From Streptomyces aurantiacus (GTDB taxonomy: Bacteria; Actinomycetota; Actinomycetes; Streptomycetales; Streptomycetaceae), in NCBI RefSeq assembly GCF_027107535.1, contig NZ_CP114283.1:2728001-2792000 (forward strand): 64,000 nucleotides of DNA, read 5' to 3'. A model generated the notes under the pieces. It worked only from the letters and a program-made list of their open reading frames with translations. It was not told the DNA's origin and ran no database searches. A program made the translations under genes and the position numbers. Each line of letters starts with the position of its first letter. The stretch's first letter is position 1. Below, in pieces: positions 1 through 64,000 of this stretch.

Positions 1-1722
1 GCCGCCGGAGAAGAGCACGTACGTGCGCAGGCCGTGCTCCGAGGGCGCGCCCACTTCCAGCACACCGCCCGCGGGCACGGTCACCGGCTCCCACTGTCCG
101 ACGGCCGCGCCGTCGACCGTCACCGGAGCGGGAGCGCCCGTGACGCACACCGTCGTCGGGTGGGTGAACCTCAACGCCGGTCCCCGCAAGGTGCATTCGA
201 GCCCGGGTGCCCCCTCGTCGTTGCCGAGCGCACGGTTCCCGAGCCGGAACGAGAGGTCGTCCATCGGTCCGCTCGGCGGCACGCCCACCTGCCAGTGGCC
301 GGTCCGCCCCGGCCAGTCCTGGACCGTCGTCAGCGTCCCGCCCGACACGACCTCGATCCTCGGCGTCGGATCGCTCACCGCGGCGAGGGTGTCCGTGGAG
401 TGCGCGGCCGTCCGGAAGTCCGGGTCGGACAGCGCCGCCCGCACCAGACCGAGGTTCGTCTCGATGCCGTCGACCCTCGTGCCCGCCAGCGCCTCGTCCA
501 GCCGTGCGAGGGCCTGTGCCCGGTCGGCGCCGTGCGCGACGACCTTCGCGAGCATCGGGTCGTACGAGGTGGAGACCTCGGTGCCGGTCTCGACCCAGCC
601 GTCCACGCGGACGCCCGAAGGGAACTCGACCCGCGTCAACAGGCCCGCGCTGGGCCGGTGTTCACGGGAGGGGTCCTCGGCGTACACCCGCGCCTCCACG
701 GCATGACCGTGGGGCGCACCCGGATCGCGTACGACGCCCCGGTCACCGCGAGCCTGCCGCAGCATCCACGCGACGAGGTCGACCCCGTAGATCTCCTCGG
801 TGACCGGATGCTCCACCTGGAGTCGGGTGTTGACCTCCAGGAAGTACGCCTCCTCGCGGGCCGCGTCGTACACGAACTCGACGGTGCCGGCCGAGCGGTA
901 GCCGACGCTCGCGCACAAGTCCCGTGCGGAAGCGGCGAGTTGTTTGCGCACCCGGTCGGGCAGGCCGGGCGCCGGGGCCTCCTCGAGAACCTTCTGGTTG
1001 CGGCGCTGGAGCGAGCAGTCACGGTCGCCGAAGGTGACGACCCGGCCTTCGCCGTCGCCGAAGACCTGCACCTCCACATGGCGGGCGTGTTCGACGAGGC
1101 GCTCCAGGAAGACTCCGGCCGAGGAGAAGGAGGCCGCGGCGACGCGCTGCACCCGCTCCCAGGCGTCACGGAGGTCATCCGCCGAGTGACACGCGGACAT
1201 GCCGATGCCGCCCCCGCCGCCGGTCGCCTTGAGCATCACGGGGTAGCCGACGGCGGCGGCCCGCCACAGGGCCTCGTCGACATCCGCGAGCAGGCCCGTC
1301 CCCGGGGCCAGCGCCACCCCGGCCGACTCCGCCGCCGCCCGGGCGGTGTGCTTGGCCCCGAACAGGTCCAGCTGCTCCGGCGTCGGCCCCACGAAGACGA
1401 TCCCCGCCTCCTCGCAGCGCCGCGCGAACGCCGCGTCCTCGGAGAGGAAGCCGTAACCGGGGTGGATGGCGCCCGCGCCCGTGTCCCTGGCCGCCCCGAG
1501 GACGCGGTCCGCGTCGAGATACGACTCCTTGGCAGGCGCGGGACCCAGCCGTACGGCCTCGTCGGCGAGACGTACATGCGGTGCCGAACGGTCCGGGTCG
1601 GAGTACACGGCGACCGTGCGCAGGCCCAGTTCCCGTGCCGTACGGATGATCCGGACCGCTATCTCGCCCCGGTTGGCGACGAGGAGCGTGTCGAAGGCGC
1701 CTGCCGCTTCCTCGCCGCTCAT
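1..1722 (-). CDS. Urea/guanidine carboxylase (biotin-dependent), C-terminus cut by window edge
   Basis: Read on the minus strand, 574 codons are open from ATG at 1722 to the window edge. The first ~450 residues are a biotin carboxylase: ANRGEIAVRI near the N-terminus, HPGYGFLSE, the Gly-rich ATP loop KATGGGGGIGM, and EVNTRLQVEHPVTE. After it comes the start of an AHS2/KipA-type carboxyltransferase domain (TTVQDWPGRTG, GVPPSGPMD). This layout is that of urea carboxylase, not acetyl- or propionyl-CoA carboxylase. The ATG overlaps the stop of the upstream DUF1989 gene (ATGA), so the three genes form one operon. Enzymes next to DUF1989 pairs are now known to include guanidine carboxylases; the residue separating urea from guanidine use is in the carboxyltransferase part, and the biotin site is also outside this window. 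The family is certain; the substrate is an inference. Confidence 0.93.
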   Translation of the reverse strand, partial: MSGEEAAGAFDTLLVANRGEIAVRIIRTARELGLRTVAVYSDPDRSAPHVRLADEAVRLGPAPAKESYLDADRVLGAARDTGAGAIHPGYGFLSEDAAFARRCEEAGIVFVGPTPEQLDLFGAKHTARAAAESAGVALAPGTGLLADVDEALWRAAAVGYPVMLKATGGGGGIGMSACHSADDLRDAWERVQRVAAASFSSAGVFLERLVEHARHVEVQVFGDGEGRVVTFGDRDCSLQRRNQKVLEEAPAPGLPDRVRKQLAASARDLCASVGYRSAGTVEFVYDAAREEAYFLEVNTRLQVEHPVTEEIYGVDLVAWMLRQARGDRGVVRDPGAPHGHAVEARVYAEDPSREHRPSAGLLTRVEFPSGVRVDGWVETGTEVSTSYDPMLAKVVAHGADRAQALARLDEALAGTRVDGIETNLGLVRAALSDPDFRTAAHSTDTLAAVSDPTPRIEVVSGGTLTTVQDWPGRTGHWQVGVPPSGPMDDLSFRLGNRALGNDEGAPGLECTLRGPALRFTHPTTVCVTGAPAPVTVDGAAVGQWEPVTVPAGGVLEVGAPSEHGLRTYVLFSGG

Positions 1723-2333
1723 TCGGGAGCCCCGATCGTCATCTCGACCGCGGTCGGCTCGAAGCCGTTGCAGGGGTTGTTGATCTGGGGGCAGTTGGAG
1801 ACCAGTACGAGCACGTCGCGCTCGGCGCGCAGGGTGAGGGAGAGGCCCGGTGCCGAGATGCCGTCGACGATGCCCAGGGTGCCGTCCTTCTCGACCGGCA
1901 CGTTCATGTACCAGTTGATGTTGGAGACCAGGTCGCGCTTGCCGAGGCCGTAACGGGCGCCCTCCGCGAGGAAGTTGTCCACGCAGGCGTGCTGGGACCA
2001 GGTGTGGTGGCCGTACCGCAGCGAGTTCGACTCCTTGGAGCAGGCGCCGCCGACCGTGTCGTGCCGGCCGACGTCGTCCGCGACGACCGTCATCAGGGGC
2101 GTGTGTTCGTTCGACATGAGCACACTGCCCGTGGTCAGGAAGATGTTCCCCTGCGCCTGGATCGTGTCGGGCGCGCTGTAGCGCACGGCCGTGTCCCCGG
2201 CGTCGTACACGAGGAAGTCGACGGCCTGGTTGCCGTGCAGGTCGGTGACGGTGAGCGTGGCACCGGAGGGGACGACGGCCGACCAGGCGGCCCGGGCCGC
2301 GACGGTGGCCCTCAGGACGGTCTGCTCGCTCAT
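1719..2333 (-). CDS. DUF1989 protein (urea-carboxylase-associated; likely carboxyguanidine deiminase subunit)
   Basis: 204 residues, middle gene of the operon, overlapping both neighbours by 4 bases (ATGA). It belongs to DUF1989, formerly called urea-amidolyase-associated protein. It carries the family motif GRHDTVGGACS, whose His, Asp and Cys look like metal or catalytic ligands, and an N-terminal segment GNQAVDFLVYD shared with the upstream paralogue. Such proteins occur in pairs and have been shown in other bacteria to form carboxyguanidine deiminase (CgdAB), which converts carboxyguanidine to allophanate and ammonia. The ATG at 2333 was chosen because it sits exactly at the overlap; a longer reading frame to 2405 runs into the upstream gene. 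The family is sure; the deiminase role here is inferred from context. Confidence 0.88.
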   Translation of the reverse strand: MSEQTVLRATVAARAAWSAVVPSGATLTVTDLHGNQAVDFLVYDAGDTAVRYSAPDTIQAQGNIFLTTGSVLMSNEHTPLMTVVADDVGRHDTVGGACSKESNSLRYGHHTWSQHACVDNFLAEGARYGLGKRDLVSNINWYMNVPVEKDGTLGIVDGISAPGLSLTLRAERDVLVLVSNCPQINNPCNGFEPTAVEMTIGAPE

Positions 2334-3154
2334 GCGATCCCCCTCGCGGCAAGGAACTCGGCGGTGTTGAGGAAGGCGCGGTGGCCCTCGGGCGTGGCCT
2401 CCCACAGCGGATCGCCGGACCGGGTGGCCTCGCCGCGCCAGGCCAGCACCTCCAGCGGCGTGCTCGTGTAGGCGTCGCGCGGGTCTGCCGGATGCGGCAC
2501 GTTGGCCAGCAGCACGGTGACGTCCTGTTCGGCGCGCAGCGTCACGCTCGCCCCCGGACCCGCCGAACCGGTGAAGTCCACGGAACCGTCGTCGCGCACC
2601 TCGACCCCCTGGAAGAAGGAGAGCGACGGCGGAAGATCGCGCGGCGCCAGCCCGTTCTTGGCGGCCGCCAGCTTGAACAACTCACGGCCCGCGGGCGAGC
2701 CCGACTGCGGCGTCCCGTCCCCGTACCGCCGCGTGTTCCGTACGAGACCCGAGGTGCCGCACAGCGCGTCGTGCCGCCCGGAGGTGTCGGCGATCACCGA
2801 GGCGAGGACGCGGCCCTGGTCGGAGAGGAGCAGCCGGCCCTCGCCGAGGTAGGCGTTCCACTGGACCTTGACGGTGTCGGCCACGTTCAGGCGCTCCCAG
2901 GGCCGGTCGGCGACGAAGAGGAGCAGGTGGGCGCAGGCGTCGCCGCGCAGGTCCGTCAGCCGCAGCTCCGTGCCGCGGGCCAGCACCCGGTGGGTGTAGT
3001 TGCCGCCCGCCACCGTCTCCGCCCACACCAGGTGGCCCGCCTCGCAGGGCGGCGCGGGCCAGCTGCCCGCCGGCACGTGGGGCATGGCCTCGGCGCGGGC
3101 ACCCTGCTGGGCGCGGGCGTGCGCGCGGGCTCCGTGAGTGGTCGCTGTCGCCAT
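2330..3154 (-). CDS. DUF1989 protein, paralogue and first gene of the carboxylase operon
   Basis: 274 residues, starting at ATG 3154 behind a GGAGG ribosome site 8 bases away. It is a paralogue of the next gene and has the same core: LTDLRGDACAHLLLF, then SGRHDALCGTSG. It is about 70 residues longer than its partner, mainly through an N-terminal extension rich in Ala and His. The two DUF1989 proteins probably form a hetero-complex acting on the product of the carboxylase encoded downstream. The promoter region (3155-3332) is shared with a divergent TetR gene and holds a perfect inverted repeat at 3211-3232, 57 bases before this start. I saw no ykkC/guanidine-I riboswitch in the short leader, so control is probably by the TetR protein. 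Confidence 0.9.
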   Translation of the reverse strand: MATATTHGARAHARAQQGARAEAMPHVPAGSWPAPPCEAGHLVWAETVAGGNYTHRVLARGTELRLTDLRGDACAHLLLFVADRPWERLNVADTVKVQWNAYLGEGRLLLSDQGRVLASVIADTSGRHDALCGTSGLVRNTRRYGDGTPQSGSPAGRELFKLAAAKNGLAPRDLPPSLSFFQGVEVRDDGSVDFTGSAGPGASVTLRAEQDVTVLLANVPHPADPRDAYTSTPLEVLAWRGEATRSGDPLWEATPEGHRAFLNTAEFLAARGIA

Positions 3155-3210
3155 CGAGGGACCTCCGGCTCGGCAGTCGTGTCATGTCTTCGGTGAGGTG
3201 CTGGCCGTGC

Positions 3211-3236
3211 ATTTCTGTCGCTCGACAGAAATTAGG
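3211..3236. promoter_or_regulatory. Operator-like inverted repeat, copy 1 (TetR/DUF1989 divergent promoter)
   Basis: ATTTCTGTCG and CGACAGAAAT form a perfect 10-bp inverted repeat with a 2-base spacer (3211-3232), followed by TAGG. It lies between the divergent TetR gene (start 3333) and the DUF1989 operon (start 3154). A 26-base copy with 22 identities is found at 11576-11601, in front of a permease gene on the same strand and at nearly the same distance from its start. A TetR-family dimer site is the natural reading. Confidence 0.8.
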
Positions 3237-3332
3237 AGCCGGGAGGGTCACCGCCGTTGCCCGCGCGTTGCGGGCCGGTTACCGATCCCTCACCCGGACG
3301 GCCTGGTGAGGCGGTGTGCGAGGATCGAAAGC

Positions 3333-3956
3333 ATGGGTTCCAGTGGGCGCAGGGTGGGCAGGCCGCGCGCCGAGCAGCGCGCCGACAGCGGTCTCCCGCC
3401 GCGTGACGAACTGCTGGCCGCCGCCGCCGAGCTCTTCACCACGCGGGGGTACGCAGCGACGACCACCCGTGCCGTCGCCGAGCGGGCGGGGATGCGGCAG
3501 GCGTCCATGTACCACTACGTGTCCGGCAAGGAGGAGCTCCTCGCCGCGCTGCTGGAGTCCACCGTCACGCCCTCGCTGGCCTTCGCGCGGCAGCTCCTCG
3601 CCGAGGACACCGCCTCCGCCGAGGACAGGCTGTGGGAGCTGTGCCGCACGGACGTCGAGCTGCTCTGCGAGGGCTCGTACAACCTCGGCGGCCTCTACCT
3701 CCTGCCCGAGGTCCGCTCGGAGCGCTTCGCCGGCTTCCATGCCGTACGGGCCGAACTCAAGGACGCCTACCGGCAGTTGCTCGCCGCGACGGAGGCGGGC
3801 GGCGCGCTCGCCAAGAGTGACCTCGATCTGCGCACGGATCTGCTCTTCGGGCTCATCGAAGGAGTGATCCTCGTCCACCGCTCCGATCCGGAGCGGCCCG
3901 TCTCGGTCTTCGCCGGGGCCACCGCCGACGCGGCCCTCCGTATCGCCGGAATCTGA
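3333..3956 (+). CDS. TetR-family transcriptional regulator
   Basis: 207 residues from ATG 3333, preceded by GAGGA. The N-terminal helix-turn-helix is clear: LFTTRGYAATTTRAVAERAG followed by MYHYVSGKEELL, the usual TetR pattern at about residues 35-80. The C-terminal part is an all-helical ligand or dimer domain with no recognisable specificity. It is divergent from the DUF1989/carboxylase operon, and the space between them holds a perfect inverted repeat, so it likely represses that operon and possibly the permease gene at 9987-11525. The frame stays open upstream to 3138, but that part would cover the operator and lacks a ribosome site. Confidence 0.93.
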   Translation: MGSSGRRVGRPRAEQRADSGLPPRDELLAAAAELFTTRGYAATTTRAVAERAGMRQASMYHYVSGKEELLAALLESTVTPSLAFARQLLAEDTASAEDRLWELCRTDVELLCEGSYNLGGLYLLPEVRSERFAGFHAVRAELKDAYRQLLAATEAGGALAKSDLDLRTDLLFGLIEGVILVHRSDPERPVSVFAGATADAALRIAGI

Positions 3957-3985
3957 GGCGCGCGCCGGGCCGGAAGCGGCACGGA

Positions 3986-4021
3986 AGCCCCTTCTCACCC
4001 CTTCCGGTGAGGGGGTTTCGT
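3986..4021 (+). terminator. Intrinsic terminator-like hairpin after tetR
   Basis: CTCACC (3996-4001) pairs with GGTGAG (4008-4013), extended by outer CCCC/GGGG pairing, followed by TTTCG. It is 30 bases after the TetR stop. The remaining ~240 bases before cvnA hold no gene that I can support. Confidence 0.6.
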
Positions 4022-4263
4022 ACGCCTGTGCATCGTGACGCACCGTGTGCGAATGGAGGCGCAGCGTGTAAATGAGGCAGAGCGTACTCCAGTCGCGAGG
4101 GCGTTTTCAGGTGGTTGCTGAATATGACACAGCGATGATCCGGTCGGACTAAGCTCGCCCGCAGCGCACCGAGTTGAGGTGTATTCGTGCGCTTGTTCCC
4201 CAAAGTTCTGAAGATCCAGTTACCTCCCCCCGACCTCCAGTCGATTTGTCTCAGAGGGCATAC

Positions 4264-5880
4264 ATGGTGAGTGTTCAATCGCCTCCCGGTGGCCGTGAAG
4301 TTCCCTACGCGCGCGTGCTGTTGTTGCCGGCCATAGTGATGGCCGCGGCGACCGGTGCCGCCGTCGCCCTGGTGGCGCAGCCGGCCCGGACGGCCGTCGG
4401 CCTGTGCGGCGCCATCGCCACACTGCTCGTGATCGCGACGGCCGCGGAGGCGGTCCGCCGCGGCCGGGTCATCCGGGCGGCGCGCGCCGAGCTCACCCGC
4501 CGCACCGAAGTCATGGAGCGGCGCGTCAGCCTGCACGACGCCGAGATCGACCACCTCCGCGAGGACCTGCTCCCCGCCGTCCTCAAGCGGATGCGCGGCG
4601 GCAGGGCGCCCGAGGAGGCCGTCCGGCAGATCGTCGACAGCGACCCCGCCCAGCGCAACATCCCCCGCTCCCAGCGGGAGTTGCTGGTCGAACTGCTGCG
4701 GATCGTGGACCACGAGGAACTGCAGCGCGAGGCCGCTCAGCGCTCCTTCGTCAACATCGCCCGCCGGGTCCAGGCGATCGTCCACCAGCAGAACGTGGAA
4801 CTCCGCGAGATGGAGGAGGACCACGGGCGCAATCCCGAGGTCTTCGACGACCTGCTCCGCATCGACCACGGCACCGCGCTGATCGGCCGCCTCGCCGACT
4901 CCATCGCCGTGCTCGGCGGCGGCCGCCCGGGCCGCCAGTGGCCCGCGCCTGTCCCGCTGTACAGCGTGCTGCGCGGTGCCATGTCCCGGATCCTGGAGTA
5001 CCGGCGCATCGAGCTGCACTCCATCGCGAAGGTCAACGTCAACGGCATCCACGTCGAGCCCGTCATCCACGCGGCCGCCGAACTCCTCGACAACGCCACC
5101 CGCTACTCGCCGCCGCACACCAAGGTGCACGTCACCGCGGTCGAGGTGCAGACCGGCGTCGCCATCGAGATCGAGGACGCAGGCGTCAGCCTCAGCGAGG
5201 AGGCCCGCACCAGGGCCGAGCGCATGCTCGCGCAGGCGGCCGCCGGGCCCGACCTCAACCAGCTCGGCGAGGACCCGCGCCTCGGCCTCGCCGTCGTGGG
5301 CCGCCTCATGGACATGTACGACATGCAGGTCTCCCTGCGGCAGTCCGCCTACGGCGGCGTGCGTGCCGTCCTCGTCGTACCGCGCAAGCTGCTCACCACC
5401 GAGGAGCACGCTCCCGGTCTCGCCCACGGCATCGGCGCCGCCGCCGTGCCCAAGGTCGACTTCGACGGGGTCGAGGGCCCCAAGCGCGCGGAGAAGAAGC
5501 GCCGCCCCACCACCGGACCCCGGATCAACGTGCCGGAGGGCATGGAGGACGACGACGTCCCCGAGGTCACCGAGTGGACGGCCAACGGCCTGCCGCAGCG
5601 CCGCAGCAGGGTCAAGGTCCCGTACAGCCAGCGGGTCCTGGAGGCCCGCGCCGCCGCCGCGGAGGCGGAGGCCGCGCGCAAGGAGGGCCGCCCCGTCATC
5701 GACTGGACCCGGTCGTCGACGCAGGTGCCCAAGAAGAAGAAGGAAGAGAAGGAACCCGGGCTGTGGGTCGAAGCGTTCATGGCCGGCCTCAAGGGCGGAG
5801 ACGACGACCAGAAGCAGACGCCCGGAGAGACGAACAGTCCGGCCCGCACGGAGGCCGATGACGAGGGGGACCTCAAGTGA
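4264..5880 (+). CDS. cvnA: CvnA: membrane histidine kinase-like protein of a conservon
   Basis: 538 residues. Two hydrophobic segments lie near the N-terminus (about residues 17-35 and 43-58), then a helical region and a HATPase domain with the N-box AAELLDNATRYSPP at about residues 265-280. The C-terminal ~150 residues are charged and Lys/Glu-rich. CvnA proteins resemble sensor kinases; in conservons they are thought to act on a small GTPase module. The next genes are cvnB, cvnC and cvnD in the canonical order with 4- to 20-base overlaps. Order and neighbourhood match S. coelicolor cvn9, also described as rarABCDE, which influences aerial growth and antibiotic onset. The start could be ATG 4264 or GTG 4267; AGAGGG is just upstream. 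Confidence 0.93.
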   Translation: MVSVQSPPGGREVPYARVLLLPAIVMAAATGAAVALVAQPARTAVGLCGAIATLLVIATAAEAVRRGRVIRAARAELTRRTEVMERRVSLHDAEIDHLREDLLPAVLKRMRGGRAPEEAVRQIVDSDPAQRNIPRSQRELLVELLRIVDHEELQREAAQRSFVNIARRVQAIVHQQNVELREMEEDHGRNPEVFDDLLRIDHGTALIGRLADSIAVLGGGRPGRQWPAPVPLYSVLRGAMSRILEYRRIELHSIAKVNVNGIHVEPVIHAAAELLDNATRYSPPHTKVHVTAVEVQTGVAIEIEDAGVSLSEEARTRAERMLAQAAAGPDLNQLGEDPRLGLAVVGRLMDMYDMQVSLRQSAYGGVRAVLVVPRKLLTTEEHAPGLAHGIGAAAVPKVDFDGVEGPKRAEKKRRPTTGPRINVPEGMEDDDVPEVTEWTANGLPQRRSRVKVPYSQRVLEARAAAAEAEAARKEGRPVIDWTRSSTQVPKKKKEEKEPGLWVEAFMAGLKGGDDDQKQTPGETNSPARTEADDEGDLK

Positions 5881-6284
5881 TCCAGCAGCGCGCCAACTTC
5901 GACTGGATGCTCAAGGAGCTGTCCGACGGGGTCTACGGGACCCGGCAGGTCGTCGTGCTCTCCGCCGACGGCCTGCGCATCGCCCGTTACGGCGGCGACC
6001 CCGACGCCGCCGACCGCATCGCCGCGGCCTGCGCCGGACTGCAGAGCCTCGCCGGAGCCGTCGCCACGGAGATCCCCGACACCGACGGCAAGATGCGGAT
6101 GGTCATCATCGAGATGGAGGGCGGCTACTTCTACATGATGGCCGCCGGCCCCAACGCCTATCTCGCCGTGCTCGCCGAGGCGCATGTGGACGCCGGGCTC
6201 ATGAGCGCCCGTATGCGCGACCTCGTCGTCCGGATCGGTGCTCACCTCACGAGTCCGCCCCGGCGGAACGGGCAGACCGTATGA
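5877..6284 (+). CDS. cvnB: CvnB: roadblock/LC7 domain protein
   Basis: 135 residues from GTG 5877, overlapping the cvnA stop (GTGA). It is a single roadblock/LC7 domain: NFDWMLKELSDGVYGTRQVVV, then an Ala-rich helix and the strand KMRMVIIEMEGGYFYMMA. Roadblock proteins are small dimers that regulate GTPases (MglB-like), and in conservons CvnB is expected to act on CvnD. Cytoplasmic, with no membrane segment. Length and fold are typical. Confidence 0.94.
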   Translation: MIQQRANFDWMLKELSDGVYGTRQVVVLSADGLRIARYGGDPDAADRIAAACAGLQSLAGAVATEIPDTDGKMRMVIIEMEGGYFYMMAAGPNAYLAVLAEAHVDAGLMSARMRDLVVRIGAHLTSPPRRNGQTV

Positions 6285-6703
6285 CTCCTCCTCAACGACG
6301 ACGGCGCTTCCCCAAGGAGGCGCCGCCGAAGAAACCCGCACCCCCGCCGGAAGGGCAGGGCGGGCAGGGCCGGACCCGCGAGCCGGAGCGGCTGTACGTC
6401 GTCACCGGCCAGGTCGACGGCGGCGACCGCGCCGAACTCGACCTGGTGACCTTAATCGTGGCGTGCGCCGACGCACCGCCCTCCGCCCAGCCGGAGCAGT
6501 CGGCGCTGCTCCGGCTCTGCCAGGCCCCCATGTCCGTGGCCGAAGTCTCGGCCTATCTCAATCTGCCGTTCAGCGTGGTGACCGTACTGCTGACCGAGCT
6601 GCTGACGGCTGAACTGGTACAGGCGCGCGCCCCGATCGTCCGCTCGGAGCTGCCCGACCGTTCCCTCCTCGAAGCGGTGATGCATGGACTTCAAAAGCTC
6701 TGA
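6281..6703 (+). CDS. cvnC: CvnC: DUF742 protein, contains a TTA codon
   Basis: 140 residues from ATG 6281, which overlaps the cvnB stop (ATGA). The N-terminal ~45 residues are basic and Pro-rich; the rest is a DUF742 domain with a winged-helix look (LCQAPMSVAEVSAYLNLP, then VVTVLLTELLTAEL). Codon 58 (6452-6454) is TTA, a leucine codon that Streptomyces uses very rarely and that needs the bldA tRNA. I found no other TTA in the surrounding genes. Translation of the downstream, coupled part of the operon may thus depend on the developmental switch. Confidence 0.93.
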   Translation: MTPPQRRRRFPKEAPPKKPAPPPEGQGGQGRTREPERLYVVTGQVDGGDRAELDLVTLIVACADAPPSAQPEQSALLRLCQAPMSVAEVSAYLNLPFSVVTVLLTELLTAELVQARAPIVRSELPDRSLLEAVMHGLQKL

Positions 6704-7304
6704 CACCATCCCGGGACCTCGCAGCGAGGACCACCTCCCGCACACGGCGACGGCCGCGGTGAAGATCGTGATCGTGGGCGGTTTCGGGGTCGGCAAGACG
6801 ACGATGGTGGGATCCGTCAGCGAGATCAGGCCGCTGACCACCGAAGAGACCATGACACAGGCAGGCATCGGGGTCGACGACAACTACGGCTCCGAGACGA
6901 AGACGGCCACCACCGTCGCCATGGACTTCGGCCGCATCAGCATCACCGAACAACTGGTGCTGTACCTGTTCGGCACCCCCGGCCAGGAACGCTTCTGGTT
7001 CCTGTGGAACGGCCTCTTCGAGGGCGCCCTCGGCGCGGTCGTCCTGGTGGACACCCGCCGCCTGGAGGTCAGCTTCGACGTGATCGGACGCCTGGAGGAG
7101 CGCGGCGTGCCGTTCGTCGTCGCCGTCAACGACTTCCCGGACGGGCCCCGTTACCCCATGGAGGACCTGCGCGCGGCGCTCGACCTCTCCGAGGAGATCC
7201 CCATGGTGAAGTGCGACGCGCGCCGCCGGGCCTCCAGCCGGGACGTCCTGATGACGCTGATGCGCTTCCTGCACTCGATCGCCATGGCGTCGGCGTCCGC
7301 GTAG
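6684..7304 (+). CDS. cvnD: CvnD: small Ras-like GTPase
   Basis: 206 residues from ATG 6684, overlapping the end of cvnC by 20 bases. The P-loop GGFGVGKTT is at about residues 32-40, the switch II region LFGTPGQERFW at about residues 95-105, and VNDFPDG replaces the usual NKxD. It is an Arf/Rab-like ATP/GTP-binding protein of the conservon type, expected to be membrane-peripheral and controlled by CvnB. It is the last gene of the cvnABCD set; the P450 gene follows after about 180 bases that contain a hairpin repeat. Confidence 0.95.
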   Translation: MDFKSSDTIPGPRSEDHLPHTATAAVKIVIVGGFGVGKTTMVGSVSEIRPLTTEETMTQAGIGVDDNYGSETKTATTVAMDFGRISITEQLVLYLFGTPGQERFWFLWNGLFEGALGAVVLVDTRRLEVSFDVIGRLEERGVPFVVAVNDFPDGPRYPMEDLRAALDLSEEIPMVKCDARRRASSRDVLMTLMRFLHSIAMASASA

Positions 7305-7330
7305 GCGCTCCGCCGCAGGCGCGGTGACGA

Positions 7331-7384
7331 CCTGCGGGTCGGTGAGGGCTGGTCCGCAGCCCCCCGCGCCCCCTCGGGGCGCGG
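7331..7384 (-). repeat. Dispersed intergenic element, copy 1
   Basis: On the minus strand this reads as a GC hairpin (CCGCGCCCC, loop of 3, GGGGCGCGG at 7364-7384) followed by a tail with GACCAGCC and CCCGCAGG. Similar hairpin-plus-tail units occur at 11939-11992 and 50455-50504. Units of this kind are common between Streptomyces genes; here it sits between cvnD and the P450 and could act as a weak terminator. Confidence 0.6.
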
Positions 7385-7483
7385 CACCGCTCCCGGCGCC
7401 AGCCGCGCAAGCACCGCCCGGTGTCCGACGCACCGGACCAACTCCCAAGAAACCAGAACGACTTCAGTTTCGGAGCCACCACC

Positions 7484-8965
7484 GTGACGCCTGAATCCCA
7501 CTCCCTGACCGGCATGGACGACCTCATGTCCGGCCCGCCGCCGGGCTGCCCCGCCCACGGCACGGGTCCCGGCGGACTGCGCCGCCTGTACGGACCCGAG
7601 GCGCAGGACCTGGGGGCCCTGTACGAGAAGCTCCGGGCAGAACACGGCGCCGTCGCGCCCGTGCTGCTCCACAACGACGTGCCCTTCTGGATGGTCCTCG
7701 GGCACGGCGAGAACCTCCACATGGTCAGCAACCCCTCGGTCTACACTCGCGACAGCCGCATCTGGACCGCCCTCATGGACGGCACGGCGGGCGCCGACCA
7801 CCCGCTGATGCCCCACATCGCCTGGCAGCCCATCTGCTCCCACGCCGAGGGAGACGAACACCAGCGGCTGCGGGGCGCGGTCATGGGCGCCATGTCGACC
7901 ATCAACACCCGTGACCTGCGCCGCCACATCAACCACTGGACCCAGGAGCTGGTCAACCAGTTCTGCGAGCGGGGCACCGCCGACCTGGTCTCCCAGTTCG
8001 CCGAACACCTGCCCATGGCCGTGCTGTGCGAGATCCTCGGTATGCCCGAGGAGTACGACGACCGGATGGTGCAGACCACCCGCGACCTGCTCAAGGGCAC
8101 CGAGACCGCCATCGCCAGCAACGAGTACGTCATGAGCGTGCTGATGCGGCTCACCGTACGACGCCGGACCGAGCCGGCCAACGACTTCACCAGTCACCTC
8201 ATCAACCACCCCGCCGGGCTCACCGACGAGGAGGTCGCCCAGCACCTGCGCCTCGTCCTGCTCGCCGCGTACGAGGCCACGGCGAACCTCCTCGCCAACG
8301 TGCTGCGGGTCGTCCTCACGGACCCCGGCTTCCGTGCCCAGCTCAACGGCGGCCAGATGACGGTGCCCCAGGCGGTGGAGCAGTCCCTGTGGGACGAGCC
8401 GCCGTTCAGCTCCGTCCTCGGCTACTTCGCCAAGCAGGACACGGAGTTGGGCGGACAGCGCATCCGCAAGGGCGACGGGCTGCTCTTCGGGATCGCGCCG
8501 GGCAACGTCGACCCGCACGTCCGCCCGGACCTCTCGGCGAACATGAAGGGCAACCGCTCGCACCTCGCCTTCGGCGGCGGTCCGCACGAGTGCCCCGGCC
8601 AGGACATCGGCCGTGCCATCGCCGACACCGGTGTCGACGCGCTCCTCAAGCGGCTTCCCGACGTCCAGCTCGGCGTCGACGAGGACGATTTGAAGTGGAC
8701 CGCGTCCATCTCCTCACGTCATCTGGTGGAACTGCCGGTCGTGTTCGACCCGGCTTCGCCGAAGGACGTCATGGAGCGCCCCGGAGTGAGCCAGCTGCCC
8801 CGGCCGCGGCCGGACTGGGACCTCTCCGGGGACACCGCGGAGACCGCTCCGGCGCCGCGGCCCACGATCGACCAGCCGCTGGTCCCGGCTCCCGAACCGG
8901 TCGTCGAACCGGGCCACCGGCTCGGCGCCTGGCAGCGCTTCGTGCGCTGGTGGCGCGGCTACTGA
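7484..8965 (+). CDS. cvnE: Cytochrome P450, CYP157-like, EXXR motif replaced by EQSLW
   Basis: 493 residues from GTG 7484, chosen for GGAG 12 bases upstream; the frame is open to a GTG at 7421 that has no ribosome site. The heme loop FGGGPHECPGQ is intact with Cys370. The K-helix position holds EQSLW (residues 299-303) instead of the nearly universal EXXR. This is the hallmark reported for CYP157C1 of S. coelicolor (EQSLW at 297-301). The I-helix has AAYEATAN in place of the usual A/GGxDT. It follows the conservon cvnABCD as in rarE/cvnE arrangements. The substrate is unknown, and loss of EXXR leaves activity in doubt. The C-terminal ~60 residues are a Pro-rich tail that ends in RFVRWWRGY. 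Confidence 0.92.
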   Translation: MTPESHSLTGMDDLMSGPPPGCPAHGTGPGGLRRLYGPEAQDLGALYEKLRAEHGAVAPVLLHNDVPFWMVLGHGENLHMVSNPSVYTRDSRIWTALMDGTAGADHPLMPHIAWQPICSHAEGDEHQRLRGAVMGAMSTINTRDLRRHINHWTQELVNQFCERGTADLVSQFAEHLPMAVLCEILGMPEEYDDRMVQTTRDLLKGTETAIASNEYVMSVLMRLTVRRRTEPANDFTSHLINHPAGLTDEEVAQHLRLVLLAAYEATANLLANVLRVVLTDPGFRAQLNGGQMTVPQAVEQSLWDEPPFSSVLGYFAKQDTELGGQRIRKGDGLLFGIAPGNVDPHVRPDLSANMKGNRSHLAFGGGPHECPGQDIGRAIADTGVDALLKRLPDVQLGVDEDDLKWTASISSRHLVELPVVFDPASPKDVMERPGVSQLPRPRPDWDLSGDTAETAPAPRPTIDQPLVPAPEPVVEPGHRLGAWQRFVRWWRGY

Positions 8966-9915
8966 GCCTGCCCGCCGCCGGCCCAGCCGTCGTACGCGGA
9001 CCACGCTCCCAGCGTCCGCGCGCTGCGGAACGCATGCCTGCGTCCCGTGACCGGATCGGTGAACTCCAGTACCCGCGCCAGCAGTTGCAGCGGGCGCCGG
9101 AAGTCACCGGCCGGCACGGGGGCGGCGACCGCCGGGTACAGCGGGTCACCGAGGACCGGCACGCCCAACGCACTCATGTGCACCCGTAGTTGGTGCGTCT
9201 GCCCGGTGCGGGGGAGCAGCCGGTAGAGGGCCCGGCCGTCCCGGTGCTCCACCAGCTCGATCCGGCTCTCGGCGTTCGGCTCGCCCGGTACCTCCCGGGC
9301 CGCCAGGACTCCGCGCTCCTTCTCGATCCGGCTGCGGACGGTCCGGGGCAGGTCGACCTCTTCCGCGTACGGGGCGACCGCCGCGTACTCCTTGCGTACC
9401 AGCCGGTCGCGGAACAGTGACTGGTAGGCGCCGCGCTCCTCGGGCCGCACGGTGAACAGCACGAGACCGGCGGTGAGCCGGTCGAGCCGGTGCGCGGCTC
9501 CGAGTGCCGGGACGTCCAGCTCCCGTCGCAGCCGCGCCAGTGCCGTTTCGGCGACATGGCTGCCCCGGGGTGTCGTGGCGAGGAAGTGCGGCTTGTCGGC
9601 GACCACGATGTGCTCGTCGCGGTACACGACCTCCACGGGGAACGGCACCCGCTCCTCGTCGGGCAGTTCGCGGTGGAACCACACGAACATCCCCGGCACG
9701 AACGCCGTTTCAGGGGTCACCGGCCGTCCGTCCGCCGCCACGACCTGCCCCGTGGCGAGCATCTCGTCGATCACCGGGGCCTGCCCCGCGAGCCGCTCCA
9801 CCAGATGCTCCCGTACGGTGCTCCAGGCTCCCTCGGCGGGCAGCCGCAGCCGCACCGGATCCACCCCCTCACGCTGGGGCAGGGGAGAGGGCGGAATCCG
9901 GGGTTTGCGTCTCAC
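8959..9915 (-). CDS. RluA-family 23S rRNA/tRNA pseudouridine synthase
   Basis: 318 residues from GTG 9915. The family signature is present: AAHRLDRLTAGL with the catalytic Asp, preceded by a short strand EHIVVADKPHFLATTP, and later GQTHQLRVHMSALGVPVLGD. A divergent S4-like N-terminus (~75 residues) may bind RNA. It would convert a uridine in rRNA or tRNA to pseudouridine; the target cannot be told from sequence. Its 3' end overlaps the end of the convergent P450 gene by 7 bases. No strong ribosome site precedes the chosen start, so the first residues are uncertain. Confidence 0.9.
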   Translation of the reverse strand: MRRKPRIPPSPLPQREGVDPVRLRLPAEGAWSTVREHLVERLAGQAPVIDEMLATGQVVAADGRPVTPETAFVPGMFVWFHRELPDEERVPFPVEVVYRDEHIVVADKPHFLATTPRGSHVAETALARLRRELDVPALGAAHRLDRLTAGLVLFTVRPEERGAYQSLFRDRLVRKEYAAVAPYAEEVDLPRTVRSRIEKERGVLAAREVPGEPNAESRIELVEHRDGRALYRLLPRTGQTHQLRVHMSALGVPVLGDPLYPAVAAPVPAGDFRRPLQLLARVLEFTDPVTGRRHAFRSARTLGAWSAYDGWAGGGQAQ

Positions 9916-9986
9916 CTGGTCAAGCGTACGCAGGGGTCTCCCGGCGGGGCGGGCGGACGGTCCCGCGATCCGGCGTATCCGTGCGG

Positions 9987-11525
9987 TCAGGTGTGAGCGG
10001 GCGCTTGCGACGCCGCGCCCCGGGCCCGGTACGCCCGGTACGCGCCGCCCAGGAGCAGGGTCGCCCCGAGGAAGAGCACCGTGAACCACTGGAAGTACCA
10101 GTGTCCGCCCGCCGGGTCGTACACCTCCGCCCGGGGCCAGGCCAGGTTGACGGTCATGAAGAGGCCGTACAGCAGGGCGAGCGCGTTGACGGGGACGCCC
10201 CAGCGGCCGAGGGAGAAGAGCGGGCGGCCCGTCTCGTCGGTGCCCTCGACGGTGAAGCCGCCGCGCAGGCGCTGCCACAGGAGGGGCCCGGTGACCATGG
10301 CGTACGCGAGGTACAGCATCACGATGCAGGTGGTGCCGATGGCCAGGAAGGCTTCCGGCGAGGCGAAGTTGAGGAGCAGCAGGGCCGCCGCCGAGGCGCC
10401 GACGACGAGGGCCGGGGCGCTCGGCATGCCGGTGCGCGGGTTGACCTTCGCGAGCCGTCCGGAGAAGGGCAGTTGACCGTCGCGGGCCATGGAGAACAGC
10501 ATCCGGCAGGCGGACGTCTGGATCGCGAGGGTCGCCACCGCGATGGCGATCACCACGTCGGCCAGCAGTGCCCGGCCCACGCCGTCGCCGAGGCTGCTGG
10601 TGAGCACGTAGCTCAGTCCCTCGACGCCGAGCCGGCCGTCGGTGAGGCTGGGCGCGGCGAGCAGACCGCCGAGGATGATGAGACCGCCGAGCAGGCCCGC
10701 CGCGCCGAGCGCGGTGAGGATCGTGCGGGGCGCGGTGCGCCGGGGGTCGCGCGTCTCCTCGCTCATCTCGCCCGCGCTGTCGAAGCCGATCATCACGTAC
10801 GCCGCCGTGAACGAACCCACCAGCAGGGCCCCGACCAGGCCCGACTGGGCGCTCGTCCCGGTGTGGAAGGTGATGCCGGGCGAGCGTTCGGAGTGGGTGA
10901 ACAGGAGCACGATGATCAAGACCGCGCCGATGATCTCCGCGGTCACGCCGATGCGGTTGACCAGGGACATCACACGGTTGTCGAGGACGTTCACGAGGGT
11001 CGTCAGCACCAGCAGGAGTACGCCGAGGACCGCCGCGTTCGCCGCGCCGCTCGCCGACGTCGGTGCCGGATCGTCGCCGATCAGCTGGAAGCCGGACCAG
11101 ATCGCGGGCATGACCACCTGCAGCGCGAGCGCCGCCGCGGCGACCACCACGATCTGCCCGATCACCATGATCCAGCCGGCGAACCAGCCGAAGGTGAGGC
11201 TGGAGAGCCGGGAGGACCACTGGTAGATGGCGCCGGAGATCGGATAGCGCGCCGCCAGCTCCGCGAAGCACGCGGCGACGAGCAACTGGCCGACCAGCAC
11301 GGCCGGCCAGGCCCAGAAGAAGACGGGGCCGCCGAACGCGTACCCGAAGGCGAAGAACTGGAAGACGGTCGTCAGGACGGAGATGAAGGAGAAGCCGGCG
11401 GCGAACGAGGCGTACCTGCCGAGGCTGCGGTGCAGCTCCTGGCGGTAGCCGAACTCCGCGAGGGAACGGTCGCCGGACGGCTCCGGCGGATCGGGGCGTA
11501 CGTCGGGGGGAGCGGTGGTGGCCAC
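9987..11525 (-). CDS. APC-superfamily amino acid/amine permease, likely co-regulated with the carboxylase operon
   Basis: 512 residues from GTG 11525, with 12 predicted membrane helices. The first helix region has FSFISVLTTVFQFFAFGYAFGGP, interrupted as in APC transporters, followed by AARYPISGAIYQWSS, the conserved helix 2-3 loop. The frame is open to 11633, but that would place the operator-like repeat inside the gene, so GTG 11525 behind AAGGCAGGTG is preferred. The same 26-base palindrome that precedes the DUF1989 operon lies 51 bases upstream. This suggests that it imports the nitrogenous substrate (urea, guanidine or a related compound) of that operon; the substrate is inferred. Confidence 0.9.
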   Translation of the reverse strand: MATTAPPDVRPDPPEPSGDRSLAEFGYRQELHRSLGRYASFAAGFSFISVLTTVFQFFAFGYAFGGPVFFWAWPAVLVGQLLVAACFAELAARYPISGAIYQWSSRLSSLTFGWFAGWIMVIGQIVVVAAAALALQVVMPAIWSGFQLIGDDPAPTSASGAANAAVLGVLLLVLTTLVNVLDNRVMSLVNRIGVTAEIIGAVLIIVLLFTHSERSPGITFHTGTSAQSGLVGALLVGSFTAAYVMIGFDSAGEMSEETRDPRRTAPRTILTALGAAGLLGGLIILGGLLAAPSLTDGRLGVEGLSYVLTSSLGDGVGRALLADVVIAIAVATLAIQTSACRMLFSMARDGQLPFSGRLAKVNPRTGMPSAPALVVGASAAALLLLNFASPEAFLAIGTTCIVMLYLAYAMVTGPLLWQRLRGGFTVEGTDETGRPLFSLGRWGVPVNALALLYGLFMTVNLAWPRAEVYDPAGGHWYFQWFTVLFLGATLLLGGAYRAYRARGAASQAPAHT

Positions 11526-11575
11526 GACGGCACCTGCCTTCGGCGCAGGGAGCGGGATCCTGGAGGCGACAGCGC

Positions 11576-11601
11576 ATTCCTGTCGGGTGACAGAAATTAG
11601 G
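11576..11601. promoter_or_regulatory. Operator-like inverted repeat, copy 2 (permease promoter)
   Basis: ATTCCTGTCGGGTGACAGAAATTAGG differs from the copy at 3211-3236 at only four positions, three of them in the centre of the palindrome. Arms CTGTC and GACAG are kept, as is the flanking TTAGG. It lies 51 bases before the permease start, against 57 bases at copy 1, with the same orientation to the gene. Probable binding site of the TetR protein encoded at 3333-3956. Confidence 0.78.
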
Positions 11602-11647
11602 GAGAGCCTGTTTCGCCCGCGTGACGCGGCCATGTCCGCGCCGGGCC

Positions 11648-11693
11648 TAAGTCCTCACGCCCTTGCGCCCCAAGTCCTCACGCCCATGCGCCG
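11648..11693. repeat. Two tandem copies of a 23-base unit upstream of the permease
   Basis: AAGTCCTCACGCCC appears twice, at 11649 and 11672, each followed by A/TTGCGCC. The copies differ at one base over the 21-base core. They lie about 125-170 bases upstream of the permease start. Confidence 0.6.
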
Positions 11694-11938
11694 GGACCGG
11701 GCTCGCGATGCGTCGTGTATGGGGTGATGCGCTTTGAAGGGCTCGCTGTCGTGGGCGAGCTGCGCCGCGCCGTCGAGGCGGATACCAGTGCTCGGACTGG
11801 CCGGCTCGGGCGGGGCTCGGCGGCGCGGACCGTCCCGGCGGGGCCGCGGACCCGGCCGCGTGACATCAGGTCGCGGCGATGCTCGGGCCGCCGGGGTGCG
11901 CTCACCCGGGGGCCGCGCCGGGAGGCCCCTGCGGTCGG

Positions 11939-11992
11939 CCGCGCCCCTTCCGGGGCGCGGGGAACTGCGCGACCGGCCATGAGCACCCGCGG
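11939..11992 (+). repeat. Dispersed intergenic element, copy 2
   Basis: Hairpin CCGCGCCCC/GGGGCGCGG (11939-11960), then GGAACTGCGCGACCGGCC and CACCCGCGG. Same design as the units at 7331-7384 and 50455-50504. Confidence 0.65.
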
Positions 11993-12025
11993 ACGGCGCA
12001 CACCTCCCGGGGTGGGGCGCCAGGT

Positions 12026-12871
12026 CTAGGCGGCGGGCGGCGCAGCCTCCTGCTCCGCCTCGACCTGCGCGTTCCAGTCCCGCTTCGCGGCCTGCCACCC
12101 GTCCTCGTTGTGCCCGAGCCGCCAGTACCCGGAGATCGAGAGGTCCTCGCGCGGAATCTGACGCTCGACGCGGAGCAGCCTGCGCAGCTCCTTCACGAAC
12201 CCGGCCTCGCCGTGCACGAACGCGTGCACCCGGCCCGCCGGGAACTCCAGCGCCCGTACGGCCTCCACCAGCGCCTCGCCGACCGGCCGCGCACCGCGGT
12301 GCAGCCAGACGACCTCGACGTCCGAGTCGAACTTCTGCTCCTCCTCGGGCCCCGAGACCTCCACGAAGACACGCACCTGCGCGCCGTCGGGCATCGCCTC
12401 CAGCGTCGCCGCGATCGCGGGCAGCGCGCTCTCGTCACCGGCGAGCAGATGCCAGTCGGCCTCGGCATCGGGGGCGTACGCTCCGCCCGGCCCGAGGAAC
12501 CGCACGAGCTCGCCCGCCTGTACGCGGGTGGCCCAGGGCCCCGCGAGTCCCTCGTCGCCGTGGATCACGAAGTCGAGGGTCAGCTCGCGCAGCTCCGGGT
12601 CCCAGGCGCGCACGGTGTACGTCCGCGTCACGGGCCACTGCTCGCGCGGGAACTTCTCGCGGATCCGGGTCATGTCGAAAGGCTCCGGATACGTCACGCC
12701 CTCGGCCCCGAACAGCAGCTTGACGTAGTGGTCGGTGCTGGTGCCCGTCGTGAAATCGGCGAGACCCTCGCCTCCGACGACCACGCGCTGCATATGGGGG
12801 GTCAGCCGCTCCGTACGGACGACCCGCGCGGAATGGGGCCTGGGGGCCCTGCGTGCCGGACGTTCTGCCAT
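12026..12871 (-). CDS. Siderophore-interacting protein (FAD-dependent ferric-siderophore reductase)
   Basis: 281 residues from ATG 12871, behind AGGAGG. The FAD-binding motif RTYTVRAWDP is at about residues 83-92 and HLLAGDESALPAIAATLE at about 145-162, both typical of the SIP/ViuB family. The C-terminal NAD(P)H-binding part ends with SGYWRLGHNEDGW. These cytoplasmic flavoproteins reduce iron in imported siderophores and release it. Upstream, 12890-12908 fits a DmdR1/IdeR iron box, which implies repression when iron is plentiful. Length is normal for the family. Confidence 0.94.
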   Translation of the reverse strand: MAERPARRAPRPHSARVVRTERLTPHMQRVVVGGEGLADFTTGTSTDHYVKLLFGAEGVTYPEPFDMTRIREKFPREQWPVTRTYTVRAWDPELRELTLDFVIHGDEGLAGPWATRVQAGELVRFLGPGGAYAPDAEADWHLLAGDESALPAIAATLEAMPDGAQVRVFVEVSGPEEEQKFDSDVEVVWLHRGARPVGEALVEAVRALEFPAGRVHAFVHGEAGFVKELRRLLRVERQIPREDLSISGYWRLGHNEDGWQAAKRDWNAQVEAEQEAAPPAA

Positions 12872-12889
12872 AACGGCCTCCTGGCTAAG

Positions 12890-12908
12890 TTCGCTAAGGC
12901 TTACCTAA
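12890..12908. promoter_or_regulatory. Iron box (DmdR1/IdeR-type operator)
   Basis: The minus strand reads TTAGGTAAGCCTTAGCGAA, 14 of 19 matches to the consensus TTAGGTTAGGCTAACCTAA. It lies just upstream of the SIP ribosome site and probably overlaps the promoter. Confidence 0.75.
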
Positions 12909-13066
12909 GTTAGCATCTCCCCCCAGTTAACACCCCTGAGCGGCCGAGCCCAGGGCCTCCCTTGCGGTAACCCGAAAAGTCGCGGATCACTCGTGAACCG
13001 CCGGTTGACACCTCGGGCAGGAACACGCGAAGGCGCTGGGCGCTCCCTGGAGTCCCAGTGTCCCCC

Positions 13067-14029
13067 TCAGGACCCCAGAGTCGACAGCAGCCGCGCAAGT
13101 GATCCACCGAGACCCCAGCGTGCCGCGAGCGCGTCCACAGCCGCCGGATCGCGCGGCGCGCGGGGCAGTGCCGTCCGCACGTCCGGCAGCGGTACGTCAC
13201 CGGCCACCCGGACGACCTTCGGGGCGACGGAGACGTACGGCCGCGACTCGTCGAGGCGCTTGCGCTGCGACGGCGTGAGCTTCGACTTCGGGTCGTCCAC
13301 CGCCGCCATGATCCCGGCCAGGTCCCCGAACTCGGCCAGCAGCTTGGCGGCCGTCTTCTCACCGATGCCCGGCACCCCCGGCAGGCCGTCGCTCGGGTCG
13401 CCGCGCAGCAGCGCCAGATCCACGTAACCCGCGCCGTCGACGCCGTACTTCTCACGCAGCCACGTCTCGTCCGTGAGCTGCAGCATGCCGACACCCTTGA
13501 GGGGGTACAGCACGCGCACCTCCCGCTTGTCGTCGACCAGTTGGTACAGGTCGCGGTCGCCCGTGACGATGTCGACCGGGCCCGTGGCACGGCCGGCGAA
13601 CGTGCCGATCACGTCGTCCGCCTCGTACCCCTCGACGCCCACGCGCGCGATGCCCAGCGCGTCCAGGACCTCCTCGATGACCGGCACCTGCGGCGACAGG
13701 GTGTCCGGCACCTCCTCCTCGTCCGGCCCGACCTCGGTCTCCTCGGCCACACGATGCGCCTTGTACGAGGGAATCAGGTCGACCCGCCACTGCGGACGCC
13801 AGTCCGCGTCCATGCAGGCCACCAGATCGTCCGGCCGGTGGTCCTTCACGAGCCGGTCGATGAACTCGAGCAGGCCCCGCACGGCGTTCACCGGGGTGCC
13901 GTCCGGGGCCCGCACGGACTCCGGGACCCCGAAATAGGCCCGGAAGTACAGGGAGGCGGTGTCGAGGAGCATGGTTCGCCGGGGCTGCTGAGTCTGCTGC
14001 GTCACGCCCCGCATCATGCCGTACGCCAC
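13067..14029 (-). CDS. Stand-alone 5'-3' exonuclease (PolA N-terminal domain type)
   Basis: 320 residues. It matches the 5'-3' exonuclease/flap nuclease domain of DNA polymerase I: LLDTASLYFRAYFG near the N-terminus, RPDDLVACMDADWRPQWR, EADDVIGTFA with acidic metal ligands, DIVTGDRDLYQLVD, and the helix-3-turn motif GIGEKTAAKLLAEFG at about residues 215-230. There is no polymerase domain. It probably trims RNA primers or flaps. The start is uncertain: GTG 14029 (after GGTGA), ATG 14017 or GTG 14005 are in frame; all leave the nuclease domain whole. Confidence 0.92.
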   Translation of the reverse strand: MAYGMMRGVTQQTQQPRRTMLLDTASLYFRAYFGVPESVRAPDGTPVNAVRGLLEFIDRLVKDHRPDDLVACMDADWRPQWRVDLIPSYKAHRVAEETEVGPDEEEVPDTLSPQVPVIEEVLDALGIARVGVEGYEADDVIGTFAGRATGPVDIVTGDRDLYQLVDDKREVRVLYPLKGVGMLQLTDETWLREKYGVDGAGYVDLALLRGDPSDGLPGVPGIGEKTAAKLLAEFGDLAGIMAAVDDPKSKLTPSQRKRLDESRPYVSVAPKVVRVAGDVPLPDVRTALPRAPRDPAAVDALAARWGLGGSLARLLSTLGS

Positions 14030-14231
14030 CGACAGTCACCGTCGGGCGCGGACAGTGGGCGAAAGAGGCTTCCACCACCGGCCTGGAGTAGACGTCCTGT
14101 GAACTGGGACACGGTCGGGTTTGCGCCAGGGAGTCGGGGGCAGGGGCGGACCCGGAGCGAACCCCGTCCCGTTTTCAACCACACCTGACATGTGCGCGAA
14201 CCGGACGGGCGGGCGGAACCCGCGTCGCTCC

Positions 14232-14260
14232 ACGGCCCGCCGGCGGGGGAGGCGGGCCGT
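14232..14260 (+). promoter_or_regulatory. Leader hairpin upstream of the betaine transporter
   Basis: ACGGCCCGCC (14232-14241) and GGCGGGCCGT (14251-14260) form a perfect 10-bp stem with a 9-base loop, followed by CTTCGTTCG, 24 bases before the GTG of the ATPase gene. It could be an attenuator, or the terminator of an upstream transcript. No riboswitch class was recognised. Confidence 0.55.
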
Positions 14261-14284
14261 CTTCGTTCGACCTGAGAGGTACTT

Positions 14285-15373
14285 GTGTCATCCAGGCTGC
14301 AGGCGGAACAGCTCTACAAGGTGTTCGGCAGACGACCCGGCGAGGCGGTCGAGCGACTGAGCGCAGGCGCCGACCGTGAGGAGCTGCGGGCCGAGGGCAT
14401 CACCGCAGCGGTGATCGACGCCTCCTTCACGGTGGAACCGGGCGAGATCTTCGTCGTCATGGGCCTGTCCGGGTCCGGCAAGTCCACCCTGCTGCGCATG
14501 CTCAACGGACTCCTGGAGCCGACCGCGGGACGCGTGGTCTTCGACGGGCAGGACCTGACCGCGCTGAACGACCGCGAGATGCGCGAGGTCCGGTCGCGGA
14601 AGGTCAGCATGGTCTTCCAGCACTTCGCGCTCTTCCCGCACCGCAGCGTCCTGGAGAACGCGGCCTACGGTCTGGAGGTGCAGGGCGTACCGCGCGCCGA
14701 ACGCCACGAGCGCGCCACCAAGGCCCTGGTGCTGGCCGGACTCGCGGGCTGGGAGAAGTCCTGGCCCGACGAACTGTCCGGCGGTATGCAGCAGCGTGTG
14801 GGCCTCGCCCGGGCGCTCGCCACCGACGCCGACCTGCTGCTGATGGACGAGTCGTTCAGCGCGCTCGACCCGCTGATCCGGCGTGACATGCAGGACCAGC
14901 TGATCGAGCTGCAGAAGAAGCTCAAGAAGACCATCGTCTTCATCACCCACGACCTCAACGAGGCCATGCGCCTCGGTGACCGCATCGCCGTCATGCGCGA
15001 CGGCCGGATCGTCCAGATCGGCACCGCCGAGGACATCCTCGTCCGTCCCGCGAACGACTACGTCGCGTCCTTCATCCAGGACGTCGACCGCTCCCGGGTC
15101 CTCACGGCGTCCTCCGTCATGGACACGGAGCTGCGCGGCGACGAGGCGGACTGCGACTGCGAGACCGCGAGGCCCGACACGTCGTTCGGTGAACTGTGCG
15201 CCATCAGCGCACGGCTGACCCACCCCGTCGCCGTCGTCGACAAGACGGGCGAGCTCGTAGGAGTCGTGCCCCGGCGGCGGCTCGTGGGCTTCCTCGGCGA
15301 CGAGCAGGGCGAACCCGCGCCCTGCGACTCCCCGCGCGGCAAGACCCTCGGGGCGGTGAAGACCGATGCCTAG
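14285..15373 (+). CDS. Glycine betaine/proline-type ABC transporter ATP-binding protein
   Basis: 362 residues from GTG 14285. It has the extended N-terminus of the ProV/OpuAA class (LYKVFGRRPGEAVERLSAG), Walker A GLSGSGKST, signature ELSGGMQQRVGLARALA, and Walker B DLLLMDESFSALDPL. The C-terminus has one weak CBS-like segment (ARLTHPVAVVDKTGELVGVVPRR split around residue 315) instead of the usual tandem pair. It energises uptake of an osmoprotectant through the permease encoded next, whose start overlaps this stop by 8 bases. Confidence 0.95.
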   Translation: MSSRLQAEQLYKVFGRRPGEAVERLSAGADREELRAEGITAAVIDASFTVEPGEIFVVMGLSGSGKSTLLRMLNGLLEPTAGRVVFDGQDLTALNDREMREVRSRKVSMVFQHFALFPHRSVLENAAYGLEVQGVPRAERHERATKALVLAGLAGWEKSWPDELSGGMQQRVGLARALATDADLLLMDESFSALDPLIRRDMQDQLIELQKKLKKTIVFITHDLNEAMRLGDRIAVMRDGRIVQIGTAEDILVRPANDYVASFIQDVDRSRVLTASSVMDTELRGDEADCDCETARPDTSFGELCAISARLTHPVAVVDKTGELVGVVPRRRLVGFLGDEQGEPAPCDSPRGKTLGAVKTDA

Positions 15374-17981
15374 GATCCCCTTCGGCGACTGGGTCAACGA
15401 CACGGTCGACTGGCTGCTGAACCACATGGCGTGGCTCTTCGACTTCTTCAAGACCGTCTTCCTCGGCGCCTACGACGGCATCAACGCCGTCCTCCAGGCT
15501 CCCGAACCCCTCCTCCTCGCGGGCATCTTCGCGGTCGTCGCCTTCTGGCTGCGCGGCACCTCGGCCGGTCTCCTCACGTTCGTCGGATTCGCGTTCATCG
15601 ACTCCCTCGAACTGTGGGAGAACGCGATGATCACCCTGTCGCTCGTCCTCGTGGCGACGATCATCGCGCTGGTCGTATCCGTGCCCGTCGGCATCTGGGC
15701 GGCCCGCTCCGACCGGGTCAGCGGCATCGTGCGGCCCGTGCTCGACTTCATGCAGACGCTGCCGGCGATGATCTACCTGATCCCGGCGATCCTGTTCTTC
15801 GGCACCGGAGCCCCCGCGGGCATCGTGGCCACCCTGATCTTCGCCCTGGCACCCGGCGTCCGCATGACCGAGCTGGGCATCCGCCAGGTCGACAAGGAAC
15901 TGGTCGAGGCCGCCGACGCGTTCGGCACGACCCCCGGCAACATCCTGCTGCGCGTCCAGCTGCCGTTGGCCCTGCCCACGGTCATGGCGGGCGTCAACCA
16001 GGTCATCATGCTGGGTCTGTCCATGGCCGCCATCGCGGGCATGGTCGGTACCGGCGGCCTCGGCGGCGACGTGAACGAGGCCATCGGCCAGCTGAACGTC
16101 GGCCTCGGCTCCGAGGCGGGCGTCGCCATCGTCATCCTCGCCATCTACCTGGACCGCATGACCAGCGCGCTGGGCACCCAGGTCTCACCGCTCGGCCGCC
16201 GTACCGCCGCCAGGCTGAGCGCCGCGCAGGGCCTGAAGATCTGGTCCTACCGCCCCCGGCCCACCGTGGCCGTGGTCGGCGTCGTCGTGCTCGCGCTCGT
16301 CGCGGGCGGCATGGGCATCTTCGGCTCCGGCGACAGCGAGACCGCCGCGTCCGACGCCGACGACGTCGGCCAGGGCAAGAAGATCAGCATCGGCTACATC
16401 CCCTGGGACGAGGGCGTGGCCTCCACGTTCCTCTGGAAGGAGATCCTGGAACAGCGCGGCTTCGAGGTCGACACCAAGCAGTTCGACGCGGGCCCGCTCT
16501 ACACCTCCCTGGCGCAGGGCGACATCGACTTCCAGACCGACTCCTGGCTGCCCACCACGCACGAGCAGTACTGGAAGAAGTACGGCAAGCAGCTCGACGA
16601 CCTGGGCTCCTGGTACGGCCCGACGTCGCTCGAGCTGAGCGTGCCCTCCTACATGAAGGGCATCGACTCCCTGGAGGACCTCAAGGGCAAGGCCGGCGAG
16701 TTCGACGGCAAGATCACCGGCATCGAGTCGAGCGCCGGAATGATGGGCCTGCTCAAGACCAAGGTCCTCAAGGAGTACGGGCTCGACAAGGAGTACAAGG
16801 TCGTCGACAGCTCCACGCCGGCGATGCTGGCCGAGCTGAAGCGCGCGTACGCCAAGAAGGAGCCGTTCGTCGGCACGCTCTGGTCGCCGCACTGGGCGTA
16901 CAGCGAGTACAAGCTGAAGAAGCTCGAGGACCCCAAGGGCGCCTGGGGCAAGGGTGACGGCGTGCACACGCTCTCCCGCAAGGGCTTCGCCGAGGAGAAC
17001 CCGGTCGTCGGCAAGTGGCTGAAGAACTTCAGGATGACCGAGAAGCAGCTCACCAGCCTTGAGGCGGAGATCAACAAGGCGGGCAAGGGCGCGCAGCAGG
17101 AAGCCGTGCGCACCTGGCTCAAGAGCAACCCCGGTGTCGTCGACAAGCTGGCCCCGGTCGCGAGCTCCTCGTCCGGTACCCCCGCCGAGGCCGAGCGCCC
17201 GGTCGACGTCGCCTGGTTCCCCTGGGACGAGGACATCGCCGTCACCTACCTGTGGAAGGACGTCCTGGCCCGGCGCGGCTACAAGCTGAACCTCAAGCAG
17301 ATGGACGTCGGCCCGGTCTACACGGGCCTGGCCACCGGCGACATCGACCTCAACTTCGACGCGTGGCTGCCCTACGCGCAGAAGAACTACTGGGACAAGC
17401 ACAAGAACAACCTGCGCGACCTCGGCACCTGGTACGAGCCGACCTCCCTGGAGATCGCCGTGCCCTCGTACGTGAAGGACGTCAAGTCCCTCGCCGACCT
17501 CAAGGGCAGGGCCGACCTCTTCGACGGGAAGATCATCGGCATCGAGCCGGGCACCGGCGAGATGAACCTCGCCAAGACGAAGGTCCTTACCGGCTACGGA
17601 CTGGACAAGGAGTACGAGGTCGTCGACGGCTCCACGCCCGCGATGCTGGCCGAGCTGAAGCGCGCGTACGCCAAGAAGGAGCCCGTCGCCGTCACGCTCT
17701 GGTCGCCGCACTGGGCCTACAGCGAGTACAAGCTGACGAAGCTCGCGGACCCGAAGAAGACGTTCGGTGAGGGCAACACGATCCGGACCATCTCCAGCAA
17801 GAAGTTCCCCGAGCAGTATCCGCAGCTCACCCAGTGGATCAAGAACTTCAAGATGAGCGAGGACGAACTCGGCACCCTGGAGGCCGAGATCAAGGACCGC
17901 GGGCAGGGCCATGAGGAAGAGGCCGTCGCCGCGTGGCTCAAGGAGCACCCGGACATGGTGGAGCGCATGACCGGGCAGTAG
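15366..17981 (+). CDS. Betaine-type ABC transporter: permease fused to two tandem substrate-binding domains
   Basis: 871 residues from ATG 15366. Residues 1 to about 290 form a ProW/OpuAB permease (EAADAFGTTPGNILLRVQLP is the coupling loop). A membrane anchor VVGVVVLALVAGGMGIFG is at about 300-320. Two OpuAC domains follow, about 338-600 and 610-871. Each has its own set of aromatic ligand residues: YIPWDEG and DSWLPTTHEQYW in the first, WFPWDED and DAWLPYAQKNYW in the second. The repeats are offset by 273 codons and are almost identical at DNA level around 16812-16862 and 17631-17681. Single permease-receptor fusions are known (OpuABC type); the double receptor is the odd feature. The substrate is a quaternary amine such as glycine betaine by family, not shown here. 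Confidence 0.95.
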   Translation: MPRIPFGDWVNDTVDWLLNHMAWLFDFFKTVFLGAYDGINAVLQAPEPLLLAGIFAVVAFWLRGTSAGLLTFVGFAFIDSLELWENAMITLSLVLVATIIALVVSVPVGIWAARSDRVSGIVRPVLDFMQTLPAMIYLIPAILFFGTGAPAGIVATLIFALAPGVRMTELGIRQVDKELVEAADAFGTTPGNILLRVQLPLALPTVMAGVNQVIMLGLSMAAIAGMVGTGGLGGDVNEAIGQLNVGLGSEAGVAIVILAIYLDRMTSALGTQVSPLGRRTAARLSAAQGLKIWSYRPRPTVAVVGVVVLALVAGGMGIFGSGDSETAASDADDVGQGKKISIGYIPWDEGVASTFLWKEILEQRGFEVDTKQFDAGPLYTSLAQGDIDFQTDSWLPTTHEQYWKKYGKQLDDLGSWYGPTSLELSVPSYMKGIDSLEDLKGKAGEFDGKITGIESSAGMMGLLKTKVLKEYGLDKEYKVVDSSTPAMLAELKRAYAKKEPFVGTLWSPHWAYSEYKLKKLEDPKGAWGKGDGVHTLSRKGFAEENPVVGKWLKNFRMTEKQLTSLEAEINKAGKGAQQEAVRTWLKSNPGVVDKLAPVASSSSGTPAEAERPVDVAWFPWDEDIAVTYLWKDVLARRGYKLNLKQMDVGPVYTGLATGDIDLNFDAWLPYAQKNYWDKHKNNLRDLGTWYEPTSLEIAVPSYVKDVKSLADLKGRADLFDGKIIGIEPGTGEMNLAKTKVLTGYGLDKEYEVVDGSTPAMLAELKRAYAKKEPVAVTLWSPHWAYSEYKLTKLADPKKTFGEGNTIRTISSKKFPEQYPQLTQWIKNFKMSEDELGTLEAEIKDRGQGHEEEAVAAWLKEHPDMVERMTGQ

Positions 17982-18008
17982 CCGCTTCGCGGTGGTCAGG
18001 GCGTACCC

Positions 18009-18058
18009 GCGCGCGTGGGGGCCGGTTTCGCTACCGGCCCCCACGCGCGCGTTCTTTT
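18009..18058 (+). terminator. Strong intrinsic terminator after the betaine transporter
   Basis: A perfect 18-bp GC-rich stem (18009-18026 with 18033-18050), a 6-base loop TTCGCT, then GTTCTTTTC. It ends the two-gene transport operon. Confidence 0.92.
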
Positions 18059-18212
18059 CGGGGCGATGTGGCGGGCGCATGAAACGGTTTGCCGAACACC
18101 CGTAGGGTGCAGAGAACACATCAGGAACCCGCGAGGCATCGGCGCGTGGCACCGGGAACCGCGCCGCCTTCGCACCTCATGCACCGACGACGCACAGGGG
18201 GGAGCCGAAGCG

Positions 18213-18776
18213 ATGGACGAAAGCAAAGAGACCCTTCGAGTGGGCGCGGCCGTCAGGCGGCGCCGCCGGGCGCTGGAGCTCACTCTTGCCGTCGTCGCCG
18301 AGCGCAGCGGTCTGTCGGTGCCGTTCCTCAGCCAGGTCGAGAACGAACGGGCCCGGCCCAGCACCCGCTCGCTGGAGCGCATGGCCGATGCCCTCGGCAC
18401 GACCCGCGTGGAGCTGCTGGCGGCAGCCGACCCGGCGCGCAGTGTCGACGTGGTGCGCGCCGACGACTCCGAGTTCACCCACGAGCCCCGCGTGCGCCCC
18501 CTGGTGCGCGGTCACCACCAGCTGCACGCCATGGAGTTCTCCGGCGACCAGGACGCCGGCCGTGAGTTCCAGCACCGCAACGACGAGTTGATGTACGTGG
18601 CCGACGGCGTCGTCGAGGTCGAGGCGGAGGGCCGCGCGTACCGCCTGGGGCGGGGCGACACCCTGTACCTGACCGGTGGAGTGCGTCACCGGTGGCGGGC
18701 CACCGAGGAGGACACCCGGGTCCTCGTCGTCGCCGTCGCCGACCACGTCGAGGCGGTGGACCATCCCGGCCGGTGA
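18213..18776 (+). CDS. XRE-cupin transcriptional regulator
   Basis: 187 residues from ATG 18213, after GGGGGGAG. The N-terminal helix-turn-helix spans about residues 10-65 (LTLAVVAERSGLSVPFLSQV, then ERARPSTRSLERMADALG). The C-terminal cupin has RNDELMYVADGVVEVEAEG and LGRGDTLYLTGGVRHRW, enough for a small-molecule sensor. It comes after the terminator of the betaine transporter and 40 bases before the metal-receptor-like gene, with which it may be co-transcribed. The target genes and ligand are unknown. Confidence 0.92.
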   Translation: MDESKETLRVGAAVRRRRRALELTLAVVAERSGLSVPFLSQVENERARPSTRSLERMADALGTTRVELLAAADPARSVDVVRADDSEFTHEPRVRPLVRGHHQLHAMEFSGDQDAGREFQHRNDELMYVADGVVEVEAEGRAYRLGRGDTLYLTGGVRHRWRATEEDTRVLVVAVADHVEAVDHPGR

Positions 18777-18816
18777 GCGGCGTGCCGGGAGCCCGCACCC
18801 GCACCCCGGCCCGGGC

Positions 18817-19536
18817 ATGCGCGTGGTGTCGCTGGTCCCGTCCCTCACCGAGGCCGTCGCGGTGTCGGCGCCGGGCGTCCTCGTCGGGGCGACCGACTGG
18901 TGCAGCCATCCCGCCGGGCTCGACGTCGTACGCGTCGGCGGCACCAAGAACCCGGACGTGGAGCGGATCGCCGCGCTCGCTCCCGATCTCGTCGTGGCCA
19001 ACGAGGAGGAGAACCGGGAGCCCGACCTGACCGCGCTGCGGGACGCGGGCCTGGAGGTGCTCGTCACCGAGGTACGGGACCTGCCGGGCGCCTTCCGCGA
19101 CCTGGAGCGGGTGCTCGCGGCGTGTGGTGCGCGCGGGCGGCCGCGCTGGCTGGACGAGGCCGAGGAGGCCTGGCTCGACCCGCCGTCACCCGCGGTCCGG
19201 CTGCGTGCGGCCGTACCGGTCTGGCGGCGGCCCTGGATGGTGCTCGGGCGGGACACCTTCGCGGGTGACGTGCTCGCGCGGATGGGCGTCGACAACGCCT
19301 ACGCGGCACACGCCGAACGCTATCCGCGCGTGTCCGCCGAGGAACTGCGCGCGGCGGACCTGGACCTGGTCGTGCTGCCCGACGAGCCGTACCGCTTCAC
19401 CCGCGACGACGGGCCCGAGGAGTTTCCGGGGGTGCCCTGCGCCCTCGTCGACGGGCGCCATCTCACGTGGTACGGGCCGTCGTTGGCGCAGGCACCGGAC
19501 GTGCTCGCGAGGGCGCTGCGAGCAGCCGTCCGCTGA
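18817..19536 (+). CDS. Helical-backbone metal receptor (BtuF-like) lacking a signal peptide
   Basis: 239 residues from ATG 18817. It has the two-lobed periplasmic-binding fold of BtuF/FhuD-type proteins: VVSLVPSLTEAVAV at the start, GGTKNPDVERIAALAPDLVV, and a long connecting helix near residues 100-115. No signal peptide, lipobox or transporter partner is seen, although the frame is open upstream to 18676. It may be a cytoplasmic cofactor- or metal-binding protein rather than an uptake receptor. It overlaps the end of the convergent TDT gene by 74 bases. Confidence 0.85.
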   Translation: MRVVSLVPSLTEAVAVSAPGVLVGATDWCSHPAGLDVVRVGGTKNPDVERIAALAPDLVVANEEENREPDLTALRDAGLEVLVTEVRDLPGAFRDLERVLAACGARGRPRWLDEAEEAWLDPPSPAVRLRAAVPVWRRPWMVLGRDTFAGDVLARMGVDNAYAAHAERYPRVSAEELRAADLDLVVLPDEPYRFTRDDGPEEFPGVPCALVDGRHLTWYGPSLAQAPDVLARALRAAVR

Positions 19537-20674
19537 CCAGGCCGCGGACCGTGTGCGTGGCGGCCACGGCCCAGGCGGCGAGCAGCAGGGCGTAGAGGGC
19601 GACCGTGAGCCCGTCGTAGACCACGAGCCCCGTGTGCCGTGCGAGCCCCTCGGTACCGGTCACACACGTGCCCACGGGGAAGGTGAACGCCCACCAGGTC
19701 ATCGTGAAGCCCATGCCCCTGCGCCGGGCCCGCAGCACCATCGCGCCGGCCAGCGCGAGCCACAACAGCGCGAAACCCATGACCGGCACGCCGTAGAGCA
19801 CCGCCAGGACCGCGAAACCCTGCTCGTACGGGGCGGGCACGACGCCGGGAGCGGCGACGGCGAACTTGTCGACGGCCGTCGTGGACTGCCCCAGCGGACC
19901 CAGTACCAGGAAGAGCGACGGGGTGAGCGCGAGCGGCAGAGGGCCACCCGTGATCAGACGCGCGAAGACCATCGGCAGCGTCACCAGGGTGGCCAGCAGG
20001 CTGAGACCGAACATCGCCAGACAGGCGAGAAGCAGGGTCTCGCGCGGCTGGCCGGCCGGCAGATGCGGCACGAGCAGCGGGCCGAGCGCGGCGGAGACCA
20101 TCGGGGCGACCAGGGGGAGCAGCCAGACGGGGGTGACCTGGGAGGAGTCCACGCGGTGGCGTACGACCATCAGGTACGGGACCGCCACGGCCGCCGCCAG
20201 GGCGATGAGGGTGCCGGTCGTGAACAGGACGGCGTCCAGGGCGACCGCCGCCGGTGTGCCGATCCAGTCCCGGCCGACTACGAGGGCACCGCCGCCGACG
20301 GCGAGCAGGGCCATCGCGAGGCAGCCGTAGAACGGTGCCGTCGCGGGGTCCAGGAGGTGGGCCCTCGCCTGGTCCCGGTGGTGGGTCCAGTGCGTGGCCC
20401 TGGCCACGAGCAGGGCGGTCAGCAGGACCAGGGAGAGCGCCCAGAACGCCGTGCAGAGGGTCCGCAGGCCCGGGATGCCGAGCGGGAGGCCGGCGCCCGC
20501 CGTGGCCACGATCGTGGTGCCCATGACGGTGGCGTACCAGTTGGGGCCGAGGTGGCGCACGGCCTGGGCCCGCGGGTGAGGGTTCCGGCCGGTACGCGTG
20601 CCCGAGTGACCGGAGTGGTCGACGTGGTCGGCGTGACCTGTGGGGGCGGGGAGGGGGCGGGCGGCGGTGACCAT
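19463..20674 (-). CDS. TDT/SLAC1-family transporter
   Basis: 403 residues from ATG 20674. About ten hydrophobic segments follow a His-rich N-terminus (GHADHVDHSGHSG). HLGPNWYATVMGT at the first helix is the typical TDT opening (TehA, Mae1, SSU1, SLAC1). The family exports or imports C4-dicarboxylates, sulfite or other anions; the substrate here is not predictable. It is divergent from a LysR gene 70 bases away, with palindromes between them. Its 3' end overlaps the convergent metal-receptor gene by 74 bases. The frame stays open far upstream, but that part lies in the LysR gene. Confidence 0.9.
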   Translation of the reverse strand: MVTAARPLPAPTGHADHVDHSGHSGTRTGRNPHPRAQAVRHLGPNWYATVMGTTIVATAGAGLPLGIPGLRTLCTAFWALSLVLLTALLVARATHWTHHRDQARAHLLDPATAPFYGCLAMALLAVGGGALVVGRDWIGTPAAVALDAVLFTTGTLIALAAAVAVPYLMVVRHRVDSSQVTPVWLLPLVAPMVSAALGPLLVPHLPAGQPRETLLLACLAMFGLSLLATLVTLPMVFARLITGGPLPLALTPSLFLVLGPLGQSTTAVDKFAVAAPGVVPAPYEQGFAVLAVLYGVPVMGFALLWLALAGAMVLRARRRGMGFTMTWWAFTFPVGTCVTGTEGLARHTGLVVYDGLTVALYALLLAAWAVAATHTVRGLVSGRLLAAPSRARPVPAPTTARTT

Positions 20675-20722
20675 GACTTCACGGTGCCTGCCGGGCGGGG
20701 GCCTCACCAGGGAGCACGGGTC

Positions 20723-20747
20723 TATGGGGGCATAAGGTGGGCTTATG
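20723..20747. promoter_or_regulatory. Nested palindromes covering the lysR start codon
   Basis: TATG-GGGG-CATA (20723-20734) is followed without gap by a 6-bp inverted repeat CATAAG-GTGGG-CTTATG (20731-20747). The second covers the ribosome site and the ATG of the LysR gene. It is probably the LysR operator, serving autorepression and the divergent transporter. Confidence 0.6.
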
Positions 20748-21695
20748 AGTCGGGATGGCGGGGCGGGTGACCAGGGAGTTCGTGCAGCGGGGGCGGGCCC
20801 GGGCGGCGGGCTGGCGCACCGGGTGCCCGACCTGGGCGCGCTGGAGCTGCTGCTCGCCGTGGCGCGGCTCGGAAGTCTGGGGCGGGCGGCCCGGGAGGTC
20901 GGGATCACGCAGCCGGCCGCCAGCAGCCGGATCCGCTCCATGGAACGGCAGTTGGGCGTCGCTCTGGTGGACCGGTCGCCCAGGGGATCGCGGCTGACCG
21001 ACGCGGGCGCGCTGGTGACGGACTGGGCCCGGCGGGTGGTGGAGGCGGCGGAGGTGTTCGACGCGGGCGCGCAGGCGTTGCGGGACCGGCGGGACTCCCG
21101 GCTGCGGGTCGCCGCGAGCATGACGATCGCCGAGTACCTGTTGCCCGGGTGGCTGATCGCGTTGCGGGCGCAGCGGCCGGACACGGCGGTGTCGCTGCTG
21201 GCCGGCAACTCGACGGTGGTCGCCGAGCGGGTGCTCGGGGGCGAGGCGGACCTCGGGTTCGTGGAGGGGGTGTCCGTGGCGGGCGGGCTCGACTCGGTCG
21301 TGATCGGGCACGACCGGTTGATGGTGGTCACCGCGCCCGGGCATCCGTGGGCGCGCAGGCGGAAGGCGCTCGGGGCCGAGGAGCTCGCGGCGACGCCGTT
21401 GATCCTGCGGGAGAAGGGATCGGGTACACGGCAGGTGCTGGACGAGGCGCTCGGCGGGCTCGCCCGCCCGCTGATCGAGCTGTCCTCGACGACGGCGGTC
21501 AAGGCGTCCGTCGCGTCCGGGGCGGGACCCGCGGTGCTGAGCGAGCTGGCGCTCGGCGAGGAACTGTCCGCCCGGCGGCTCGTCTCGATTCCCGTGGACG
21601 GTGTCCGGTTGAGCCGCGACCTGCGGGCCGTCTGGCCGGCGGGGCACCGGCCGACGGGGCCCGCACGGGATCTGCTGACACTGACTCGCTCGTAG
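20745..21695 (+). CDS. LysR-family transcriptional regulator
   Basis: 316 residues from ATG 20745 with AAGGTGG upstream. The N-terminal wHTH is clear: LELLLAVARLGSLGRAAREV then GITQPAASSRIRSMERQLG. The effector domain follows from about residue 110 (RLRVAASMTIAEYLLPGWL). It is divergent from the TDT transporter gene and very likely controls it, as LysR proteins usually do with their neighbour. The extended N-terminus before the HTH (~28 residues, Gly-rich) is unusual; an internal start is possible but has no better ribosome site. Confidence 0.93.
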   Translation: MSRDGGAGDQGVRAAGAGPGGGLAHRVPDLGALELLLAVARLGSLGRAAREVGITQPAASSRIRSMERQLGVALVDRSPRGSRLTDAGALVTDWARRVVEAAEVFDAGAQALRDRRDSRLRVAASMTIAEYLLPGWLIALRAQRPDTAVSLLAGNSTVVAERVLGGEADLGFVEGVSVAGGLDSVVIGHDRLMVVTAPGHPWARRRKALGAEELAATPLILREKGSGTRQVLDEALGGLARPLIELSSTTAVKASVASGAGPAVLSELALGEELSARRLVSIPVDGVRLSRDLRAVWPAGHRPTGPARDLLTLTRS

Positions 21696-21811
21696 GCGCG
21701 GCCGCGGGCTGTCCGTACCGCGCCCAGTGCCTGCCGGGGCCGGAAGCCGAGAGCCGAGAGCCCTGAGAATTACGGTGGCGCCGAGTCCCGCTCCCGGCCC
21801 ACCATGCGGGC

Positions 21812-22779
21812 ATGACTTCAACCGCTCCGCCGGCCGCAGGCGTCCGTACGCCGTGGGAGGAACTCCCCGAGGCGGTGCGCCGGGCCGTCGCGGACGTGCT
21901 CGGCGCACCCGTCGTGGAGGCCGTCACCCAGACCGGCGGCTTCTCGCCGGGAGCGGCGGCCCGGGTCAGGACCGCAAAAGGGCGGCGGGGGTTCGTCAAG
22001 GCGGTGACCGGCGCGGTGAATCCGCACAGCGCGCCCATGCACCGGCGGGAGGCGAGGAACACCGCCGCACTGCCCGCGGACGTGCCCGCACCGCGACTCC
22101 TCGGGACCTACGACGACGGGGCCTGGGTGGCGCTCGTCTTCGAGGACGTCGAGGGGCGCCAGCCGCATGTGCCGTGGAACGAGAGCGAGTTGAGGCTGGT
22201 GCTCGACGCCGTGACGGAGCTGAGCCGCGCGCTCACCCCGTCACCGGTGGACGTTCCCCCGGTCTCCGAACGGCTCGCGGGCGCCTCCTCGGCTGGCGGA
22301 AGATGCTCGACGCCGGTGACGAGGGGGAGGGCCTGGACCCCTGGATCGTACGGAACCTGTCCGCGCTGGCCGAACTGGCGGCGCCCTGGGGGGAGTTCGC
22401 TACGGGTGACACCCTCGCCCACGGCGACCTCCGCGCGGACAACATCCTTGTCACGAACTCCGCCGCGCGGCGCGTCCTGTTCGTCGACTGGCCCCACGCC
22501 CAGCTCGCCGCCCCGTGGTTCGACCTCCTGGGGATGCTTCCGTGCGTCCGCGCGCAGGGCGGCCCGGATCCCGAAGCGACGTTCACCGCCCACCCGTTGG
22601 GCCGGGAGGTGGACCCGGACGGTGTCACGTCCGTCCTCGCCGCCCTCGCGGGCTACTTCGTGCACCAGTCGCGGCAGCCGGCGCCGCCGGGCCTGCCGAC
22701 CCTCAGGGCCTTCCAGGGAGCCCAGGGCGAGGCCGCCGTCGACTGGCTCAGGAAGCGGCTCGGACCAGCCCTGACATGA
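21812..22779 (+). pseudogene. Aminoglycoside phosphotransferase-like gene with a frameshift
   Basis: The frame from ATG 21812 codes sensibly up to ERLAG (about 22282). From about 22285 the coding frame is one base earlier and continues LLGWRKMLDAGDEGEG to the stop at 22779. One base is missing near 22283-22284 compared with an intact gene of about 322 residues. Both halves are normal kinase fold: FVKAVTGA and LVFEDVEG in the first, the catalytic loop LAHGDLRADNILV and VDWPHA in the second. All catalytic residues survive, so either a very recent mutation or a sequencing error in a GC run would explain it. The 3' end overlaps the convergent hydrolase gene by 32 bases. Confidence 0.85.
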
Positions 22780-23428
22780 CGCGCAGGTCCTCGCCCATCT
22801 CGGGATGCCACTGGACACCCAGGACGAAGCCGGCGTCGGGAAGCTCGATGGCCTCCACGGTGCCGTCCCCCGCGAACGCCGAGGCGAAGAGCCCGGTGCC
22901 GAGGCGGTCCACGGCCTGGTGGTGGTAGGTCGGCACGGACTCCTCCTCCGGCACCAGCGCGGCGTACAGGGACCCGGGCACCGGCTTCACCGCATGCCGG
23001 TCGAAGACCCCCACGGCCCTGGTGTGCCCGTCGATGTGCTGGACGAGCGTCCCGCCGAGCGCGACGTTCAGGAGCTGCATCCCGCGGCAGACACCGAGGA
23101 GCGGGGTGCCGCAGGCCAGCGCGGCATCGATCAGCGCGAGTTCCCAGGTGTCACGCCGGCGTGCCTCGGGGCCCGTCCGGGGGTCGCGCTCGGCGTCGTA
23201 CCGCGACGGATCCACGTCGGGGCCGCCCGCGATCACGAGCCCGTCGAGGCGGGCGACGGCCGCCGCGGCGAACGAGGGATCGTCCGGCGGCAGCATCGCG
23301 GCGAGCCCGCCCGAGGCCTGCACCAGCCGGGGGTACCCGGCGGGCAGCAGCGCCGCCTCCAGCTCCCACACGCCCCAGCGCGCGGAATCCAGATACGTGC
23401 TGACTCCGATCAGCGGCCTGCCGCCCAC
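22748..23428 (-). CDS. puuD: Gamma-glutamyl hydrolase of the PuuD type (class I glutamine amidotransferase fold)
   Basis: 226 residues from GTG 23428, behind AAGGAG at 6 bases. The nucleophile elbow GVCRGMQLLNVALGG gives the catalytic Cys; the His-Glu pair is in QWHPEMGE. LIAGGPDVDPSRY is typical of gamma-glutamyl-GABA hydrolases. It would release glutamate from a gamma-glutamylated acid, the last step of the route encoded by the genes to its right. It follows the permease gene with only ~20 bases between, in the same direction, so both are probably co-transcribed. Confidence 0.9.
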   Translation of the reverse strand: MGGRPLIGVSTYLDSARWGVWELEAALLPAGYPRLVQASGGLAAMLPPDDPSFAAAAVARLDGLVIAGGPDVDPSRYDAERDPRTGPEARRRDTWELALIDAALACGTPLLGVCRGMQLLNVALGGTLVQHIDGHTRAVGVFDRHAVKPVPGSLYAALVPEEESVPTYHHQAVDRLGTGLFASAFAGDGTVEAIELPDAGFVLGVQWHPEMGEDLRVMSGLVRAAS

Positions 23429-23448
23429 CCTGTTCTCCTTCTGCCGGT

Positions 23449-24894
23449 TCAGTTGCGTTCCAACTCTGCCTCGGCCGCGGCGAGCGCGGCGAACTCCTCC
23501 TCCGGCGCCTTCGCCACCAGGTGCTTGCGGCTGTAGAGGCCGAAGTAGGCGAGCGCGACCACGTACACCAGGAGCGCGATGACCGCCGCCGTCACGTCCA
23601 CCAGGAACGTCGCCACCAGCGCGGAGCAGGCCAGGACCAGCGCCACCGAGGACGTCAGCACACCGCCGGGCGTACGGTAGGGCCGCTCCAGACCCGGCTC
23701 GCGGCGGCGCAGCACGATGTGGGACAGCGACATGAGCGCGTACGAGATGGTGGCGCCGAACACCGCGATGTTCAGCATGCGGGCACCGTCGCCCGTCGCC
23801 GCGGCCAGCGAGAAGCCGATCGCGCCCGGTACCAGCAGACCCAGGTACGGGGCCTTGCGGCCGCTCGTCAGGGACAGGAAGCGGGGCAGGTAGCCGGCCC
23901 GCGAGAGGGCGAAGAGCTGGCGCGAGCCCGCGTAGATCAGCGAGAAGAACGAGGCCACCAGGCCCGCGAGGCCCGCGTAGTTGACGACGCGGCTCAGCGT
24001 GGTCGCCTCGCCGTCCGGCTGGAGGGCCTCGACGAGCGGGTTGCCGGCCTCCTGGATCGCCGCCGAGCCGCGCGCCCCGGCGGCGGCGAAGAAGGTCAGC
24101 AGGGCCAGGACGATCAGGATGCCCATCGACCAGCGGATCGCCCTCGGCAGTGAACGGGCCGGGTCCTTCGTCTCCTCGGCCGCCAGCGGTACGCCCTCCA
24201 CCCCGAGGAAGAACCACATGCCGAACGGGAAGGCGGCCCAGATGCCGAGCAGGCCCATGGGCAGCCAGGAGCTGGAGCCGAAGGCGCTCGGATCCACCGC
24301 GATGTCGTCGAGCCGCGAGGCGTCGAAGTCCGGGAAGGCGCCGACCGCGAACACCAGCAGCGCCACCACGGCTATCCCGGTGACGACGAAGCTGAAGCGC
24401 AGCGCCTCGCCGACCCCCCACAGGTGGATGCCGATGAAGATCACGAAGCAGGCCAGGTACACGGGCCATCCGGAGGTGAGACCGAACAGGCCCAGCGACT
24501 CGACGTAGTCGCCGATGAAGATGGCGATGGCGGCGGGCGCGAGGACGTACTCGATGAGGATCGCCGTGCCGGTCAGGAAGCCGCCCCAGGGGCCGAGCGC
24601 CCGGCGCGCGAAGCCGTAGCCGCCGCCCGCCGTCGGCAGGACGGAGGAGAGCTCGGCGAGCGCGAAGACCATGCACGTGTACATCAGGCCCATGAGGACC
24701 ATGGCGATCGCGAGGCCGCCGAAGCCGCCCTCGGCGAGGCCGAAGTTCCAGCCCGAGTAGTCGCCGGAGACGACGTACGCGACGCCGAGGCCGGTCAGCA
24801 GCACCCATCCGGCGCTGCCTCTGCGCAGGGTCCTGCGCTCCAGATAGTCGTCCGCCTCTCCGGCGGCACGAGGCTTGGTGGAATCCACGGACAT
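23449..24894 (-). CDS. APC permease, ethanolamine-permease-like
   Basis: 481 residues from ATG 24894, behind GGGGAG. Twelve hydrophobic segments are predicted, with the APC helix 1 signature VVSGDYSGWNFGLAEGGFGG, which resembles ethanolamine permeases (Eat), and helix 6 FFLGVEGVPLAAEETKDP. It probably imports ethanolamine or a related amine for the gamma-glutamylation pathway around it. The leader contains a perfect 15-base palindrome at 24986-25000, between it and the FadR-type regulator. It is co-directional with the hydrolase gene downstream. Confidence 0.9.
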   Translation of the reverse strand: MSVDSTKPRAAGEADDYLERRTLRRGSAGWVLLTGLGVAYVVSGDYSGWNFGLAEGGFGGLAIAMVLMGLMYTCMVFALAELSSVLPTAGGGYGFARRALGPWGGFLTGTAILIEYVLAPAAIAIFIGDYVESLGLFGLTSGWPVYLACFVIFIGIHLWGVGEALRFSFVVTGIAVVALLVFAVGAFPDFDASRLDDIAVDPSAFGSSSWLPMGLLGIWAAFPFGMWFFLGVEGVPLAAEETKDPARSLPRAIRWSMGILIVLALLTFFAAAGARGSAAIQEAGNPLVEALQPDGEATTLSRVVNYAGLAGLVASFFSLIYAGSRQLFALSRAGYLPRFLSLTSGRKAPYLGLLVPGAIGFSLAAATGDGARMLNIAVFGATISYALMSLSHIVLRRREPGLERPYRTPGGVLTSSVALVLACSALVATFLVDVTAAVIALLVYVVALAYFGLYSRKHLVAKAPEEEFAALAAAEAELERN

Positions 24895-24985
24895 GGACGG
24901 CTCCCCACGGGGCGGCGATACGCAATGGAACGGATCCATACCTTTGCGGGCTGCGTGGCCAGAAAGCAACACCTGTGCGCTACGT

Positions 24986-25000
24986 GACCGTTAAACGGTC
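24986..25000. promoter_or_regulatory. Perfect palindrome in the amine permease leader
   Basis: GACCGTT-A-AACGGTC is a 7-1-7 perfect inverted repeat, 92 bases before the permease start and just after the GntR gene. It is a candidate operator for the GntR/FadR regulator. Confidence 0.6.
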
Positions 25001-25031
25001 CTCACAGCGGCCGCCCGGGGGAGGCCCGGCG

Positions 25032-25778
25032 TCACGTGAGGAAGCCGCGCAGCAGGGCGGCCGTACCCGCGCAGTGCTCGCGCATCATCTCCCGCGCCCC
25101 GTCCGCGTCACCGTCGAGCACCGCCTCCACCAGGGCGGCGTGCTGGTGCTGCGAGTGCTCCAGGTTCCGCACGAGCAGCGGGATGCAGTCCAGGAGGTCG
25201 TTGACGGACGCCCGCACACCCGCGTACTGGGCGCTCAGCGTCGGCGAACCGCACAGCTCGGTGAGCGTGAGATGCAGCATGGTGTCGAGGCGCCGGTAGT
25301 CGGCGAGCGGGGCCTCGCGCGTGCGCGTGAGGGCGTCCCGCAGCCGCGTGGCCTGCTCGTCGTCCAGCCCGTGCTGGGCACACAGCCCGGCCGCGCCCAC
25401 CTCCAGCACCTCCCGGAAGCGGAGCACGTCCTCGACGTCGACCGCCCCGATGCGCCGGCGCAGCTCGTCCTCGCCGGGCGTCACGGTCCGCGGCAGCACG
25501 AACGTGCCCCCGTACCGGCCGCGCCGTGCCTCGACCAGGCCCTGGTCCTGGAGGACCTTCAGCACCTCGCGCAGTGTCACCCGGCTTATGCCCAGGCGGT
25601 CGGCCAGCTCCCGCTCCGACGGCAGCCGTTCGCCGCCGGGCACCAGGCCGAGCCGCACGACCTGGAGGATCTGCTCCAGGGCTTCCTCGAAGCCGTTGCC
25701 CGCCCGCACCGGCCGCAGCACCGGCGTCAGGCGGTCGTCGACCTGCGGAGCCTGTCGGTCCGCGTTCGTCTGCGACAT
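25032..25778 (-). CDS. GntR-family regulator, FadR subfamily
   Basis: 248 residues from ATG 25778; the frame runs to a TTG at 25799 that would sit in the ribosome site. The N-terminal wHTH shows LPSERELADRLGISRVTLRE at about residues 53-72 and then GLVEARRGRYGGTFV. The C-terminal FCD domain has six helices (FREVLEVGAAGLCA, then HLTLTELCGSP). It lies between the permease and the divergent GlnA-like gene, so it is the local switch for the amine pathway, probably derepressed by a gamma-glutamyl intermediate or the amine. Confidence 0.93.
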   Translation of the reverse strand: MSQTNADRQAPQVDDRLTPVLRPVRAGNGFEEALEQILQVVRLGLVPGGERLPSERELADRLGISRVTLREVLKVLQDQGLVEARRGRYGGTFVLPRTVTPGEDELRRRIGAVDVEDVLRFREVLEVGAAGLCAQHGLDDEQATRLRDALTRTREAPLADYRRLDTMLHLTLTELCGSPTLSAQYAGVRASVNDLLDCIPLLVRNLEHSQHQHAALVEAVLDGDADGAREMMREHCAGTAALLRGFLT

Positions 25779-25855
25779 CTGGCCGTACCCCCTTCCCAAG
25801 CAATGGTTCTCCGCAATACCTTATGGCTCTCGGCTGACCCAAGGAGGCCTTTCCC

Positions 25856-27220
25856 GTGGCAGACCGCACACCATCCCTCAGTGTCGAGGAACTGCACACC
25901 CTCGTCGCGAGCGGCGAGATCGACACGGTCGTCCTGGCGTTCCCCGACATGCAGGGGCGGCTCCAGGGCAAGCGGTTCGCCGCGCGCTTCTTCCTCGACG
26001 AGGTCCTCGACCACGGTACGGAGGGCTGCAACTACCTCCTCGCGGTCGACACCGACATGAACACCGTCGACGGCTACGAGATGTCGTCCTGGGAGCGCGG
26101 CTACGGCGACTTCGCCATGCATCCGGACCTGAGCACCCTGCGCCGGGTGCCCTGGAACGCGGGGACGGCGATGCTCGTCGCCGACCTCGCCTGGGACAAC
26201 GGCTCGCCCGTCGTCGCCGCGCCCCGCCAGATCCTCCGCCGCCAGCTGGAGCGGCTCGCCGAGCACGGCTTCACCGCCCAGGTGGGGACCGAGCTGGAGT
26301 TCATCGTCTTCAAGGACACCTACGAGCAGGCCTGGGACGCCAACTACCGTGGCCTGACGCCGGCGAACCAGTACAACATCGACTACTCGGTGCTCGGCAC
26401 CGGCCGCATCGAGCCCCTGCTGCGCCGCATCCGCAACGAGATGACCCGGGCCGGCCTGACCGTCGAGTCCGCCAAGGGCGAGTGCAACCCCGGGCAGCAC
26501 GAGATCGTCTTCAAGTACGACGAGGCCCTGGTCACCTGCGACCAGCACGCCGTCTACAAGACGGGCGCCAAGGAGATCGCCGCCCAGGAGGGCGTCTCGC
26601 TCACCTTCATGGCGAAGTACAACGAGCGCGAGGGCAACTCCTGCCACATCCACCTCTCGCTCACCGACGCCGACGGCACCAACGTGATGGCGGGCGACGG
26701 CGCGGGCGGGATGTCGCAGGTCATGCGGCACTTCCTCGCCGGACAGCTCGTCGCGCTCCGCGACTTCTCCCTGCTGTACGCGCCCAACATCAACTCCTAC
26801 AAGCGGTTCCAGCAGGGCTCGTTCGCGCCGACGGCCGTGGCCTGGGGATACGACAACCGCACCTGCGCGCTGCGCGTGGTCGGCCACGGGCGCTCGATGC
26901 GGTTCGAGAACCGGCTGCCCGGCGGGGACGTCAACCCGCATCTGGCCGTCGCCGGCCTGGTCGCGGCCGGTCTGTACGGCATCGAGCACAAGCTGGAGCT
27001 GCCGGAGGCGTGCACGGGCAACGCCTACACCGCGGGGTACGAACACGTGCCGACCACCCTGCGCGAGGCCGCCGAGCTCTGGGAGAACAGTCCCGTCGCC
27101 AAGGCCGCCTTCGGTGACGAGGTCGTCGCCCACTACCGCAACATGGCGCGGGTCGAACTGGACGCCTTCGACGCCGCGGTGACCGACTGGGAGCTCCGCC
27201 GCTCCTTCGAACGCATGTGA
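25856..27220 (+). CDS. glnA4: Gamma-glutamyl-amine synthetase (GlnA4-like glutamine synthetase paralogue)
   Basis: 454 residues from GTG 25856, with AAGGAGG 8 bases upstream. It is a type I glutamine synthetase fold: VGTELEFIVF (metal ligands), ECNPGQHEIVF, GNSCHIHLSL, and FENRLPGGDVNPHL near the glutamate site. Adenylylation-site features of true GlnA are absent. In S. coelicolor the orthologous position holds GlnA4, shown to ligate glutamate to ethanolamine. Here it heads a tight operon with an aldehyde dehydrogenase and an SDR, which fits ATP-dependent capture of an amine followed by oxidation. The amine (ethanolamine versus other) is inferred from the context. Confidence 0.92.
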   Translation: MADRTPSLSVEELHTLVASGEIDTVVLAFPDMQGRLQGKRFAARFFLDEVLDHGTEGCNYLLAVDTDMNTVDGYEMSSWERGYGDFAMHPDLSTLRRVPWNAGTAMLVADLAWDNGSPVVAAPRQILRRQLERLAEHGFTAQVGTELEFIVFKDTYEQAWDANYRGLTPANQYNIDYSVLGTGRIEPLLRRIRNEMTRAGLTVESAKGECNPGQHEIVFKYDEALVTCDQHAVYKTGAKEIAAQEGVSLTFMAKYNEREGNSCHIHLSLTDADGTNVMAGDGAGGMSQVMRHFLAGQLVALRDFSLLYAPNINSYKRFQQGSFAPTAVAWGYDNRTCALRVVGHGRSMRFENRLPGGDVNPHLAVAGLVAAGLYGIEHKLELPEACTGNAYTAGYEHVPTTLREAAELWENSPVAKAAFGDEVVAHYRNMARVELDAFDAAVTDWELRRSFERM

Positions 27221-28629
27221 AAGGCCCTCCGTTGTCGCACACGCCCTCCCCGCCCGGAGAACACGAGCTGCTGGTGCTCGATCCGGCCACCGAAGAAGTC
27301 GTCGCCACCGTCCGGGGCGCCGACGCGGCGGACGTCGACGCGGCCGTCGCACGGGCCACGAAGGCCCAGGTCCGCTGGGCCGCCCTCGCACCCGGCGAGC
27401 GGGCCCGGCTGCTGCGCCGGTTCGCCGTCGTCGTCGACGAACACCTCGAAGAGCTGGCCCAGCTGGAGGTCCGCGAAGCGGGACACGTCGTCGGCAACGC
27501 CCGCTGGGAGGCGGGCAACGTCCGGGACCTCCTCGACTACGCGGCCGGGGGAGTGGAGCGGCTCACCGGGCGCCAGATCCCGGTCCCCGGCGGCCTCGAC
27601 GTGACGATCCTCGAACCGCTGGGCGTCGTCGGGGTCATCGCGCCCTGGAACTTCCCGATGCCGATCGCGGCCTGGGGCACGGCTCCGGCGCTCGCGGCGG
27701 GCAACGCGGTGATCCTCAAGCCCGCCGAGACGACCCCGCTGACGGCCCTGCGGCTGGCCGAGCTCGGCCTCACGGCGGGCCTGCCGGAACACCTCTTCCA
27801 GGTGCTCCCGGGGGCCGGCGCCGTCACCGGCAACGCGCTGGTCGAACACCCCGGAGTCGCGAAGATCGTCTTCACGGGGTCGACGACCGTCGGCAAACAG
27901 GTGCTCGCCAAGGGCTCGGCGCTCCTCAAGCGCGTCACCCTCGAACTCGGCGGCAAGAGCCCCAACATCGTCTTCGCCGACGCGGACATCGAGGCCGCCG
28001 CGGCGTCCGCCCCCATGTCGTTCCTCGACAACTCCGGCCAGGACTGCTGCGCCCGCACCCGCATCCTCGTCCAGCGCTCGGCGTACGACCGCTTCCTCGA
28101 ACTCCTCGCCCCAGCGATCGAGTCCGTCGTCGTCGGCGACCCAGCCGACGAGAAGACCACCATGGGCCCGCTGATCTCGGCGGCCCAGCGGGACCGCGTA
28201 CGGTCGTACGTCACCGACGACCTGGCCGGGATCCGCGGCACCGCCCCCGAAGGCCCCGGATTCTGGTTCCCGCCCACCGTCCTGACCGGAATCGAGCCCC
28301 ACGCGCGCGTGGCCGTCGAGGAGGTCTTCGGACCGGTCGCCGTGGTCCTCCCCTTCGAGGACGAGGCCGACGCCGTCCGCCTCGCCAACGCCACGGACTA
28401 CGGCCTGGCCGGCTCCATCTGGACGCGCGACGTGGGCCGCGCCCTGCGCGTGTCGAGCGCTGTTCGCGCCGGGAACCTGTCCGTCAACTCGCACGCCGGG
28501 GTCCGCTACTGGACCCCCTTCGGCGGCTTCAAGCAGTCGGGCATCGGCCGTGAGCTCGGCCCGGACGCCCTGACCGCCTTCACCGAGACCAAGAACGTCT
28601 TCATCAGTACGGAGGGCCCCGCACAGTGA
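27217..28629 (+). CDS. NAD(P)-dependent aldehyde dehydrogenase
   Basis: 470 residues if GTG 27217 is used, overlapping the glnA4-like stop; TTG 27232 behind AAAGG is an equally good start. The ALDH core is complete: IAPWNFPMPIAAWG, the catalytic Glu in LELGGKSPNIVF, the nucleophile Cys in GQDCCARTR (Cys277 or 278), and VEEVFGPVAVVLPF. It would oxidise the gamma-glutamyl aldehyde to the acid that the PuuD-like hydrolase then cleaves. Its stop overlaps the start of the SDR gene (GTGA). Confidence 0.93.
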   Translation: MKGPPLSHTPSPPGEHELLVLDPATEEVVATVRGADAADVDAAVARATKAQVRWAALAPGERARLLRRFAVVVDEHLEELAQLEVREAGHVVGNARWEAGNVRDLLDYAAGGVERLTGRQIPVPGGLDVTILEPLGVVGVIAPWNFPMPIAAWGTAPALAAGNAVILKPAETTPLTALRLAELGLTAGLPEHLFQVLPGAGAVTGNALVEHPGVAKIVFTGSTTVGKQVLAKGSALLKRVTLELGGKSPNIVFADADIEAAAASAPMSFLDNSGQDCCARTRILVQRSAYDRFLELLAPAIESVVVGDPADEKTTMGPLISAAQRDRVRSYVTDDLAGIRGTAPEGPGFWFPPTVLTGIEPHARVAVEEVFGPVAVVLPFEDEADAVRLANATDYGLAGSIWTRDVGRALRVSSAVRAGNLSVNSHAGVRYWTPFGGFKQSGIGRELGPDALTAFTETKNVFISTEGPAQ

Positions 28630-29417
28630 CCGAATCGACCGACGCCATCGTCTGCCGCCGCCTGGTCGGCCGTACCGCTGTCATCACGGGTGCCGGGAGC
28701 GGCATCGGCCTCGCCACCGCCCGCCGGCTCGCCTCCGAGGGCGCCCATGTCGTCTTCGGCGACGTCGACGAGACCCGGGGCAAGGCCGCCGCCGACGAAC
28801 TCGGCGGGATCTTCGTCAAGGTCGACGTCACCGACGCCGAACAGGTCGAGGCGCTCTTCAGGGCCGCGAACGACACGTACGGATCCGTCGACATCGCCTT
28901 CAACAACGCGGGCATCTCCCCGCCCGACGACGACTCGATCCTGGAGACCGGCCTGGAGGCCTGGAAGCGCGTCCAGGAGGTCAACCTGACCTCGGTGTTC
29001 CTGTGCTGCAAGGCCGCGATCCCCTACATGCGGCGACAGGGCAGGGGGTCGATCATCAACACCGCCTCGTTCGTGGCCCGGATGGGCGCCGCGACCTCAC
29101 AGATCTCGTACACCGCGTCCAAGGGCGGCGTCCTCGCCATGTCCCGTGAGCTCGGCGTGCAGTTCGCCCGCGAGGGGATCCGGGTCAACGCCCTGTGCCC
29201 CGGGCCGGTCAACACCCCCCTGCTCCAGGAGCTGTTCGCCAAGGACCCCGAGCGGGCCGCGCGCCGCCTCGTGCACATCCCGCTCGGGCGGTTCGCGGAG
29301 GCCGACGAGATCGCCGCCGCCGTCGCCTTCCTCGCCAGCGACGACTCGTCGTTCGTGAACGCCACGGACTTCCTGGTGGACGGGGGGATCTCGGGCGCGT
29401 ACGTCACGCCCCAGTAG
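28626..29417 (+). CDS. Short-chain dehydrogenase/reductase
   Basis: 263 residues from GTG 28626. The Rossmann motif TGAGSGIG is at about residues 22-29, NNAG at about 95, and the catalytic YTASKGG at about 160; a C-terminal VNATDFLVDGGIS completes a classical SDR. As the last gene of the operon it is well placed to oxidise the alcohol of gamma-glutamylethanolamide to the aldehyde for the preceding dehydrogenase. That step is an inference; SDR substrates cannot be read from sequence. Confidence 0.92.
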   Translation: MTESTDAIVCRRLVGRTAVITGAGSGIGLATARRLASEGAHVVFGDVDETRGKAAADELGGIFVKVDVTDAEQVEALFRAANDTYGSVDIAFNNAGISPPDDDSILETGLEAWKRVQEVNLTSVFLCCKAAIPYMRRQGRGSIINTASFVARMGAATSQISYTASKGGVLAMSRELGVQFAREGIRVNALCPGPVNTPLLQELFAKDPERAARRLVHIPLGRFAEADEIAAAVAFLASDDSSFVNATDFLVDGGISGAYVTPQ

Positions 29418-29427
29418 GCGGCCCCGC

Positions 29428-29457
29428 ACCGGGACCGCACACCGGCACGGTCCCCCG
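29428..29457 (+). terminator. Hairpin after the SDR gene
   Basis: GGGACCG (29431-29437) pairs with CGGTCCC (29448-29454). It stands between the amine operon and the DUF2510 gene and has no T-run. Confidence 0.45.
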
Positions 29458-29515
29458 TCCCGCTCGGGGCGCGGGTACCGCACCGGTGTCCGCCGAAGCC
29501 CCCTAGAGTGCCTGG

Positions 29516-30466
29516 ATGAGCATGACGCCTCCGCCCGGCTGGTACCGGGACCCCTCGGGCCCGCACGTGGAGCGCTGGTGGGACGGCACCGCCTGGACCG
29601 AGCACCGGCGTACTCCCGAGGTGCCGCAACAGCAACCGCCGCAGGGACAGCCGCAGTTCGCGCCGATGGCACAGACGGTGGTGACAGCGCCCGGCGGCGG
29701 CTCCGGACGGGCGAGGACGATCGCCCTCACCACCGCCGGGGCCGTCCTCGTCGCCGCCATCGTCACGGGCGCCGTCGTCCTGAGCGGGGACGACGGCGAC
29801 CCCGAGGCACGGACCGCGCCGACGCCCACGGCGTCCGCGCCGACGAGCGGGCCGCCCTCGCCCTCGGAGTCCACCTCGGAACCGTCCGCCGACGACCCCG
29901 CCGTCGTCGTGGACGAGCTCAACGGCATCACCCTGCCGCTGCTCGACGGATGGGCCAGACCCGAGAACGTCACCGAGACGGACGTCGTGATGACCACACC
30001 GGGGACGTACGACTGCCCGGGCGACGACGGCCTCTGCCGCCACGGGACCGTCATCTCACGCACGGTGACCGCGAACGACGAGAAGTCCCCCGAGGCCCTC
30101 GCCAGGGACGACATATCCGAAGCGGCCGACCGGGCGTTCGACCGCAACAAGGTCGACGAGCGCCCGTACCACGGCATCACGTCCCACCGGCTGGTCGAGC
30201 AGGGGCCGGTCGCGGTCGCGGGGCGCACCGGCTACTTCGTGCGCTGGCGCGTCAGGACCGAGGCGGGGCCCGGAGGGTACGTCCAGTCGACGGCCTTCCC
30301 GTCCAGCGTCGGCTCGGAGTCGCTGGTCATGGTGCGGTACTTCTTCGACGCGGGCGAGCAGGGGCCGCCGCTCGCCGACATGGACCGGATCACCAAGGGG
30401 ATCCGGCCGATCGGGGACGAGGGCACGGGCGGTGGAGTGGGCAGCAGCATCGGGCCCACCCGATAG
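29516..30466 (+). CDS. DUF2510 membrane protein
   Basis: 316 residues from ATG 29516. The N-terminus is a DUF2510 module (PPGWYRDPSGPHVERWWDG, then TAWTEH), a short Trp-rich motif common in actinobacterial membrane proteins. A Pro/Gln linker and one membrane helix (LTTAGAVLVAAIVTGAVVL, about 72-90) follow, then a Ser/Thr/Pro linker and an extracellular domain of ~190 residues with two Cys (YDCPGDDGLCRHG) that may form a disulfide. The function is unknown; it appears monocistronic. Confidence 0.85.
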   Translation: MSMTPPPGWYRDPSGPHVERWWDGTAWTEHRRTPEVPQQQPPQGQPQFAPMAQTVVTAPGGGSGRARTIALTTAGAVLVAAIVTGAVVLSGDDGDPEARTAPTPTASAPTSGPPSPSESTSEPSADDPAVVVDELNGITLPLLDGWARPENVTETDVVMTTPGTYDCPGDDGLCRHGTVISRTVTANDEKSPEALARDDISEAADRAFDRNKVDERPYHGITSHRLVEQGPVAVAGRTGYFVRWRVRTEAGPGGYVQSTAFPSSVGSESLVMVRYFFDAGEQGPPLADMDRITKGIRPIGDEGTGGGVGSSIGPTR

Positions 30467-30553
30467 CGCGACCGGCCCCAGCCTCCGCCGCCCCGCTCCT
30501 CGCCTGTCGCGGCGCCAGGCGTCGCCCGGCGGACGGGAAGGTGACGACAGGGC

Positions 30554-31756
30554 CTAGAGGAACGTGTGGCCCTCGCCGCGATACGTCGGCACGGTCGCCG
30601 TCACCGCGTCGCCCTCGACGAGGTGCAGCACGTCGAACCGCTCGCACAGCTCTCCGGCCTTCGCGTGCCGGAACCACACCTTGTCGCCGATCAGCAGATC
30701 GTCGGCGGGCGAGCCGAGCAGCGGCGTCTGCACCTCTCCGGCACCCTCCTGGGCGTCGTACCGCAGGCCCTCGGGCAGGTACGGCACGGGCAGCCGGTCG
30801 GGGCCCGGGGCACCCGACGCCGGATAGCCACCGCCGAGGACGGTCACGACGCCGACCCCGGGCCGGCGCACGACCGGCTGCGCGAAGAGCGCGGCCGGAC
30901 GCCCGCTGAACGACGTGTAGTTGTCGAAGAGGCGCGGCACGTACAGCCCGGACCCGGCCGCGATCTCGGTCACCGAGTCCTCGGCCGCGGTGTGCTGGAC
31001 ACTGCCCGTGCCGCCCCCGTTGACGAACTCCAGGTCCGGCGCGACGGCGCGAACGGCACGCACGACGTCCGCCCGGCGCTGCGCCAGCTCCTTGCGGGCC
31101 GTGGCCTGCATCAGCCGGATCGCACGCGAGCGGAACGGGCGCCCCCGCAGGGCGTCGCCCACACCGGCGATGTGCCCCTCGTACGCCATGATCCCGACGA
31201 GCCGGAAACCGGGCCGGCGGGCCACCGCACGGGCCATCTCGGCGACCTGGGCCGCGGAGTGCAGGGGCGAACGACGGGCACCGACCCGGACCCGGCCGCC
31301 GAGCATCTTGAGCGCGGTGTCCAACTCCAGGCAGACGCGCACCACTTCGCGCCCGCCGTCCCGGGCGTCGTCGATGAGCTTCAGCTGCGCGGGGTCGTCG
31401 ACCATGACGGTCACGGCGGCGGCGAGCTTGGGATCGCCCGCGAGCTCCGCGTACGCCGTCCGGTCGGCGGACGGATAGGCGAGCAGTACGTCGTCGAAGC
31501 CGGAGCGTGCCAGCCACAGCGACTCCGCGAGCGTGAACGACATGATCCCGGCGAAGCCCTCCCGGGCCAGCACGCGTTCGAGCAGGTTCCGGCAGCGCAC
31601 GGACTTGCTCGCCACGCGTACGGGCTTGCCCGCCGCCCTCCGGACGAGGTCGTCCGCGTTGGCGTCGAAGGCCTCCAGGTCCACGATCGCGACGGGTGCG
31701 TCTAGGTGAGCGGTGGCCCGGTCGTAGCGGGCCCGGTCTGCGGCGCGGGCAGTCAT
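30554..31756 (-). CDS. PLP-dependent alanine-racemase-fold enzyme (D-threonine aldolase/deaminase-like)
   Basis: 400 residues from ATG 31756. The N-terminal PLP barrel has PVRVASKSVRCRNLL, with the Lys expected to bind PLP at about residue 50, and EFVNGGGTGSVQHTA as the phosphate-binding loop. The C-terminal domain ends with the metal/His motif common in D-threonine aldolases (VPTYRGEGHTFL). It probably acts on D-amino acids as aldolase or dehydratase. No operon partner: the neighbour downstream is convergent and the one upstream divergent. The ribosome site is weak. Confidence 0.88.
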   Translation of the reverse strand: MTARAADRARYDRATAHLDAPVAIVDLEAFDANADDLVRRAAGKPVRVASKSVRCRNLLERVLAREGFAGIMSFTLAESLWLARSGFDDVLLAYPSADRTAYAELAGDPKLAAAVTVMVDDPAQLKLIDDARDGGREVVRVCLELDTALKMLGGRVRVGARRSPLHSAAQVAEMARAVARRPGFRLVGIMAYEGHIAGVGDALRGRPFRSRAIRLMQATARKELAQRRADVVRAVRAVAPDLEFVNGGGTGSVQHTAAEDSVTEIAAGSGLYVPRLFDNYTSFSGRPAALFAQPVVRRPGVGVVTVLGGGYPASGAPGPDRLPVPYLPEGLRYDAQEGAGEVQTPLLGSPADDLLIGDKVWFRHAKAGELCERFDVLHLVEGDAVTATVPTYRGEGHTFL

Positions 31757-31944
31757 GGGCGAAGCCTGCCAGACCTGATTACCGCAGGGTAGGGGGACGT
31801 TCCGGGCAGATGCCGCGGGCCCGCGGACTGGTTCCCCCTCGCGCAGCGTCAACCCGTAGAGTGACGCGCACGCAAGCGGGGAACGGATCCGGAGGGGTTC
31901 CTTCGGCGAGTCGGTCGCCCCGGGGACGAGGAAACGGGGGGTGC

Positions 31945-34452
31945 ATGAGTACGGAAGCGCGCCGCGCCTCCATTCCTCCGCGCCCGTCGACGCCACCGGG
32001 ACCGCCCGGAGCGGAGAGCGACCGAGAGCCGTCGCCGGAGCCCGGCGACTCGAACACGCGGCCGCACCCTGAGCGCGCGAGCGGGCCGGCCGCCGAGGGG
32101 CCCCGGAGCCCCGGAGCCCCGCAGGGGCACGGTCCCGCCGGACCCGCCAGGCCCCGGAGCGCTTCGTACGGATCCGGCGGCGGTGGGGGCTTCGGCGCGG
32201 GTGCTCCGGACAGGAACCACCCCGGCACCACGGCTCCGCAGCCCGCCGAGGAGTGGACCACTGCCGCGCCGCCCGGGCGCGAGCGCGGGAACACCGTCGC
32301 GAGGCCGGGAGCGGCAGGGGCCAGGTCCGGGCAGGCCGCGGCGGGAACGCCGCCACGGCACCCTGCCGGAGCGCCGCCGCGACCGCGTACGTCCGACGGA
32401 GCCGGTCCCCGGGACACACCCCCGGCCACCTCACCGCGCTTCCCGAACCTCCGCCCCGCCGGAGACCGACGACAGACGCCCGGAACGCCTCCGCCTCCCG
32501 CGGCCTCGGCCCGCTTCCCTGACACACCGCCCGGCGGATCGCGCATCCTGCCCGGCACGGACGGGCCGACGCCTCCCCGGCGTACGACGACCGAGCCGCA
32601 CGCTCCCGTGGGAGGCCCGGCGAGACCGGGTGTCCCGCCGCGCCCGGCCACCGCGCCGGGGGTGGCTCCGGCGCGCACCGCTCAGGGCGATTCCCCGCCG
32701 CGCCCGGCGGCCGAGCGGCATGCCCCCAGGAGCACCGCCGAGGGTGAGCGAATCCCGCCGCGGCCGATGCGTGAGCCGCACGGATCCTCGGGGAGCGCCC
32801 CGGGTGCCCGGATCCCCTCGCGTCCGGTGAGCGGCCCGGGGCCGAACCCGGGGACGGCTCCGAGGCGAGACGATCAGCGGCACCTCCCCCCGCGGCCCAC
32901 GAGTGAACCGGGCGCCGCCACCCGCGGCATCCGGCGGCCGGATGTTCCGCCGCGTCCCGCGAGCGCGCCCCGCTCCTCCACGCCGGACGGCGAGGAGAGG
33001 CAGGCTCCTGCCCGTCCCGCCGCCGAACCCCGGACGACCGGCGGCAATGCCCCGCAGCGGCCCGGCACCGGCCTGCCCCTGCGTCCTTTCGCCCCGCCGC
33101 GACCGGGCACCACGGCGTCCCGCCCCAGCACCGACGCACGGCGGGCCGCGCCGCCATCCGGCCCGGGTGCCGAGGAGCGGCGAGCCGCATCGCCGTCGGG
33201 CCCGGGTCCGGGTGCAGGTGCAGGTGCTGGGGAGCGTCAGGTCACGCCGTCGTCCGGATCGGGTGCCGGCGAACGGCGAGTCGGCACACCGGCCGGTCCC
33301 GGTGCGGGGGAGCACCGCGTCGCGCCGCCGTCCGGTCCTGGTGCCGGCGAGCGCCGCGTCGCGTCACCGGCCGGTCCCGGTACCGGGGAACGACCGGCTG
33401 CCAGACCACCGCTGCCACCCCGCCCGAGCACCTTCCATCCCTCCGCCCGGCGCACCGCGGTTTCCGCGGACGCCCCGCCGGAGACCACCACCAGGCTCCG
33501 GCCCGTCCCCGCCGACCCGCCCGCGGCACCGAGCACGTCACCGTCCCGCCTGCCGATGACCGGCCCCGGCGAGCCCTTCTCGGGCCCCGCCCGGCACATC
33601 CCCGAGCCTTTGGACCCGACGCACCGGCACCACGTGTCCCTCGCGCCCCCGGACACGTACGACGAGGAGAACCTGCCCCCGCAACCGGTGGTCCCCCGGC
33701 GGCGCGGCAGCGTCGTGGCCGCCGCGGCCTGTGTGGTGCTGGGCCTCGGCCTCATCGGTGGTGCGGTGACGGGCAGTTGGCTCACCGGCGACAGTTCGGG
33801 GGCGTCGGGGAAGCCGGACGCGTTCACGGCGGCCGGCGACCTGTGGCACAGCATCCCCGTCGACGAGCTCTTCCCGCCCACGGTCGACGGCGAGGGCGCG
33901 GGCCCCGGCGGCGCCGACCGCACCTGGACCCGTATCGCCGTGGCCCCCGACAGCGGCTGCAAGGACGCCTTCGACCCGCTCCTGCGCAAGGCCCTCGCCC
34001 CCGCGGGCTGCCTGCGCCTGCTGCGCGCCACCTACACGGACGCGACGCGCAGCCATGTCACCACGGTCGGCCTGCTGTTCACGAAGGCGGACTCCGCCGC
34101 CATGGGCGTCCTGCACCGCCGGTTCGAGGAGCAGGGGCTCGACCGCCGACGCGACCTCATGCCCCGCCCGTACGCGGCGAAGGGCACGGTCGCCGCGGGC
34201 TTCGGCGACGCGCAGCGCGCGTCCTGGACGCTGTCGGTCCTGACGGACGCCCCCGTGGTCGCGTACGCGGTGTCCGGGTTCGCCGACGGCCGCGCCGTCG
34301 GTGAACCGCAGCCCGCCGAGGACGCGATGAAGGCCGCCGCCACCACGACCCCTGCCCAGGCCGGGCTCGGCCACGACGCACAGGGCCTCGCCGACCGCGT
34401 CGAGCGAAGCCTCCGCAAGACCGTCAACTCGGCCACGGAGAAGCCGTCATGA
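31945..34452 (+). CDS. Giant Pro-rich single-pass membrane protein
   Basis: 835 residues from ATG 31945, after GGGGGG. About 580 cytoplasmic residues are low-complexity Pro/Arg/Ala/Gly sequence, with repeated PPRP motifs every 20-25 residues and a cluster of 16-residue repeats (33147-33402). Then comes one membrane helix (VVAAAACVVLGLGLIGGAVTG) and a 230-residue extracellular domain with two Cys (GCKDAF, AGCLRLL). The stop overlaps the start of a mycosin-like protease gene (ATGA), so the two are translationally coupled. No known function. The gene could be read from upstream, but that portion overlaps the PLP-enzyme gene. Confidence 0.85.
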   Translation: MSTEARRASIPPRPSTPPGPPGAESDREPSPEPGDSNTRPHPERASGPAAEGPRSPGAPQGHGPAGPARPRSASYGSGGGGGFGAGAPDRNHPGTTAPQPAEEWTTAAPPGRERGNTVARPGAAGARSGQAAAGTPPRHPAGAPPRPRTSDGAGPRDTPPATSPRFPNLRPAGDRRQTPGTPPPPAASARFPDTPPGGSRILPGTDGPTPPRRTTTEPHAPVGGPARPGVPPRPATAPGVAPARTAQGDSPPRPAAERHAPRSTAEGERIPPRPMREPHGSSGSAPGARIPSRPVSGPGPNPGTAPRRDDQRHLPPRPTSEPGAATRGIRRPDVPPRPASAPRSSTPDGEERQAPARPAAEPRTTGGNAPQRPGTGLPLRPFAPPRPGTTASRPSTDARRAAPPSGPGAEERRAASPSGPGPGAGAGAGERQVTPSSGSGAGERRVGTPAGPGAGEHRVAPPSGPGAGERRVASPAGPGTGERPAARPPLPPRPSTFHPSARRTAVSADAPPETTTRLRPVPADPPAAPSTSPSRLPMTGPGEPFSGPARHIPEPLDPTHRHHVSLAPPDTYDEENLPPQPVVPRRRGSVVAAAACVVLGLGLIGGAVTGSWLTGDSSGASGKPDAFTAAGDLWHSIPVDELFPPTVDGEGAGPGGADRTWTRIAVAPDSGCKDAFDPLLRKALAPAGCLRLLRATYTDATRSHVTTVGLLFTKADSAAMGVLHRRFEEQGLDRRRDLMPRPYAAKGTVAAGFGDAQRASWTLSVLTDAPVVAYAVSGFADGRAVGEPQPAEDAMKAAATTTPAQAGLGHDAQGLADRVERSLRKTVNSATEKPS
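33147..33402 (+). repeat. Tandem repeats of about 48 bases in the Pro-rich gene
   Basis: Five to six copies encode variants of P-S/A-GPGAGERRVA-S/P. The units differ mostly by Ser-Gly versus Ala-Gly changes and are obvious at the DNA level (GGTGCCGGCGAGCG recurring). Confidence 0.75.
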
Positions 34453-35633
34453 CCCGGAAGCCCCTTCGCGCGAAGGGATTCCTGGTCGCCGTGATGGCCG
34501 CCGGCCTCGCGCTTATGCCCTCCACAGCCGCTCACGCCGACGGCATCCGTGCGAAGCAGTGGGCCCTGGAGGCCATGCACACGCAGGAGGCCTGGCGGAC
34601 GACCAAGGGCGAGGGCATCACCGTCGCGGTCCTCGACACGGGCGTCGACGACGAGCATCCCGACCTGGCGGGCAACGTCCTCGCCGGCAAGGACATGGTC
34701 GGTTTCGGCGCCGGCCGCGGCGACCGCCCGTGGGCACGCCACGGCACGGCGATGGCCGGCATCATCGCGGGCCACGGACACGGCGCGGGCAACGCCGACG
34801 GAGTCATGGGCATAGCCCCCGAGGCGAAGATCCTCCCCGTCCGCGTGATCCTCGAAGACGGCGACTCGGCCCGCGGCAAGGCCCGCAACACCCGCGGAAA
34901 CGCCCTCGCCGAGGGCATCCGGTGGGCCGCCGACCAAGGCGCCGACGTCATCAACCTCTCCCTCGGCGACGACTCCAAGTCCGCCCATCCGGAGGCCACC
35001 GAGGACGCCGCCGTCCAGTACGCCCTGAAGAAGGGCGCCGTCGTGGTCGCCTCGGCCGGGAACGGCGGCGAGAAGGGCGACCACATCTCGTACCCGGCGG
35101 CCTACCCGGGCGTGATCGCCGCGACCGCCGTCGACCGCTACGGGACCCGCGCCTCGTTCTCCACCCGCCGCTGGTACGCCACGGTCAGCGCCCCCGGCGT
35201 CGACGTGGTCATCGCCGACCCCGACCGCAAGTACTACGAGGGCTGGGGCACCAGCGCCGCCTCGGCCTTCGTCTCCGGCGCGGTCGCCCTCGTCAGGGCG
35301 GCCCACCCCGGCCTGTCCCCGGCCCAGATCAAGCAACTCCTGGAGGACACGGCCCGAAACGCCCCCGACGGCGGCCGCGACGACTCCCGGGGTTTCGGCT
35401 TCGTGGACCCCGAGGCGGCCATCAAGAAGGCCGCCGGACTGAAGCCGCAGGGTCTCACCGCGGTGACCGACGCGGACAGGTACTTCGGCAAGGGCCCGGA
35501 CGCCGCCGAGGAGGACCGGCCCTCGACCGCCTGGGCCGGCCCTCTGGCAGGCAGCGTCGGCGGCGTGCTCCTCGTCGCCGCGGTCATCCTCTGGAGAGGC
35601 AGCAGGCGACCGCGTCACCCCGACGCCGACTGA
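34449..35633 (+). CDS. Mycosin-like membrane-anchored subtilisin protease
   Basis: 394 residues from ATG 34449. A signal peptide (residues 1-30, ending in AAHA) is followed by an S8 domain with the triad Asp63 (VAVLDTGVD), His98 (WARHGTAMAG) and Ser269 (WGTSAASAFVSG), plus Asn205 in ASAGNGG. A C-terminal membrane helix (about 362-385) ends in basic residues. This layout is that of mycosins (MycP), proteases of type VII secretion, but no EccB-E or WXG100 genes are nearby. It is coupled to the Pro-rich membrane protein gene; the two products probably act together at the cell surface. Confidence 0.9.
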   Translation: MTRKPLRAKGFLVAVMAAGLALMPSTAAHADGIRAKQWALEAMHTQEAWRTTKGEGITVAVLDTGVDDEHPDLAGNVLAGKDMVGFGAGRGDRPWARHGTAMAGIIAGHGHGAGNADGVMGIAPEAKILPVRVILEDGDSARGKARNTRGNALAEGIRWAADQGADVINLSLGDDSKSAHPEATEDAAVQYALKKGAVVVASAGNGGEKGDHISYPAAYPGVIAATAVDRYGTRASFSTRRWYATVSAPGVDVVIADPDRKYYEGWGTSAASAFVSGAVALVRAAHPGLSPAQIKQLLEDTARNAPDGGRDDSRGFGFVDPEAAIKKAAGLKPQGLTAVTDADRYFGKGPDAAEEDRPSTAWAGPLAGSVGGVLLVAAVILWRGSRRPRHPDAD

Positions 35634-35699
35634 GGGCACGGCGATCGGGCCGACGCCCGGGGTCCGTCCGCACGTCCCGCCTGCCCGCCCCGTGGCGCG

Positions 35700-36671
35700 T
35701 CAGGCTCCCGCGAACACGGACACAGCAGCCCTCGCGGCCCCCTCCACCAGGGAAATCCCTTTCTCCTTGGTGGAGTTGCCGTCGGACAGCACCGCGACGA
35801 GGTACTCGCGCCCGTCCGCGGACACCCGGCCGACGCTGTTGATGACCCACAGCCCGGTCGCACTCCGCGGCAACCAGCCGTTCTTCAGGGCGGACCCGGC
35901 CTCGCCGGCGGCCGACACACCCCAGTCCTGCCCCGCGGCGATGTCCCCCATCAGCCCTCGCAGACAGGCCCGTGAGCCCTCGTCGAGCTCCGACTCGTCG
36001 CCGAACACCTGCCGCAGCAGGACGAGTTGATCGGCGGCCGTGGTCTGTGTCAGCCCCCACAGCGGCCCGTCCCCGCCCTCCGTGCCGCCGAGCCCCAAGC
36101 GCTCGTTCGCCTCCGCCAGCCCCTCGGCCTGCCCGATCGCCTTCCACAGCGCCGTGGCGGACGCGTTGTCACTGTCACGGATCATCGCGGCGGCGTACGT
36201 CCTCTCCTGCGCGGTGAGTCCACGCCCCGTGTCCTGGGCCCGCACCAGCAGGGCGGCCAGGATGTCGACCTTCACGATGCTCGCGGTGTCGAACGCCCCG
36301 TCCCCGTACACCGCGCTCTCCCCGGACTCCGTGTCCAGCACCGCCACCGACACCCGCGCCCCTGTCTCGACAGGGACAGCCCCCACCGCCCGGGCCAGCA
36401 GGGTGTCCAGGTCGGCCGTGGGAGCAGCGGGCGAGGTCCGGCCAGGACCGGGCGCGGACGTGCCTGCCGTCGCCGATTCCACCGCCGCCTCCAACGCTCC
36501 GGGTGCCGCCGAGGAGGATACGAGCTCCCCGGAGCCGTGCGCCTGTGCCGTCACGTACACCGCCCCCGCGGCCATGGTGCCCAGGAGGACGACGGAGGCG
36601 ACCGCCGCGTGTGCGAAGGGCCTGCGGCGGGACGGGCGGTCGCCGCGCCCACCGGCTCTGTGTGGGAACAT
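35700..36671 (-). CDS. Class A beta-lactamase-fold serine hydrolase
   Basis: 323 residues from ATG 36671 (weak ribosome site; the frame is open to 36836). An N-terminal membrane helix (AVASVVLLGTMAAGAVYV) anchors it outside the cell. The catalytic motifs are TASIVKVDI (Ser-x-x-Lys), DSDNAS (SDN loop) and LKNGW, where KNG replaces the usual KTG/KSG. It may be a beta-lactamase, but the class is also used for cell-wall-linked hydrolases of unknown substrate. It is divergent from the SseB-like gene. Confidence 0.87.
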   Translation of the reverse strand: MFPHRAGGRGDRPSRRRPFAHAAVASVVLLGTMAAGAVYVTAQAHGSGELVSSSAAPGALEAAVESATAGTSAPGPGRTSPAAPTADLDTLLARAVGAVPVETGARVSVAVLDTESGESAVYGDGAFDTASIVKVDILAALLVRAQDTGRGLTAQERTYAAAMIRDSDNASATALWKAIGQAEGLAEANERLGLGGTEGGDGPLWGLTQTTAADQLVLLRQVFGDESELDEGSRACLRGLMGDIAAGQDWGVSAAGEAGSALKNGWLPRSATGLWVINSVGRVSADGREYLVAVLSDGNSTKEKGISLVEGAARAAVSVFAGA

Positions 36672-36853
36672 GGCGCGATCGTGGGGCCCGGCCCTGTGCG
36701 CCGCGTCGGCCGCGTGTGAACGCCGGGTCGGAGATCGCTGAGAAATCGGTGAGACCTGCCGACGTCCCTCCTTTGGCACGCGCCGGGCGTGCGTCCGGCC
36801 GACGGCGGCCCACCGGCGGAGCCGGCCGGACGCCACCGATAGGGTCGGTTCCC

Positions 36854-37585
36854 GTGGCGAACAAGAACATCCCCGACCCCGGCTTCTCCGACGACGACGG
36901 CTCCGCCGACCCCCGGCTGAGCGCGGCGCTCGCGGCCTGGGCCGAGGACAGGTCCGCGCACGGTCCCGTCCTGGCGGCGCTCAGGGACGCGCGACTCCTC
37001 GTCCCCGTCGTCGCCGTGCTCGGCGAGGTCGAGGAGGACGAGAACGGGCTGCGCCGCGAGAAGACCAGCGACATGGCGGTGCCCACCCTCAAGGCGGGCG
37101 ACCGCACCGCGCTGCCCGCCTTCACCTCCACCGAGACACTGGCCCGCTGGGACCCGGCGGCCCGCCCCGTCGCCGTACCCCTGCACCAGGCACTCCGGGC
37201 CGCCGCGCACGAGAAGGCCGACACGGTCGTGCTCGACCTGGCAGGACCGGTCGCGTACGAACTGACCGGACCAGCCCTGCTGGCGCTCGCCGAGGGGCGT
37301 ACGACGACGGACCCGCTGGCCGATCCCGCCGTGGTCGCCGCGGTACGCGCCGCGGTCGCCGCCGAGCCCTCGGTACGCCGTGCCCACCTCGGCCCCGGGC
37401 AGGCCGACGGCACCCTCGCCCTGGTACTGGACCCGTCCGCCGCCCCGGCCGAGACCGCCCAGGCGGTCGCCCGGCGCCTCGCGGACGACGACACACTGAG
37501 GGCCCGCCTGGTGCGCGGCCTCGACCTGGCACTCCTGCCGGCCGAGGCGACGCCACCGGGCGAGCCCCTGTACGTACGTCGGTAG
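36854..37585 (+). CDS. SseB-family protein
   Basis: 243 residues from GTG 36854. The SseB N-terminal domain is visible (ARLLVPVVAVLG, then LPAFTSTETLARWDP and VAVPLHQALRAA), followed by the C-terminal SseB segment (RAHLGPGQADGTLALVLDP). In Streptomyces this protein type is cytoplasmic and of unknown role; the enterobacterial namesake meaning (type III secretion) does not apply. It is followed by 94 bases and then the convergent DUF1844 gene. Confidence 0.87.
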   Translation: MANKNIPDPGFSDDDGSADPRLSAALAAWAEDRSAHGPVLAALRDARLLVPVVAVLGEVEEDENGLRREKTSDMAVPTLKAGDRTALPAFTSTETLARWDPAARPVAVPLHQALRAAAHEKADTVVLDLAGPVAYELTGPALLALAEGRTTTDPLADPAVVAAVRAAVAAEPSVRRAHLGPGQADGTLALVLDPSAAPAETAQAVARRLADDDTLRARLVRGLDLALLPAEATPPGEPLYVRR

Positions 37586-37679
37586 ACACGGACGCCGACG
37601 CATCCGTACGCCGGCGGTTCCCCGGTAGCCCGGCGGGCGCGCCGTGCGTGCGCGCGCCCGCGGCCCCGGGGCGAAGAGG

Positions 37680-38036
37680 TCAGCCGAAGACCGGGCCCGT
37701 GTACTTCTCGCCCGGGCCCTGACCCGGCTCGTCCGGGACGAGCGACGCCTCGCGGAACGCCAGCTGCAGCGACTTCAGGCCGTCGCGCAGCGGTGCCGCG
37801 TGGAAGGAGCTGATCTCGGTCGTGCTCGCGTCGAGCAGTCCGGCCAGGGCGTGGACCAGCTTGCGGGCCTCGTCGAGGTCCTTGTACTTGTCGCCCTCCT
37901 CGGTCAGACCGAGCTTCACGGCGGCGGCGCTCATCAGGTTGACGGCGACCGTGACCAGGACCTCGACCGCGGGGACCTCCGCGATGTCGCGGGTCATGTC
38001 GTCGAAACCGGGGGACTCAGGAGGGGTGTCACTCAT
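37680..38036 (-). CDS. DUF1844 protein
   Basis: 118 residues from ATG 38036. It is a small acidic helical protein with the DUF1844 core (AEVPAVEVLVTVAVNLMSAAA, split in family alignments, and LDEARKLVHALAGLLD). It lies divergently next to infC, as in many actinobacteria. The function is unknown. The frame is open to 38045 but the second ATG matches the family start. Confidence 0.9.
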   Translation of the reverse strand: MSDTPPESPGFDDMTRDIAEVPAVEVLVTVAVNLMSAAAVKLGLTEEGDKYKDLDEARKLVHALAGLLDASTTEISSFHAAPLRDGLKSLQLAFREASLVPDEPGQGPGEKYTGPVFG

Positions 38037-38106
38037 GCCCCACACGATAGGCCCAGGCCCGGCGGCCCAGGCCCGCGGGAGACCGCGAACGGTGCGTGCA
38101 CACCGA

Positions 38107-38136
38107 TTAGCACCACCCCCGGGGAGCTGCTAACCT
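38107..38136 (+). promoter_or_regulatory. Putative infC promoter
   Basis: TTAGCA (38107-38112), an 18-base spacer, and TAACCT (38131-38136) resemble a sigma-70-type promoter. It predicts a leader of about 290 bases before the infC start. Confidence 0.5.
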
Positions 38137-38146
38137 TGTGTAACGA

Positions 38147-38434
38147 CCGGCCGGACACTCCTGTGCCCGGCCCGCAAGTGGAGGCTCCGATCTCCCACCC
38201 GACCATCCTCCGGGACGGCGGGTCACCCGGTCAGGCGGCCACCATCGTTCCGTACGGACGATGGAGCCGCTGGATATGCGCCCCGCGGTTGGCCGCGGCG
38301 GTGCTCCGGTAATCCTTGGAGCCACCGCCTGTGTCCCGTCCGGGGCATTTTTCATGTGCCTCGGTGGTTGGTCAGCGAAAGACGTACGCGAGCTGTCTGC
38401 CAGACAGCCGTGTGGTGCTATCCGAGGAGGATCC
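38147..38434 (+). promoter_or_regulatory. Structured infC leader with attenuator hairpin
   Basis: Within the ~290-base leader, GGCGGTG.CTCC and GGAG.CCACCGCC (about 38297-38330) pair into a long hairpin. Next comes TGTCCC-GTCC-GGGGCA (38332-38347) followed by TTTTT (38348-38352), a textbook terminator rare in GC-rich DNA. An earlier hairpin uses GGCCGG and CCGGCC (38147-38172). GAGGAGG at 38424-38430 is the infC ribosome site. The layout suggests transcription attenuation of the IF3/L35/L20 operon. Confidence 0.65.
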
Positions 38435-39112
38435 ATCAGCGCCGAGCCCCGCATCAACGACCGGATTCGCGTTCCCGAGGTACGACTTGTCGGTCCCAGC
38501 GGTGAGCAGGTCGGGATTGTCCCGCTTGCCAAGGCCCTGGAGCTTGCGCAGGAGTACGACCTCGACCTGGTCGAGGTGGCCGCGACTGCGCGTCCGCCGG
38601 TCTGCAAGCTCATGGACTACGGGAAGTTCAAGTACGAGTCGGCCATGAAGGCCCGTGAGGCGCGCAAGAACCAGGCGCACACGGTCATCAAGGAGATGAA
38701 GCTCCGGCCGAAGATCGACCCGCACGACTATGACACCAAGAAGGGTCACGTCGTCCGGTTCCTCAAGCAGGGCGACAAGGTCAAGATCACGATCATGTTC
38801 CGTGGTCGCGAGCAGTCCCGGCCGGAACTCGGCTACCGACTGCTGCAGCGTCTCGCTTCGGACGTCGAGGACCTCGGGTTCGTCGAGTCGAACCCGAAGC
38901 AGGACGGCCGAAACATGATCATGGTTCTCGGTCCGCACAAGAAGAAGACCGAGGCGATGGCCGAGGCCCGCGAGGCCCAGGCGGCACGCAAGGCGGAGGC
39001 GAAGGCCAACCCGGGCAAGTCGCAGAACCACGCGGACGACGACATCCCCGAAGGGGAGATCGCCGACTCCGAGGTCGCCGAGGCCCCGGCCGAGGCTCCC
39101 GCCGAGGCCTGA
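38435..39112 (+). CDS. infC: Translation initiation factor IF-3, probable AUC start
   Basis: 225 residues from ATC 38435. The IF3 N-domain ([14 protein letters not shown]) and C-domain ([25 protein letters not shown]) are intact, with an Ala/Glu-rich actinobacterial C-terminal tail. A perfect GAGGAGG ends 4 bases before the ATC, and no ATG, GTG or TTG lies between it and the conserved domain. A longer reading from ATG 38354 would start inside the U-tract of the leader terminator. IF3 is known to discriminate against non-standard starts, so an AUC start (AUU in E. coli) would permit autoregulation. It binds the 30S subunit and checks initiation. Confidence 0.93.
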
Positions 39113-39187
39113 TCCCGGGGCGCGAGTCCCGGTGGGTTTCCGGACGCGAGTCCGGGGACGTCAACCGATACACATGACGTTCCGTTG

Positions 39188-39209
39188 TGCCCGGTTTAAC
39201 GACCGGGCA
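39188..39209 (+). promoter_or_regulatory. Hairpin in the infC-rpmI spacer
   Basis: TGCCCGGT and ACCGGGCA form a perfect 8-bp stem with loop TTAACG, 33 bases before the rpmI start. A second hairpin (CCGGAC/GTCCGG) is at 39140-39155. Either could be a site for L20 autoregulation. Confidence 0.5.
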
Positions 39210-39242
39210 CAGGAGCGCCACCGACGAGGAGAGTACGGCGCC

Positions 39243-39437
39243 ATGCCGAAGAACAAGTCGCACAGCGGTGCCAGCAAGCGCTTCAAGATCACCGGCTCCG
39301 GCAAGGTGCTTCGCGAGCGTGCCGGCAAGCGCCACCTGCTCGAGCACAAGTCGTCGCGCGTGACGCGCCGCCTCACCGGCAACGCCGAGATGGCCCCGGG
39401 CGACGCCAAGAAGATCAAGAAGCTTCTCGGCAAGTGA
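39243..39437 (+). CDS. rpmI: 50S ribosomal protein L35
   Basis: 64 residues, strongly basic, with the L35 pattern [15 protein letters not shown] and [16 protein letters not shown]. It lies between infC and rplT in the conserved order. A GAGGAGAG is upstream of ATG 39243. Its product is a small 50S subunit protein. Confidence 0.98.
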
Positions 39438-39532
39438 CGTCCCGGCGCCCAGGCGCCGTACGTCAGAACCGGGACCCCATCGATTTCGGACCGTGTGACA
39501 ACCACCACGGTCCCGCTACAAGGAGTTAAAAA

Positions 39533-39916
39533 GTGGCACGCGTCAAGCGGGCAGTCAACGCCCACAAGAAGCGCCGGGCAATCCTCGAGGCGGCCTCCGG
39601 CTACCGCGGTCAGCGTTCGCGCCTGTACCGCAAGGCCAAGGAGCAGGTCACCCACTCCCTGGTCTACAACTACAACGACCGCAAGAAGCGCAAGGGCGAC
39701 TTCCGTCGGCTGTGGATCCAGCGCATCAACGCCGCTGCCCGCGCCAACGGCATGACGTACAACCGCCTCATCCAGGGTCTGAACGCCGCCAACATCGAGG
39801 TGGACCGCAAGATCCTCGCGGAGCTGGCCGTCAACGACGCCAACGCGTTCGCCGCGCTCGTCGAGGTCGCGCAGAAGGCGCTGCCGTCGGACGTCAACGC
39901 GCCGAAGGCTGCGTGA
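39533..39916 (+). CDS. rplT: 50S ribosomal protein L20
   Basis: 127 residues from GTG 39533, behind AAGGAG. The N-terminus [20 protein letters not shown] and [15 protein letters not shown] are diagnostic of L20. L20 is needed early in 50S assembly and often represses its own operon by binding a leader RNA. A terminator follows the gene. Confidence 0.98.
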
Positions 39917-39946
39917 CGCTGGCGCTGGCCCCGGCCGGATCCTGTG

Positions 39947-39990
39947 TGTGGGCTCGCTTGCCGTAAGGCTGCGGGCCCACATTTGTTTTC
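39947..39990 (+). terminator. Intrinsic terminator of the infC-rpmI-rplT operon
   Basis: TGTGGGC (39947-39953) pairs with GCCCACA (39975-39981), with extra pairing of GCTT/AAGG inside, then TTTGTTTTCC. Confidence 0.85.
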
Positions 39991-40131
39991 CTTGTCGCCG
40001 CGCGTACGGCCGGTCCGGCACCGCCGGAATCCGCCGCCGTGGCCGGGCGCCGCCGCGGCGGGAGCACGGGGCGCCCCCTCGGCGCGGCAAGCGGTACGCC
40101 CGACCCCCGCCCGTGAACCGAAGGTGAACCG

Positions 40132-40974
40132 ATGTCCATCGGCCCCGAGCTGATCTCCCCCCGCTCCGCGCGTGTCTCCGCCGCCCGGCGGCTGGCCAGG
40201 CGGAGCTTCCGGGGGAAGGAGCGCCTGTTCCTCGCCGAGGGACCGCAGGCCGTGCGCGAGGCCGCCGGGCACCGCGGGGAGAGCGGCGCGACACTCGTCG
40301 AGCTCTTCGTGACGCCGGACGCCGCCGAGCGGTACGCCGACATCGTGGGGGAGGCCCGGGGCGCGGGCGCCCGCGTGCACCTCGCCGCCGACGACGTGAT
40401 CGCGGACATCTCGACGACCATCACCCCGCAGGGGCTCGTCGGGGTCTGCCGGTTCCTGGACACCCCGTTCGACGAGATCCTCAAGGCCGGGCCCAGGCTG
40501 GTCGCCGTCCTGGCACACGTGCGGGACCCCGGCAACGCGGGCACCGTCCTGCGGTGCGCCGACGCCGCCGGCGCCGACGCCGTCGTCCTCACCGACGCGT
40601 CCGTCGACCTCTACAACCCCAAGTCCGTGCGGGCGTCGGTCGGTTCGCTGTTCCACCTGCCCGTCGCGGTCGGCGTACCCGTCGAACAGGCCGTGCAGGG
40701 CCTCAAGGACGCCGGGGTACGGATCCTCGCCGCCGACGGCGCGGGCGAGGACGACCTGGACGACGAGCTCGACAAGGGCACCATGGGCGGGCCGACCGCC
40801 TGGGTGTTCGGCAACGAGGCGTGGGGGCTCCCGGAGGAGACCCGTGCGCTGGCGGACGCCGTCGTGCGCGTACCGATCCACGGCAAGGCGGAGAGCCTGA
40901 ACCTCGCGACCGCGGCCGCCGTATGCCTCTACGCCTCGGCTCGTGCGCAGCGTGCCCGCCGTGCTCGTTCCTGA
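40132..40974 (+). CDS. SpoU/TrmH-family RNA 2'-O-methyltransferase
   Basis: 280 residues from ATG 40132. SPOUT motifs are all present: VRDPGNAGTVLRCADAAGA (motif 1), WVFGNEAWGLPEE (motif 2) and VPIHGKAESLNLATAAAV (motif 3), forming the knotted SAM site. A basic N-terminal domain of ~90 residues binds RNA. It probably methylates 23S rRNA; relatives of this type include resistance methylases, but no antibiotic context is visible. It is downstream of rplT and upstream of the histidine kinase, same strand. Confidence 0.93.
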   Translation: MSIGPELISPRSARVSAARRLARRSFRGKERLFLAEGPQAVREAAGHRGESGATLVELFVTPDAAERYADIVGEARGAGARVHLAADDVIADISTTITPQGLVGVCRFLDTPFDEILKAGPRLVAVLAHVRDPGNAGTVLRCADAAGADAVVLTDASVDLYNPKSVRASVGSLFHLPVAVGVPVEQAVQGLKDAGVRILAADGAGEDDLDDELDKGTMGGPTAWVFGNEAWGLPEETRALADAVVRVPIHGKAESLNLATAAAVCLYASARAQRARRARS

Positions 40975-41068
40975 GGGGGTCCGTTCCGTCACTCCCAGCT
41001 AGTAGGGTGACGGGCTCGGGGAACCGCCCCCCAGCTCTCGGCCGCGTTCGAGCAGGGAGGCACCCCCG

Positions 41069-42241
41069 ATGCCAGAGGAGAGGTGGGGTACGGGGATGAG
41101 TGTCGGCACGAGCGGTGCGAAGAGCGCACTGCGGGCGCACGACGTACGGAGCGCTCCCGCGTCCCGGCCCGCCGACCCCGCCGAGCTCGGCCTCGACCCC
41201 GACGAACTGCCCGACGGCCTCGTGATCGCCGACGAACGCGGCAGGGTCGTCTGCTTCAACGCCGCCGCCGCCCGGATCACCGCCACCCCCGCCGCCGACG
41301 CCCTGGGGCGGCATCTGGAGCGGGCCCTGCCGTTGGAGGACCTCGAAGGCCGCCGCTGGTGGCAGCTGACCGACCCGTACGGCGGTCTCGCGATCCGTGT
41401 CGGACAGCCCGAGCGCAATCTGCTGCTGCCGGGAGGCCGGGAGGTCCTCGTCTCGGCCCGGTACGTCCGGGTGCGGCCCACCGGCCCGGTCCGCCGGGTC
41501 GTCGTCTCGCTCCGCGACACCGAGGCCCGCCGCCGCACCGAGCGCAGCCACGCCGAGCTGATCGCCACGGTCGCCCACGAACTGCGCTCGCCGCTCACCT
41601 CCGTCAAGGGCTTCACCGCGACACTGCTCGCCAAGTGGGAGCGCTTCACCGACGACCAGAAGAAGCTGATGCTGGAGACGGTCGACGCCGACGCCAACCG
41701 CGTCACGCGTCTGATCGCCGAGCTCCTCGACATCTCCCGCATCGACTCCGGGCGCCTCGAAGTGCGCCGCCAGCCCGTCGACATAGGCGCCGCCGTCGGC
41801 CGCCACATCCAGGCGTACGTCGCCTCCGGCCAGTCCGCCGACCGCTTCCTGCTGCGCATCGGTCAGCCGCTGCCCGATCTGTGGGCCGATCCCGACAAGG
41901 TCGACCAGGTGCTCAGCAACCTGCTGGAAAATGCGGTGCGGCACGGCGAGGGAACCGTCACCATCGACGTAGAGCCCGCGCCGTCGCCCCGCGAAGGGGA
42001 GGACGCCGGCACGTCGGTCACGGTGAGCGACGAGGGCCCCGGCATCCCGGAGGAGTCCATGAACCGCGTCTTCACCCGCTTCTGGCGGGGCAGCAAGCGC
42101 GGCGGCACCGGCCTGGGGCTGTACATCGTCAAGGGCATCGTCGAAGCCCACGGCGGCACCATCACGGTCGGCCGCGCCCCCGAGGGCGGGGCACAGTTCC
42201 GATTTACGTTGCCCGTGAGCACCCCGGCGTATCTGCAGTGA
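41069..42241 (+). CDS. Soluble PAS-domain histidine kinase (orphan)
   Basis: 390 residues from ATG 41069, behind GGGAGG. An N-terminal PAS fold (LVIADERGRVVCFNAAA) is followed by HisKA with the phosphorylated His in VAHELRSPLTS and HATPase with LSNLLENAVRHGEG, DEGPGIPEE and GGTGLGLYIVKG. No membrane segment is seen, so it is a cytoplasmic sensor. No response regulator gene is adjacent. A later ATG at 41096 is possible but has a poorer ribosome site. Confidence 0.93.
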   Translation: MPEERWGTGMSVGTSGAKSALRAHDVRSAPASRPADPAELGLDPDELPDGLVIADERGRVVCFNAAAARITATPAADALGRHLERALPLEDLEGRRWWQLTDPYGGLAIRVGQPERNLLLPGGREVLVSARYVRVRPTGPVRRVVVSLRDTEARRRTERSHAELIATVAHELRSPLTSVKGFTATLLAKWERFTDDQKKLMLETVDADANRVTRLIAELLDISRIDSGRLEVRRQPVDIGAAVGRHIQAYVASGQSADRFLLRIGQPLPDLWADPDKVDQVLSNLLENAVRHGEGTVTIDVEPAPSPREGEDAGTSVTVSDEGPGIPEESMNRVFTRFWRGSKRGGTGLGLYIVKGIVEAHGGTITVGRAPEGGAQFRFTLPVSTPAYLQ

Positions 42242-42387
42242 CGCCGAAGAGGCCCCACGGGCGCATTCGCACACCTCACCCCCGTTAGACTCGGCCTCTG
42301 GCACCTTTGCGTCCCCCTTTCAGGGACAGGGCGTCCCGAGAGTCGCGACGGGGACCTTTGGCCAACCAATCGGAAGCACGGGAAGAG

Positions 42388-43521
42388 ATGTCGGCACCGA
42401 ACAAGTCGTACGACCCTGTTGAGGTCGAGGCACTGAAACCGGAAGAGATCGAGCGCATGCGGGACGAGGCGCTCGCCGCCTTCGCCGCCGCCGGCGACCT
42501 CGACACGCTCCAGGAGGCCAAGGTCGCCCACACCGGCGGCGCCTCGCCGCTGGCCCTCGCCAACCGCGAGATCGGCGCACTGCCCCCGCACGCCAAGGCC
42601 GCCGCGGGCAAGCTCGTCGGCCAGGCCCGTGGCGCGGTGAACAAGGCGCTCGCGGCCCGCCAGGTCGAACTGGAGGCCGAGCGCGACGCCCGTGTGCTGG
42701 TCGAGGAGGCCGTGGACGTCACACTGCCCCACGACCGCGTACCGGCCGGTGCCCGGCACCCGCTGACCACCATGATGGAGCGGGTCGCGGACGTCTTCGT
42801 GTCCATGGGATACGAGATCGCTGAAGGGCCCGAGGTCGAGGCGGAGTGGTTCAACTTCGACGCCCTGAACTTCGGCCCGGACCACCCGGCCCGGCAGATG
42901 CAGGACACCTTCTTCGTCCAGGGTTCCGACGGTGCCGAGGACTCGGACGGCGAGTCCGGTGTCGTGCTCCGCACGCACACCTCGCCCGTGCAGGCCCGCG
43001 CGCTCCTCGACCGGGAGCCGCCCGTCTACATCGTGTGCCCCGGCCGCGTGTACCGCACGGACGAGCTGGACGCCACGCACACGCCGGTCTTCCACCAGAT
43101 CGAGCTGCTCGCCGTCGACGAGGGCCTGACCATGGCCGACCTCAAGGGCACCCTCGACCACATGGTCCGGTCGCTCTTCGGCGCGGACATGAAGACCCGG
43201 CTGCGACCGAACTTCTTCCCGTTCACCGAGCCGTCCGCCGAGATGGACATGCTCTGCTACGTCTGCAAGGGCGAGTCCGTCGGCAACCCCGACCGTCCCT
43301 GCCGCACCTGCTCCAGCGAGGGCTGGATCGAGCTCGGCGGCTGCGGCATGGTCAACCCGCGCGTGCTGACCGCCTGCGGTGTGGACCCCGAGAAGTACAG
43401 CGGATTCGCCTTCGGGTTCGGCATCGAGCGGATGCTGATGTTCCGCCACAACGTCGAAGACATGCGAGACATGGTCGAGGGTGACGTCCGGTTCACCCGG
43501 CCGTTCGGGATGGAGATCTGA
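42388..43521 (+). CDS. pheS: Phenylalanyl-tRNA synthetase alpha subunit
   Basis: 377 residues from ATG 42388. It shows the N-terminal coiled coil and the class II core: [36 protein letters not shown] (motif 1/2 region), [19 protein letters not shown], and the motif 3 [13 protein letters not shown]. The stop overlaps the pheT start (TGATG). The leader after a possible -10 (TAGACT, 42286-42291) has two GTCCC and two GGGAC segments that could form alternative hairpins. Confidence 0.97.
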
Positions 43522-46022
43522 TGCGGGTCCCGCTTTCCTGGCTGCGGGAGTACGTCGACCTCCCCGCCACCGAGACCGGCCGCGACGTGCAGGCCAGGCT
43601 CGTCTCCGCCGGCCTGGAGGTCGAGAGGGTCGAGCGGCTCGGCGCCGACCTCAAGGGGCCGCTCGTCGTCGGCCGGGTGCTGACCATCGAGGAGCTGGAG
43701 GGCTTCAAGAAGCCGATCCGCTTCTGCACCGTCGACGTCGGCACCGCCAACGGCACGGGTGAGCCCCAGGAGATCGTCTGCGGCGCCCGCAACTTCGCCG
43801 TCGGCGACAAGGTCGTCGTGGTCCTGCCCGGCGCCGTGCTGCCCGGCGACTTCGCGATCGCCGCGCGCAAGACGTACGGCAAGACCTCGCACGGCATGAT
43901 CTGCTCCGGCGACGAGCTGGGCATGGGCGACGACGGAAGCGGCGGCATCATCGTCCTGCCGCCCGAGCACGAGGTCGGCACGGACGCGATCGAACTGCTC
44001 GAACTCGTCGACGAGGTCCTCGACATCGCGGTCACGCCCGACCGCGGTTACGCCCTGTCGATGCGCGGCGTCGCCCGCGAGGCCGCCACCGCCTACGGGC
44101 TGCCGCTGCGCGACCCGGCGCTGCTCGACGTGCCCGGACCGAACGCGTTCGGACACCCCGTGGAGGTCTCCGACCGGCAGGGCTGCGACCGCTTCACCGC
44201 GCGCACCGTCACCGGTCTCGCACCCGAGACGGGCTCCCCGATCTGGCTGCAGCGCCGCCTCCAGAAGGCCGGCATGCGCCCGATCTCGCTGGCCGTCGAC
44301 ATCACCAACTACGTGATGCTGGAGCTCGGCCAGCCCCTGCACGCGTACGACCGCTCCCGGATCCAGGGTGCGATCGGCGTGCGCCGGGCCGAGCCGGGCG
44401 AGAAGCTCACCACCCTCGACGGCACCAAGCGCACGCTGGACGCCGAGGACCTGGTGATCACCGACGACCGGGGGCCCATCGGCCTGGCCGGTGTCATGGG
44501 CGGAGCCAACACCGAGATCGACGACACCGAGGGCACCACCACCGAGGTCGTCATCGAGGCCGCGCACTTCGACCCCATCTCCATCGCGCGCACGGCCCGC
44601 CGCCACAAGCTGGCCTCGGAGGCGTCCAAGCGCTTCGAGCGGGGCGTCGACCCGGAGGCCGCGGCGGCCGCCGCCCAGCGCACGGTCGACCTGCTGGTCC
44701 TCCTCGCGGGCGGCACCGCCGACGCCGGTGTCACCCAGATCACCGCGCCGTCCGCGCCGCACACCATCACCATCCCGGCGAACCACCCGGACAAGGTCGC
44801 GGGCGTCGACTACGGCCGCGAGACCGTCGTACGCCGTCTCCAGCAGGTCGGCTGCGACGTCTACGGGCAGGACGAGCTGCTCGTCACCGTCCCCTCCTGG
44901 CGGCCCGACCTGAGCGACCCGAACGACCTCGCCGAAGAGGTCATCCGCCTCGAGGGCTACGAGAACCTGCCCTCGACGCTGCCCAGGCCCCCCGCGGGCC
45001 TGGGGCTGACCGACCGGCAGCGGCTGCACCGCCGGGTCGGCCGGGCGCTGGCCGGCGCCGGGTACGTCGAGGCGCTGAACTACCCGTTCATCGGGACCGA
45101 GGTGCTCGACCAGCTCGGCCTGGAGGCCGACGACCCGCGCCGCACCCTCGTGCGGCTGGTCAACCCGCTCTCCGACGAAGAGCCCGCGATGCGTACGACT
45201 CTGCTGCCGGGCCTTCTCGGCGCGCTGCGGCGCAACGACGGCCGCGGTTCGCACGACCTGGCGCTCTTCGAGACCGGTCTGGTCTTCCGGCCGACGGGGC
45301 GGGAGCGGAAGGCCGAGCGTCTGTCCGTCGACCGTCGTCCCACCGACGAGGAGATCGCCGGGGTCGACGCCGCGCTGCCGCGTCAGCCGCGTCGCGCCGC
45401 CGTCGTCCTCGCGGGAGCCCGCGAGCAGGCCGGCTGGTGGGGCAAGGGGCGCCCGGCGGACTGGGCGGACGCTGTCGAGGCCGCTCGCACCGTCGCCCGT
45501 GAGGCCGGCGTCGAGCTGACCGTGCGCGGCGACCGGCACGCTCCCTGGCACCCGGGCCGCTGCGCCGCGCTGTACGCCACGGTGGACGGCGAGGAGACGC
45601 TCGTCGGTCACGCGGGTGAGCTGCACCCGCGTGTCATCAAGGCGCTGCACCTGCCGGAGCGCAGCTGCGCCATGGAGATCGAGCTGGACCTCCTGGAGCG
45701 GGCCGGCGCCGGCGCTCTCCAGGCGCCGCGCATCTCCGCCTTCCCCGTCGCCACGCAGGACGTCGCGCTGGTCGTCTCCCGGGACGTCCCGGCCGCTGAC
45801 GTGGAGGCCGCGCTGCGCGAGGGCGCGGGTGAACTCCTCGAGTCCGTCCGGCTGTTCGACGTGTACGAGAGCGAGCAGCTCGGCGGGGACAGGAAGTCCC
45901 TGGCGTACGCGCTGCGCTTCCGGGCGAACGACCGGACCCTGACCGTGGACGAGGCGTCCGCGGCGCGGGACACGGCGGTCGCCCTCGCGGGCGAGCGCAC
46001 GGGGGCTGTCCTGCGGAGTTAG
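43521..46022 (+). CDS. pheT: Phenylalanyl-tRNA synthetase beta subunit
   Basis: 833 residues from ATG 43521, overlapping the pheS stop by one base. The order is: tRNA-binding OB domain ([20 protein letters not shown], around 80-100), the B3/B4 editing domain ([26 protein letters not shown]), B5, catalytic-like domain ([16 protein letters not shown]) and a C-terminal anticodon-binding FDX domain ([16 protein letters not shown]). Normal length. It charges tRNA-Phe with PheS as a heterotetramer. Confidence 0.97.
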
Positions 46023-46055
46023 CGGTACCGGGGGCGCCGGGGAACTGAGAGCCGT

Positions 46056-46080
46056 CGGCCGGGTGCGATGCGCCCGGCCG
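46056..46080 (+). terminator. Terminator-like hairpin after pheT
   Basis: CGGCCGGG (46056-46063) pairs perfectly with CCCGGCCG (46073-46080), 34 bases after the pheT stop, with GCGGTTTCC after it. Confidence 0.65.
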
Positions 46081-46255
46081 CGCGGTTTCCCGCCGCCCTC
46101 CGGGCGGAGCTCCCTCCTGAGCCCTGTGTAGTCACCTCACTCTTTTGGGTGACAAGTGCGGGTGATCTGGTCCGGCCGGGGCACGCGGTCGACAGAATCG
46201 ACCCGGCCGAAGAGGCCGGTGCCTGCGCTGAACAGGGCCTAGGGGGGCCATCGGC

Positions 46256-47476
46256 ATGATCCGTACCAAGGCTGGGGCTCCCCGCCGGGCCCGGCCCGGG
46301 GGGAGCCGTCGGACACGATGGCTGCAATCCGTCACCCGTGCGCTGAACCGGGCTCCGGCCCGCGGTCTCGGCCGCTCCCGGGCCGGTCGACTGCGCCGCG
46401 GTGAGGTCCGCCGCATCGGCCGGGACCGACAGCGGCTGCGCCGGGTGCTGGCGATGGGGCTGCCCACCGCCTGGGGCGCGGTGGCGATCACGTACAAGCT
46501 GGCCTGTCCGCTCGCCCAGGAGAACGCCCTCGGTGCGCGGATCGTCACCTGCGCCGTGTTCTTCGCGGTCGGTACGGGCCTGATACTGCACGTCCGACGG
46601 GGACTCCTGCGGGAGTTGCGGCAGATTCGCAAGGTCGCGGGGGCCGCCCAGGGTGTGCTCCTGCGTCCACTGCCGCCGTGCGTCGACGGGCTGGGTGTCG
46701 CGGCCGCCCAGTTCTCCGCGGACCGCGGCGCCGGCGTCGGGGGCGACCTGTACGAGGTGATCGGCACGGAGCACGGCGTACGGGTCGTGATGGGTGACGT
46801 CCGCGGGCACGGGCTGGCAGCCATCGGGACGGTCGCCGCCGTGCTCGGCAGCTTCCGTGAGGTCGTCCACGACGAGCCCGAACTCCCCGGTGTGCTGCGG
46901 AAACTGGAGCGCGCCATGGGCAGGCACCTCCGGGAGCGCGCGAAGGCCGAGCACCTCTCGTCGGCACTGGACCCCGACAATCCGGTCGCCGAGGAGTTCG
47001 TCACCGTGCTGCTCCTGGAGATCGGCCGCGACGGCGAGGTGCGCGCTCTGAACTGCGGTCACCCGTGGCCGTATCTGCTGCGTGGCCCCGGAGGACCCGC
47101 CGGCGTACGAGGGCAGGTGGAGCACCTCGCCGCCGGCGACCCACTGCCTCCCCTCGGGCCCTTCCCGCTCCCGGCCGAGCTGCCCGTCGTCCGCTACGGG
47201 CGTCTGCTGCCCGGCGAGGCGCTGTTCCTGCACACGGACGGTGTCGAGGACGCCCGTGACAGGCATGGCCGGTTCTTTCCCCTGATCACCGCGCTGACGG
47301 AAGCCGCCCGCGCTCAGCCGATCTCCCCTCAGGCCGTACTCGGCACCGTCTTCACCCGGCTGCTCGGGCACGCGGGGGGACCACCCTCCGACGACGTGGC
47401 CGTGCTGGTCCTGCGCAACGACCGGGCGAGGGTGCCGAGACAACAGGGCGAACCCGTGGCCCACCAGGTCAAGTGA
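46256..47476 (+). CDS. SpoIIE-type PP2C serine phosphatase, membrane-bound
   Basis: 406 residues from ATG 46256. A basic N-terminus is followed by two membrane helices (about 66-85 and 95-115), then a PP2C/SpoIIE domain: GVGGDLYEVI, VRVVMGDVRGHGLAA, FVTVLLLEIG and LHTDGVEDARD carry the metal-binding Asp residues. Enzymes of this class usually act on anti-sigma-factor antagonists. No anti-sigma or antagonist gene is in the neighbourhood. The start is backed by AGGGGGG. Confidence 0.92.
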   Translation: MIRTKAGAPRRARPGGSRRTRWLQSVTRALNRAPARGLGRSRAGRLRRGEVRRIGRDRQRLRRVLAMGLPTAWGAVAITYKLACPLAQENALGARIVTCAVFFAVGTGLILHVRRGLLRELRQIRKVAGAAQGVLLRPLPPCVDGLGVAAAQFSADRGAGVGGDLYEVIGTEHGVRVVMGDVRGHGLAAIGTVAAVLGSFREVVHDEPELPGVLRKLERAMGRHLRERAKAEHLSSALDPDNPVAEEFVTVLLLEIGRDGEVRALNCGHPWPYLLRGPGGPAGVRGQVEHLAAGDPLPPLGPFPLPAELPVVRYGRLLPGEALFLHTDGVEDARDRHGRFFPLITALTEAARAQPISPQAVLGTVFTRLLGHAGGPPSDDVAVLVLRNDRARVPRQQGEPVAHQVK

Positions 47477-47866
47477 CCGTTTCGCGCTCGCCGTTCGGCG
47501 CACGGGAGGAGGCGCGGGGAGCCGCGTGACCAGCCACGACCGGTCGGCGACCGCCGAACAGCCGCGGCCGCCCGGGCCCGGCCCGGTGGAACGACCCGGT
47601 GGATCGATCCGGCGGAGCCGTCCGCCCCGCCACGGAGTGTCGGGCAGGCAGCTGGGCGGACGGCGTGGAATCCGGGCCGCCGCACTGTACGAGGGGGAGC
47701 CGGCGGCCCGGCCGGCCTCTTGCGAGGCATTTCAGTCAACCGGGCCACAACTCTCCGCAACAGCGCGCGTACTGCCCGGATTCGGGCACTCCGTTCACAC
47801 CCCGTGTGATGGGGGAGGCGCTACGTTGAACAGCACCGTCGGCACCCGAGCCACCGGATGGCATTC
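47477..47866. other. Intergenic region without a supported gene
   Basis: A 390-base space before the TPR regulator. An open frame from GTG 47526 lacks a ribosome site and reads as low-complexity Arg/Pro/Ser sequence. The promoter of the regulator is expected here; I could not fix its elements. Confidence 0.5.
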
Positions 47867-49207
47867 ATGCAGCCCAACACTCTGCTCGACGCGATCCTCG
47901 ACGAGGCCGGGATCTCGCACGCGGGACTCGCCGCCCATGTGAACCAGGCGGGCCGGGCGCGCGGCCTCGTGCTCCGGTACGAACACACCGCCGTGGCGCG
48001 GTGGCTGAAGGGCCAGCGGCCCCGTGGCCAGGTGCCCGACCTGATCTGCGAGGTGCTCGCCTCCCGGCTCCAACGGCCCGTCACGCTCGACGACATCGGA
48101 CTCGGGGTGCCCGGCGAGCCGGCCACCCCGCACGGCACGACGCTCTCCGGTTTCGTCGAACGCGCCACCGCCCTGTGGCGCTCCGACGAACAGCAGAGAC
48201 CGCACATCCTCGGCGCCCCCGCCGTCACCGGCACGCCCGCCGTGATGCCGGTGTGGGAGTGGGAGAACCCGCCGGAGGACGTGGACGTCTCGCGCGGCGG
48301 ACGGCACCGCGTGAGCATGTCCGACATCGAGATGCTGCGCGCCGCCCGCGCCCACTACGAGCAGATGTACCGCAAGGCGGGAGGTGTCGCCACCCGTACC
48401 CGCATCGTCGGATTCCTCAACTCCGAGACCGCGCCGCTCCTCAGGGGCAGTTACACCGACGCCACCGGCCGTCAGCTCCACCGCGCCACCGGCGGCCTGG
48501 TGGCGATCGCCGGCATCTGCGCGTACGACTCCGACGCGCACGGTCTCGCCCAGCGCTACTTCCACCAGGCCCTCAGGCTCGCGAAGGCCAGCGGGGACAG
48601 GGGACTCGGGGCCTACGTCATCGCGCTCCTCGTCAACCAGGCGCTGTTCATGCGGGAGAACCGGCAGGCGGTGGCCTTCGCCGAGGCCGCGCTGCGCGCC
48701 GCGGGACGGCACATCACTCCGGCGCTCGCGTCGGACCTCTACGCGATGCAGGCAAAGGCGTACGCACACCTCGGCGACGGCAGCAGCGCGCTGTCCTGCA
48801 TCCGGCGTGCCGAGCAGGCCGCCGAGCGCATCCGGCGCGGCTACGAACCGGACGAGACCGGCTATGTCCAGCCGGGCCTGGTCAATGTGCAGGTGGCGGA
48901 GGCGTTGTTGAGCCTGGGCGACCTGGTCGCCGCGCGGGAGCACGCCGCTGCCGCCGTGGACAACCCGGCGCACGACCGGGGCAGGGTGCACCGGCTCGCC
49001 ATGCTCAGCCAGATCGAGCTGCGCCAGGGCAACGCCGACAAGGCGGTCGTGACCGCGGTGGAAATGGCGGAACGCGCCCGGGGAATGGAGTCCCAGCGCC
49101 TGCGCGACAGACTGCGTGCGGTACGCGAACACCTGGTCGCCAACGGATGTGCGGGCACCACCGAGGCCGCCGAACTCATCGACGGAGCCCTGCGCGTACC
49201 GCTCTAG
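47867..49207 (+). CDS. NsdA-like TPR regulatory protein
   Basis: 446 residues from ATG 47867, preceded by GGATGG; ATG 47858 is also in frame. The N-terminal ~70 residues look like an XRE-type HTH (ISHAGLAAHVNQAGRARG, then TAVARWLKGQRPRG). The rest is TPR-like helices: FLNSETAPLLRGSY, YFHQALRLAKASGDRG, LASDLYAMQAKAYAHLGDG. This is the layout of NsdA-type proteins that hold back antibiotic production and sporulation in Streptomyces. Whether this paralogue does the same is not known. Confidence 0.87.
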   Translation: MQPNTLLDAILDEAGISHAGLAAHVNQAGRARGLVLRYEHTAVARWLKGQRPRGQVPDLICEVLASRLQRPVTLDDIGLGVPGEPATPHGTTLSGFVERATALWRSDEQQRPHILGAPAVTGTPAVMPVWEWENPPEDVDVSRGGRHRVSMSDIEMLRAARAHYEQMYRKAGGVATRTRIVGFLNSETAPLLRGSYTDATGRQLHRATGGLVAIAGICAYDSDAHGLAQRYFHQALRLAKASGDRGLGAYVIALLVNQALFMRENRQAVAFAEAALRAAGRHITPALASDLYAMQAKAYAHLGDGSSALSCIRRAEQAAERIRRGYEPDETGYVQPGLVNVQVAEALLSLGDLVAAREHAAAAVDNPAHDRGRVHRLAMLSQIELRQGNADKAVVTAVEMAERARGMESQRLRDRLRAVREHLVANGCAGTTEAAELIDGALRVPL

Positions 49208-49423
49208 TGCCGCGGCACTGGGAAGTGGCCGTGGGGGAACACTCCGGGAAGAGACCCGGAGGATCGCGTGAGACGACGCCCCAACCGCTGACGGAGGCCC
49301 GGAGCCCTCCGCGGTGGTACAACTCTGCGCCTACCGCTGCGCTGCGAGCGGCCCGCTGTGAGCCTGCTGTGCGGACGCTCCTGCTGCGATATTGCCATCT
49401 ACTCGGCGGAAGGTGGCAGAACC

Positions 49424-49969
49424 GTGCAGTGGACGAAACTGAACGAACAAACTGTGTACGCAAACCGCTGGTTCAGCGTCAATCTCGCAGATGTCGAGCT
49501 GCCGGACGGTCGGCACCTCGATCACTTCCTGATACGGCTGCGGCCCGTCGCCGTGGCCACTGTGGTGAATGAGGCGAACGAGGTGCTGCTCCTGTGGCGG
49601 CACCGCTTCATCACCGACAGCTGGGGATGGGAGCTTCCCGCGGGCGTCGTCGAGGACGGTGAGGACATCGCCGTCGCGGCCGCCCGCGAACTGGAGGAGG
49701 AGACCGGGTGGCGGCCGGGACCCCTGCGCCATCTGATGAGCGTCGAGCCCTCCAACGGGCTCACCGACGCCCGGCACCACATCTACTGGGCCGACGAAGG
49801 CGCGTACATCGGACACCCCGTGGACGACTTCGAGTCCGACCGTCGGGAATGGGTGCCCCTCAAACTCGCCCCCGACATGGTCGCCCGCGGCGAGGTCCCG
49901 GCCGCCAACATGGCTGCCGCACTGCTCCTCCTGCATCATCTGAGGCTCGGGCAGGACGCTTTGCCCTGA
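49424..49969 (+). CDS. Nudix hydrolase (ADP-ribose pyrophosphatase-like)
   Basis: 181 residues from GTG 49424, after GGAAGGTGG; a GTG at 49358 is in frame but less likely. The Nudix box is complete: GVVEDGEDIAVAAARE, then LEEETGW. HHIYWADEGAYIG follows in the usual place. Likely cleaves a nucleoside diphosphate linked to another moiety, such as ADP-ribose; the exact substrate is not predictable. Confidence 0.92.
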   Translation: MQWTKLNEQTVYANRWFSVNLADVELPDGRHLDHFLIRLRPVAVATVVNEANEVLLLWRHRFITDSWGWELPAGVVEDGEDIAVAAARELEEETGWRPGPLRHLMSVEPSNGLTDARHHIYWADEGAYIGHPVDDFESDRREWVPLKLAPDMVARGEVPAANMAAALLLLHHLRLGQDALP

Positions 49970-49999
49970 TCCCGCCCGCGGCGCCCACGGGCCCAGGGC

Positions 50000-50257
50000 C
50001 TAGCGGCCCAGAGCCTGCCAGACCGCCACGGCGAGTGCGCCCACGGCCGTGACGACCGCGACCGCGCGCAGCGGCCAGCGGGTGTGTTCGAGTGAGACGA
50101 CCCGGGTACTCAGGTCGTCGAGCTCCTTGGCGGTCTGTTCGGCGCGATGACTGAGCAGAGTCATGCCGCCCTCGACGCGGGCATGTGCCACATCGAGGCG
50201 ACGGCGTAACTCCGCGAGTTCTCCATGGACCACGGGATGCTCCGGGTCGGCGGTCAC
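50000..50257 (-). CDS. Small coiled-coil membrane protein
   Basis: 85 residues from GTG 50257, behind a good AAAGGAG. Residues 10-55 form a heptad-rich helix (VHGELAELRRRLDVAHARVEG, then HRAEQTAKELDDLS), and the C-terminus is one membrane helix (AVAVVTAVGALAVAVWQALG). Longer open frames to 50452 lack support. It is probably a cytoplasmic coiled coil tethered to the membrane. The function is unknown. Confidence 0.75.
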   Translation of the reverse strand: MTADPEHPVVHGELAELRRRLDVAHARVEGGMTLLSHRAEQTAKELDDLSTRVVSLEHTRWPLRAVAVVTAVGALAVAVWQALGR

Positions 50258-50454
50258 GTGTCCGCTCCTTTCCGTAGTCGTCACATCCCCTACCTGCGCA
50301 CGGAAAGTCAACTCGCCTGGTGGACGCGTGGGGAGCGTGTGCGAGGGGCATATGCGGGCCCGCGGCGCACACGGTGTGTGAATGCGGCGGGCCCGGCCCC
50401 CGAAAGAGAGCCGGGCCCGCAGAGGCCTGCCGGTCGTACGGACAGTAGTCACGA

Positions 50455-50504
50455 GCCCTGAAGGGCGCGGGGAACCGCGCGACCAGCCACTGACAACCCG
50501 CAGC
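50455..50504 (+). repeat. Dispersed intergenic element, copy 3
   Basis: GCCCTGAAGGGCGCGGGG then AACCGCGCGACCAGCCAC and AACCCGCAGCC. It resembles the units at 7331-7384 and 11939-11992 and has the best-preserved tail. It lies between the small membrane protein and the dehydrogenase gene. Confidence 0.65.
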
Positions 50505-50524
50505 CGGTCAACGGCCTGTGCAGG

Positions 50525-51385
50525 TCAGGGGTACGTGTAGAAGCCCGAGCCGGACTTGCGTCCGAGGCGCCCCGCGTCGACCATGCGCTGGAGCAGCGGC
50601 GGAGCCGCGTACAGGGGCTCCTTGTACTCCTCGTACATCGAGTACGCGACCGACGCGACGGTGTCGAGGCCGATCAGGTCGGACAGCTTGAGCGGCCCCA
50701 TCGGGTGGGCGCAGCCCAGCTCCATGCCGTTGTCGATGTCCTCGCGGCTCGCCATGCCGGACTCGAACATCCGGATCGCGGAGAGGAGATAGGGGATCAG
50801 CAGCGCGTTGACGACGAAGCCCGAGCGGTCCTGCGCGCGGATCGCGTGCTTGCCGAGGATCTTCTCGACCAGGGACTGCGCCCGGCTGATGGTGCCCTCG
50901 GAGGTGGTGAGGGCCGGGATCAGCTCGACGAGCTTCTGCACCGGGGCCGGGTTGAAGAAGTGGATGCCGATGACCTGGTCGGGACGCGAGGTGGCGACGG
51001 CGAGCTTCACCAGCGGGATGGAGGAGGTGTTCGAGGCGAGGATCGCGTCCTGCCGGAGCACCACCTGGTCGAGCACCTGGAAGATCTCCGTCTTCACCTG
51101 CTCGTTCTCGACGACCGCCTCGATCACCAGATCGCGGTCGGAGAACTCGCCGAGGTCGGTGGTGAAGGACAGCCGCTCCTGCGTGGCGTCCCGCTCCTCC
51201 TCGGAGATCTTGCCGCGCTCGGCGGCCTTGGAGAGCGAGTTGTAGAGCCGGGTCCGGCCAATCTCCAACGCCTCACCAGTGGTCTCGGCGACCATCACGT
51301 CCAGGCCGGCGCGGGCGCACACCTCGGCGATGCCCGCTCCCATCTGGCCGCAGCCCACCACTCCGACGCGTTCGATGTCGGTCAC
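50525..51385 (-). CDS. 3-hydroxybutyryl-CoA dehydrogenase
   Basis: 286 residues from GTG 51385, behind AAAGGGA; the frame is open to GTG 51403. The NAD-binding motif GCGQMGAGIAEVCA is near the N-terminus, DLVIEAVVENEQVK and ASNTSSIPLVKLA in the middle, and GIHFFNPAPVQKLVEL holds the catalytic His, with the C-terminal HCDH domain (AHPMGPLKLSDLIGLD). It is PaaH/FadB2-like and makes acetoacetyl-CoA or a related 3-oxoacyl-CoA in fatty acid or polyhydroxybutyrate-type metabolism. Monocistronic. Confidence 0.95.
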   Translation of the reverse strand: MTDIERVGVVGCGQMGAGIAEVCARAGLDVMVAETTGEALEIGRTRLYNSLSKAAERGKISEEERDATQERLSFTTDLGEFSDRDLVIEAVVENEQVKTEIFQVLDQVVLRQDAILASNTSSIPLVKLAVATSRPDQVIGIHFFNPAPVQKLVELIPALTTSEGTISRAQSLVEKILGKHAIRAQDRSGFVVNALLIPYLLSAIRMFESGMASREDIDNGMELGCAHPMGPLKLSDLIGLDTVASVAYSMYEEYKEPLYAAPPLLQRMVDAGRLGRKSGSGFYTYP

Positions 51386-51557
51386 ATCGTCCCTTTCGCT
51401 CACTGTTCACGGGCCCGGCAGGTTCCCGTTGTGCGGTGCCTGCCAACGCCACGCACGTTACTCCGGATCTGCACACGAACGACCGGCCGGGTCGGGCATG
51501 CTGTGCGGGGTGAACGGTCCGTGACCAGGCGGACCCACTCTGTTTGGGGTGTGCGGC

Positions 51558-52820
51558 ATGGGGCGTATGTCACGACGGGGCTTCGCGGCGGCCGCGGCGG
51601 TCGGACTGTCGGGCCTCGCGACGGCGGGACTGGCCGTGGCGGCTGAGGTCTCCGGGGGCGGCGGCCCCGATGCGCCCGGGCGCCGTGCCCGCACGGGTGC
51701 GCTGCGCGGGATGTGGCTGGCGACCGTCGCGAACCGTGACTGGCCCTCGAAGCCCGGTCTGAGCGCGGCCCAGCAGCGCACCGAGCTGCTCGCGCACCTC
51801 GACACGGCCGTCCGGCGCCGGCTGAACGCCGTGATCTTCCAGGTGCGCCCCACGGCCGACGCCCTGTGGCCCTCGCCGTACGAGCCCTGGGCCCAGTGCC
51901 TCACCGGCGTACAGGGCAGGGCGCCCGGCTGGGACCCGCTCGGCACCGCCGTGAAGGAGGCCCACGCGCGCGGGCTCGAACTGCACGCCTGGTTCAACCC
52001 GTACCGCGTCGCCAACCACACCGACCCGGCGAAGCTCGTCGCCTCGCACCCCGCCCGCAGGCACCCCGACTGGGTCGTGCCGTACGGAGGGAAGCTCTAC
52101 TACAACCCCGGTCTGCCCGAGGTGCGCGCCTTCGTCCAGGACGCGATGCTCGACGCGGTCCGGAAGTACGCCGTGGACGCCGTCCACTGGGACGACTACT
52201 TCTATCCGTATCCGGTCGCGGGCCAGGTCTTCGACGACGACGCCGCGTACGCCGCACACGGCGGCCCGTTCCCCGACCGGGCGGCCTGGCGGCGCGACAA
52301 CATCGACCGGCTGGTCCTGGAGACCGCCGCCCGGATCAGGCGGATCCGGCCCGGCACGAAGTTCGGCATCAGCCCCTTCGGGGTGTGGCGCAACGCCGTG
52401 ACCGACCCGCTGGGCTCGGACACCCGGGCCGGCGTCCAGACGTACGACGACCTGCACGCCGACACCAGGAAGTGGGTCCGGGAGCACTGGATCGACTACA
52501 TCTGCCCGCAGCTGTACTGGAACATCGGCTTCACCGCCGCCGACTACGCGAAGCTGATCCCCTGGTGGGCCCAGGTCGCGCACGGCAGCGGCACCGAGCT
52601 GTACGTCGGCGAGGCGCTCTACAAGGCCGGCGACCCGGCGCAGCCCGCGGCCTGGCAGGACCCGGCGGAGCTGTCCCGGCACCTCACCCTCGCCAGGAGA
52701 CATCCGCAGGTGCGCGGGCACGTGTTCTTCTCGGCCAAGGAAGTGGCGGCCGACCGTATCGGGGCCATGGCGAGGGTGGTCGCCGACCACTACCAGCAGC
52801 CGGCGAAGCCCTCGCGCTGA
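51558..52820 (+). CDS. Tat-exported glycosyl-hydrolase-like protein (GHL10/DUF187)
   Basis: 420 residues from ATG 51558 (GGGGTG upstream). The Tat signal is SRRGFAAAAAVGLSGLATAG. The barrel has GMWLATVANRDWPSKPG, LNAVIFQVRPTADALWPS, HAWFNPYRVAN, AVDAVHWDDYFYPYP, with the acidic pair in HWDDY, and DYICPQLYWNIG. These are marks of the YngK/GHL10 family. It is expected outside the cell, acting on a polysaccharide of unknown kind. It is followed after 2 bases by the convergent DUF1918 gene. Confidence 0.92.
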   Translation: MGRMSRRGFAAAAAVGLSGLATAGLAVAAEVSGGGGPDAPGRRARTGALRGMWLATVANRDWPSKPGLSAAQQRTELLAHLDTAVRRRLNAVIFQVRPTADALWPSPYEPWAQCLTGVQGRAPGWDPLGTAVKEAHARGLELHAWFNPYRVANHTDPAKLVASHPARRHPDWVVPYGGKLYYNPGLPEVRAFVQDAMLDAVRKYAVDAVHWDDYFYPYPVAGQVFDDDAAYAAHGGPFPDRAAWRRDNIDRLVLETAARIRRIRPGTKFGISPFGVWRNAVTDPLGSDTRAGVQTYDDLHADTRKWVREHWIDYICPQLYWNIGFTAADYAKLIPWWAQVAHGSGTELYVGEALYKAGDPAQPAAWQDPAELSRHLTLARRHPQVRGHVFFSAKEVAADRIGAMARVVADHYQQPAKPSR

Positions 52821-52821
52821 C

Positions 52822-53019
52822 CTATCGGGCGGTGTCCTCGTGGTGCTGGACCACACAGTCGGGGCCGGGCGACATCAGGCTTTCGTGACCGTCCTCGAAG
52901 CGGACCCGGTACGGGGGACTCCCCTTCGTCCCGAGCACCTCGATGACTTCCGCGACCCGGTCGTGCTGCCCGACGGTCCTGCCGTGCACCAGTAGATGGT
53001 CGCCTACGGTTGCTTGCAT
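52822..53019 (-). CDS. DUF1918 protein
   Basis: 65 residues from ATG 53019, behind AGGAGG. The small beta-rich DUF1918 fold is recognisable: VGDHLLVHGRTVGQHDRVAEV and PYRVRFEDGHESLMSPGPD. Common in actinobacteria; the function is unknown. Confidence 0.93.
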   Translation of the reverse strand: MQATVGDHLLVHGRTVGQHDRVAEVIEVLGTKGSPPYRVRFEDGHESLMSPGPDCVVQHHEDTAR

Positions 53020-53110
53020 CCGGGGCCTCCTCGTTCCGCACGGGAGTGGCGATTGGTGGCCGCAAGTCTACGGCCGGTGGCACGCGTTGTGACCGGCTCG
53101 TACGTGCCGC

Positions 53111-54076
53111 TCAGCCCCGTGCCCGCTGGGTGACGGCGATGCAGACGAGGACGGCGGCGGCCGTCAGCGGGGCCGCCGGCGTCAGATGCTCGCCCAGGAG
53201 CAGCACCGACCACACCAGTGTGAGCAGCGGCTGCGCCAACTGCAACTGGCTGGCCCTGGGGATGCCGATCGCGGCCATGCCGCGGTACCAGACGACCAGG
53301 CCGAAGAACTGCGAGCCGACCGCGACCCACAGCAGTCCGGTCACGCTGTGCGCGGTCAGCGACACGGGTTCGTACGACAGCGCGATCGCGGCCGCCGGCA
53401 CGGTGAGCGGCAGGCACAGCACCAGCGCCCAGGCGATGACCTGCCAGCCCGGCATCACGCGGGCCAGTCGGCCGCCCTCGGTGTAGCCCGCGGCACAGAC
53501 CAGCAGGGCTCCGAAGAGGTAGACGTCCGCGCCGGACAGGGCGCCGCCGCTCTGCTGCACGGTGAACGCGATCACCACGGCGGCGCCCGTGCACGCCGCG
53601 GCCCAGAACGTGCGGGAGGGGCGGGTGCCGACACGCAGGGCCGAGAACACGGCGGTCGTCAGGGGGAGCAGTCCGACGACGACCGCGGCGTGCGCGGTGG
53701 TCGACGTCTCCAGGGCGAGCGTGGTGAGCATCGGGAAGCCGAGGACGACCCCGGCTCCGACGACGGCAAGCCCCGCCAGGTGGGCGCGGCCGGGCAGCGG
53801 GACGCGCAGGGCCAGGAGGCAGCCGCCCGCGACGACCGCGGCCAGGACGCTCCGCACCGCCACGAGCGACCAGGGGCCGAAGCCCTCCAGGCCCCACGCG
53901 GTGGCGGGGAAGGTGAGGGAGAAGGCGGTGACGCCGAGCGCGGCCAGGACGGTCCCGGTCCGGGGACCCGGCTGGGCGGGGTGCCGGTCCGTGACGGGCC
54001 CGTCCGTCCCCGCACCGTCCGGCACAGTGGGCACCGCTATCGAAGTCTGTGCGGTAGCGCTATTCTCTGCTCTCAT
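53111..54076 (-). CDS. EamA/DMT-family transporter
   Basis: 321 residues from ATG 54076. Ten hydrophobic segments in two EamA repeats are predicted (VLAALGVTAFSLTFPATAWG; then ADVYLFGALLVCAAGYTEGG; PLLTLVWSVLLLGE at the end). Its ATG overlaps, on the other strand, the ATG of the divergent MocR gene, so neither has room for a leader or ribosome site. It is likely a metabolite exporter controlled by the MocR protein. Confidence 0.9.
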   Translation of the reverse strand: MRAENSATAQTSIAVPTVPDGAGTDGPVTDRHPAQPGPRTGTVLAALGVTAFSLTFPATAWGLEGFGPWSLVAVRSVLAAVVAGGCLLALRVPLPGRAHLAGLAVVGAGVVLGFPMLTTLALETSTTAHAAVVVGLLPLTTAVFSALRVGTRPSRTFWAAACTGAAVVIAFTVQQSGGALSGADVYLFGALLVCAAGYTEGGRLARVMPGWQVIAWALVLCLPLTVPAAAIALSYEPVSLTAHSVTGLLWVAVGSQFFGLVVWYRGMAAIGIPRASQLQLAQPLLTLVWSVLLLGEHLTPAAPLTAAAVLVCIAVTQRARG

Positions 54077-54083
54077 GCATGAG
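54072..54083. promoter_or_regulatory. Palindrome on overlapping divergent start codons
   Basis: CTCATGCATGAG is a perfect 12-base palindrome holding the ATG of the MocR gene (54075) and of the DMT gene (54076, minus strand). TATTCT (54061-54066) and, on the minus strand, TACGCT (54087-54082) are suitably placed as -10 boxes for leaderless transcripts. Confidence 0.6.
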
Positions 54084-55514
54084 CGTAGCAGTGTCGGTGA
54101 CCTGGCGAACCAGCTGAAGAGCGAGCTGAACCGCTACTCTCCAGGTGGAAAGCTGCCGTCGAGTCGCGCGCTCGTCGAGAGGTTCCGGGTGAGCCCCGTG
54201 ACCGTGTCCCGGGCGCTGGCCCAGCTCTCCGCCGAGGGGCTCGTGGTCACCCGGCCCGGGGCGGGGGCGTTCCGTGCCGAGCCCCGCGACGCCGAGCCCG
54301 CCGCGGGGGACACCTCCTGGCAGGAGGTCGCCCTCAGCGCGGACGCCGCGTCCGAACTCGTCCCCCGCACGGTGGACGCCTCGGGTGTGCTCGTCTCGCT
54401 GGCCGCCCCGGCGCCGGGGGTCGTCGAGTTCAACGGCGGCTATCTGCATCCCTCGCTGCAGCCGGAACGGGCGATGTCCGCGGCGCTGTCCCGGGCGGGC
54501 CGGCGTCCGGGCGCCTGGGGCCGTCCGCCGACGGACGGGCTGCCGGAGCTGCGGGAGTGGTTCGCGCGGGGCATCGGCGGCGCCATCACCGCCGCCGAGG
54601 TGCTGATCACGGCCGGCGGGCAGTCCGGGCTGACCACCGCGCTGCGCGCCCTCGCCCCGCCCGGCGCTCCGGTCCTCGTCGAGTCGCCCACGTATCCCGG
54701 CATGCTGGCGATCGCCCGCGCGGCAGGACTGCGGCCCGTGCCCGTGCCCGTCGACCGGGACGGCGTGAAGCCGGCACTGCTCGCCGACGCGTTCCGGGCG
54801 ACCGGGGCCCGGGTCTTCGTCTGCCAGCCGCTGTTCCAGAACCCGACCGGCGCGGTGCTCGCGCCGCAGCGCCGGGGCGAGGTGCTGCGGATCGCCCGCG
54901 ACGCGGGCGCCTTCATCGTCGAGGACGACTTCGTACGCCGTCTCGTGCACGAGGACGCGGGGCCGATGCCGCGTCCGCTGGCCTCGGACGACCCCGACGG
55001 CGTCGTCGTGCACGTCTGCTCGCTGACCAAGGCGACCTCGCCGAGCTTCCGGGTGAGCGCCCTGGCCGCCCGGGGACCCGTGCTGGAACGGCTGCGGGCG
55101 ATCCAGGTCGTCGACACGTTCTTCGTGCCGCGGCCGCTCCAGGAGGCGGCGCTTGAACTCGTCGGCTCGCCCGCGTGGCCCCGCCATCTGCGGGCCGTGT
55201 CGGCCGAGTTGCGCAACCGGCGCGACGCGATGGCCGCCGCGCTGCGGCTGCGCCTGCCGGAGCTTTCCCTGCCGCACATCCCGTCGGGCGGCTACCAGCT
55301 GTGGCTGCGCCTGCCCGACGGCACGGACGAGCCGGCCCTCCTCGCGGCCGCACTGCGCGCGGGCGTGGCCGTCACCCCCGGCCGCCCCTACTTCAGCGCC
55401 GAGCCCCCGGCGCCGCACCTGAGACTGAGTTTCGCCGCGGTCGCCGGAACGGCGGAGATCACGGAAGGCGTACGGAGACTGCGCGTGGCATATGACGAGG
55501 TCAGCCGGGTCTGA
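54075..55514 (+). CDS. MocR-type GntR/aminotransferase fusion regulator
   Basis: 479 residues from ATG 54075. The N-terminal GntR wHTH (LPSSRALVERFRVSPVTVSRA, split here as LPSSRALVERF and VSPVTVSRA) is joined to an aminotransferase class I domain: ITAGGQSGLTTALRAL, FVCQPLFQNPTGAVL, DDFVRRL and SLTKATSPSFRV with the PLP Lys. MocR proteins sense PLP or amino-acid-like ligands and often control the gene facing them, here the DMT transporter. The start codons overlap and imply leaderless messages. Confidence 0.9.
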   Translation: MHERSSVGDLANQLKSELNRYSPGGKLPSSRALVERFRVSPVTVSRALAQLSAEGLVVTRPGAGAFRAEPRDAEPAAGDTSWQEVALSADAASELVPRTVDASGVLVSLAAPAPGVVEFNGGYLHPSLQPERAMSAALSRAGRRPGAWGRPPTDGLPELREWFARGIGGAITAAEVLITAGGQSGLTTALRALAPPGAPVLVESPTYPGMLAIARAAGLRPVPVPVDRDGVKPALLADAFRATGARVFVCQPLFQNPTGAVLAPQRRGEVLRIARDAGAFIVEDDFVRRLVHEDAGPMPRPLASDDPDGVVVHVCSLTKATSPSFRVSALAARGPVLERLRAIQVVDTFFVPRPLQEAALELVGSPAWPRHLRAVSAELRNRRDAMAAALRLRLPELSLPHIPSGGYQLWLRLPDGTDEPALLAAALRAGVAVTPGRPYFSAEPPAPHLRLSFAAVAGTAEITEGVRRLRVAYDEVSRV

Positions 55515-55629
55515 GGCGGACCCGGCCCGCGCAGGCGCCGGACCTCGGGTGATCCACCGGCCGTGAGCATTCCGTGCACGCTGCCGATCGCCTCTTGACC
55601 TGCCAGGTTCCGGCCCTCACCATCGCCGC

Positions 55630-56214
55630 ATGCATGTTCGGGTCACGCTGATCGCCGCCGCCCGCGGTTCCTCGTTGCTCGCCGAGCGCTTCGACGACGA
55701 CCGGCCACTGGACCAGGCGGGCTGGGGCGAGGTGCAGCGCGTCGCCCACGTCCTCGTGCCGTTGGCGGCGGCCGAGCTGCGGTACTGCTCGCCGACGCCG
55801 CGCAGCCGGGCCACCGGCGACGCTCTGGGCCTCGCGCCGCTGGTCCAGCCCGCTCTGCGGGACTGCGACATGGGCCGCTGGCGCGGGATGACCCTCGGCG
55901 AGGCGATGGCCCGCGAACCCGAGGCCGTCGACGCCTGGCTGGCCGACCCGTACTCCGCTGCCCACGGAGGCGAGCCGCTGGCGGCGTTCGTGCAGCGCGT
56001 GGGCGGCTGGCTCGACACCCGTCCCGCCGACGACGGCGGCCGGATCGTCGCCGTGGCCGAGCCCGCCGTCGTACGCGCGGCGCTCGTCCACGCCCTGAAG
56101 TCCTATCCGTCGACGTACTGGAACCTCGACGTCCGTCCGCTGTCGACGGCCACGCTCACCGGCCGGGCCGGGCGCTGGAACCTCCGGTTCGACGCTCAGT
56201 CCGAGCGCGTGTAG
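55630..56214 (+). CDS. Histidine-phosphatase-fold protein without the catalytic His
   Basis: 194 residues from ATG 55630. The fold is that of phosphoglycerate-mutase/CobC proteins (YCSPTPRSRATGDALG, ALRDCDMGRWRGMTL), but the usual RHG at the start is LIAAARGSS and the second active His is replaced in VAVAEPAVVRAAL. Both phospho-transfer residues are thus missing, so it is probably not an active phosphatase. It overlaps the convergent DUF6314-like gene by 19 bases. Confidence 0.85.
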   Translation: MHVRVTLIAAARGSSLLAERFDDDRPLDQAGWGEVQRVAHVLVPLAAAELRYCSPTPRSRATGDALGLAPLVQPALRDCDMGRWRGMTLGEAMAREPEAVDAWLADPYSAAHGGEPLAAFVQRVGGWLDTRPADDGGRIVAVAEPAVVRAALVHALKSYPSTYWNLDVRPLSTATLTGRAGRWNLRFDAQSERV

Positions 56215-56753
56215 TCCTCCCGTACCGGGGGCGGCGCGCCGCCCCGCTCCGCGGCGGGCCGGACGCTGACTCTGTCCCGCGTGTAGTCCGTCGTGAGCAG
56301 CAGCTGCTTGGCGGGTCCGCCCACCCGCCACACCGTCCGCCATCGGTCCGCGCCGTGCACGGTGAACTCGCCCCGGTACAGGTCCGCCGCGCACGGATGG
56401 TCGGTGAGGTGCCGCCCGGAGCTCAGGTCCAGCCCGTGGAAGGGGCGGCCGTCGGCGAACCGCACGTCGGCCCGGCCGGCCCCGTCGCCCGGCAGGAACC
56501 GCAGGGTGCGCTCGGCGGGCCGCGCCACGCCCTGCCACACGAAGGTGCCGGACTCGCGGTGAAGGAGCCCGGCCCCGCCGTCGTCCGGCGGCTCGAACAC
56601 CGTGGTCCCGCCGAAGGTGCCCGAAGCCCCGCTCGCGAGATCCCGCACCGAACGCTCCACGCGCCAGGTGCCGGCCAGATACGCCAACGCATCGCTTACC
56701 GGCCAGAATTCGGCCATCCCTTCCGCCTCCCCGGCCTCTCCTGTCCAACCCAT
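56196..56753 (-). CDS. DUF6314-type protein
   Basis: 185 residues from ATG 56753, behind AGGAG at 7 bases; a second ATG at 56717 is possible. It appears as a beta-barrel of the lipocalin/calycin kind (LAGTWRVERSVRDL, then LYRGEFTVHGADRWRTVWRV, TDYTRDRVSV). The family name is from memory. The function is unknown. It is divergent from the arabinofuranosidase and convergent with the phosphatase-like gene. Confidence 0.8.
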   Translation of the reverse strand: MGWTGEAGEAEGMAEFWPVSDALAYLAGTWRVERSVRDLASGASGTFGGTTVFEPPDDGGAGLLHRESGTFVWQGVARPAERTLRFLPGDGAGRADVRFADGRPFHGLDLSSGRHLTDHPCAADLYRGEFTVHGADRWRTVWRVGGPAKQLLLTTDYTRDRVSVRPAAERGGAPPPVREDYTRSD

Positions 56754-56784
56754 TGACGCACTCCTGGCTCCTACCTATCTTGCC

Positions 56785-56819
56785 GTTCGAAGTATTGATC
56801 ACTGTCCGGTATATCGAAC
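56785..56819. promoter_or_regulatory. Inverted GTTCGA half-sites in the arabinofuranosidase promoter
   Basis: GTTCGA (56785-56790) and TCGAAC (56814-56819) flank a possible -35 TTGATC (56795-56800), with CATTCT (56819-56824) as -10 at an 18-base spacing. It could be an operator for a sugar-responsive repressor. Confidence 0.45.
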
Positions 56820-56852
56820 ATTCTGTTTACCTCTCGGAGCCGCGGAGGATCC

Positions 56853-59339
56853 ATGTCCCATGCCCGCACCCGCACTCGCCGGAGACTGACCCTCACGGCC
56901 ACCGCCCTGCTGGCCGCCTCCTTCCTCGTCCCGGCCCCGGTGAACGCCGCCGCCGAGGACGCGACCGACTACGCGATCACCGTCGACCCGAAGGCCCCGG
57001 GCGCGACGATCGACGACACGATGTACGGCGTCTTCTTCGAGGACATCAACCGGGCCGCGGACGGCGGGCTGTACGCGGAGCTCGTGCAGAACCGGTCCTT
57101 CGAGTACTCCACGGCCGACAACCGCTCGTACACGCCGCTCACCTCGTGGGTGACCACTGGCACCGCGAAGACCGCGGACGACGAAGGCCGCCTGGGCGAC
57201 CGCAACCGCACCTACCTCGCCCTGGACGGCGGCTCGTCCGTCACCAACTCCGGCTACAACACCGGGATTCCGGTCGAGAAGGGCAAGGTCTACGACTTCT
57301 CGGTGTGGGCCCGCGCGGAGGGTGCGTCCGCCCTCACGGTGACCCTGCGGGACGCCGACGGCGAGCTCGCCCAGGCCCGGCGCGTCACCGCCCGCGGCGG
57401 CTGGGCCAAGTACACGGCACGCCTCACCGCGTCCCGCACCAGCGCCACCGGCCGCCTCGCGGTGGCCGCGGGCGGTCCGGCCGCGCTCGACATGATCTCG
57501 CTCATGCCCCGTGACACGTACAGGGGCCACGGCCTGCGCAAGGACCTCGCGCAGAAGATCGCCGCCCTGGATCCCGCCTTCGTCCGCTTCCCGGGCGGCT
57601 GCCTGGTCAACACCGGCAGCATGGAGGGGTACGACGAGGCGTCCGGCTGGGAGCGTCAGCGCTCGTACCAGTGGAAGGACACCATCGGTCCCGTCGAGCA
57701 GCGCGCGACGAACGCCAACTTCTGGGGATACAACCAGAGTTACGGCCTCGGCTACCACGAGTACTTCCAGTTCTCCGAGGACATCGGCGCCATGCCGCTG
57801 CCCGTCGTGCCCGCCCTCGTCACCGGCTGCGGCCAGAACCGCGCCACCGACGACGACGAGCTGCTCGAGCGGCACATCCAGGACACCCTGGACCTCATCG
57901 AGTACGCCAACGGCCCGGTGACCAGCGAATGGGGCAGGAAGCGGGCGAAGGCGGGCCACCCGAAGCCCTTCCGCCTCACCCATCTCGCGGTCGGCAACGA
58001 GGAGAACCTGCCGAACGAGTACATCGACCGCTTCAAGCAGTTCCGGGCGGCCATCGAGGCGAAATACCCCGACATCACCGTCATCTCCAACTCCGGCCCG
58101 GACGACAGCGGTTCGACGTTCGACACGGCCTGGAAGCTCAACCGGGAAGAGAACGTCGACATGGTCGACGAGCACTACTACAACAGCCCGGCCTGGTTCC
58201 TGCAGAACAACGACCGCTACGACTCGTACGACAGGAAGGGACCCAAGGTCTTCCTCGGCGAGTACGCCTCGCAGGGCAACACCTTCAAGAACGCCCTCTC
58301 CGAAGCCGCGTTCATGACCGGCCTGGAGCGCAACGCCGACATCGTGAAGCTCGCCTCGTACGCCCCGCTGCTCGCCAACGAGGACTACGTGCAGTGGCGC
58401 CCGGACCTGATCTGGTTCAACAACCACGCCTCCTGGAACTCGGCCAACTACGAGGTCCAGAAGCTCTTCATGCGCAACGTCGGCGACAGGGTCGTACCGT
58501 CGAAGGCGACCGGCACGCCGTCGCTCAGCGGGCCCATCACGGGCGCGGTCGGCCTGTCGACCTGGGCGACGAGCGCCGCGTACGACGACGTGTTGGTGAC
58601 CGGCGCGGACGGTACCGCACTGTTCGGCGACGACTTCTCGGGTGACGCCTCGAAGTGGACCCACACGGGCGGCGGCAGCTGGAGCGTCCAGGACGGGCAG
58701 TACGTGCAGAGCGACACGGCCGCCGAGAACACCATGGTCTCCGCGGGCGATCCGGCCTGGCACGACTACGACGTGCACGTGAAGGCCACCAAGAAGTCCG
58801 GCAAGGAGGGCTTCCTCGTCGCCTTCGGCGTCAAGGACACCGGCAACTACTACTGGTGGAACCTGGGCGGCTGGAACAACACCCAGTCCGCCGTCGAACA
58901 GGCCGTGGACGGCGGCAAGTCGACGCTCGTCACCAAGGCCGGGTCGATCGAGACGGGCCGCGCCTACGACATCGACATCAAGGTCCGCGGACGGCAGGTG
59001 TCCCTCTACCTCGACGGCGAGGAGTGGGGCAGCTTCACCGACGACAAGCCGGCCGAGCCGTTCCGGCAGGTGGTCACGAAGGACAAGAAGACCGGTGACC
59101 TCATCGTCAAGGTGGTCAACGCCCAGGCGGAGGACGCCCGTACGGCGATCGACCTCGGTGGCGCGAAGGTCCGGCCGAAGGCCGAGGTGACGACGCTCGC
59201 CGCGGCGCCCGACGCCGTGAACACCGAGACGGCCACGGCCGTCGCGCCGGTGACGTCCACGTTCTCGGGAGTGGCGAAGAAGTTCACGTACACCTTCCCG
59301 GCGAACTCGGTGACGTTCCTGCGCATCAAGAAGGGCTGA
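56853..59339 (+). CDS. Secreted GH51 alpha-L-arabinofuranosidase with extra domains
   Basis: 828 residues from ATG 56853, after GGAGG. A signal peptide (1-32) comes first, then the N-terminal part, a CBM4/9-like insert (about 95-225), and the GH51 barrel: VRFPGGCLVNTG, the acid/base Glu in AVGNEENLP, and the nucleophile Glu in FLGEYASQG. A laminin/DUF1080-like beta-sandwich (about 575-735: FGDDFSGDASKW, YYWWNLGGWNN) is inserted before the C-terminal domain. It removes arabinose side chains from plant polysaccharides outside the cell. A strong hairpin follows the gene. Confidence 0.93.
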   Translation: MSHARTRTRRRLTLTATALLAASFLVPAPVNAAAEDATDYAITVDPKAPGATIDDTMYGVFFEDINRAADGGLYAELVQNRSFEYSTADNRSYTPLTSWVTTGTAKTADDEGRLGDRNRTYLALDGGSSVTNSGYNTGIPVEKGKVYDFSVWARAEGASALTVTLRDADGELAQARRVTARGGWAKYTARLTASRTSATGRLAVAAGGPAALDMISLMPRDTYRGHGLRKDLAQKIAALDPAFVRFPGGCLVNTGSMEGYDEASGWERQRSYQWKDTIGPVEQRATNANFWGYNQSYGLGYHEYFQFSEDIGAMPLPVVPALVTGCGQNRATDDDELLERHIQDTLDLIEYANGPVTSEWGRKRAKAGHPKPFRLTHLAVGNEENLPNEYIDRFKQFRAAIEAKYPDITVISNSGPDDSGSTFDTAWKLNREENVDMVDEHYYNSPAWFLQNNDRYDSYDRKGPKVFLGEYASQGNTFKNALSEAAFMTGLERNADIVKLASYAPLLANEDYVQWRPDLIWFNNHASWNSANYEVQKLFMRNVGDRVVPSKATGTPSLSGPITGAVGLSTWATSAAYDDVLVTGADGTALFGDDFSGDASKWTHTGGGSWSVQDGQYVQSDTAAENTMVSAGDPAWHDYDVHVKATKKSGKEGFLVAFGVKDTGNYYWWNLGGWNNTQSAVEQAVDGGKSTLVTKAGSIETGRAYDIDIKVRGRQVSLYLDGEEWGSFTDDKPAEPFRQVVTKDKKTGDLIVKVVNAQAEDARTAIDLGGAKVRPKAEVTTLAAAPDAVNTETATAVAPVTSTFSGVAKKFTYTFPANSVTFLRIKKG

Positions 59340-59343
59340 CCCG

Positions 59344-59388
59344 GCGGGCGGCGCGGGCTCCCGGAAGGAACGGGCCCGCGCCGCCCGC
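59344..59388 (+). terminator. Terminator hairpin after the arabinofuranosidase
   Basis: A perfect 15-bp stem (59344-59358 with 59374-59388) of GC sequence, 15-base loop, followed by ACTTC. Confidence 0.8.
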
Positions 59389-59488
59389 ACTTCGGAGCGG
59401 CCCGTGCGAAAACTCCTTGCGGAACCTCCGTCCCCGCTGTCACGATCCCTCGCATGATGAGTCGAAAGGCGGACACCGCCCCCGTCCG

Positions 59489-60754
59489 GTGAGCGCGGTC
59501 TCCGGTCCCACGCAGGGATCACCCCGAGGCGCGCACCCCGCGCGCCGCACCCTCCCTCAGCCCGCATCCCCCGAAGAGCGCGTGGCGTCGGCGCGTCTTC
59601 TGGCGCAGGAATGGCTCACGCACGGCCTGTCCACCCGCCCGGCCGACAGACCCCGGGCCGAGGCGGCCGTCACCGCCCTGTACCGCCTGATCGGCAGCCC
59701 CGCGCCCGAGTTCGTGTGGGTGCGGTCGCCGTGGGCGGGGCTGTCGATCGTCCTGGACGACCCCCTCTCCTTCCCTCCGGTTCGCATGGCCGGCGACTCC
59801 TTGCCCCGACGGCCGGACGACTGGCCCGTGGCGGCACGCCTGGCGTCGCAGGTGATGTACCTGCGCCGGCGCATGGACCACCGCACGGGGCGCCGGTCGG
59901 CGTGGAGGGGCCGCAGGACACCGATGGCGGTGCGCACCGAGGACGCCCTGGCCTCGGGGGTGCCGGTGAGCAGTGTGGTCGAAGGCGTCGTCCACGACGC
60001 GCTGCACGCGACCCTGCACGACTGCGTCCGAGCCCTGCTGCGGACGGAGTTCCTGCCCACGACCGGCGGCACGGACGGCGTGACCTGGTACGGCCAGCAC
60101 GACGCCCACTGGATCGCCCACTACGACGTCCACGAACGCGTCGGCCTGGCCGCCTACCGGCCCGCGGACCACACCCACCTCGACCACTGGGCCGAACTCG
60201 CCCGGTCCACCGGCTGGTGGTGGCCCGGCGAAGGCGTCTGCGTCATGGCCGAGCGCACCACCGAGGTGCACACCGAACCCCTCCCGAACGCCTTCCACGG
60301 CGAGCTGAGGCTGCACCGCGACGACGGCCCGGCCGTCCGGTACGGGGACGGCACCGCGGCGCACGCCCTGCACGGCACCCGGGTCCCGGCCTGGGTGGTC
60401 AACGCCCCCACGGCCGACCGCATCCACGCCGAGCGGAACGTGGAGGTCCGGCGCAGCGCCATCGAACGGATCGGCTGGGGCGCCTACATCGAGCAGGCCG
60501 CCCTCCGGCACGTCGCCACCGCCGCCGACCCCGGCAACACGGGCTCGGACCTGCACCTCTACGACGTTCCCAGAGAGCTGTGGGGACGCCCGGCGCGCCT
60601 CCTGCTCGTCGTCAACGGCTCGGTCGAGCCCGACGGCAGCCACCGCCGCTACGGCCTGAGCGTGCCCTCCCACTTCGACGATCCGGTGGCGGCCGCGGGC
60701 TGGTCGTACGGCCTGTCGGGCGAGCAGTACGCCCAGCTCGTCCGCCGGACCTGA
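59489..60754 (+). CDS. DUF6745 protein
   Basis: 421 residues if GTG 59489 is the start; no clear ribosome site is seen and the frame is open to 59417. The body is recognisable by GELRLHRDDGPAVRYGDGTA and HALHGTRVPAWVV, a motif resembling MORN-like repeats, and by Trp- and His-rich segments (VTWYGQHDAHWIAHYDVHE). The function is unknown. The next gene begins 65 bases later and is probably in the same operon. The family name is from memory. Confidence 0.8.
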   Translation: MSAVSGPTQGSPRGAHPARRTLPQPASPEERVASARLLAQEWLTHGLSTRPADRPRAEAAVTALYRLIGSPAPEFVWVRSPWAGLSIVLDDPLSFPPVRMAGDSLPRRPDDWPVAARLASQVMYLRRRMDHRTGRRSAWRGRRTPMAVRTEDALASGVPVSSVVEGVVHDALHATLHDCVRALLRTEFLPTTGGTDGVTWYGQHDAHWIAHYDVHERVGLAAYRPADHTHLDHWAELARSTGWWWPGEGVCVMAERTTEVHTEPLPNAFHGELRLHRDDGPAVRYGDGTAAHALHGTRVPAWVVNAPTADRIHAERNVEVRRSAIERIGWGAYIEQAALRHVATAADPGNTGSDLHLYDVPRELWGRPARLLLVVNGSVEPDGSHRRYGLSVPSHFDDPVAAAGWSYGLSGEQYAQLVRRT

Positions 60755-60819
60755 CCCGTTCCCGAAACCCTCCCGGCCCTCGACCCTCCCGGCCCTTCTC
60801 ACCACCAGAGGTGACACAC

Positions 60820-61287
60820 ATGCAGACGACCATGACCCTCGCCGACCTCGCCGACCGCACCGGCCTCGACGTCCTCGGCCACCTGGAACGCCAGGTCACC
60901 ATCCCCGTCGTGGACGGGCTCCAGGCCCAGGGCGACCTGATCGTCGTCCCGTACGCGTTCCTCGCGCACAGCGTGGACCTGGACCCGGCCTTCTCGTCCA
61001 CCCGCTGGCAGGACGTCCCCGCCGAGGGCGTCGAGCTCCTCCGCAGCGCCGCCGGAGGAAACCCGCACACCCTCGTCGCCGACCCCGGCACCTGCCGGTT
61101 CACCACCGACGTCCGCGATCCCGTGGGGCTGGCGCTCGGCGCCCTCGAGACCACGGCCGTCGCCTACCTCATCCACCCCGAACACGGCGGCACCGGCATC
61201 GCGCCCGGCCGCTACGTCGTACGACGCCAGCGCGAACGGGCCATGGACCGCTCGGGGTGGCGCGGGAACCGGATGGTCGCCGACTGA
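60820..61287 (+). CDS. Unknown protein paired with the DUF6745 gene
   Basis: 155 residues from ATG 60820, behind AGAGGTG. No family was recognised. It starts with a helix (MTLADLADRTGLDVLGHLER) and is then beta-rich (DLIVVPYAFLAHSV, TAVAYLIHPEHGG, APGRYVVRRQRE). No membrane segment. Its position suggests a partner of the DUF6745 protein. Confidence 0.8.
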   Translation: MQTTMTLADLADRTGLDVLGHLERQVTIPVVDGLQAQGDLIVVPYAFLAHSVDLDPAFSSTRWQDVPAEGVELLRSAAGGNPHTLVADPGTCRFTTDVRDPVGLALGALETTAVAYLIHPEHGGTGIAPGRYVVRRQRERAMDRSGWRGNRMVAD

Positions 61288-61384
61288 CGCCCCGAGCGTC
61301 ACGGCCGCGGGCAGGACGCCCGGACCGGTGGCGCGGCAAGGTGCCCGCGTCGCCGGGGCCGGCGCAACTCCGGGCGCCGGACGC

Positions 61385-62452
61385 TCAGTTCACGGCGTCC
61401 CCCGGCCCGGTGGCCAGGGAACGCAGGGCATGCAGGTGGCCCTTGAGGGTGCCGACGTAGACCGTGCCGTCCACGACCGTGGGTGAGCCCACCCGGTCAC
61501 CGGCCGCGAACTTCCCGTGCGGCGCGCCGGTGGCCGCGTCCACGGAGTACAGGTGGTGATCCCACGAGCCGAAGTGGACCAGCCCGTCGGCCACCGCCGC
61601 CGAGGACGCCACGGCCCCGTCGGCGCGCACCCGCCACCGCGGCTCACCGGTCACGGCGTCCACCGCGTAGAGGTGGTGGTCCCAGCTGCCGCAGTACACC
61701 AGGCCGTCGGCGACCGCGGGGGAGGCGGTCGCGTAGTGACCGGTGCGGTACTCCCACAGCCGCCGGCCGTCGCGGGCGCCGACCGCGTACAGGCTGCTTC
61801 CGCTGCTGAGGAAGACGGTCTCCCCGGACACCGCCGGCGCCGACGCCTCGTTCCACTCGTGGCCGGTCGTGAACCGCCAGCGCCTCTCCCCGGTGGCCGC
61901 GTCCACGGCATGGAGACCTCTGTTGTCGCGCTCCCCGCCCACGTGCGCGTACACCACGCCGTCGGCCACGGTCGGGCATCCGAGCACCTCGCCGCCGGTC
62001 AGCTCCCATCGCTGCTCCCCGGTGGTGGCGTCGAGGGCCCGCAGGCCGTTCCCGTCGCCGATGTGCACCACCCCGTCGGTCACGGCGGCCCGCGCGCTCA
62101 CGGGCGCACCGGTGGCGGCCTTCCAGAGCTGCCGCCCCGTGAGCGCGTCCAGCGCGTACACGGAACCCGTCGCGTCGTCGCTGCCGAAGTGGACCACCGA
62201 GCCGGCCACCACCGGGGCCCGCGGACTGATCCGGTCATGACCGGTGACGAAGCTCCACCGCTGCTGCCCGGTGAGCGCGTCCAGCGCGTACAGCTTCGGC
62301 CCGCTGCTGACGTGCACGACGCCGTCCGACACGGCCGGCCTCGACATACCCCCGTGGCCCGTAGAGAAGCGCCACCGCTCCCTCGGCTCCGGCGACCCCA
62401 TCCGCCCCACCCCCGTCTCCGCCCCGTGGACCCGGTCGCGGCCCACCTGCAT
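61385..62452 (-). CDS. PQQ-type beta-propeller repeat protein
   Basis: 355 residues from ATG 62452; in-frame starts at 62527 and 62401 are also possible, none with a strong ribosome site. About eight repeats of ~40 residues follow the pattern VADGVVYxG..hxxLYAVDAxTGexRWxxxxG (for example LYALDALTGQQRWSFVTG and LYAVDAVTGEPRWRVRADG). This gives a PQQ/PknD-like propeller with no PQQ-enzyme catalytic part and no signal peptide. It is likely a scaffold or binding protein in the cytoplasm. It is divergent from argC. Confidence 0.85.
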   Translation of the reverse strand: MQVGRDRVHGAETGVGRMGSPEPRERWRFSTGHGGMSRPAVSDGVVHVSSGPKLYALDALTGQQRWSFVTGHDRISPRAPVVAGSVVHFGSDDATGSVYALDALTGRQLWKAATGAPVSARAAVTDGVVHIGDGNGLRALDATTGEQRWELTGGEVLGCPTVADGVVYAHVGGERDNRGLHAVDAATGERRWRFTTGHEWNEASAPAVSGETVFLSSGSSLYAVGARDGRRLWEYRTGHYATASPAVADGLVYCGSWDHHLYAVDAVTGEPRWRVRADGAVASSAAVADGLVHFGSWDHHLYSVDAATGAPHGKFAAGDRVGSPTVVDGTVYVGTLKGHLHALRSLATGPGDAVN

Positions 62453-62521
62453 GATCCCGCACCGGGGGCGGGTAGAGAAGAAGACGTCCAGGGACCCGAC
62501 CCGCCCTTCCGCGAGGCAGGA

Positions 62522-64000
<1,479 letters not shown>

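Follow-up and report, generated by a model that had tools for sequence, protein, structure and literature searches.

The window analysed here is a 64-kb stretch of the Streptomyces aurantiacus genome (9.9 Mb in two contigs). It begins inside a minus-strand operon for two DUF1989 proteins and a biotin-dependent carboxylase; the latter has 1202 amino acids in all and runs out of the window, and an allophanate hydrolase follows outside (TIGR02713, 700 bits). Two similar palindromes lie before this operon and before an APC permease gene, and the interval between them holds a TetR-family gene, four conservon-type genes, a P450 and an RluA-type pseudouridine synthase. The features are as follows.

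1..1722, minus strand: biotin-dependent urea/guanidine carboxylase, N-terminal part (TIGR02712, 1827 bits for the whole protein)
1719..2333, minus strand: DUF1989 protein UAAP2, predicted subunit of a carboxyguanidine deiminase (TIGR03424, 325 bits, above the cut-off)
2330..3154, minus strand: DUF1989 protein UAAP1, predicted subunit of a carboxyguanidine deiminase (TIGR03425, 310 bits, above the cut-off; PF09347)
3211..3232, no strand: predicted AmtR operator 1, ATTTCTGTCG-CT-CGACAGAAAT, before the carboxylase operon
3229..3234, minus strand: -10-like TAATTT overlapping operator 1 (conserved columns in 73 aligned sites; putative role)
3245..3293, minus strand: GlnR-box-like array 1, upstream of operator 1, strict core 3267-3282 (putative GlnR binding)
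3333..3956, plus strand: amtR, TetR-family regulator, 207 aa (PDB match 5e57; TetR_N)
9987..11525, minus strand: APC permease, predicted to import the substrate of the pathway (TIGR03428, 663 bits, below cut-off)
11576..11597, no strand: predicted AmtR operator 2, ATTCCTGTCG-GG-TGACAGAAAT, before the APC permease
11594..11599, minus strand: -10-like TAATTT overlapping operator 2 (conserved columns in 68 aligned sites; putative role)
11610..11658, minus strand: GlnR-box-like array 2, upstream of operator 2, strict core 11610-11625 (putative GlnR binding)

Direct comparison of the sites at 3211-3236 and 11576-11601 gave 22 identical bases out of 26. The core of site 1 (3211-3232) has perfect 10-bp arms round a central CT, with 20 of 22 positions self-complementary, and the core of site 2 (11576-11597) is an imperfect palindrome (16 of 22). 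Site 1 lies 57 bases upstream of an ATG start at 3154 and site 2 lies 51 bases upstream of a GTG start at 11525; both starts are on the same strand, and a TTAGG flank is shared on the same side of both sites. When the whole genome was searched with ATTTCTGTCGNNCGACAGAAAT at up to three mismatches, we obtained two places, both in the window, and the reversed pattern used as control gave none. A shorter core at up to two mismatches was found at six places in the genome, four of them two-mismatch sites elsewhere. The palindrome pair is confirmed as real and far above chance.

The earlier note on this DNA had reported the 22-base match, the two distances, the common orientation, a divergent TetR gene beside site 1 and a conservon with an RNA-modification gene between the sites. 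All of these were reproduced from the window sequence (the TetR gene, 3333..3956 on the plus strand, stands opposite the operon start at 3154 on the minus strand), and the P450 is to be added. The same note had given the motif as 26 bases: the pair holds, but the length does not, as the aligned sites place the essential unit in a 22-bp operator. The extra TTAGG reads CCTAA on the gene strand and is part of the conserved -10-like TAATTT that overlaps the operator. The AmtR identity, the S. avermitilis counterpart and the GlnR boxes described below had been missed.

By sequence similarity to proteins in the PDB, the TetR protein of the window is assigned to AmtR. Its best PDB match is 5e57, "Transcription regulator AmtR" (E 2e-37); among its six best matches (E 2e-37 to 4e-30), 5e57, 5mqq and 6gy3 are named AmtR and 5dxz, 5dy1 and 5dy0 are listed as TetR family, while the next match has an E of only 1e-12. 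We take 5dxz, 5dy0, 5dy1, 5mqq and 6gy3 to be the AmtR of C. glutamicum. Compared by eye, the window cores ATTTCTGTCGCTCGACAGAAAT and ATTCCTGTCGGGTGACAGAAAT resemble the AmtR consensus TAtCTGTCa-n2-cGACAGATAT given in the accessible part of PMC8864220.

We then analysed conservation in 295 genomes of the genus, with the motif matched at up to three mismatches. The motif is present in 86 of them, 73 of which have at least two places, and the control pattern in three, at one place each. Motif and TetR gene were both found in all 76 genomes where a close copy of the first operon gene is present. At the level of loci, the site was found (up to three mismatches) in 73/73 containing the first operon gene and at 68 of the 69 observed permease starts (three mismatches or fewer at 67, four at one), and both sites were found in all 68 loci in which both starts were seen, one of them through the fourth mismatch. 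The second site is thus conserved in the scan of relatives that the earlier note had proposed. A second set of 80 named loci, which overlaps partly with the 68/73-locus set, has the site at 76/76 first-gene starts and 55/59 permease starts; the four permease starts that fail lie at the edge of the retrieved sequence or past it. Both sites are kept with the permease start anywhere from 2.2 kb to 12.8 kb from the TetR start; 17 of the 68 loci have no conservon gene cvnA, and the distance there is 2.2 kb. A few loci need separate mention. The permease start of G233 has no adjacent site, and the second site of that genome is found near amtR, ~2 kb upstream of the permease gene; in G196 the site before UAAP1 was read from coordinates alone; and in L156 (G271) the candidates before UAAP1 are weak, with 6 and 8 mismatches. 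In the family, AmtR is present in 65 of 200 genomes and 5 of 17 genera.

In ten genomes the operon is diverged (UAAP1 56-60% identity), and the AmtR-like gene is diverged in all ten as well (nine at 39-42% identity, one at 54% along part of its length). None of these ten has the motif, and nine carry ATACCTRTC-n4-GAYAGGTAW before a permease of the same family, in a list of variant sites that excludes L156. It could be asked whether a regulator other than the neighbouring AmtR reads the palindromes, since in G218 both sites are kept and the only TetR relative found lies about 1.14 Mb away, and since 21 genomes keep an AmtR-like gene with neither the operon nor an adjacent motif. However, AmtR co-occurs in 76/76 genomes, a diverged AmtR accompanies the diverged operator, and the published consensus, as far as the available text of PMC8864220 gives it, agrees with the sites, so that another regulator seems highly improbable.

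Another reading takes site 2 as a passive relic of an operon split, with the permease no longer under AmtR. The diverged operons start with the permease gene and have just one site, an arrangement that makes a split with promoter copying plausible, and site 2 is less symmetrical than site 1. Yet the columns of site 2 are high in information over 68 loci and the downstream flank has almost none (the aligned sites were picked by similarity, with only 1/69 left out); moreover, site 2 has retained a variant half (CCTGTC) and a GlnR-like array of its own, and it persists in G218 with amtR far off. We consider such a relic very improbable. The two-locus regulon of the divergent TetR gene, as the earlier note had predicted, is strongly supported by the co-occurrence, the retention of both sites and the joint divergence of TetR protein and operator, with AmtR binding as the predicted link.

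In 21 examined genomes an AmtR-like gene is present while the operon is absent and the gene has no motif beside it, which suggests that AmtR can have other roles. Among 209 genomes without UAAP1 the motif is present in ten, with good sites at an orphan permease in G139 and at a contig end in G201, and lone three-mismatch matches in the other eight. These eight had looked like chance matches, but six fall in the 21 operon-less genomes with an AmtR-like gene versus two in 185 others. The eight are not independent events, because in G046, G054 and G209 the match falls at the same orthologous intergenic position (sequences 86-90% alike). A variant pattern made from these three was found in 16 of the 21 operon-less AmtR-like genomes, in 4/18 genomes lacking both AmtR-like gene and operon, and in 3/4 operon genomes; the matches mostly have two mismatches and lie at scattered places, and the control pattern matched in 6/43 genomes. 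A possible second operator for the operon-less AmtR-like proteins is a lead, not a result. AmtR residue 117 is Asn in 75/75 cases with the operon and Asn in 14, Asp in five and His in two without it, with 5/101 loci left out (two of the 40% class, one second copy and two contig-broken) and G218 and G233 assigned to the operon class by hand. Asn117 as a putative mark of the operon-class AmtR is only partly borne out.

GlnR is the global nitrogen activator, and arrays resembling its boxes stand upstream of both operators. Array 1 reads GTGAG-n6-GTAAC-n6-GCAAC-n6-GCAAC-n6-GACCC; array 2 ends in GTCAC-n6-GAAAC, and its second pentamer, GGCCC, is outside the GlnR consensus. Both arrays have boxes of the gTnAc-n6-GaAAc type in 11-bp register upstream of the -10, and the genome has just two copies of the composite "GlnR box + TAATTTCTGTC". 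The strict pattern GTNAC-n6-GMAAC was found upstream of site 1 in 60/73 loci and of site 2 in 45/68, with none in the reverse-strand and downstream controls; a looser pattern was found in 73/73 and 64/68, and it also matches 3/73 downstream controls at site 1. The 64-kb window has two strict cores, both here, and 8 of 100 shuffles reach two. Two such cores in 64 kb are not rare alone, and their weight comes from position and conservation. Our literature search found no report of GlnR boxes beside both operators for Streptomyces.

As for the substrate, the best permease family by far is TIGR03428, "permease, urea carboxylase system", with 663 bits, below its cut-off of 740.45. Asp715 of the carboxylase aligns with Asn1330 of K. 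lactis urea amidolyase (5i8i), presumably the specificity residue, and Asp stands there in 66/66 scored loci, those of 101 whose match covers the residue. Asp for Asn at the specificity residue distinguishes guanidine from urea carboxylase (PMC12186494, available part), therefore a guanidine carboxylase is predicted. The rule is not universal, because a carboxylase led by a guanidine-I riboswitch (L251) has Met. A guanidine-III riboswitch precedes an SMR gene elsewhere in this genome, and guanidine-I has no match anywhere in it; a riboswitch in the operon leader was discarded, as Rfam at its gathering score gave no match in window positions 1-16000. Outside the genus, 13 operons comprise eight of this type (no guanidine riboswitch in any, an AmtR-like gene within the stretch in seven), one riboswitch-led operon without an AmtR-like gene nearby and four with neither. 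These 13 loci hint weakly that riboswitch and AmtR may be mutually exclusive. The family names (TIGR02712, TIGR03428) and the AmtR literature, which in its accessible parts speaks of urea metabolism, would have the pathway use urea as annotated, with the permease importing urea or an amino acid; we think this unlikely in view of the Asp in every scored locus and of the guanidine-III riboswitch and SMR gene in the same genome. Of the earlier suggestion that the permease feeds a urea/guanidine pathway, the link to the pathway stands by family match and the urea part gives way, guanidine being most likely the substrate.

The accessible part of PMC4222082 lists amtR, the carboxylase, an amidase and a separate permease of S. 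avermitilis as the putative regulon of AmtRsav (sav6701), with the same genes, a divergent amtR and the permease elsewhere (sav6697, 6698, 6701, 6709; Table 3). The window operators agree with the consensus in PMC8864220 (available part), although S. avermitilis is a different species. Since this regulon and consensus are published, the regulon prediction of the earlier note is supported but not new in kind. Added here are the GlnR-like arrays at both operators, the carboxylase Asp and the guanidine-III riboswitch elsewhere in the genome. Two-site data on AmtRsav are reportedly contained in Chen et al. 2013.

In M. smegmatis, according to the same accessible part of PMC4222082, AmtR bound the permease promoter irrespective of urea or amino acids, an amtR deletion raised permease, carboxylase and amidase transcripts (the last two "data not shown"), and the targets are under overall GlnR control; the word "guanidine" is absent from the text. 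A GlnR ChIP peak lies at MSMEG_2184 (PMC3662644, available part). The genes msmeg_2184-2189 resemble the window in that permease and carboxylase genes are repressed by AmtR and controlled by GlnR, which for the window is predicted, but the M. smegmatis amtR is not linked to its targets, which are numbered as one group, whereas the window has two promoters with a site pair each. The AmtR of C. glutamicum is likewise of TetR type with a palindromic box, CTAT-N6-ATAG (PMC8864220), but as a master regulator of nitrogen it controls at least 35 genes, while the window genome has only two sites; adenylylated GlnK is proposed to derepress its targets (both in available parts of PMC8864220 and PMC2723105). 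Guanidine riboswitch operons share the carboxylase, the carboxyguanidine-processing pair, the allophanate hydrolase and a transporter (PMC12508155 and PMC12186494, available parts), whereas in the window a TetR protein and, as predicted, GlnR replace the riboswitch and an APC permease replaces the ABC importer.

The carboxyguanidine-processing pair, we assume, is the DUF1989 pair. We think it very likely that AmtR and GlnR jointly control the two promoters, of a probable guanidine pathway operon and its permease. AmtR would very probably bind both 22-bp operators, each over a -10-like element, and repress the UAAP1-UAAP2-carboxylase-allophanate hydrolase operon and the separately transcribed permease; GlnR would very probably bind the pentamer arrays immediately upstream. 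With operators and arrays shared, both units would be expressed jointly under nitrogen shortage, with GlnR active and AmtR released, and the pathway would most likely import guanidine and break it down via carboxyguanidine and allophanate.

More speculatively, and in our view rather doubtfully, the AmtR of GlnR-bearing actinomycetes may be a guanidine sensor, released from both operators by guanidine, carboxyguanidine or allophanate. This idea comes from its targets, which seem to make up a full pathway for importing and using guanidine, from the failure of urea and amino acids as effectors in M. smegmatis (PMC4222082, available part), from a 2025 review according to which, in its available part, no guanidine-binding regulatory protein is known (PMC12186494) and, weakly, from the separation of riboswitch and AmtR-like gene in the 13 operons outside the genus. 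If true, AmtR would be a protein counterpart of the guanidine riboswitches. A guess from raw sequence is settled in that the palindrome pair marks a conserved two-promoter regulon of a known repressor, with binding predicted, and work on AmtR and GlnR, framed around urea, is now connected with guanidine assimilation.

The pair of palindromes described in the earlier note is confirmed: the two 26-base stretches are identical at 22 of 26 positions, lie 57 and 51 bases upstream of minus-strand starts and share one orientation. The features concerned are these:

3211..3232, operator (site 1) before the carboxylase operon, whose first gene encodes UAAP1, a DUF1989 protein
3333..3956 (+), amtR, the TetR gene
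4177-8965, conservon-type set (histidine-kinase-like, Roadblock, DUF742, GTPase) and P450, between amtR and the permease
11576..11597, operator (site 2) before the APC permease gene

Site 1 has a 22-bp core with perfect 10-bp arms, and site 2 is an imperfect palindrome (16/22 self-complementary). At up to three mismatches the core occurs only at these two places in the 9.9 Mb genome, where the reversed-pattern control gave 0 matches at the same threshold. Each operator shares bases with a conserved TAATTT.

The six best solved-structure matches of the TetR protein (E 2e-37 to 4e-30) are 5e57, 5mqq and 6gy3, listed as AmtR, and 5dxz, 5dy1 and 5dy0, listed as TetR family regulator, which we take to be C. 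glutamicum AmtR; the seventh-ranked match falls to E 1e-12. Chen et al. 2013 reportedly found that AmtRsav controls sav_6697-6700 and sav_6709 directly and that each of the two upstream regions holds a site; this would equal the two-site arrangement of the window. The 22-bp consensus of that work for AmtRsav of S. avermitilis, TAtCTGTCa-n2-cGACAGATAT, is quoted in an excerpt of PMC8864220. Moreover, an excerpt of PMC4222082 gives as putatively AmtR-regulated in S. avermitilis the permease sav6709 (elsewhere), the carboxylase sav6698, the amidase sav6697 and the divergent AmtR sav6701, and reports that in M. smegmatis AmtR binds the permease promoter, that its deletion raises target transcripts and that GlnR is the master regulator. 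The regulon interpretation is supported, and its mechanism is already known in kind.

The earlier note predicted a two-locus regulon, and a motif scan of Streptomyces relatives supports this at the sequence level. In a sample of 295 genomes of the genus, the source genome included, the motif was found in 86, at two or more places in 73 of these, and TetR relatives were close in 99 and distant in 10 more. All 76 genomes with a close UAAP1 copy (at least 75% identity) carry both motif and TetR gene, and 10 of 209 genomes without UAAP1 have a match, eight of them a lone three-mismatch one. We then read 101 loci around the TetR gene, namely the window and 100 fetched ones. Site 1 (up to three mismatches) precedes UAAP1 in all 73 loci showing that gene, and the second site is likewise conserved, at 67 of 69 visible permease starts with up to three mismatches and 68 with up to four; both sites (up to four) are present in all 68 loci where both genes are visible. 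The exception, genome G233, has its second site close to amtR, some 2 kb upstream of the permease. In a further set of 80 named loci, overlapping in part with these genomes, the site was found at 76/76 visible UAAP1 starts and 55/59 permease starts; in the other four cases the fetched stretch stops at or before the permease start. Among the named strains, S. scabiei 87.22 (L212) shows the sites with 0 and 1 mismatches. A wider search across the family showed AmtR relatives (E up to 1e-40) in 65 of 200 genomes, spread over 5 of 17 genera.

Of the 68 loci showing both genes, 17 have no conservon gene cvnA, so the conservon, P450 and pseudouridine synthase found between TetR gene and permease do not belong to the unit. 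Permease and TetR starts are 2.2 to 4.0 kb apart in these loci, and 8.0 to 12.8 kb apart in the 51 with cvnA. G218 (L157 and C1:6817976-6818590) keeps both sites with their genes, 8.4 kb apart, and the one TetR relative detected in it lies about 1.14 Mb away, which fits a diffusible regulator. One locus, L029 (G139), has the permease (86% identity) with its site and no UAAP1 found in the genome, the operon being lost or the assembly having a gap.

In ten genomes the operon has diverged (UAAP1 56-60% identity), and so has the AmtR-like gene (identity 39-42% in nine and, over part of the sequence, 54% in the other); the motif is absent from all ten. In nine (L147-L155) a related palindrome, consensus ATACCTGTC-n4-GACAGGTAT, stands upstream of the permease; the tenth, L156, gave weak palindrome candidates only. 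In the nine, the order on one strand is permease, UAAP1, UAAP2, carboxylase, so the contiguous set has one site and the split set two. A further 21 genomes have an AmtR-like TetR gene (65-75% identity) in a stretch without carboxylase operon or motif (L044-L053, L055-L059, L061, L063-L066, L125), adjoined in 17 by a pseudouridine synthase gene. Three of these operon-less genomes (L139, L140, L141) have TTCTGTCGGSTGACCGAA at the same orthologous intergenic position, possibly a variant site, with chance inheritance as an alternative.

Directly upstream of both sites, operator-aligned promoters show conserved pentamers at 6-base spacing.

Conserved pentamers upstream of the operators (loci)
Site 1 (of 73): GTGAG 67, GTAAC 69, GCAAC 58, GCAAT/GCAAC 56, GACCC 41
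Site 2 (of 68): GTGAG 59, GGCCC 37 (not GlnR-like), GACAC/GACAT 59, GTGAC/GTCAC 45, GAAAC 61

Excerpts of PMC10704036 give the GlnR consensus as gTnAc-n6-GaAAc-n6-GtnAC-n6-GAAAc in S. coelicolor and t/gTAAC-n6-Gc/aAAC in M. smegmatis. Strict GTNAC-n6-GMAAC lies upstream of site 1 in 60/73 loci and of site 2 in 45/68, with none in controls taken downstream or on the reverse strand; relaxing the pattern gives 73/73 and 64/68 upstream, with three downstream control matches. The strict form occurs twice in the window, both times at these operators, against 0.44 expected. A count of two is also attained in 8 of 100 shuffles, so position, not number, carries the weight. As a composite with TAATTTCTGTC, the strict form has two genomic copies, both at these operators (control 0). 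GlnR, predicted to bind the upstream pentamers, would likely activate both promoters, and AmtR would likely block their -10 regions. Such dual control is not new, as a reference cited in PMC5137332 names competitive AmtR/GlnR binding in its title, for M. smegmatis; for the Streptomyces promoters described here, our literature search found no account of it.

The carboxylase (1202 aa, 1827 bits against TIGR02712) is followed by an allophanate hydrolase gene. In an alignment its Asp715 faces Asn1330 of urea amidolyase 5i8i, presumably the specificity position meant by the Asp/Asn rule; a literature text search for residue number 1330 in that role gave no match. According to an excerpt of the review PMC12186494, Asp marks guanidine carboxylases and Asn urea carboxylases. 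Asp is found there in all 66 genus loci covering the residue and in 8/8 operons outside the genus (UAAP1 53-57% identical). Ile or Met stands there in five operons that are more distant, which counts against a universal rule; one of the five, a DUF1989/carboxylase operon with Met in its carboxylase, is preceded by a guanidine-I riboswitch (L251, 9047-9155). Outside the window, the source genome contains a guanidine-III riboswitch (49 bits, E 1e-8; G000:C2:1067718-1067778, L146), directly followed by a small multidrug resistance (SMR) gene (PF00893), likely a guanidine exporter. Asp at the presumed specificity residue, together with this riboswitch and SMR gene, makes guanidine, rather than urea, the likelier predicted substrate.

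In C. glutamicum adenylylated GlnK is proposed to release AmtR (excerpt of PMC8864220); urea and amino acids had no effect on M. smegmatis AmtR, and the text of PMC4222082 nowhere mentions guanidine. Guanidine may be the ligand that releases AmtR. The interest of the finding lies in the pairing with GlnR and the guanidine reading, not in the regulon itself.
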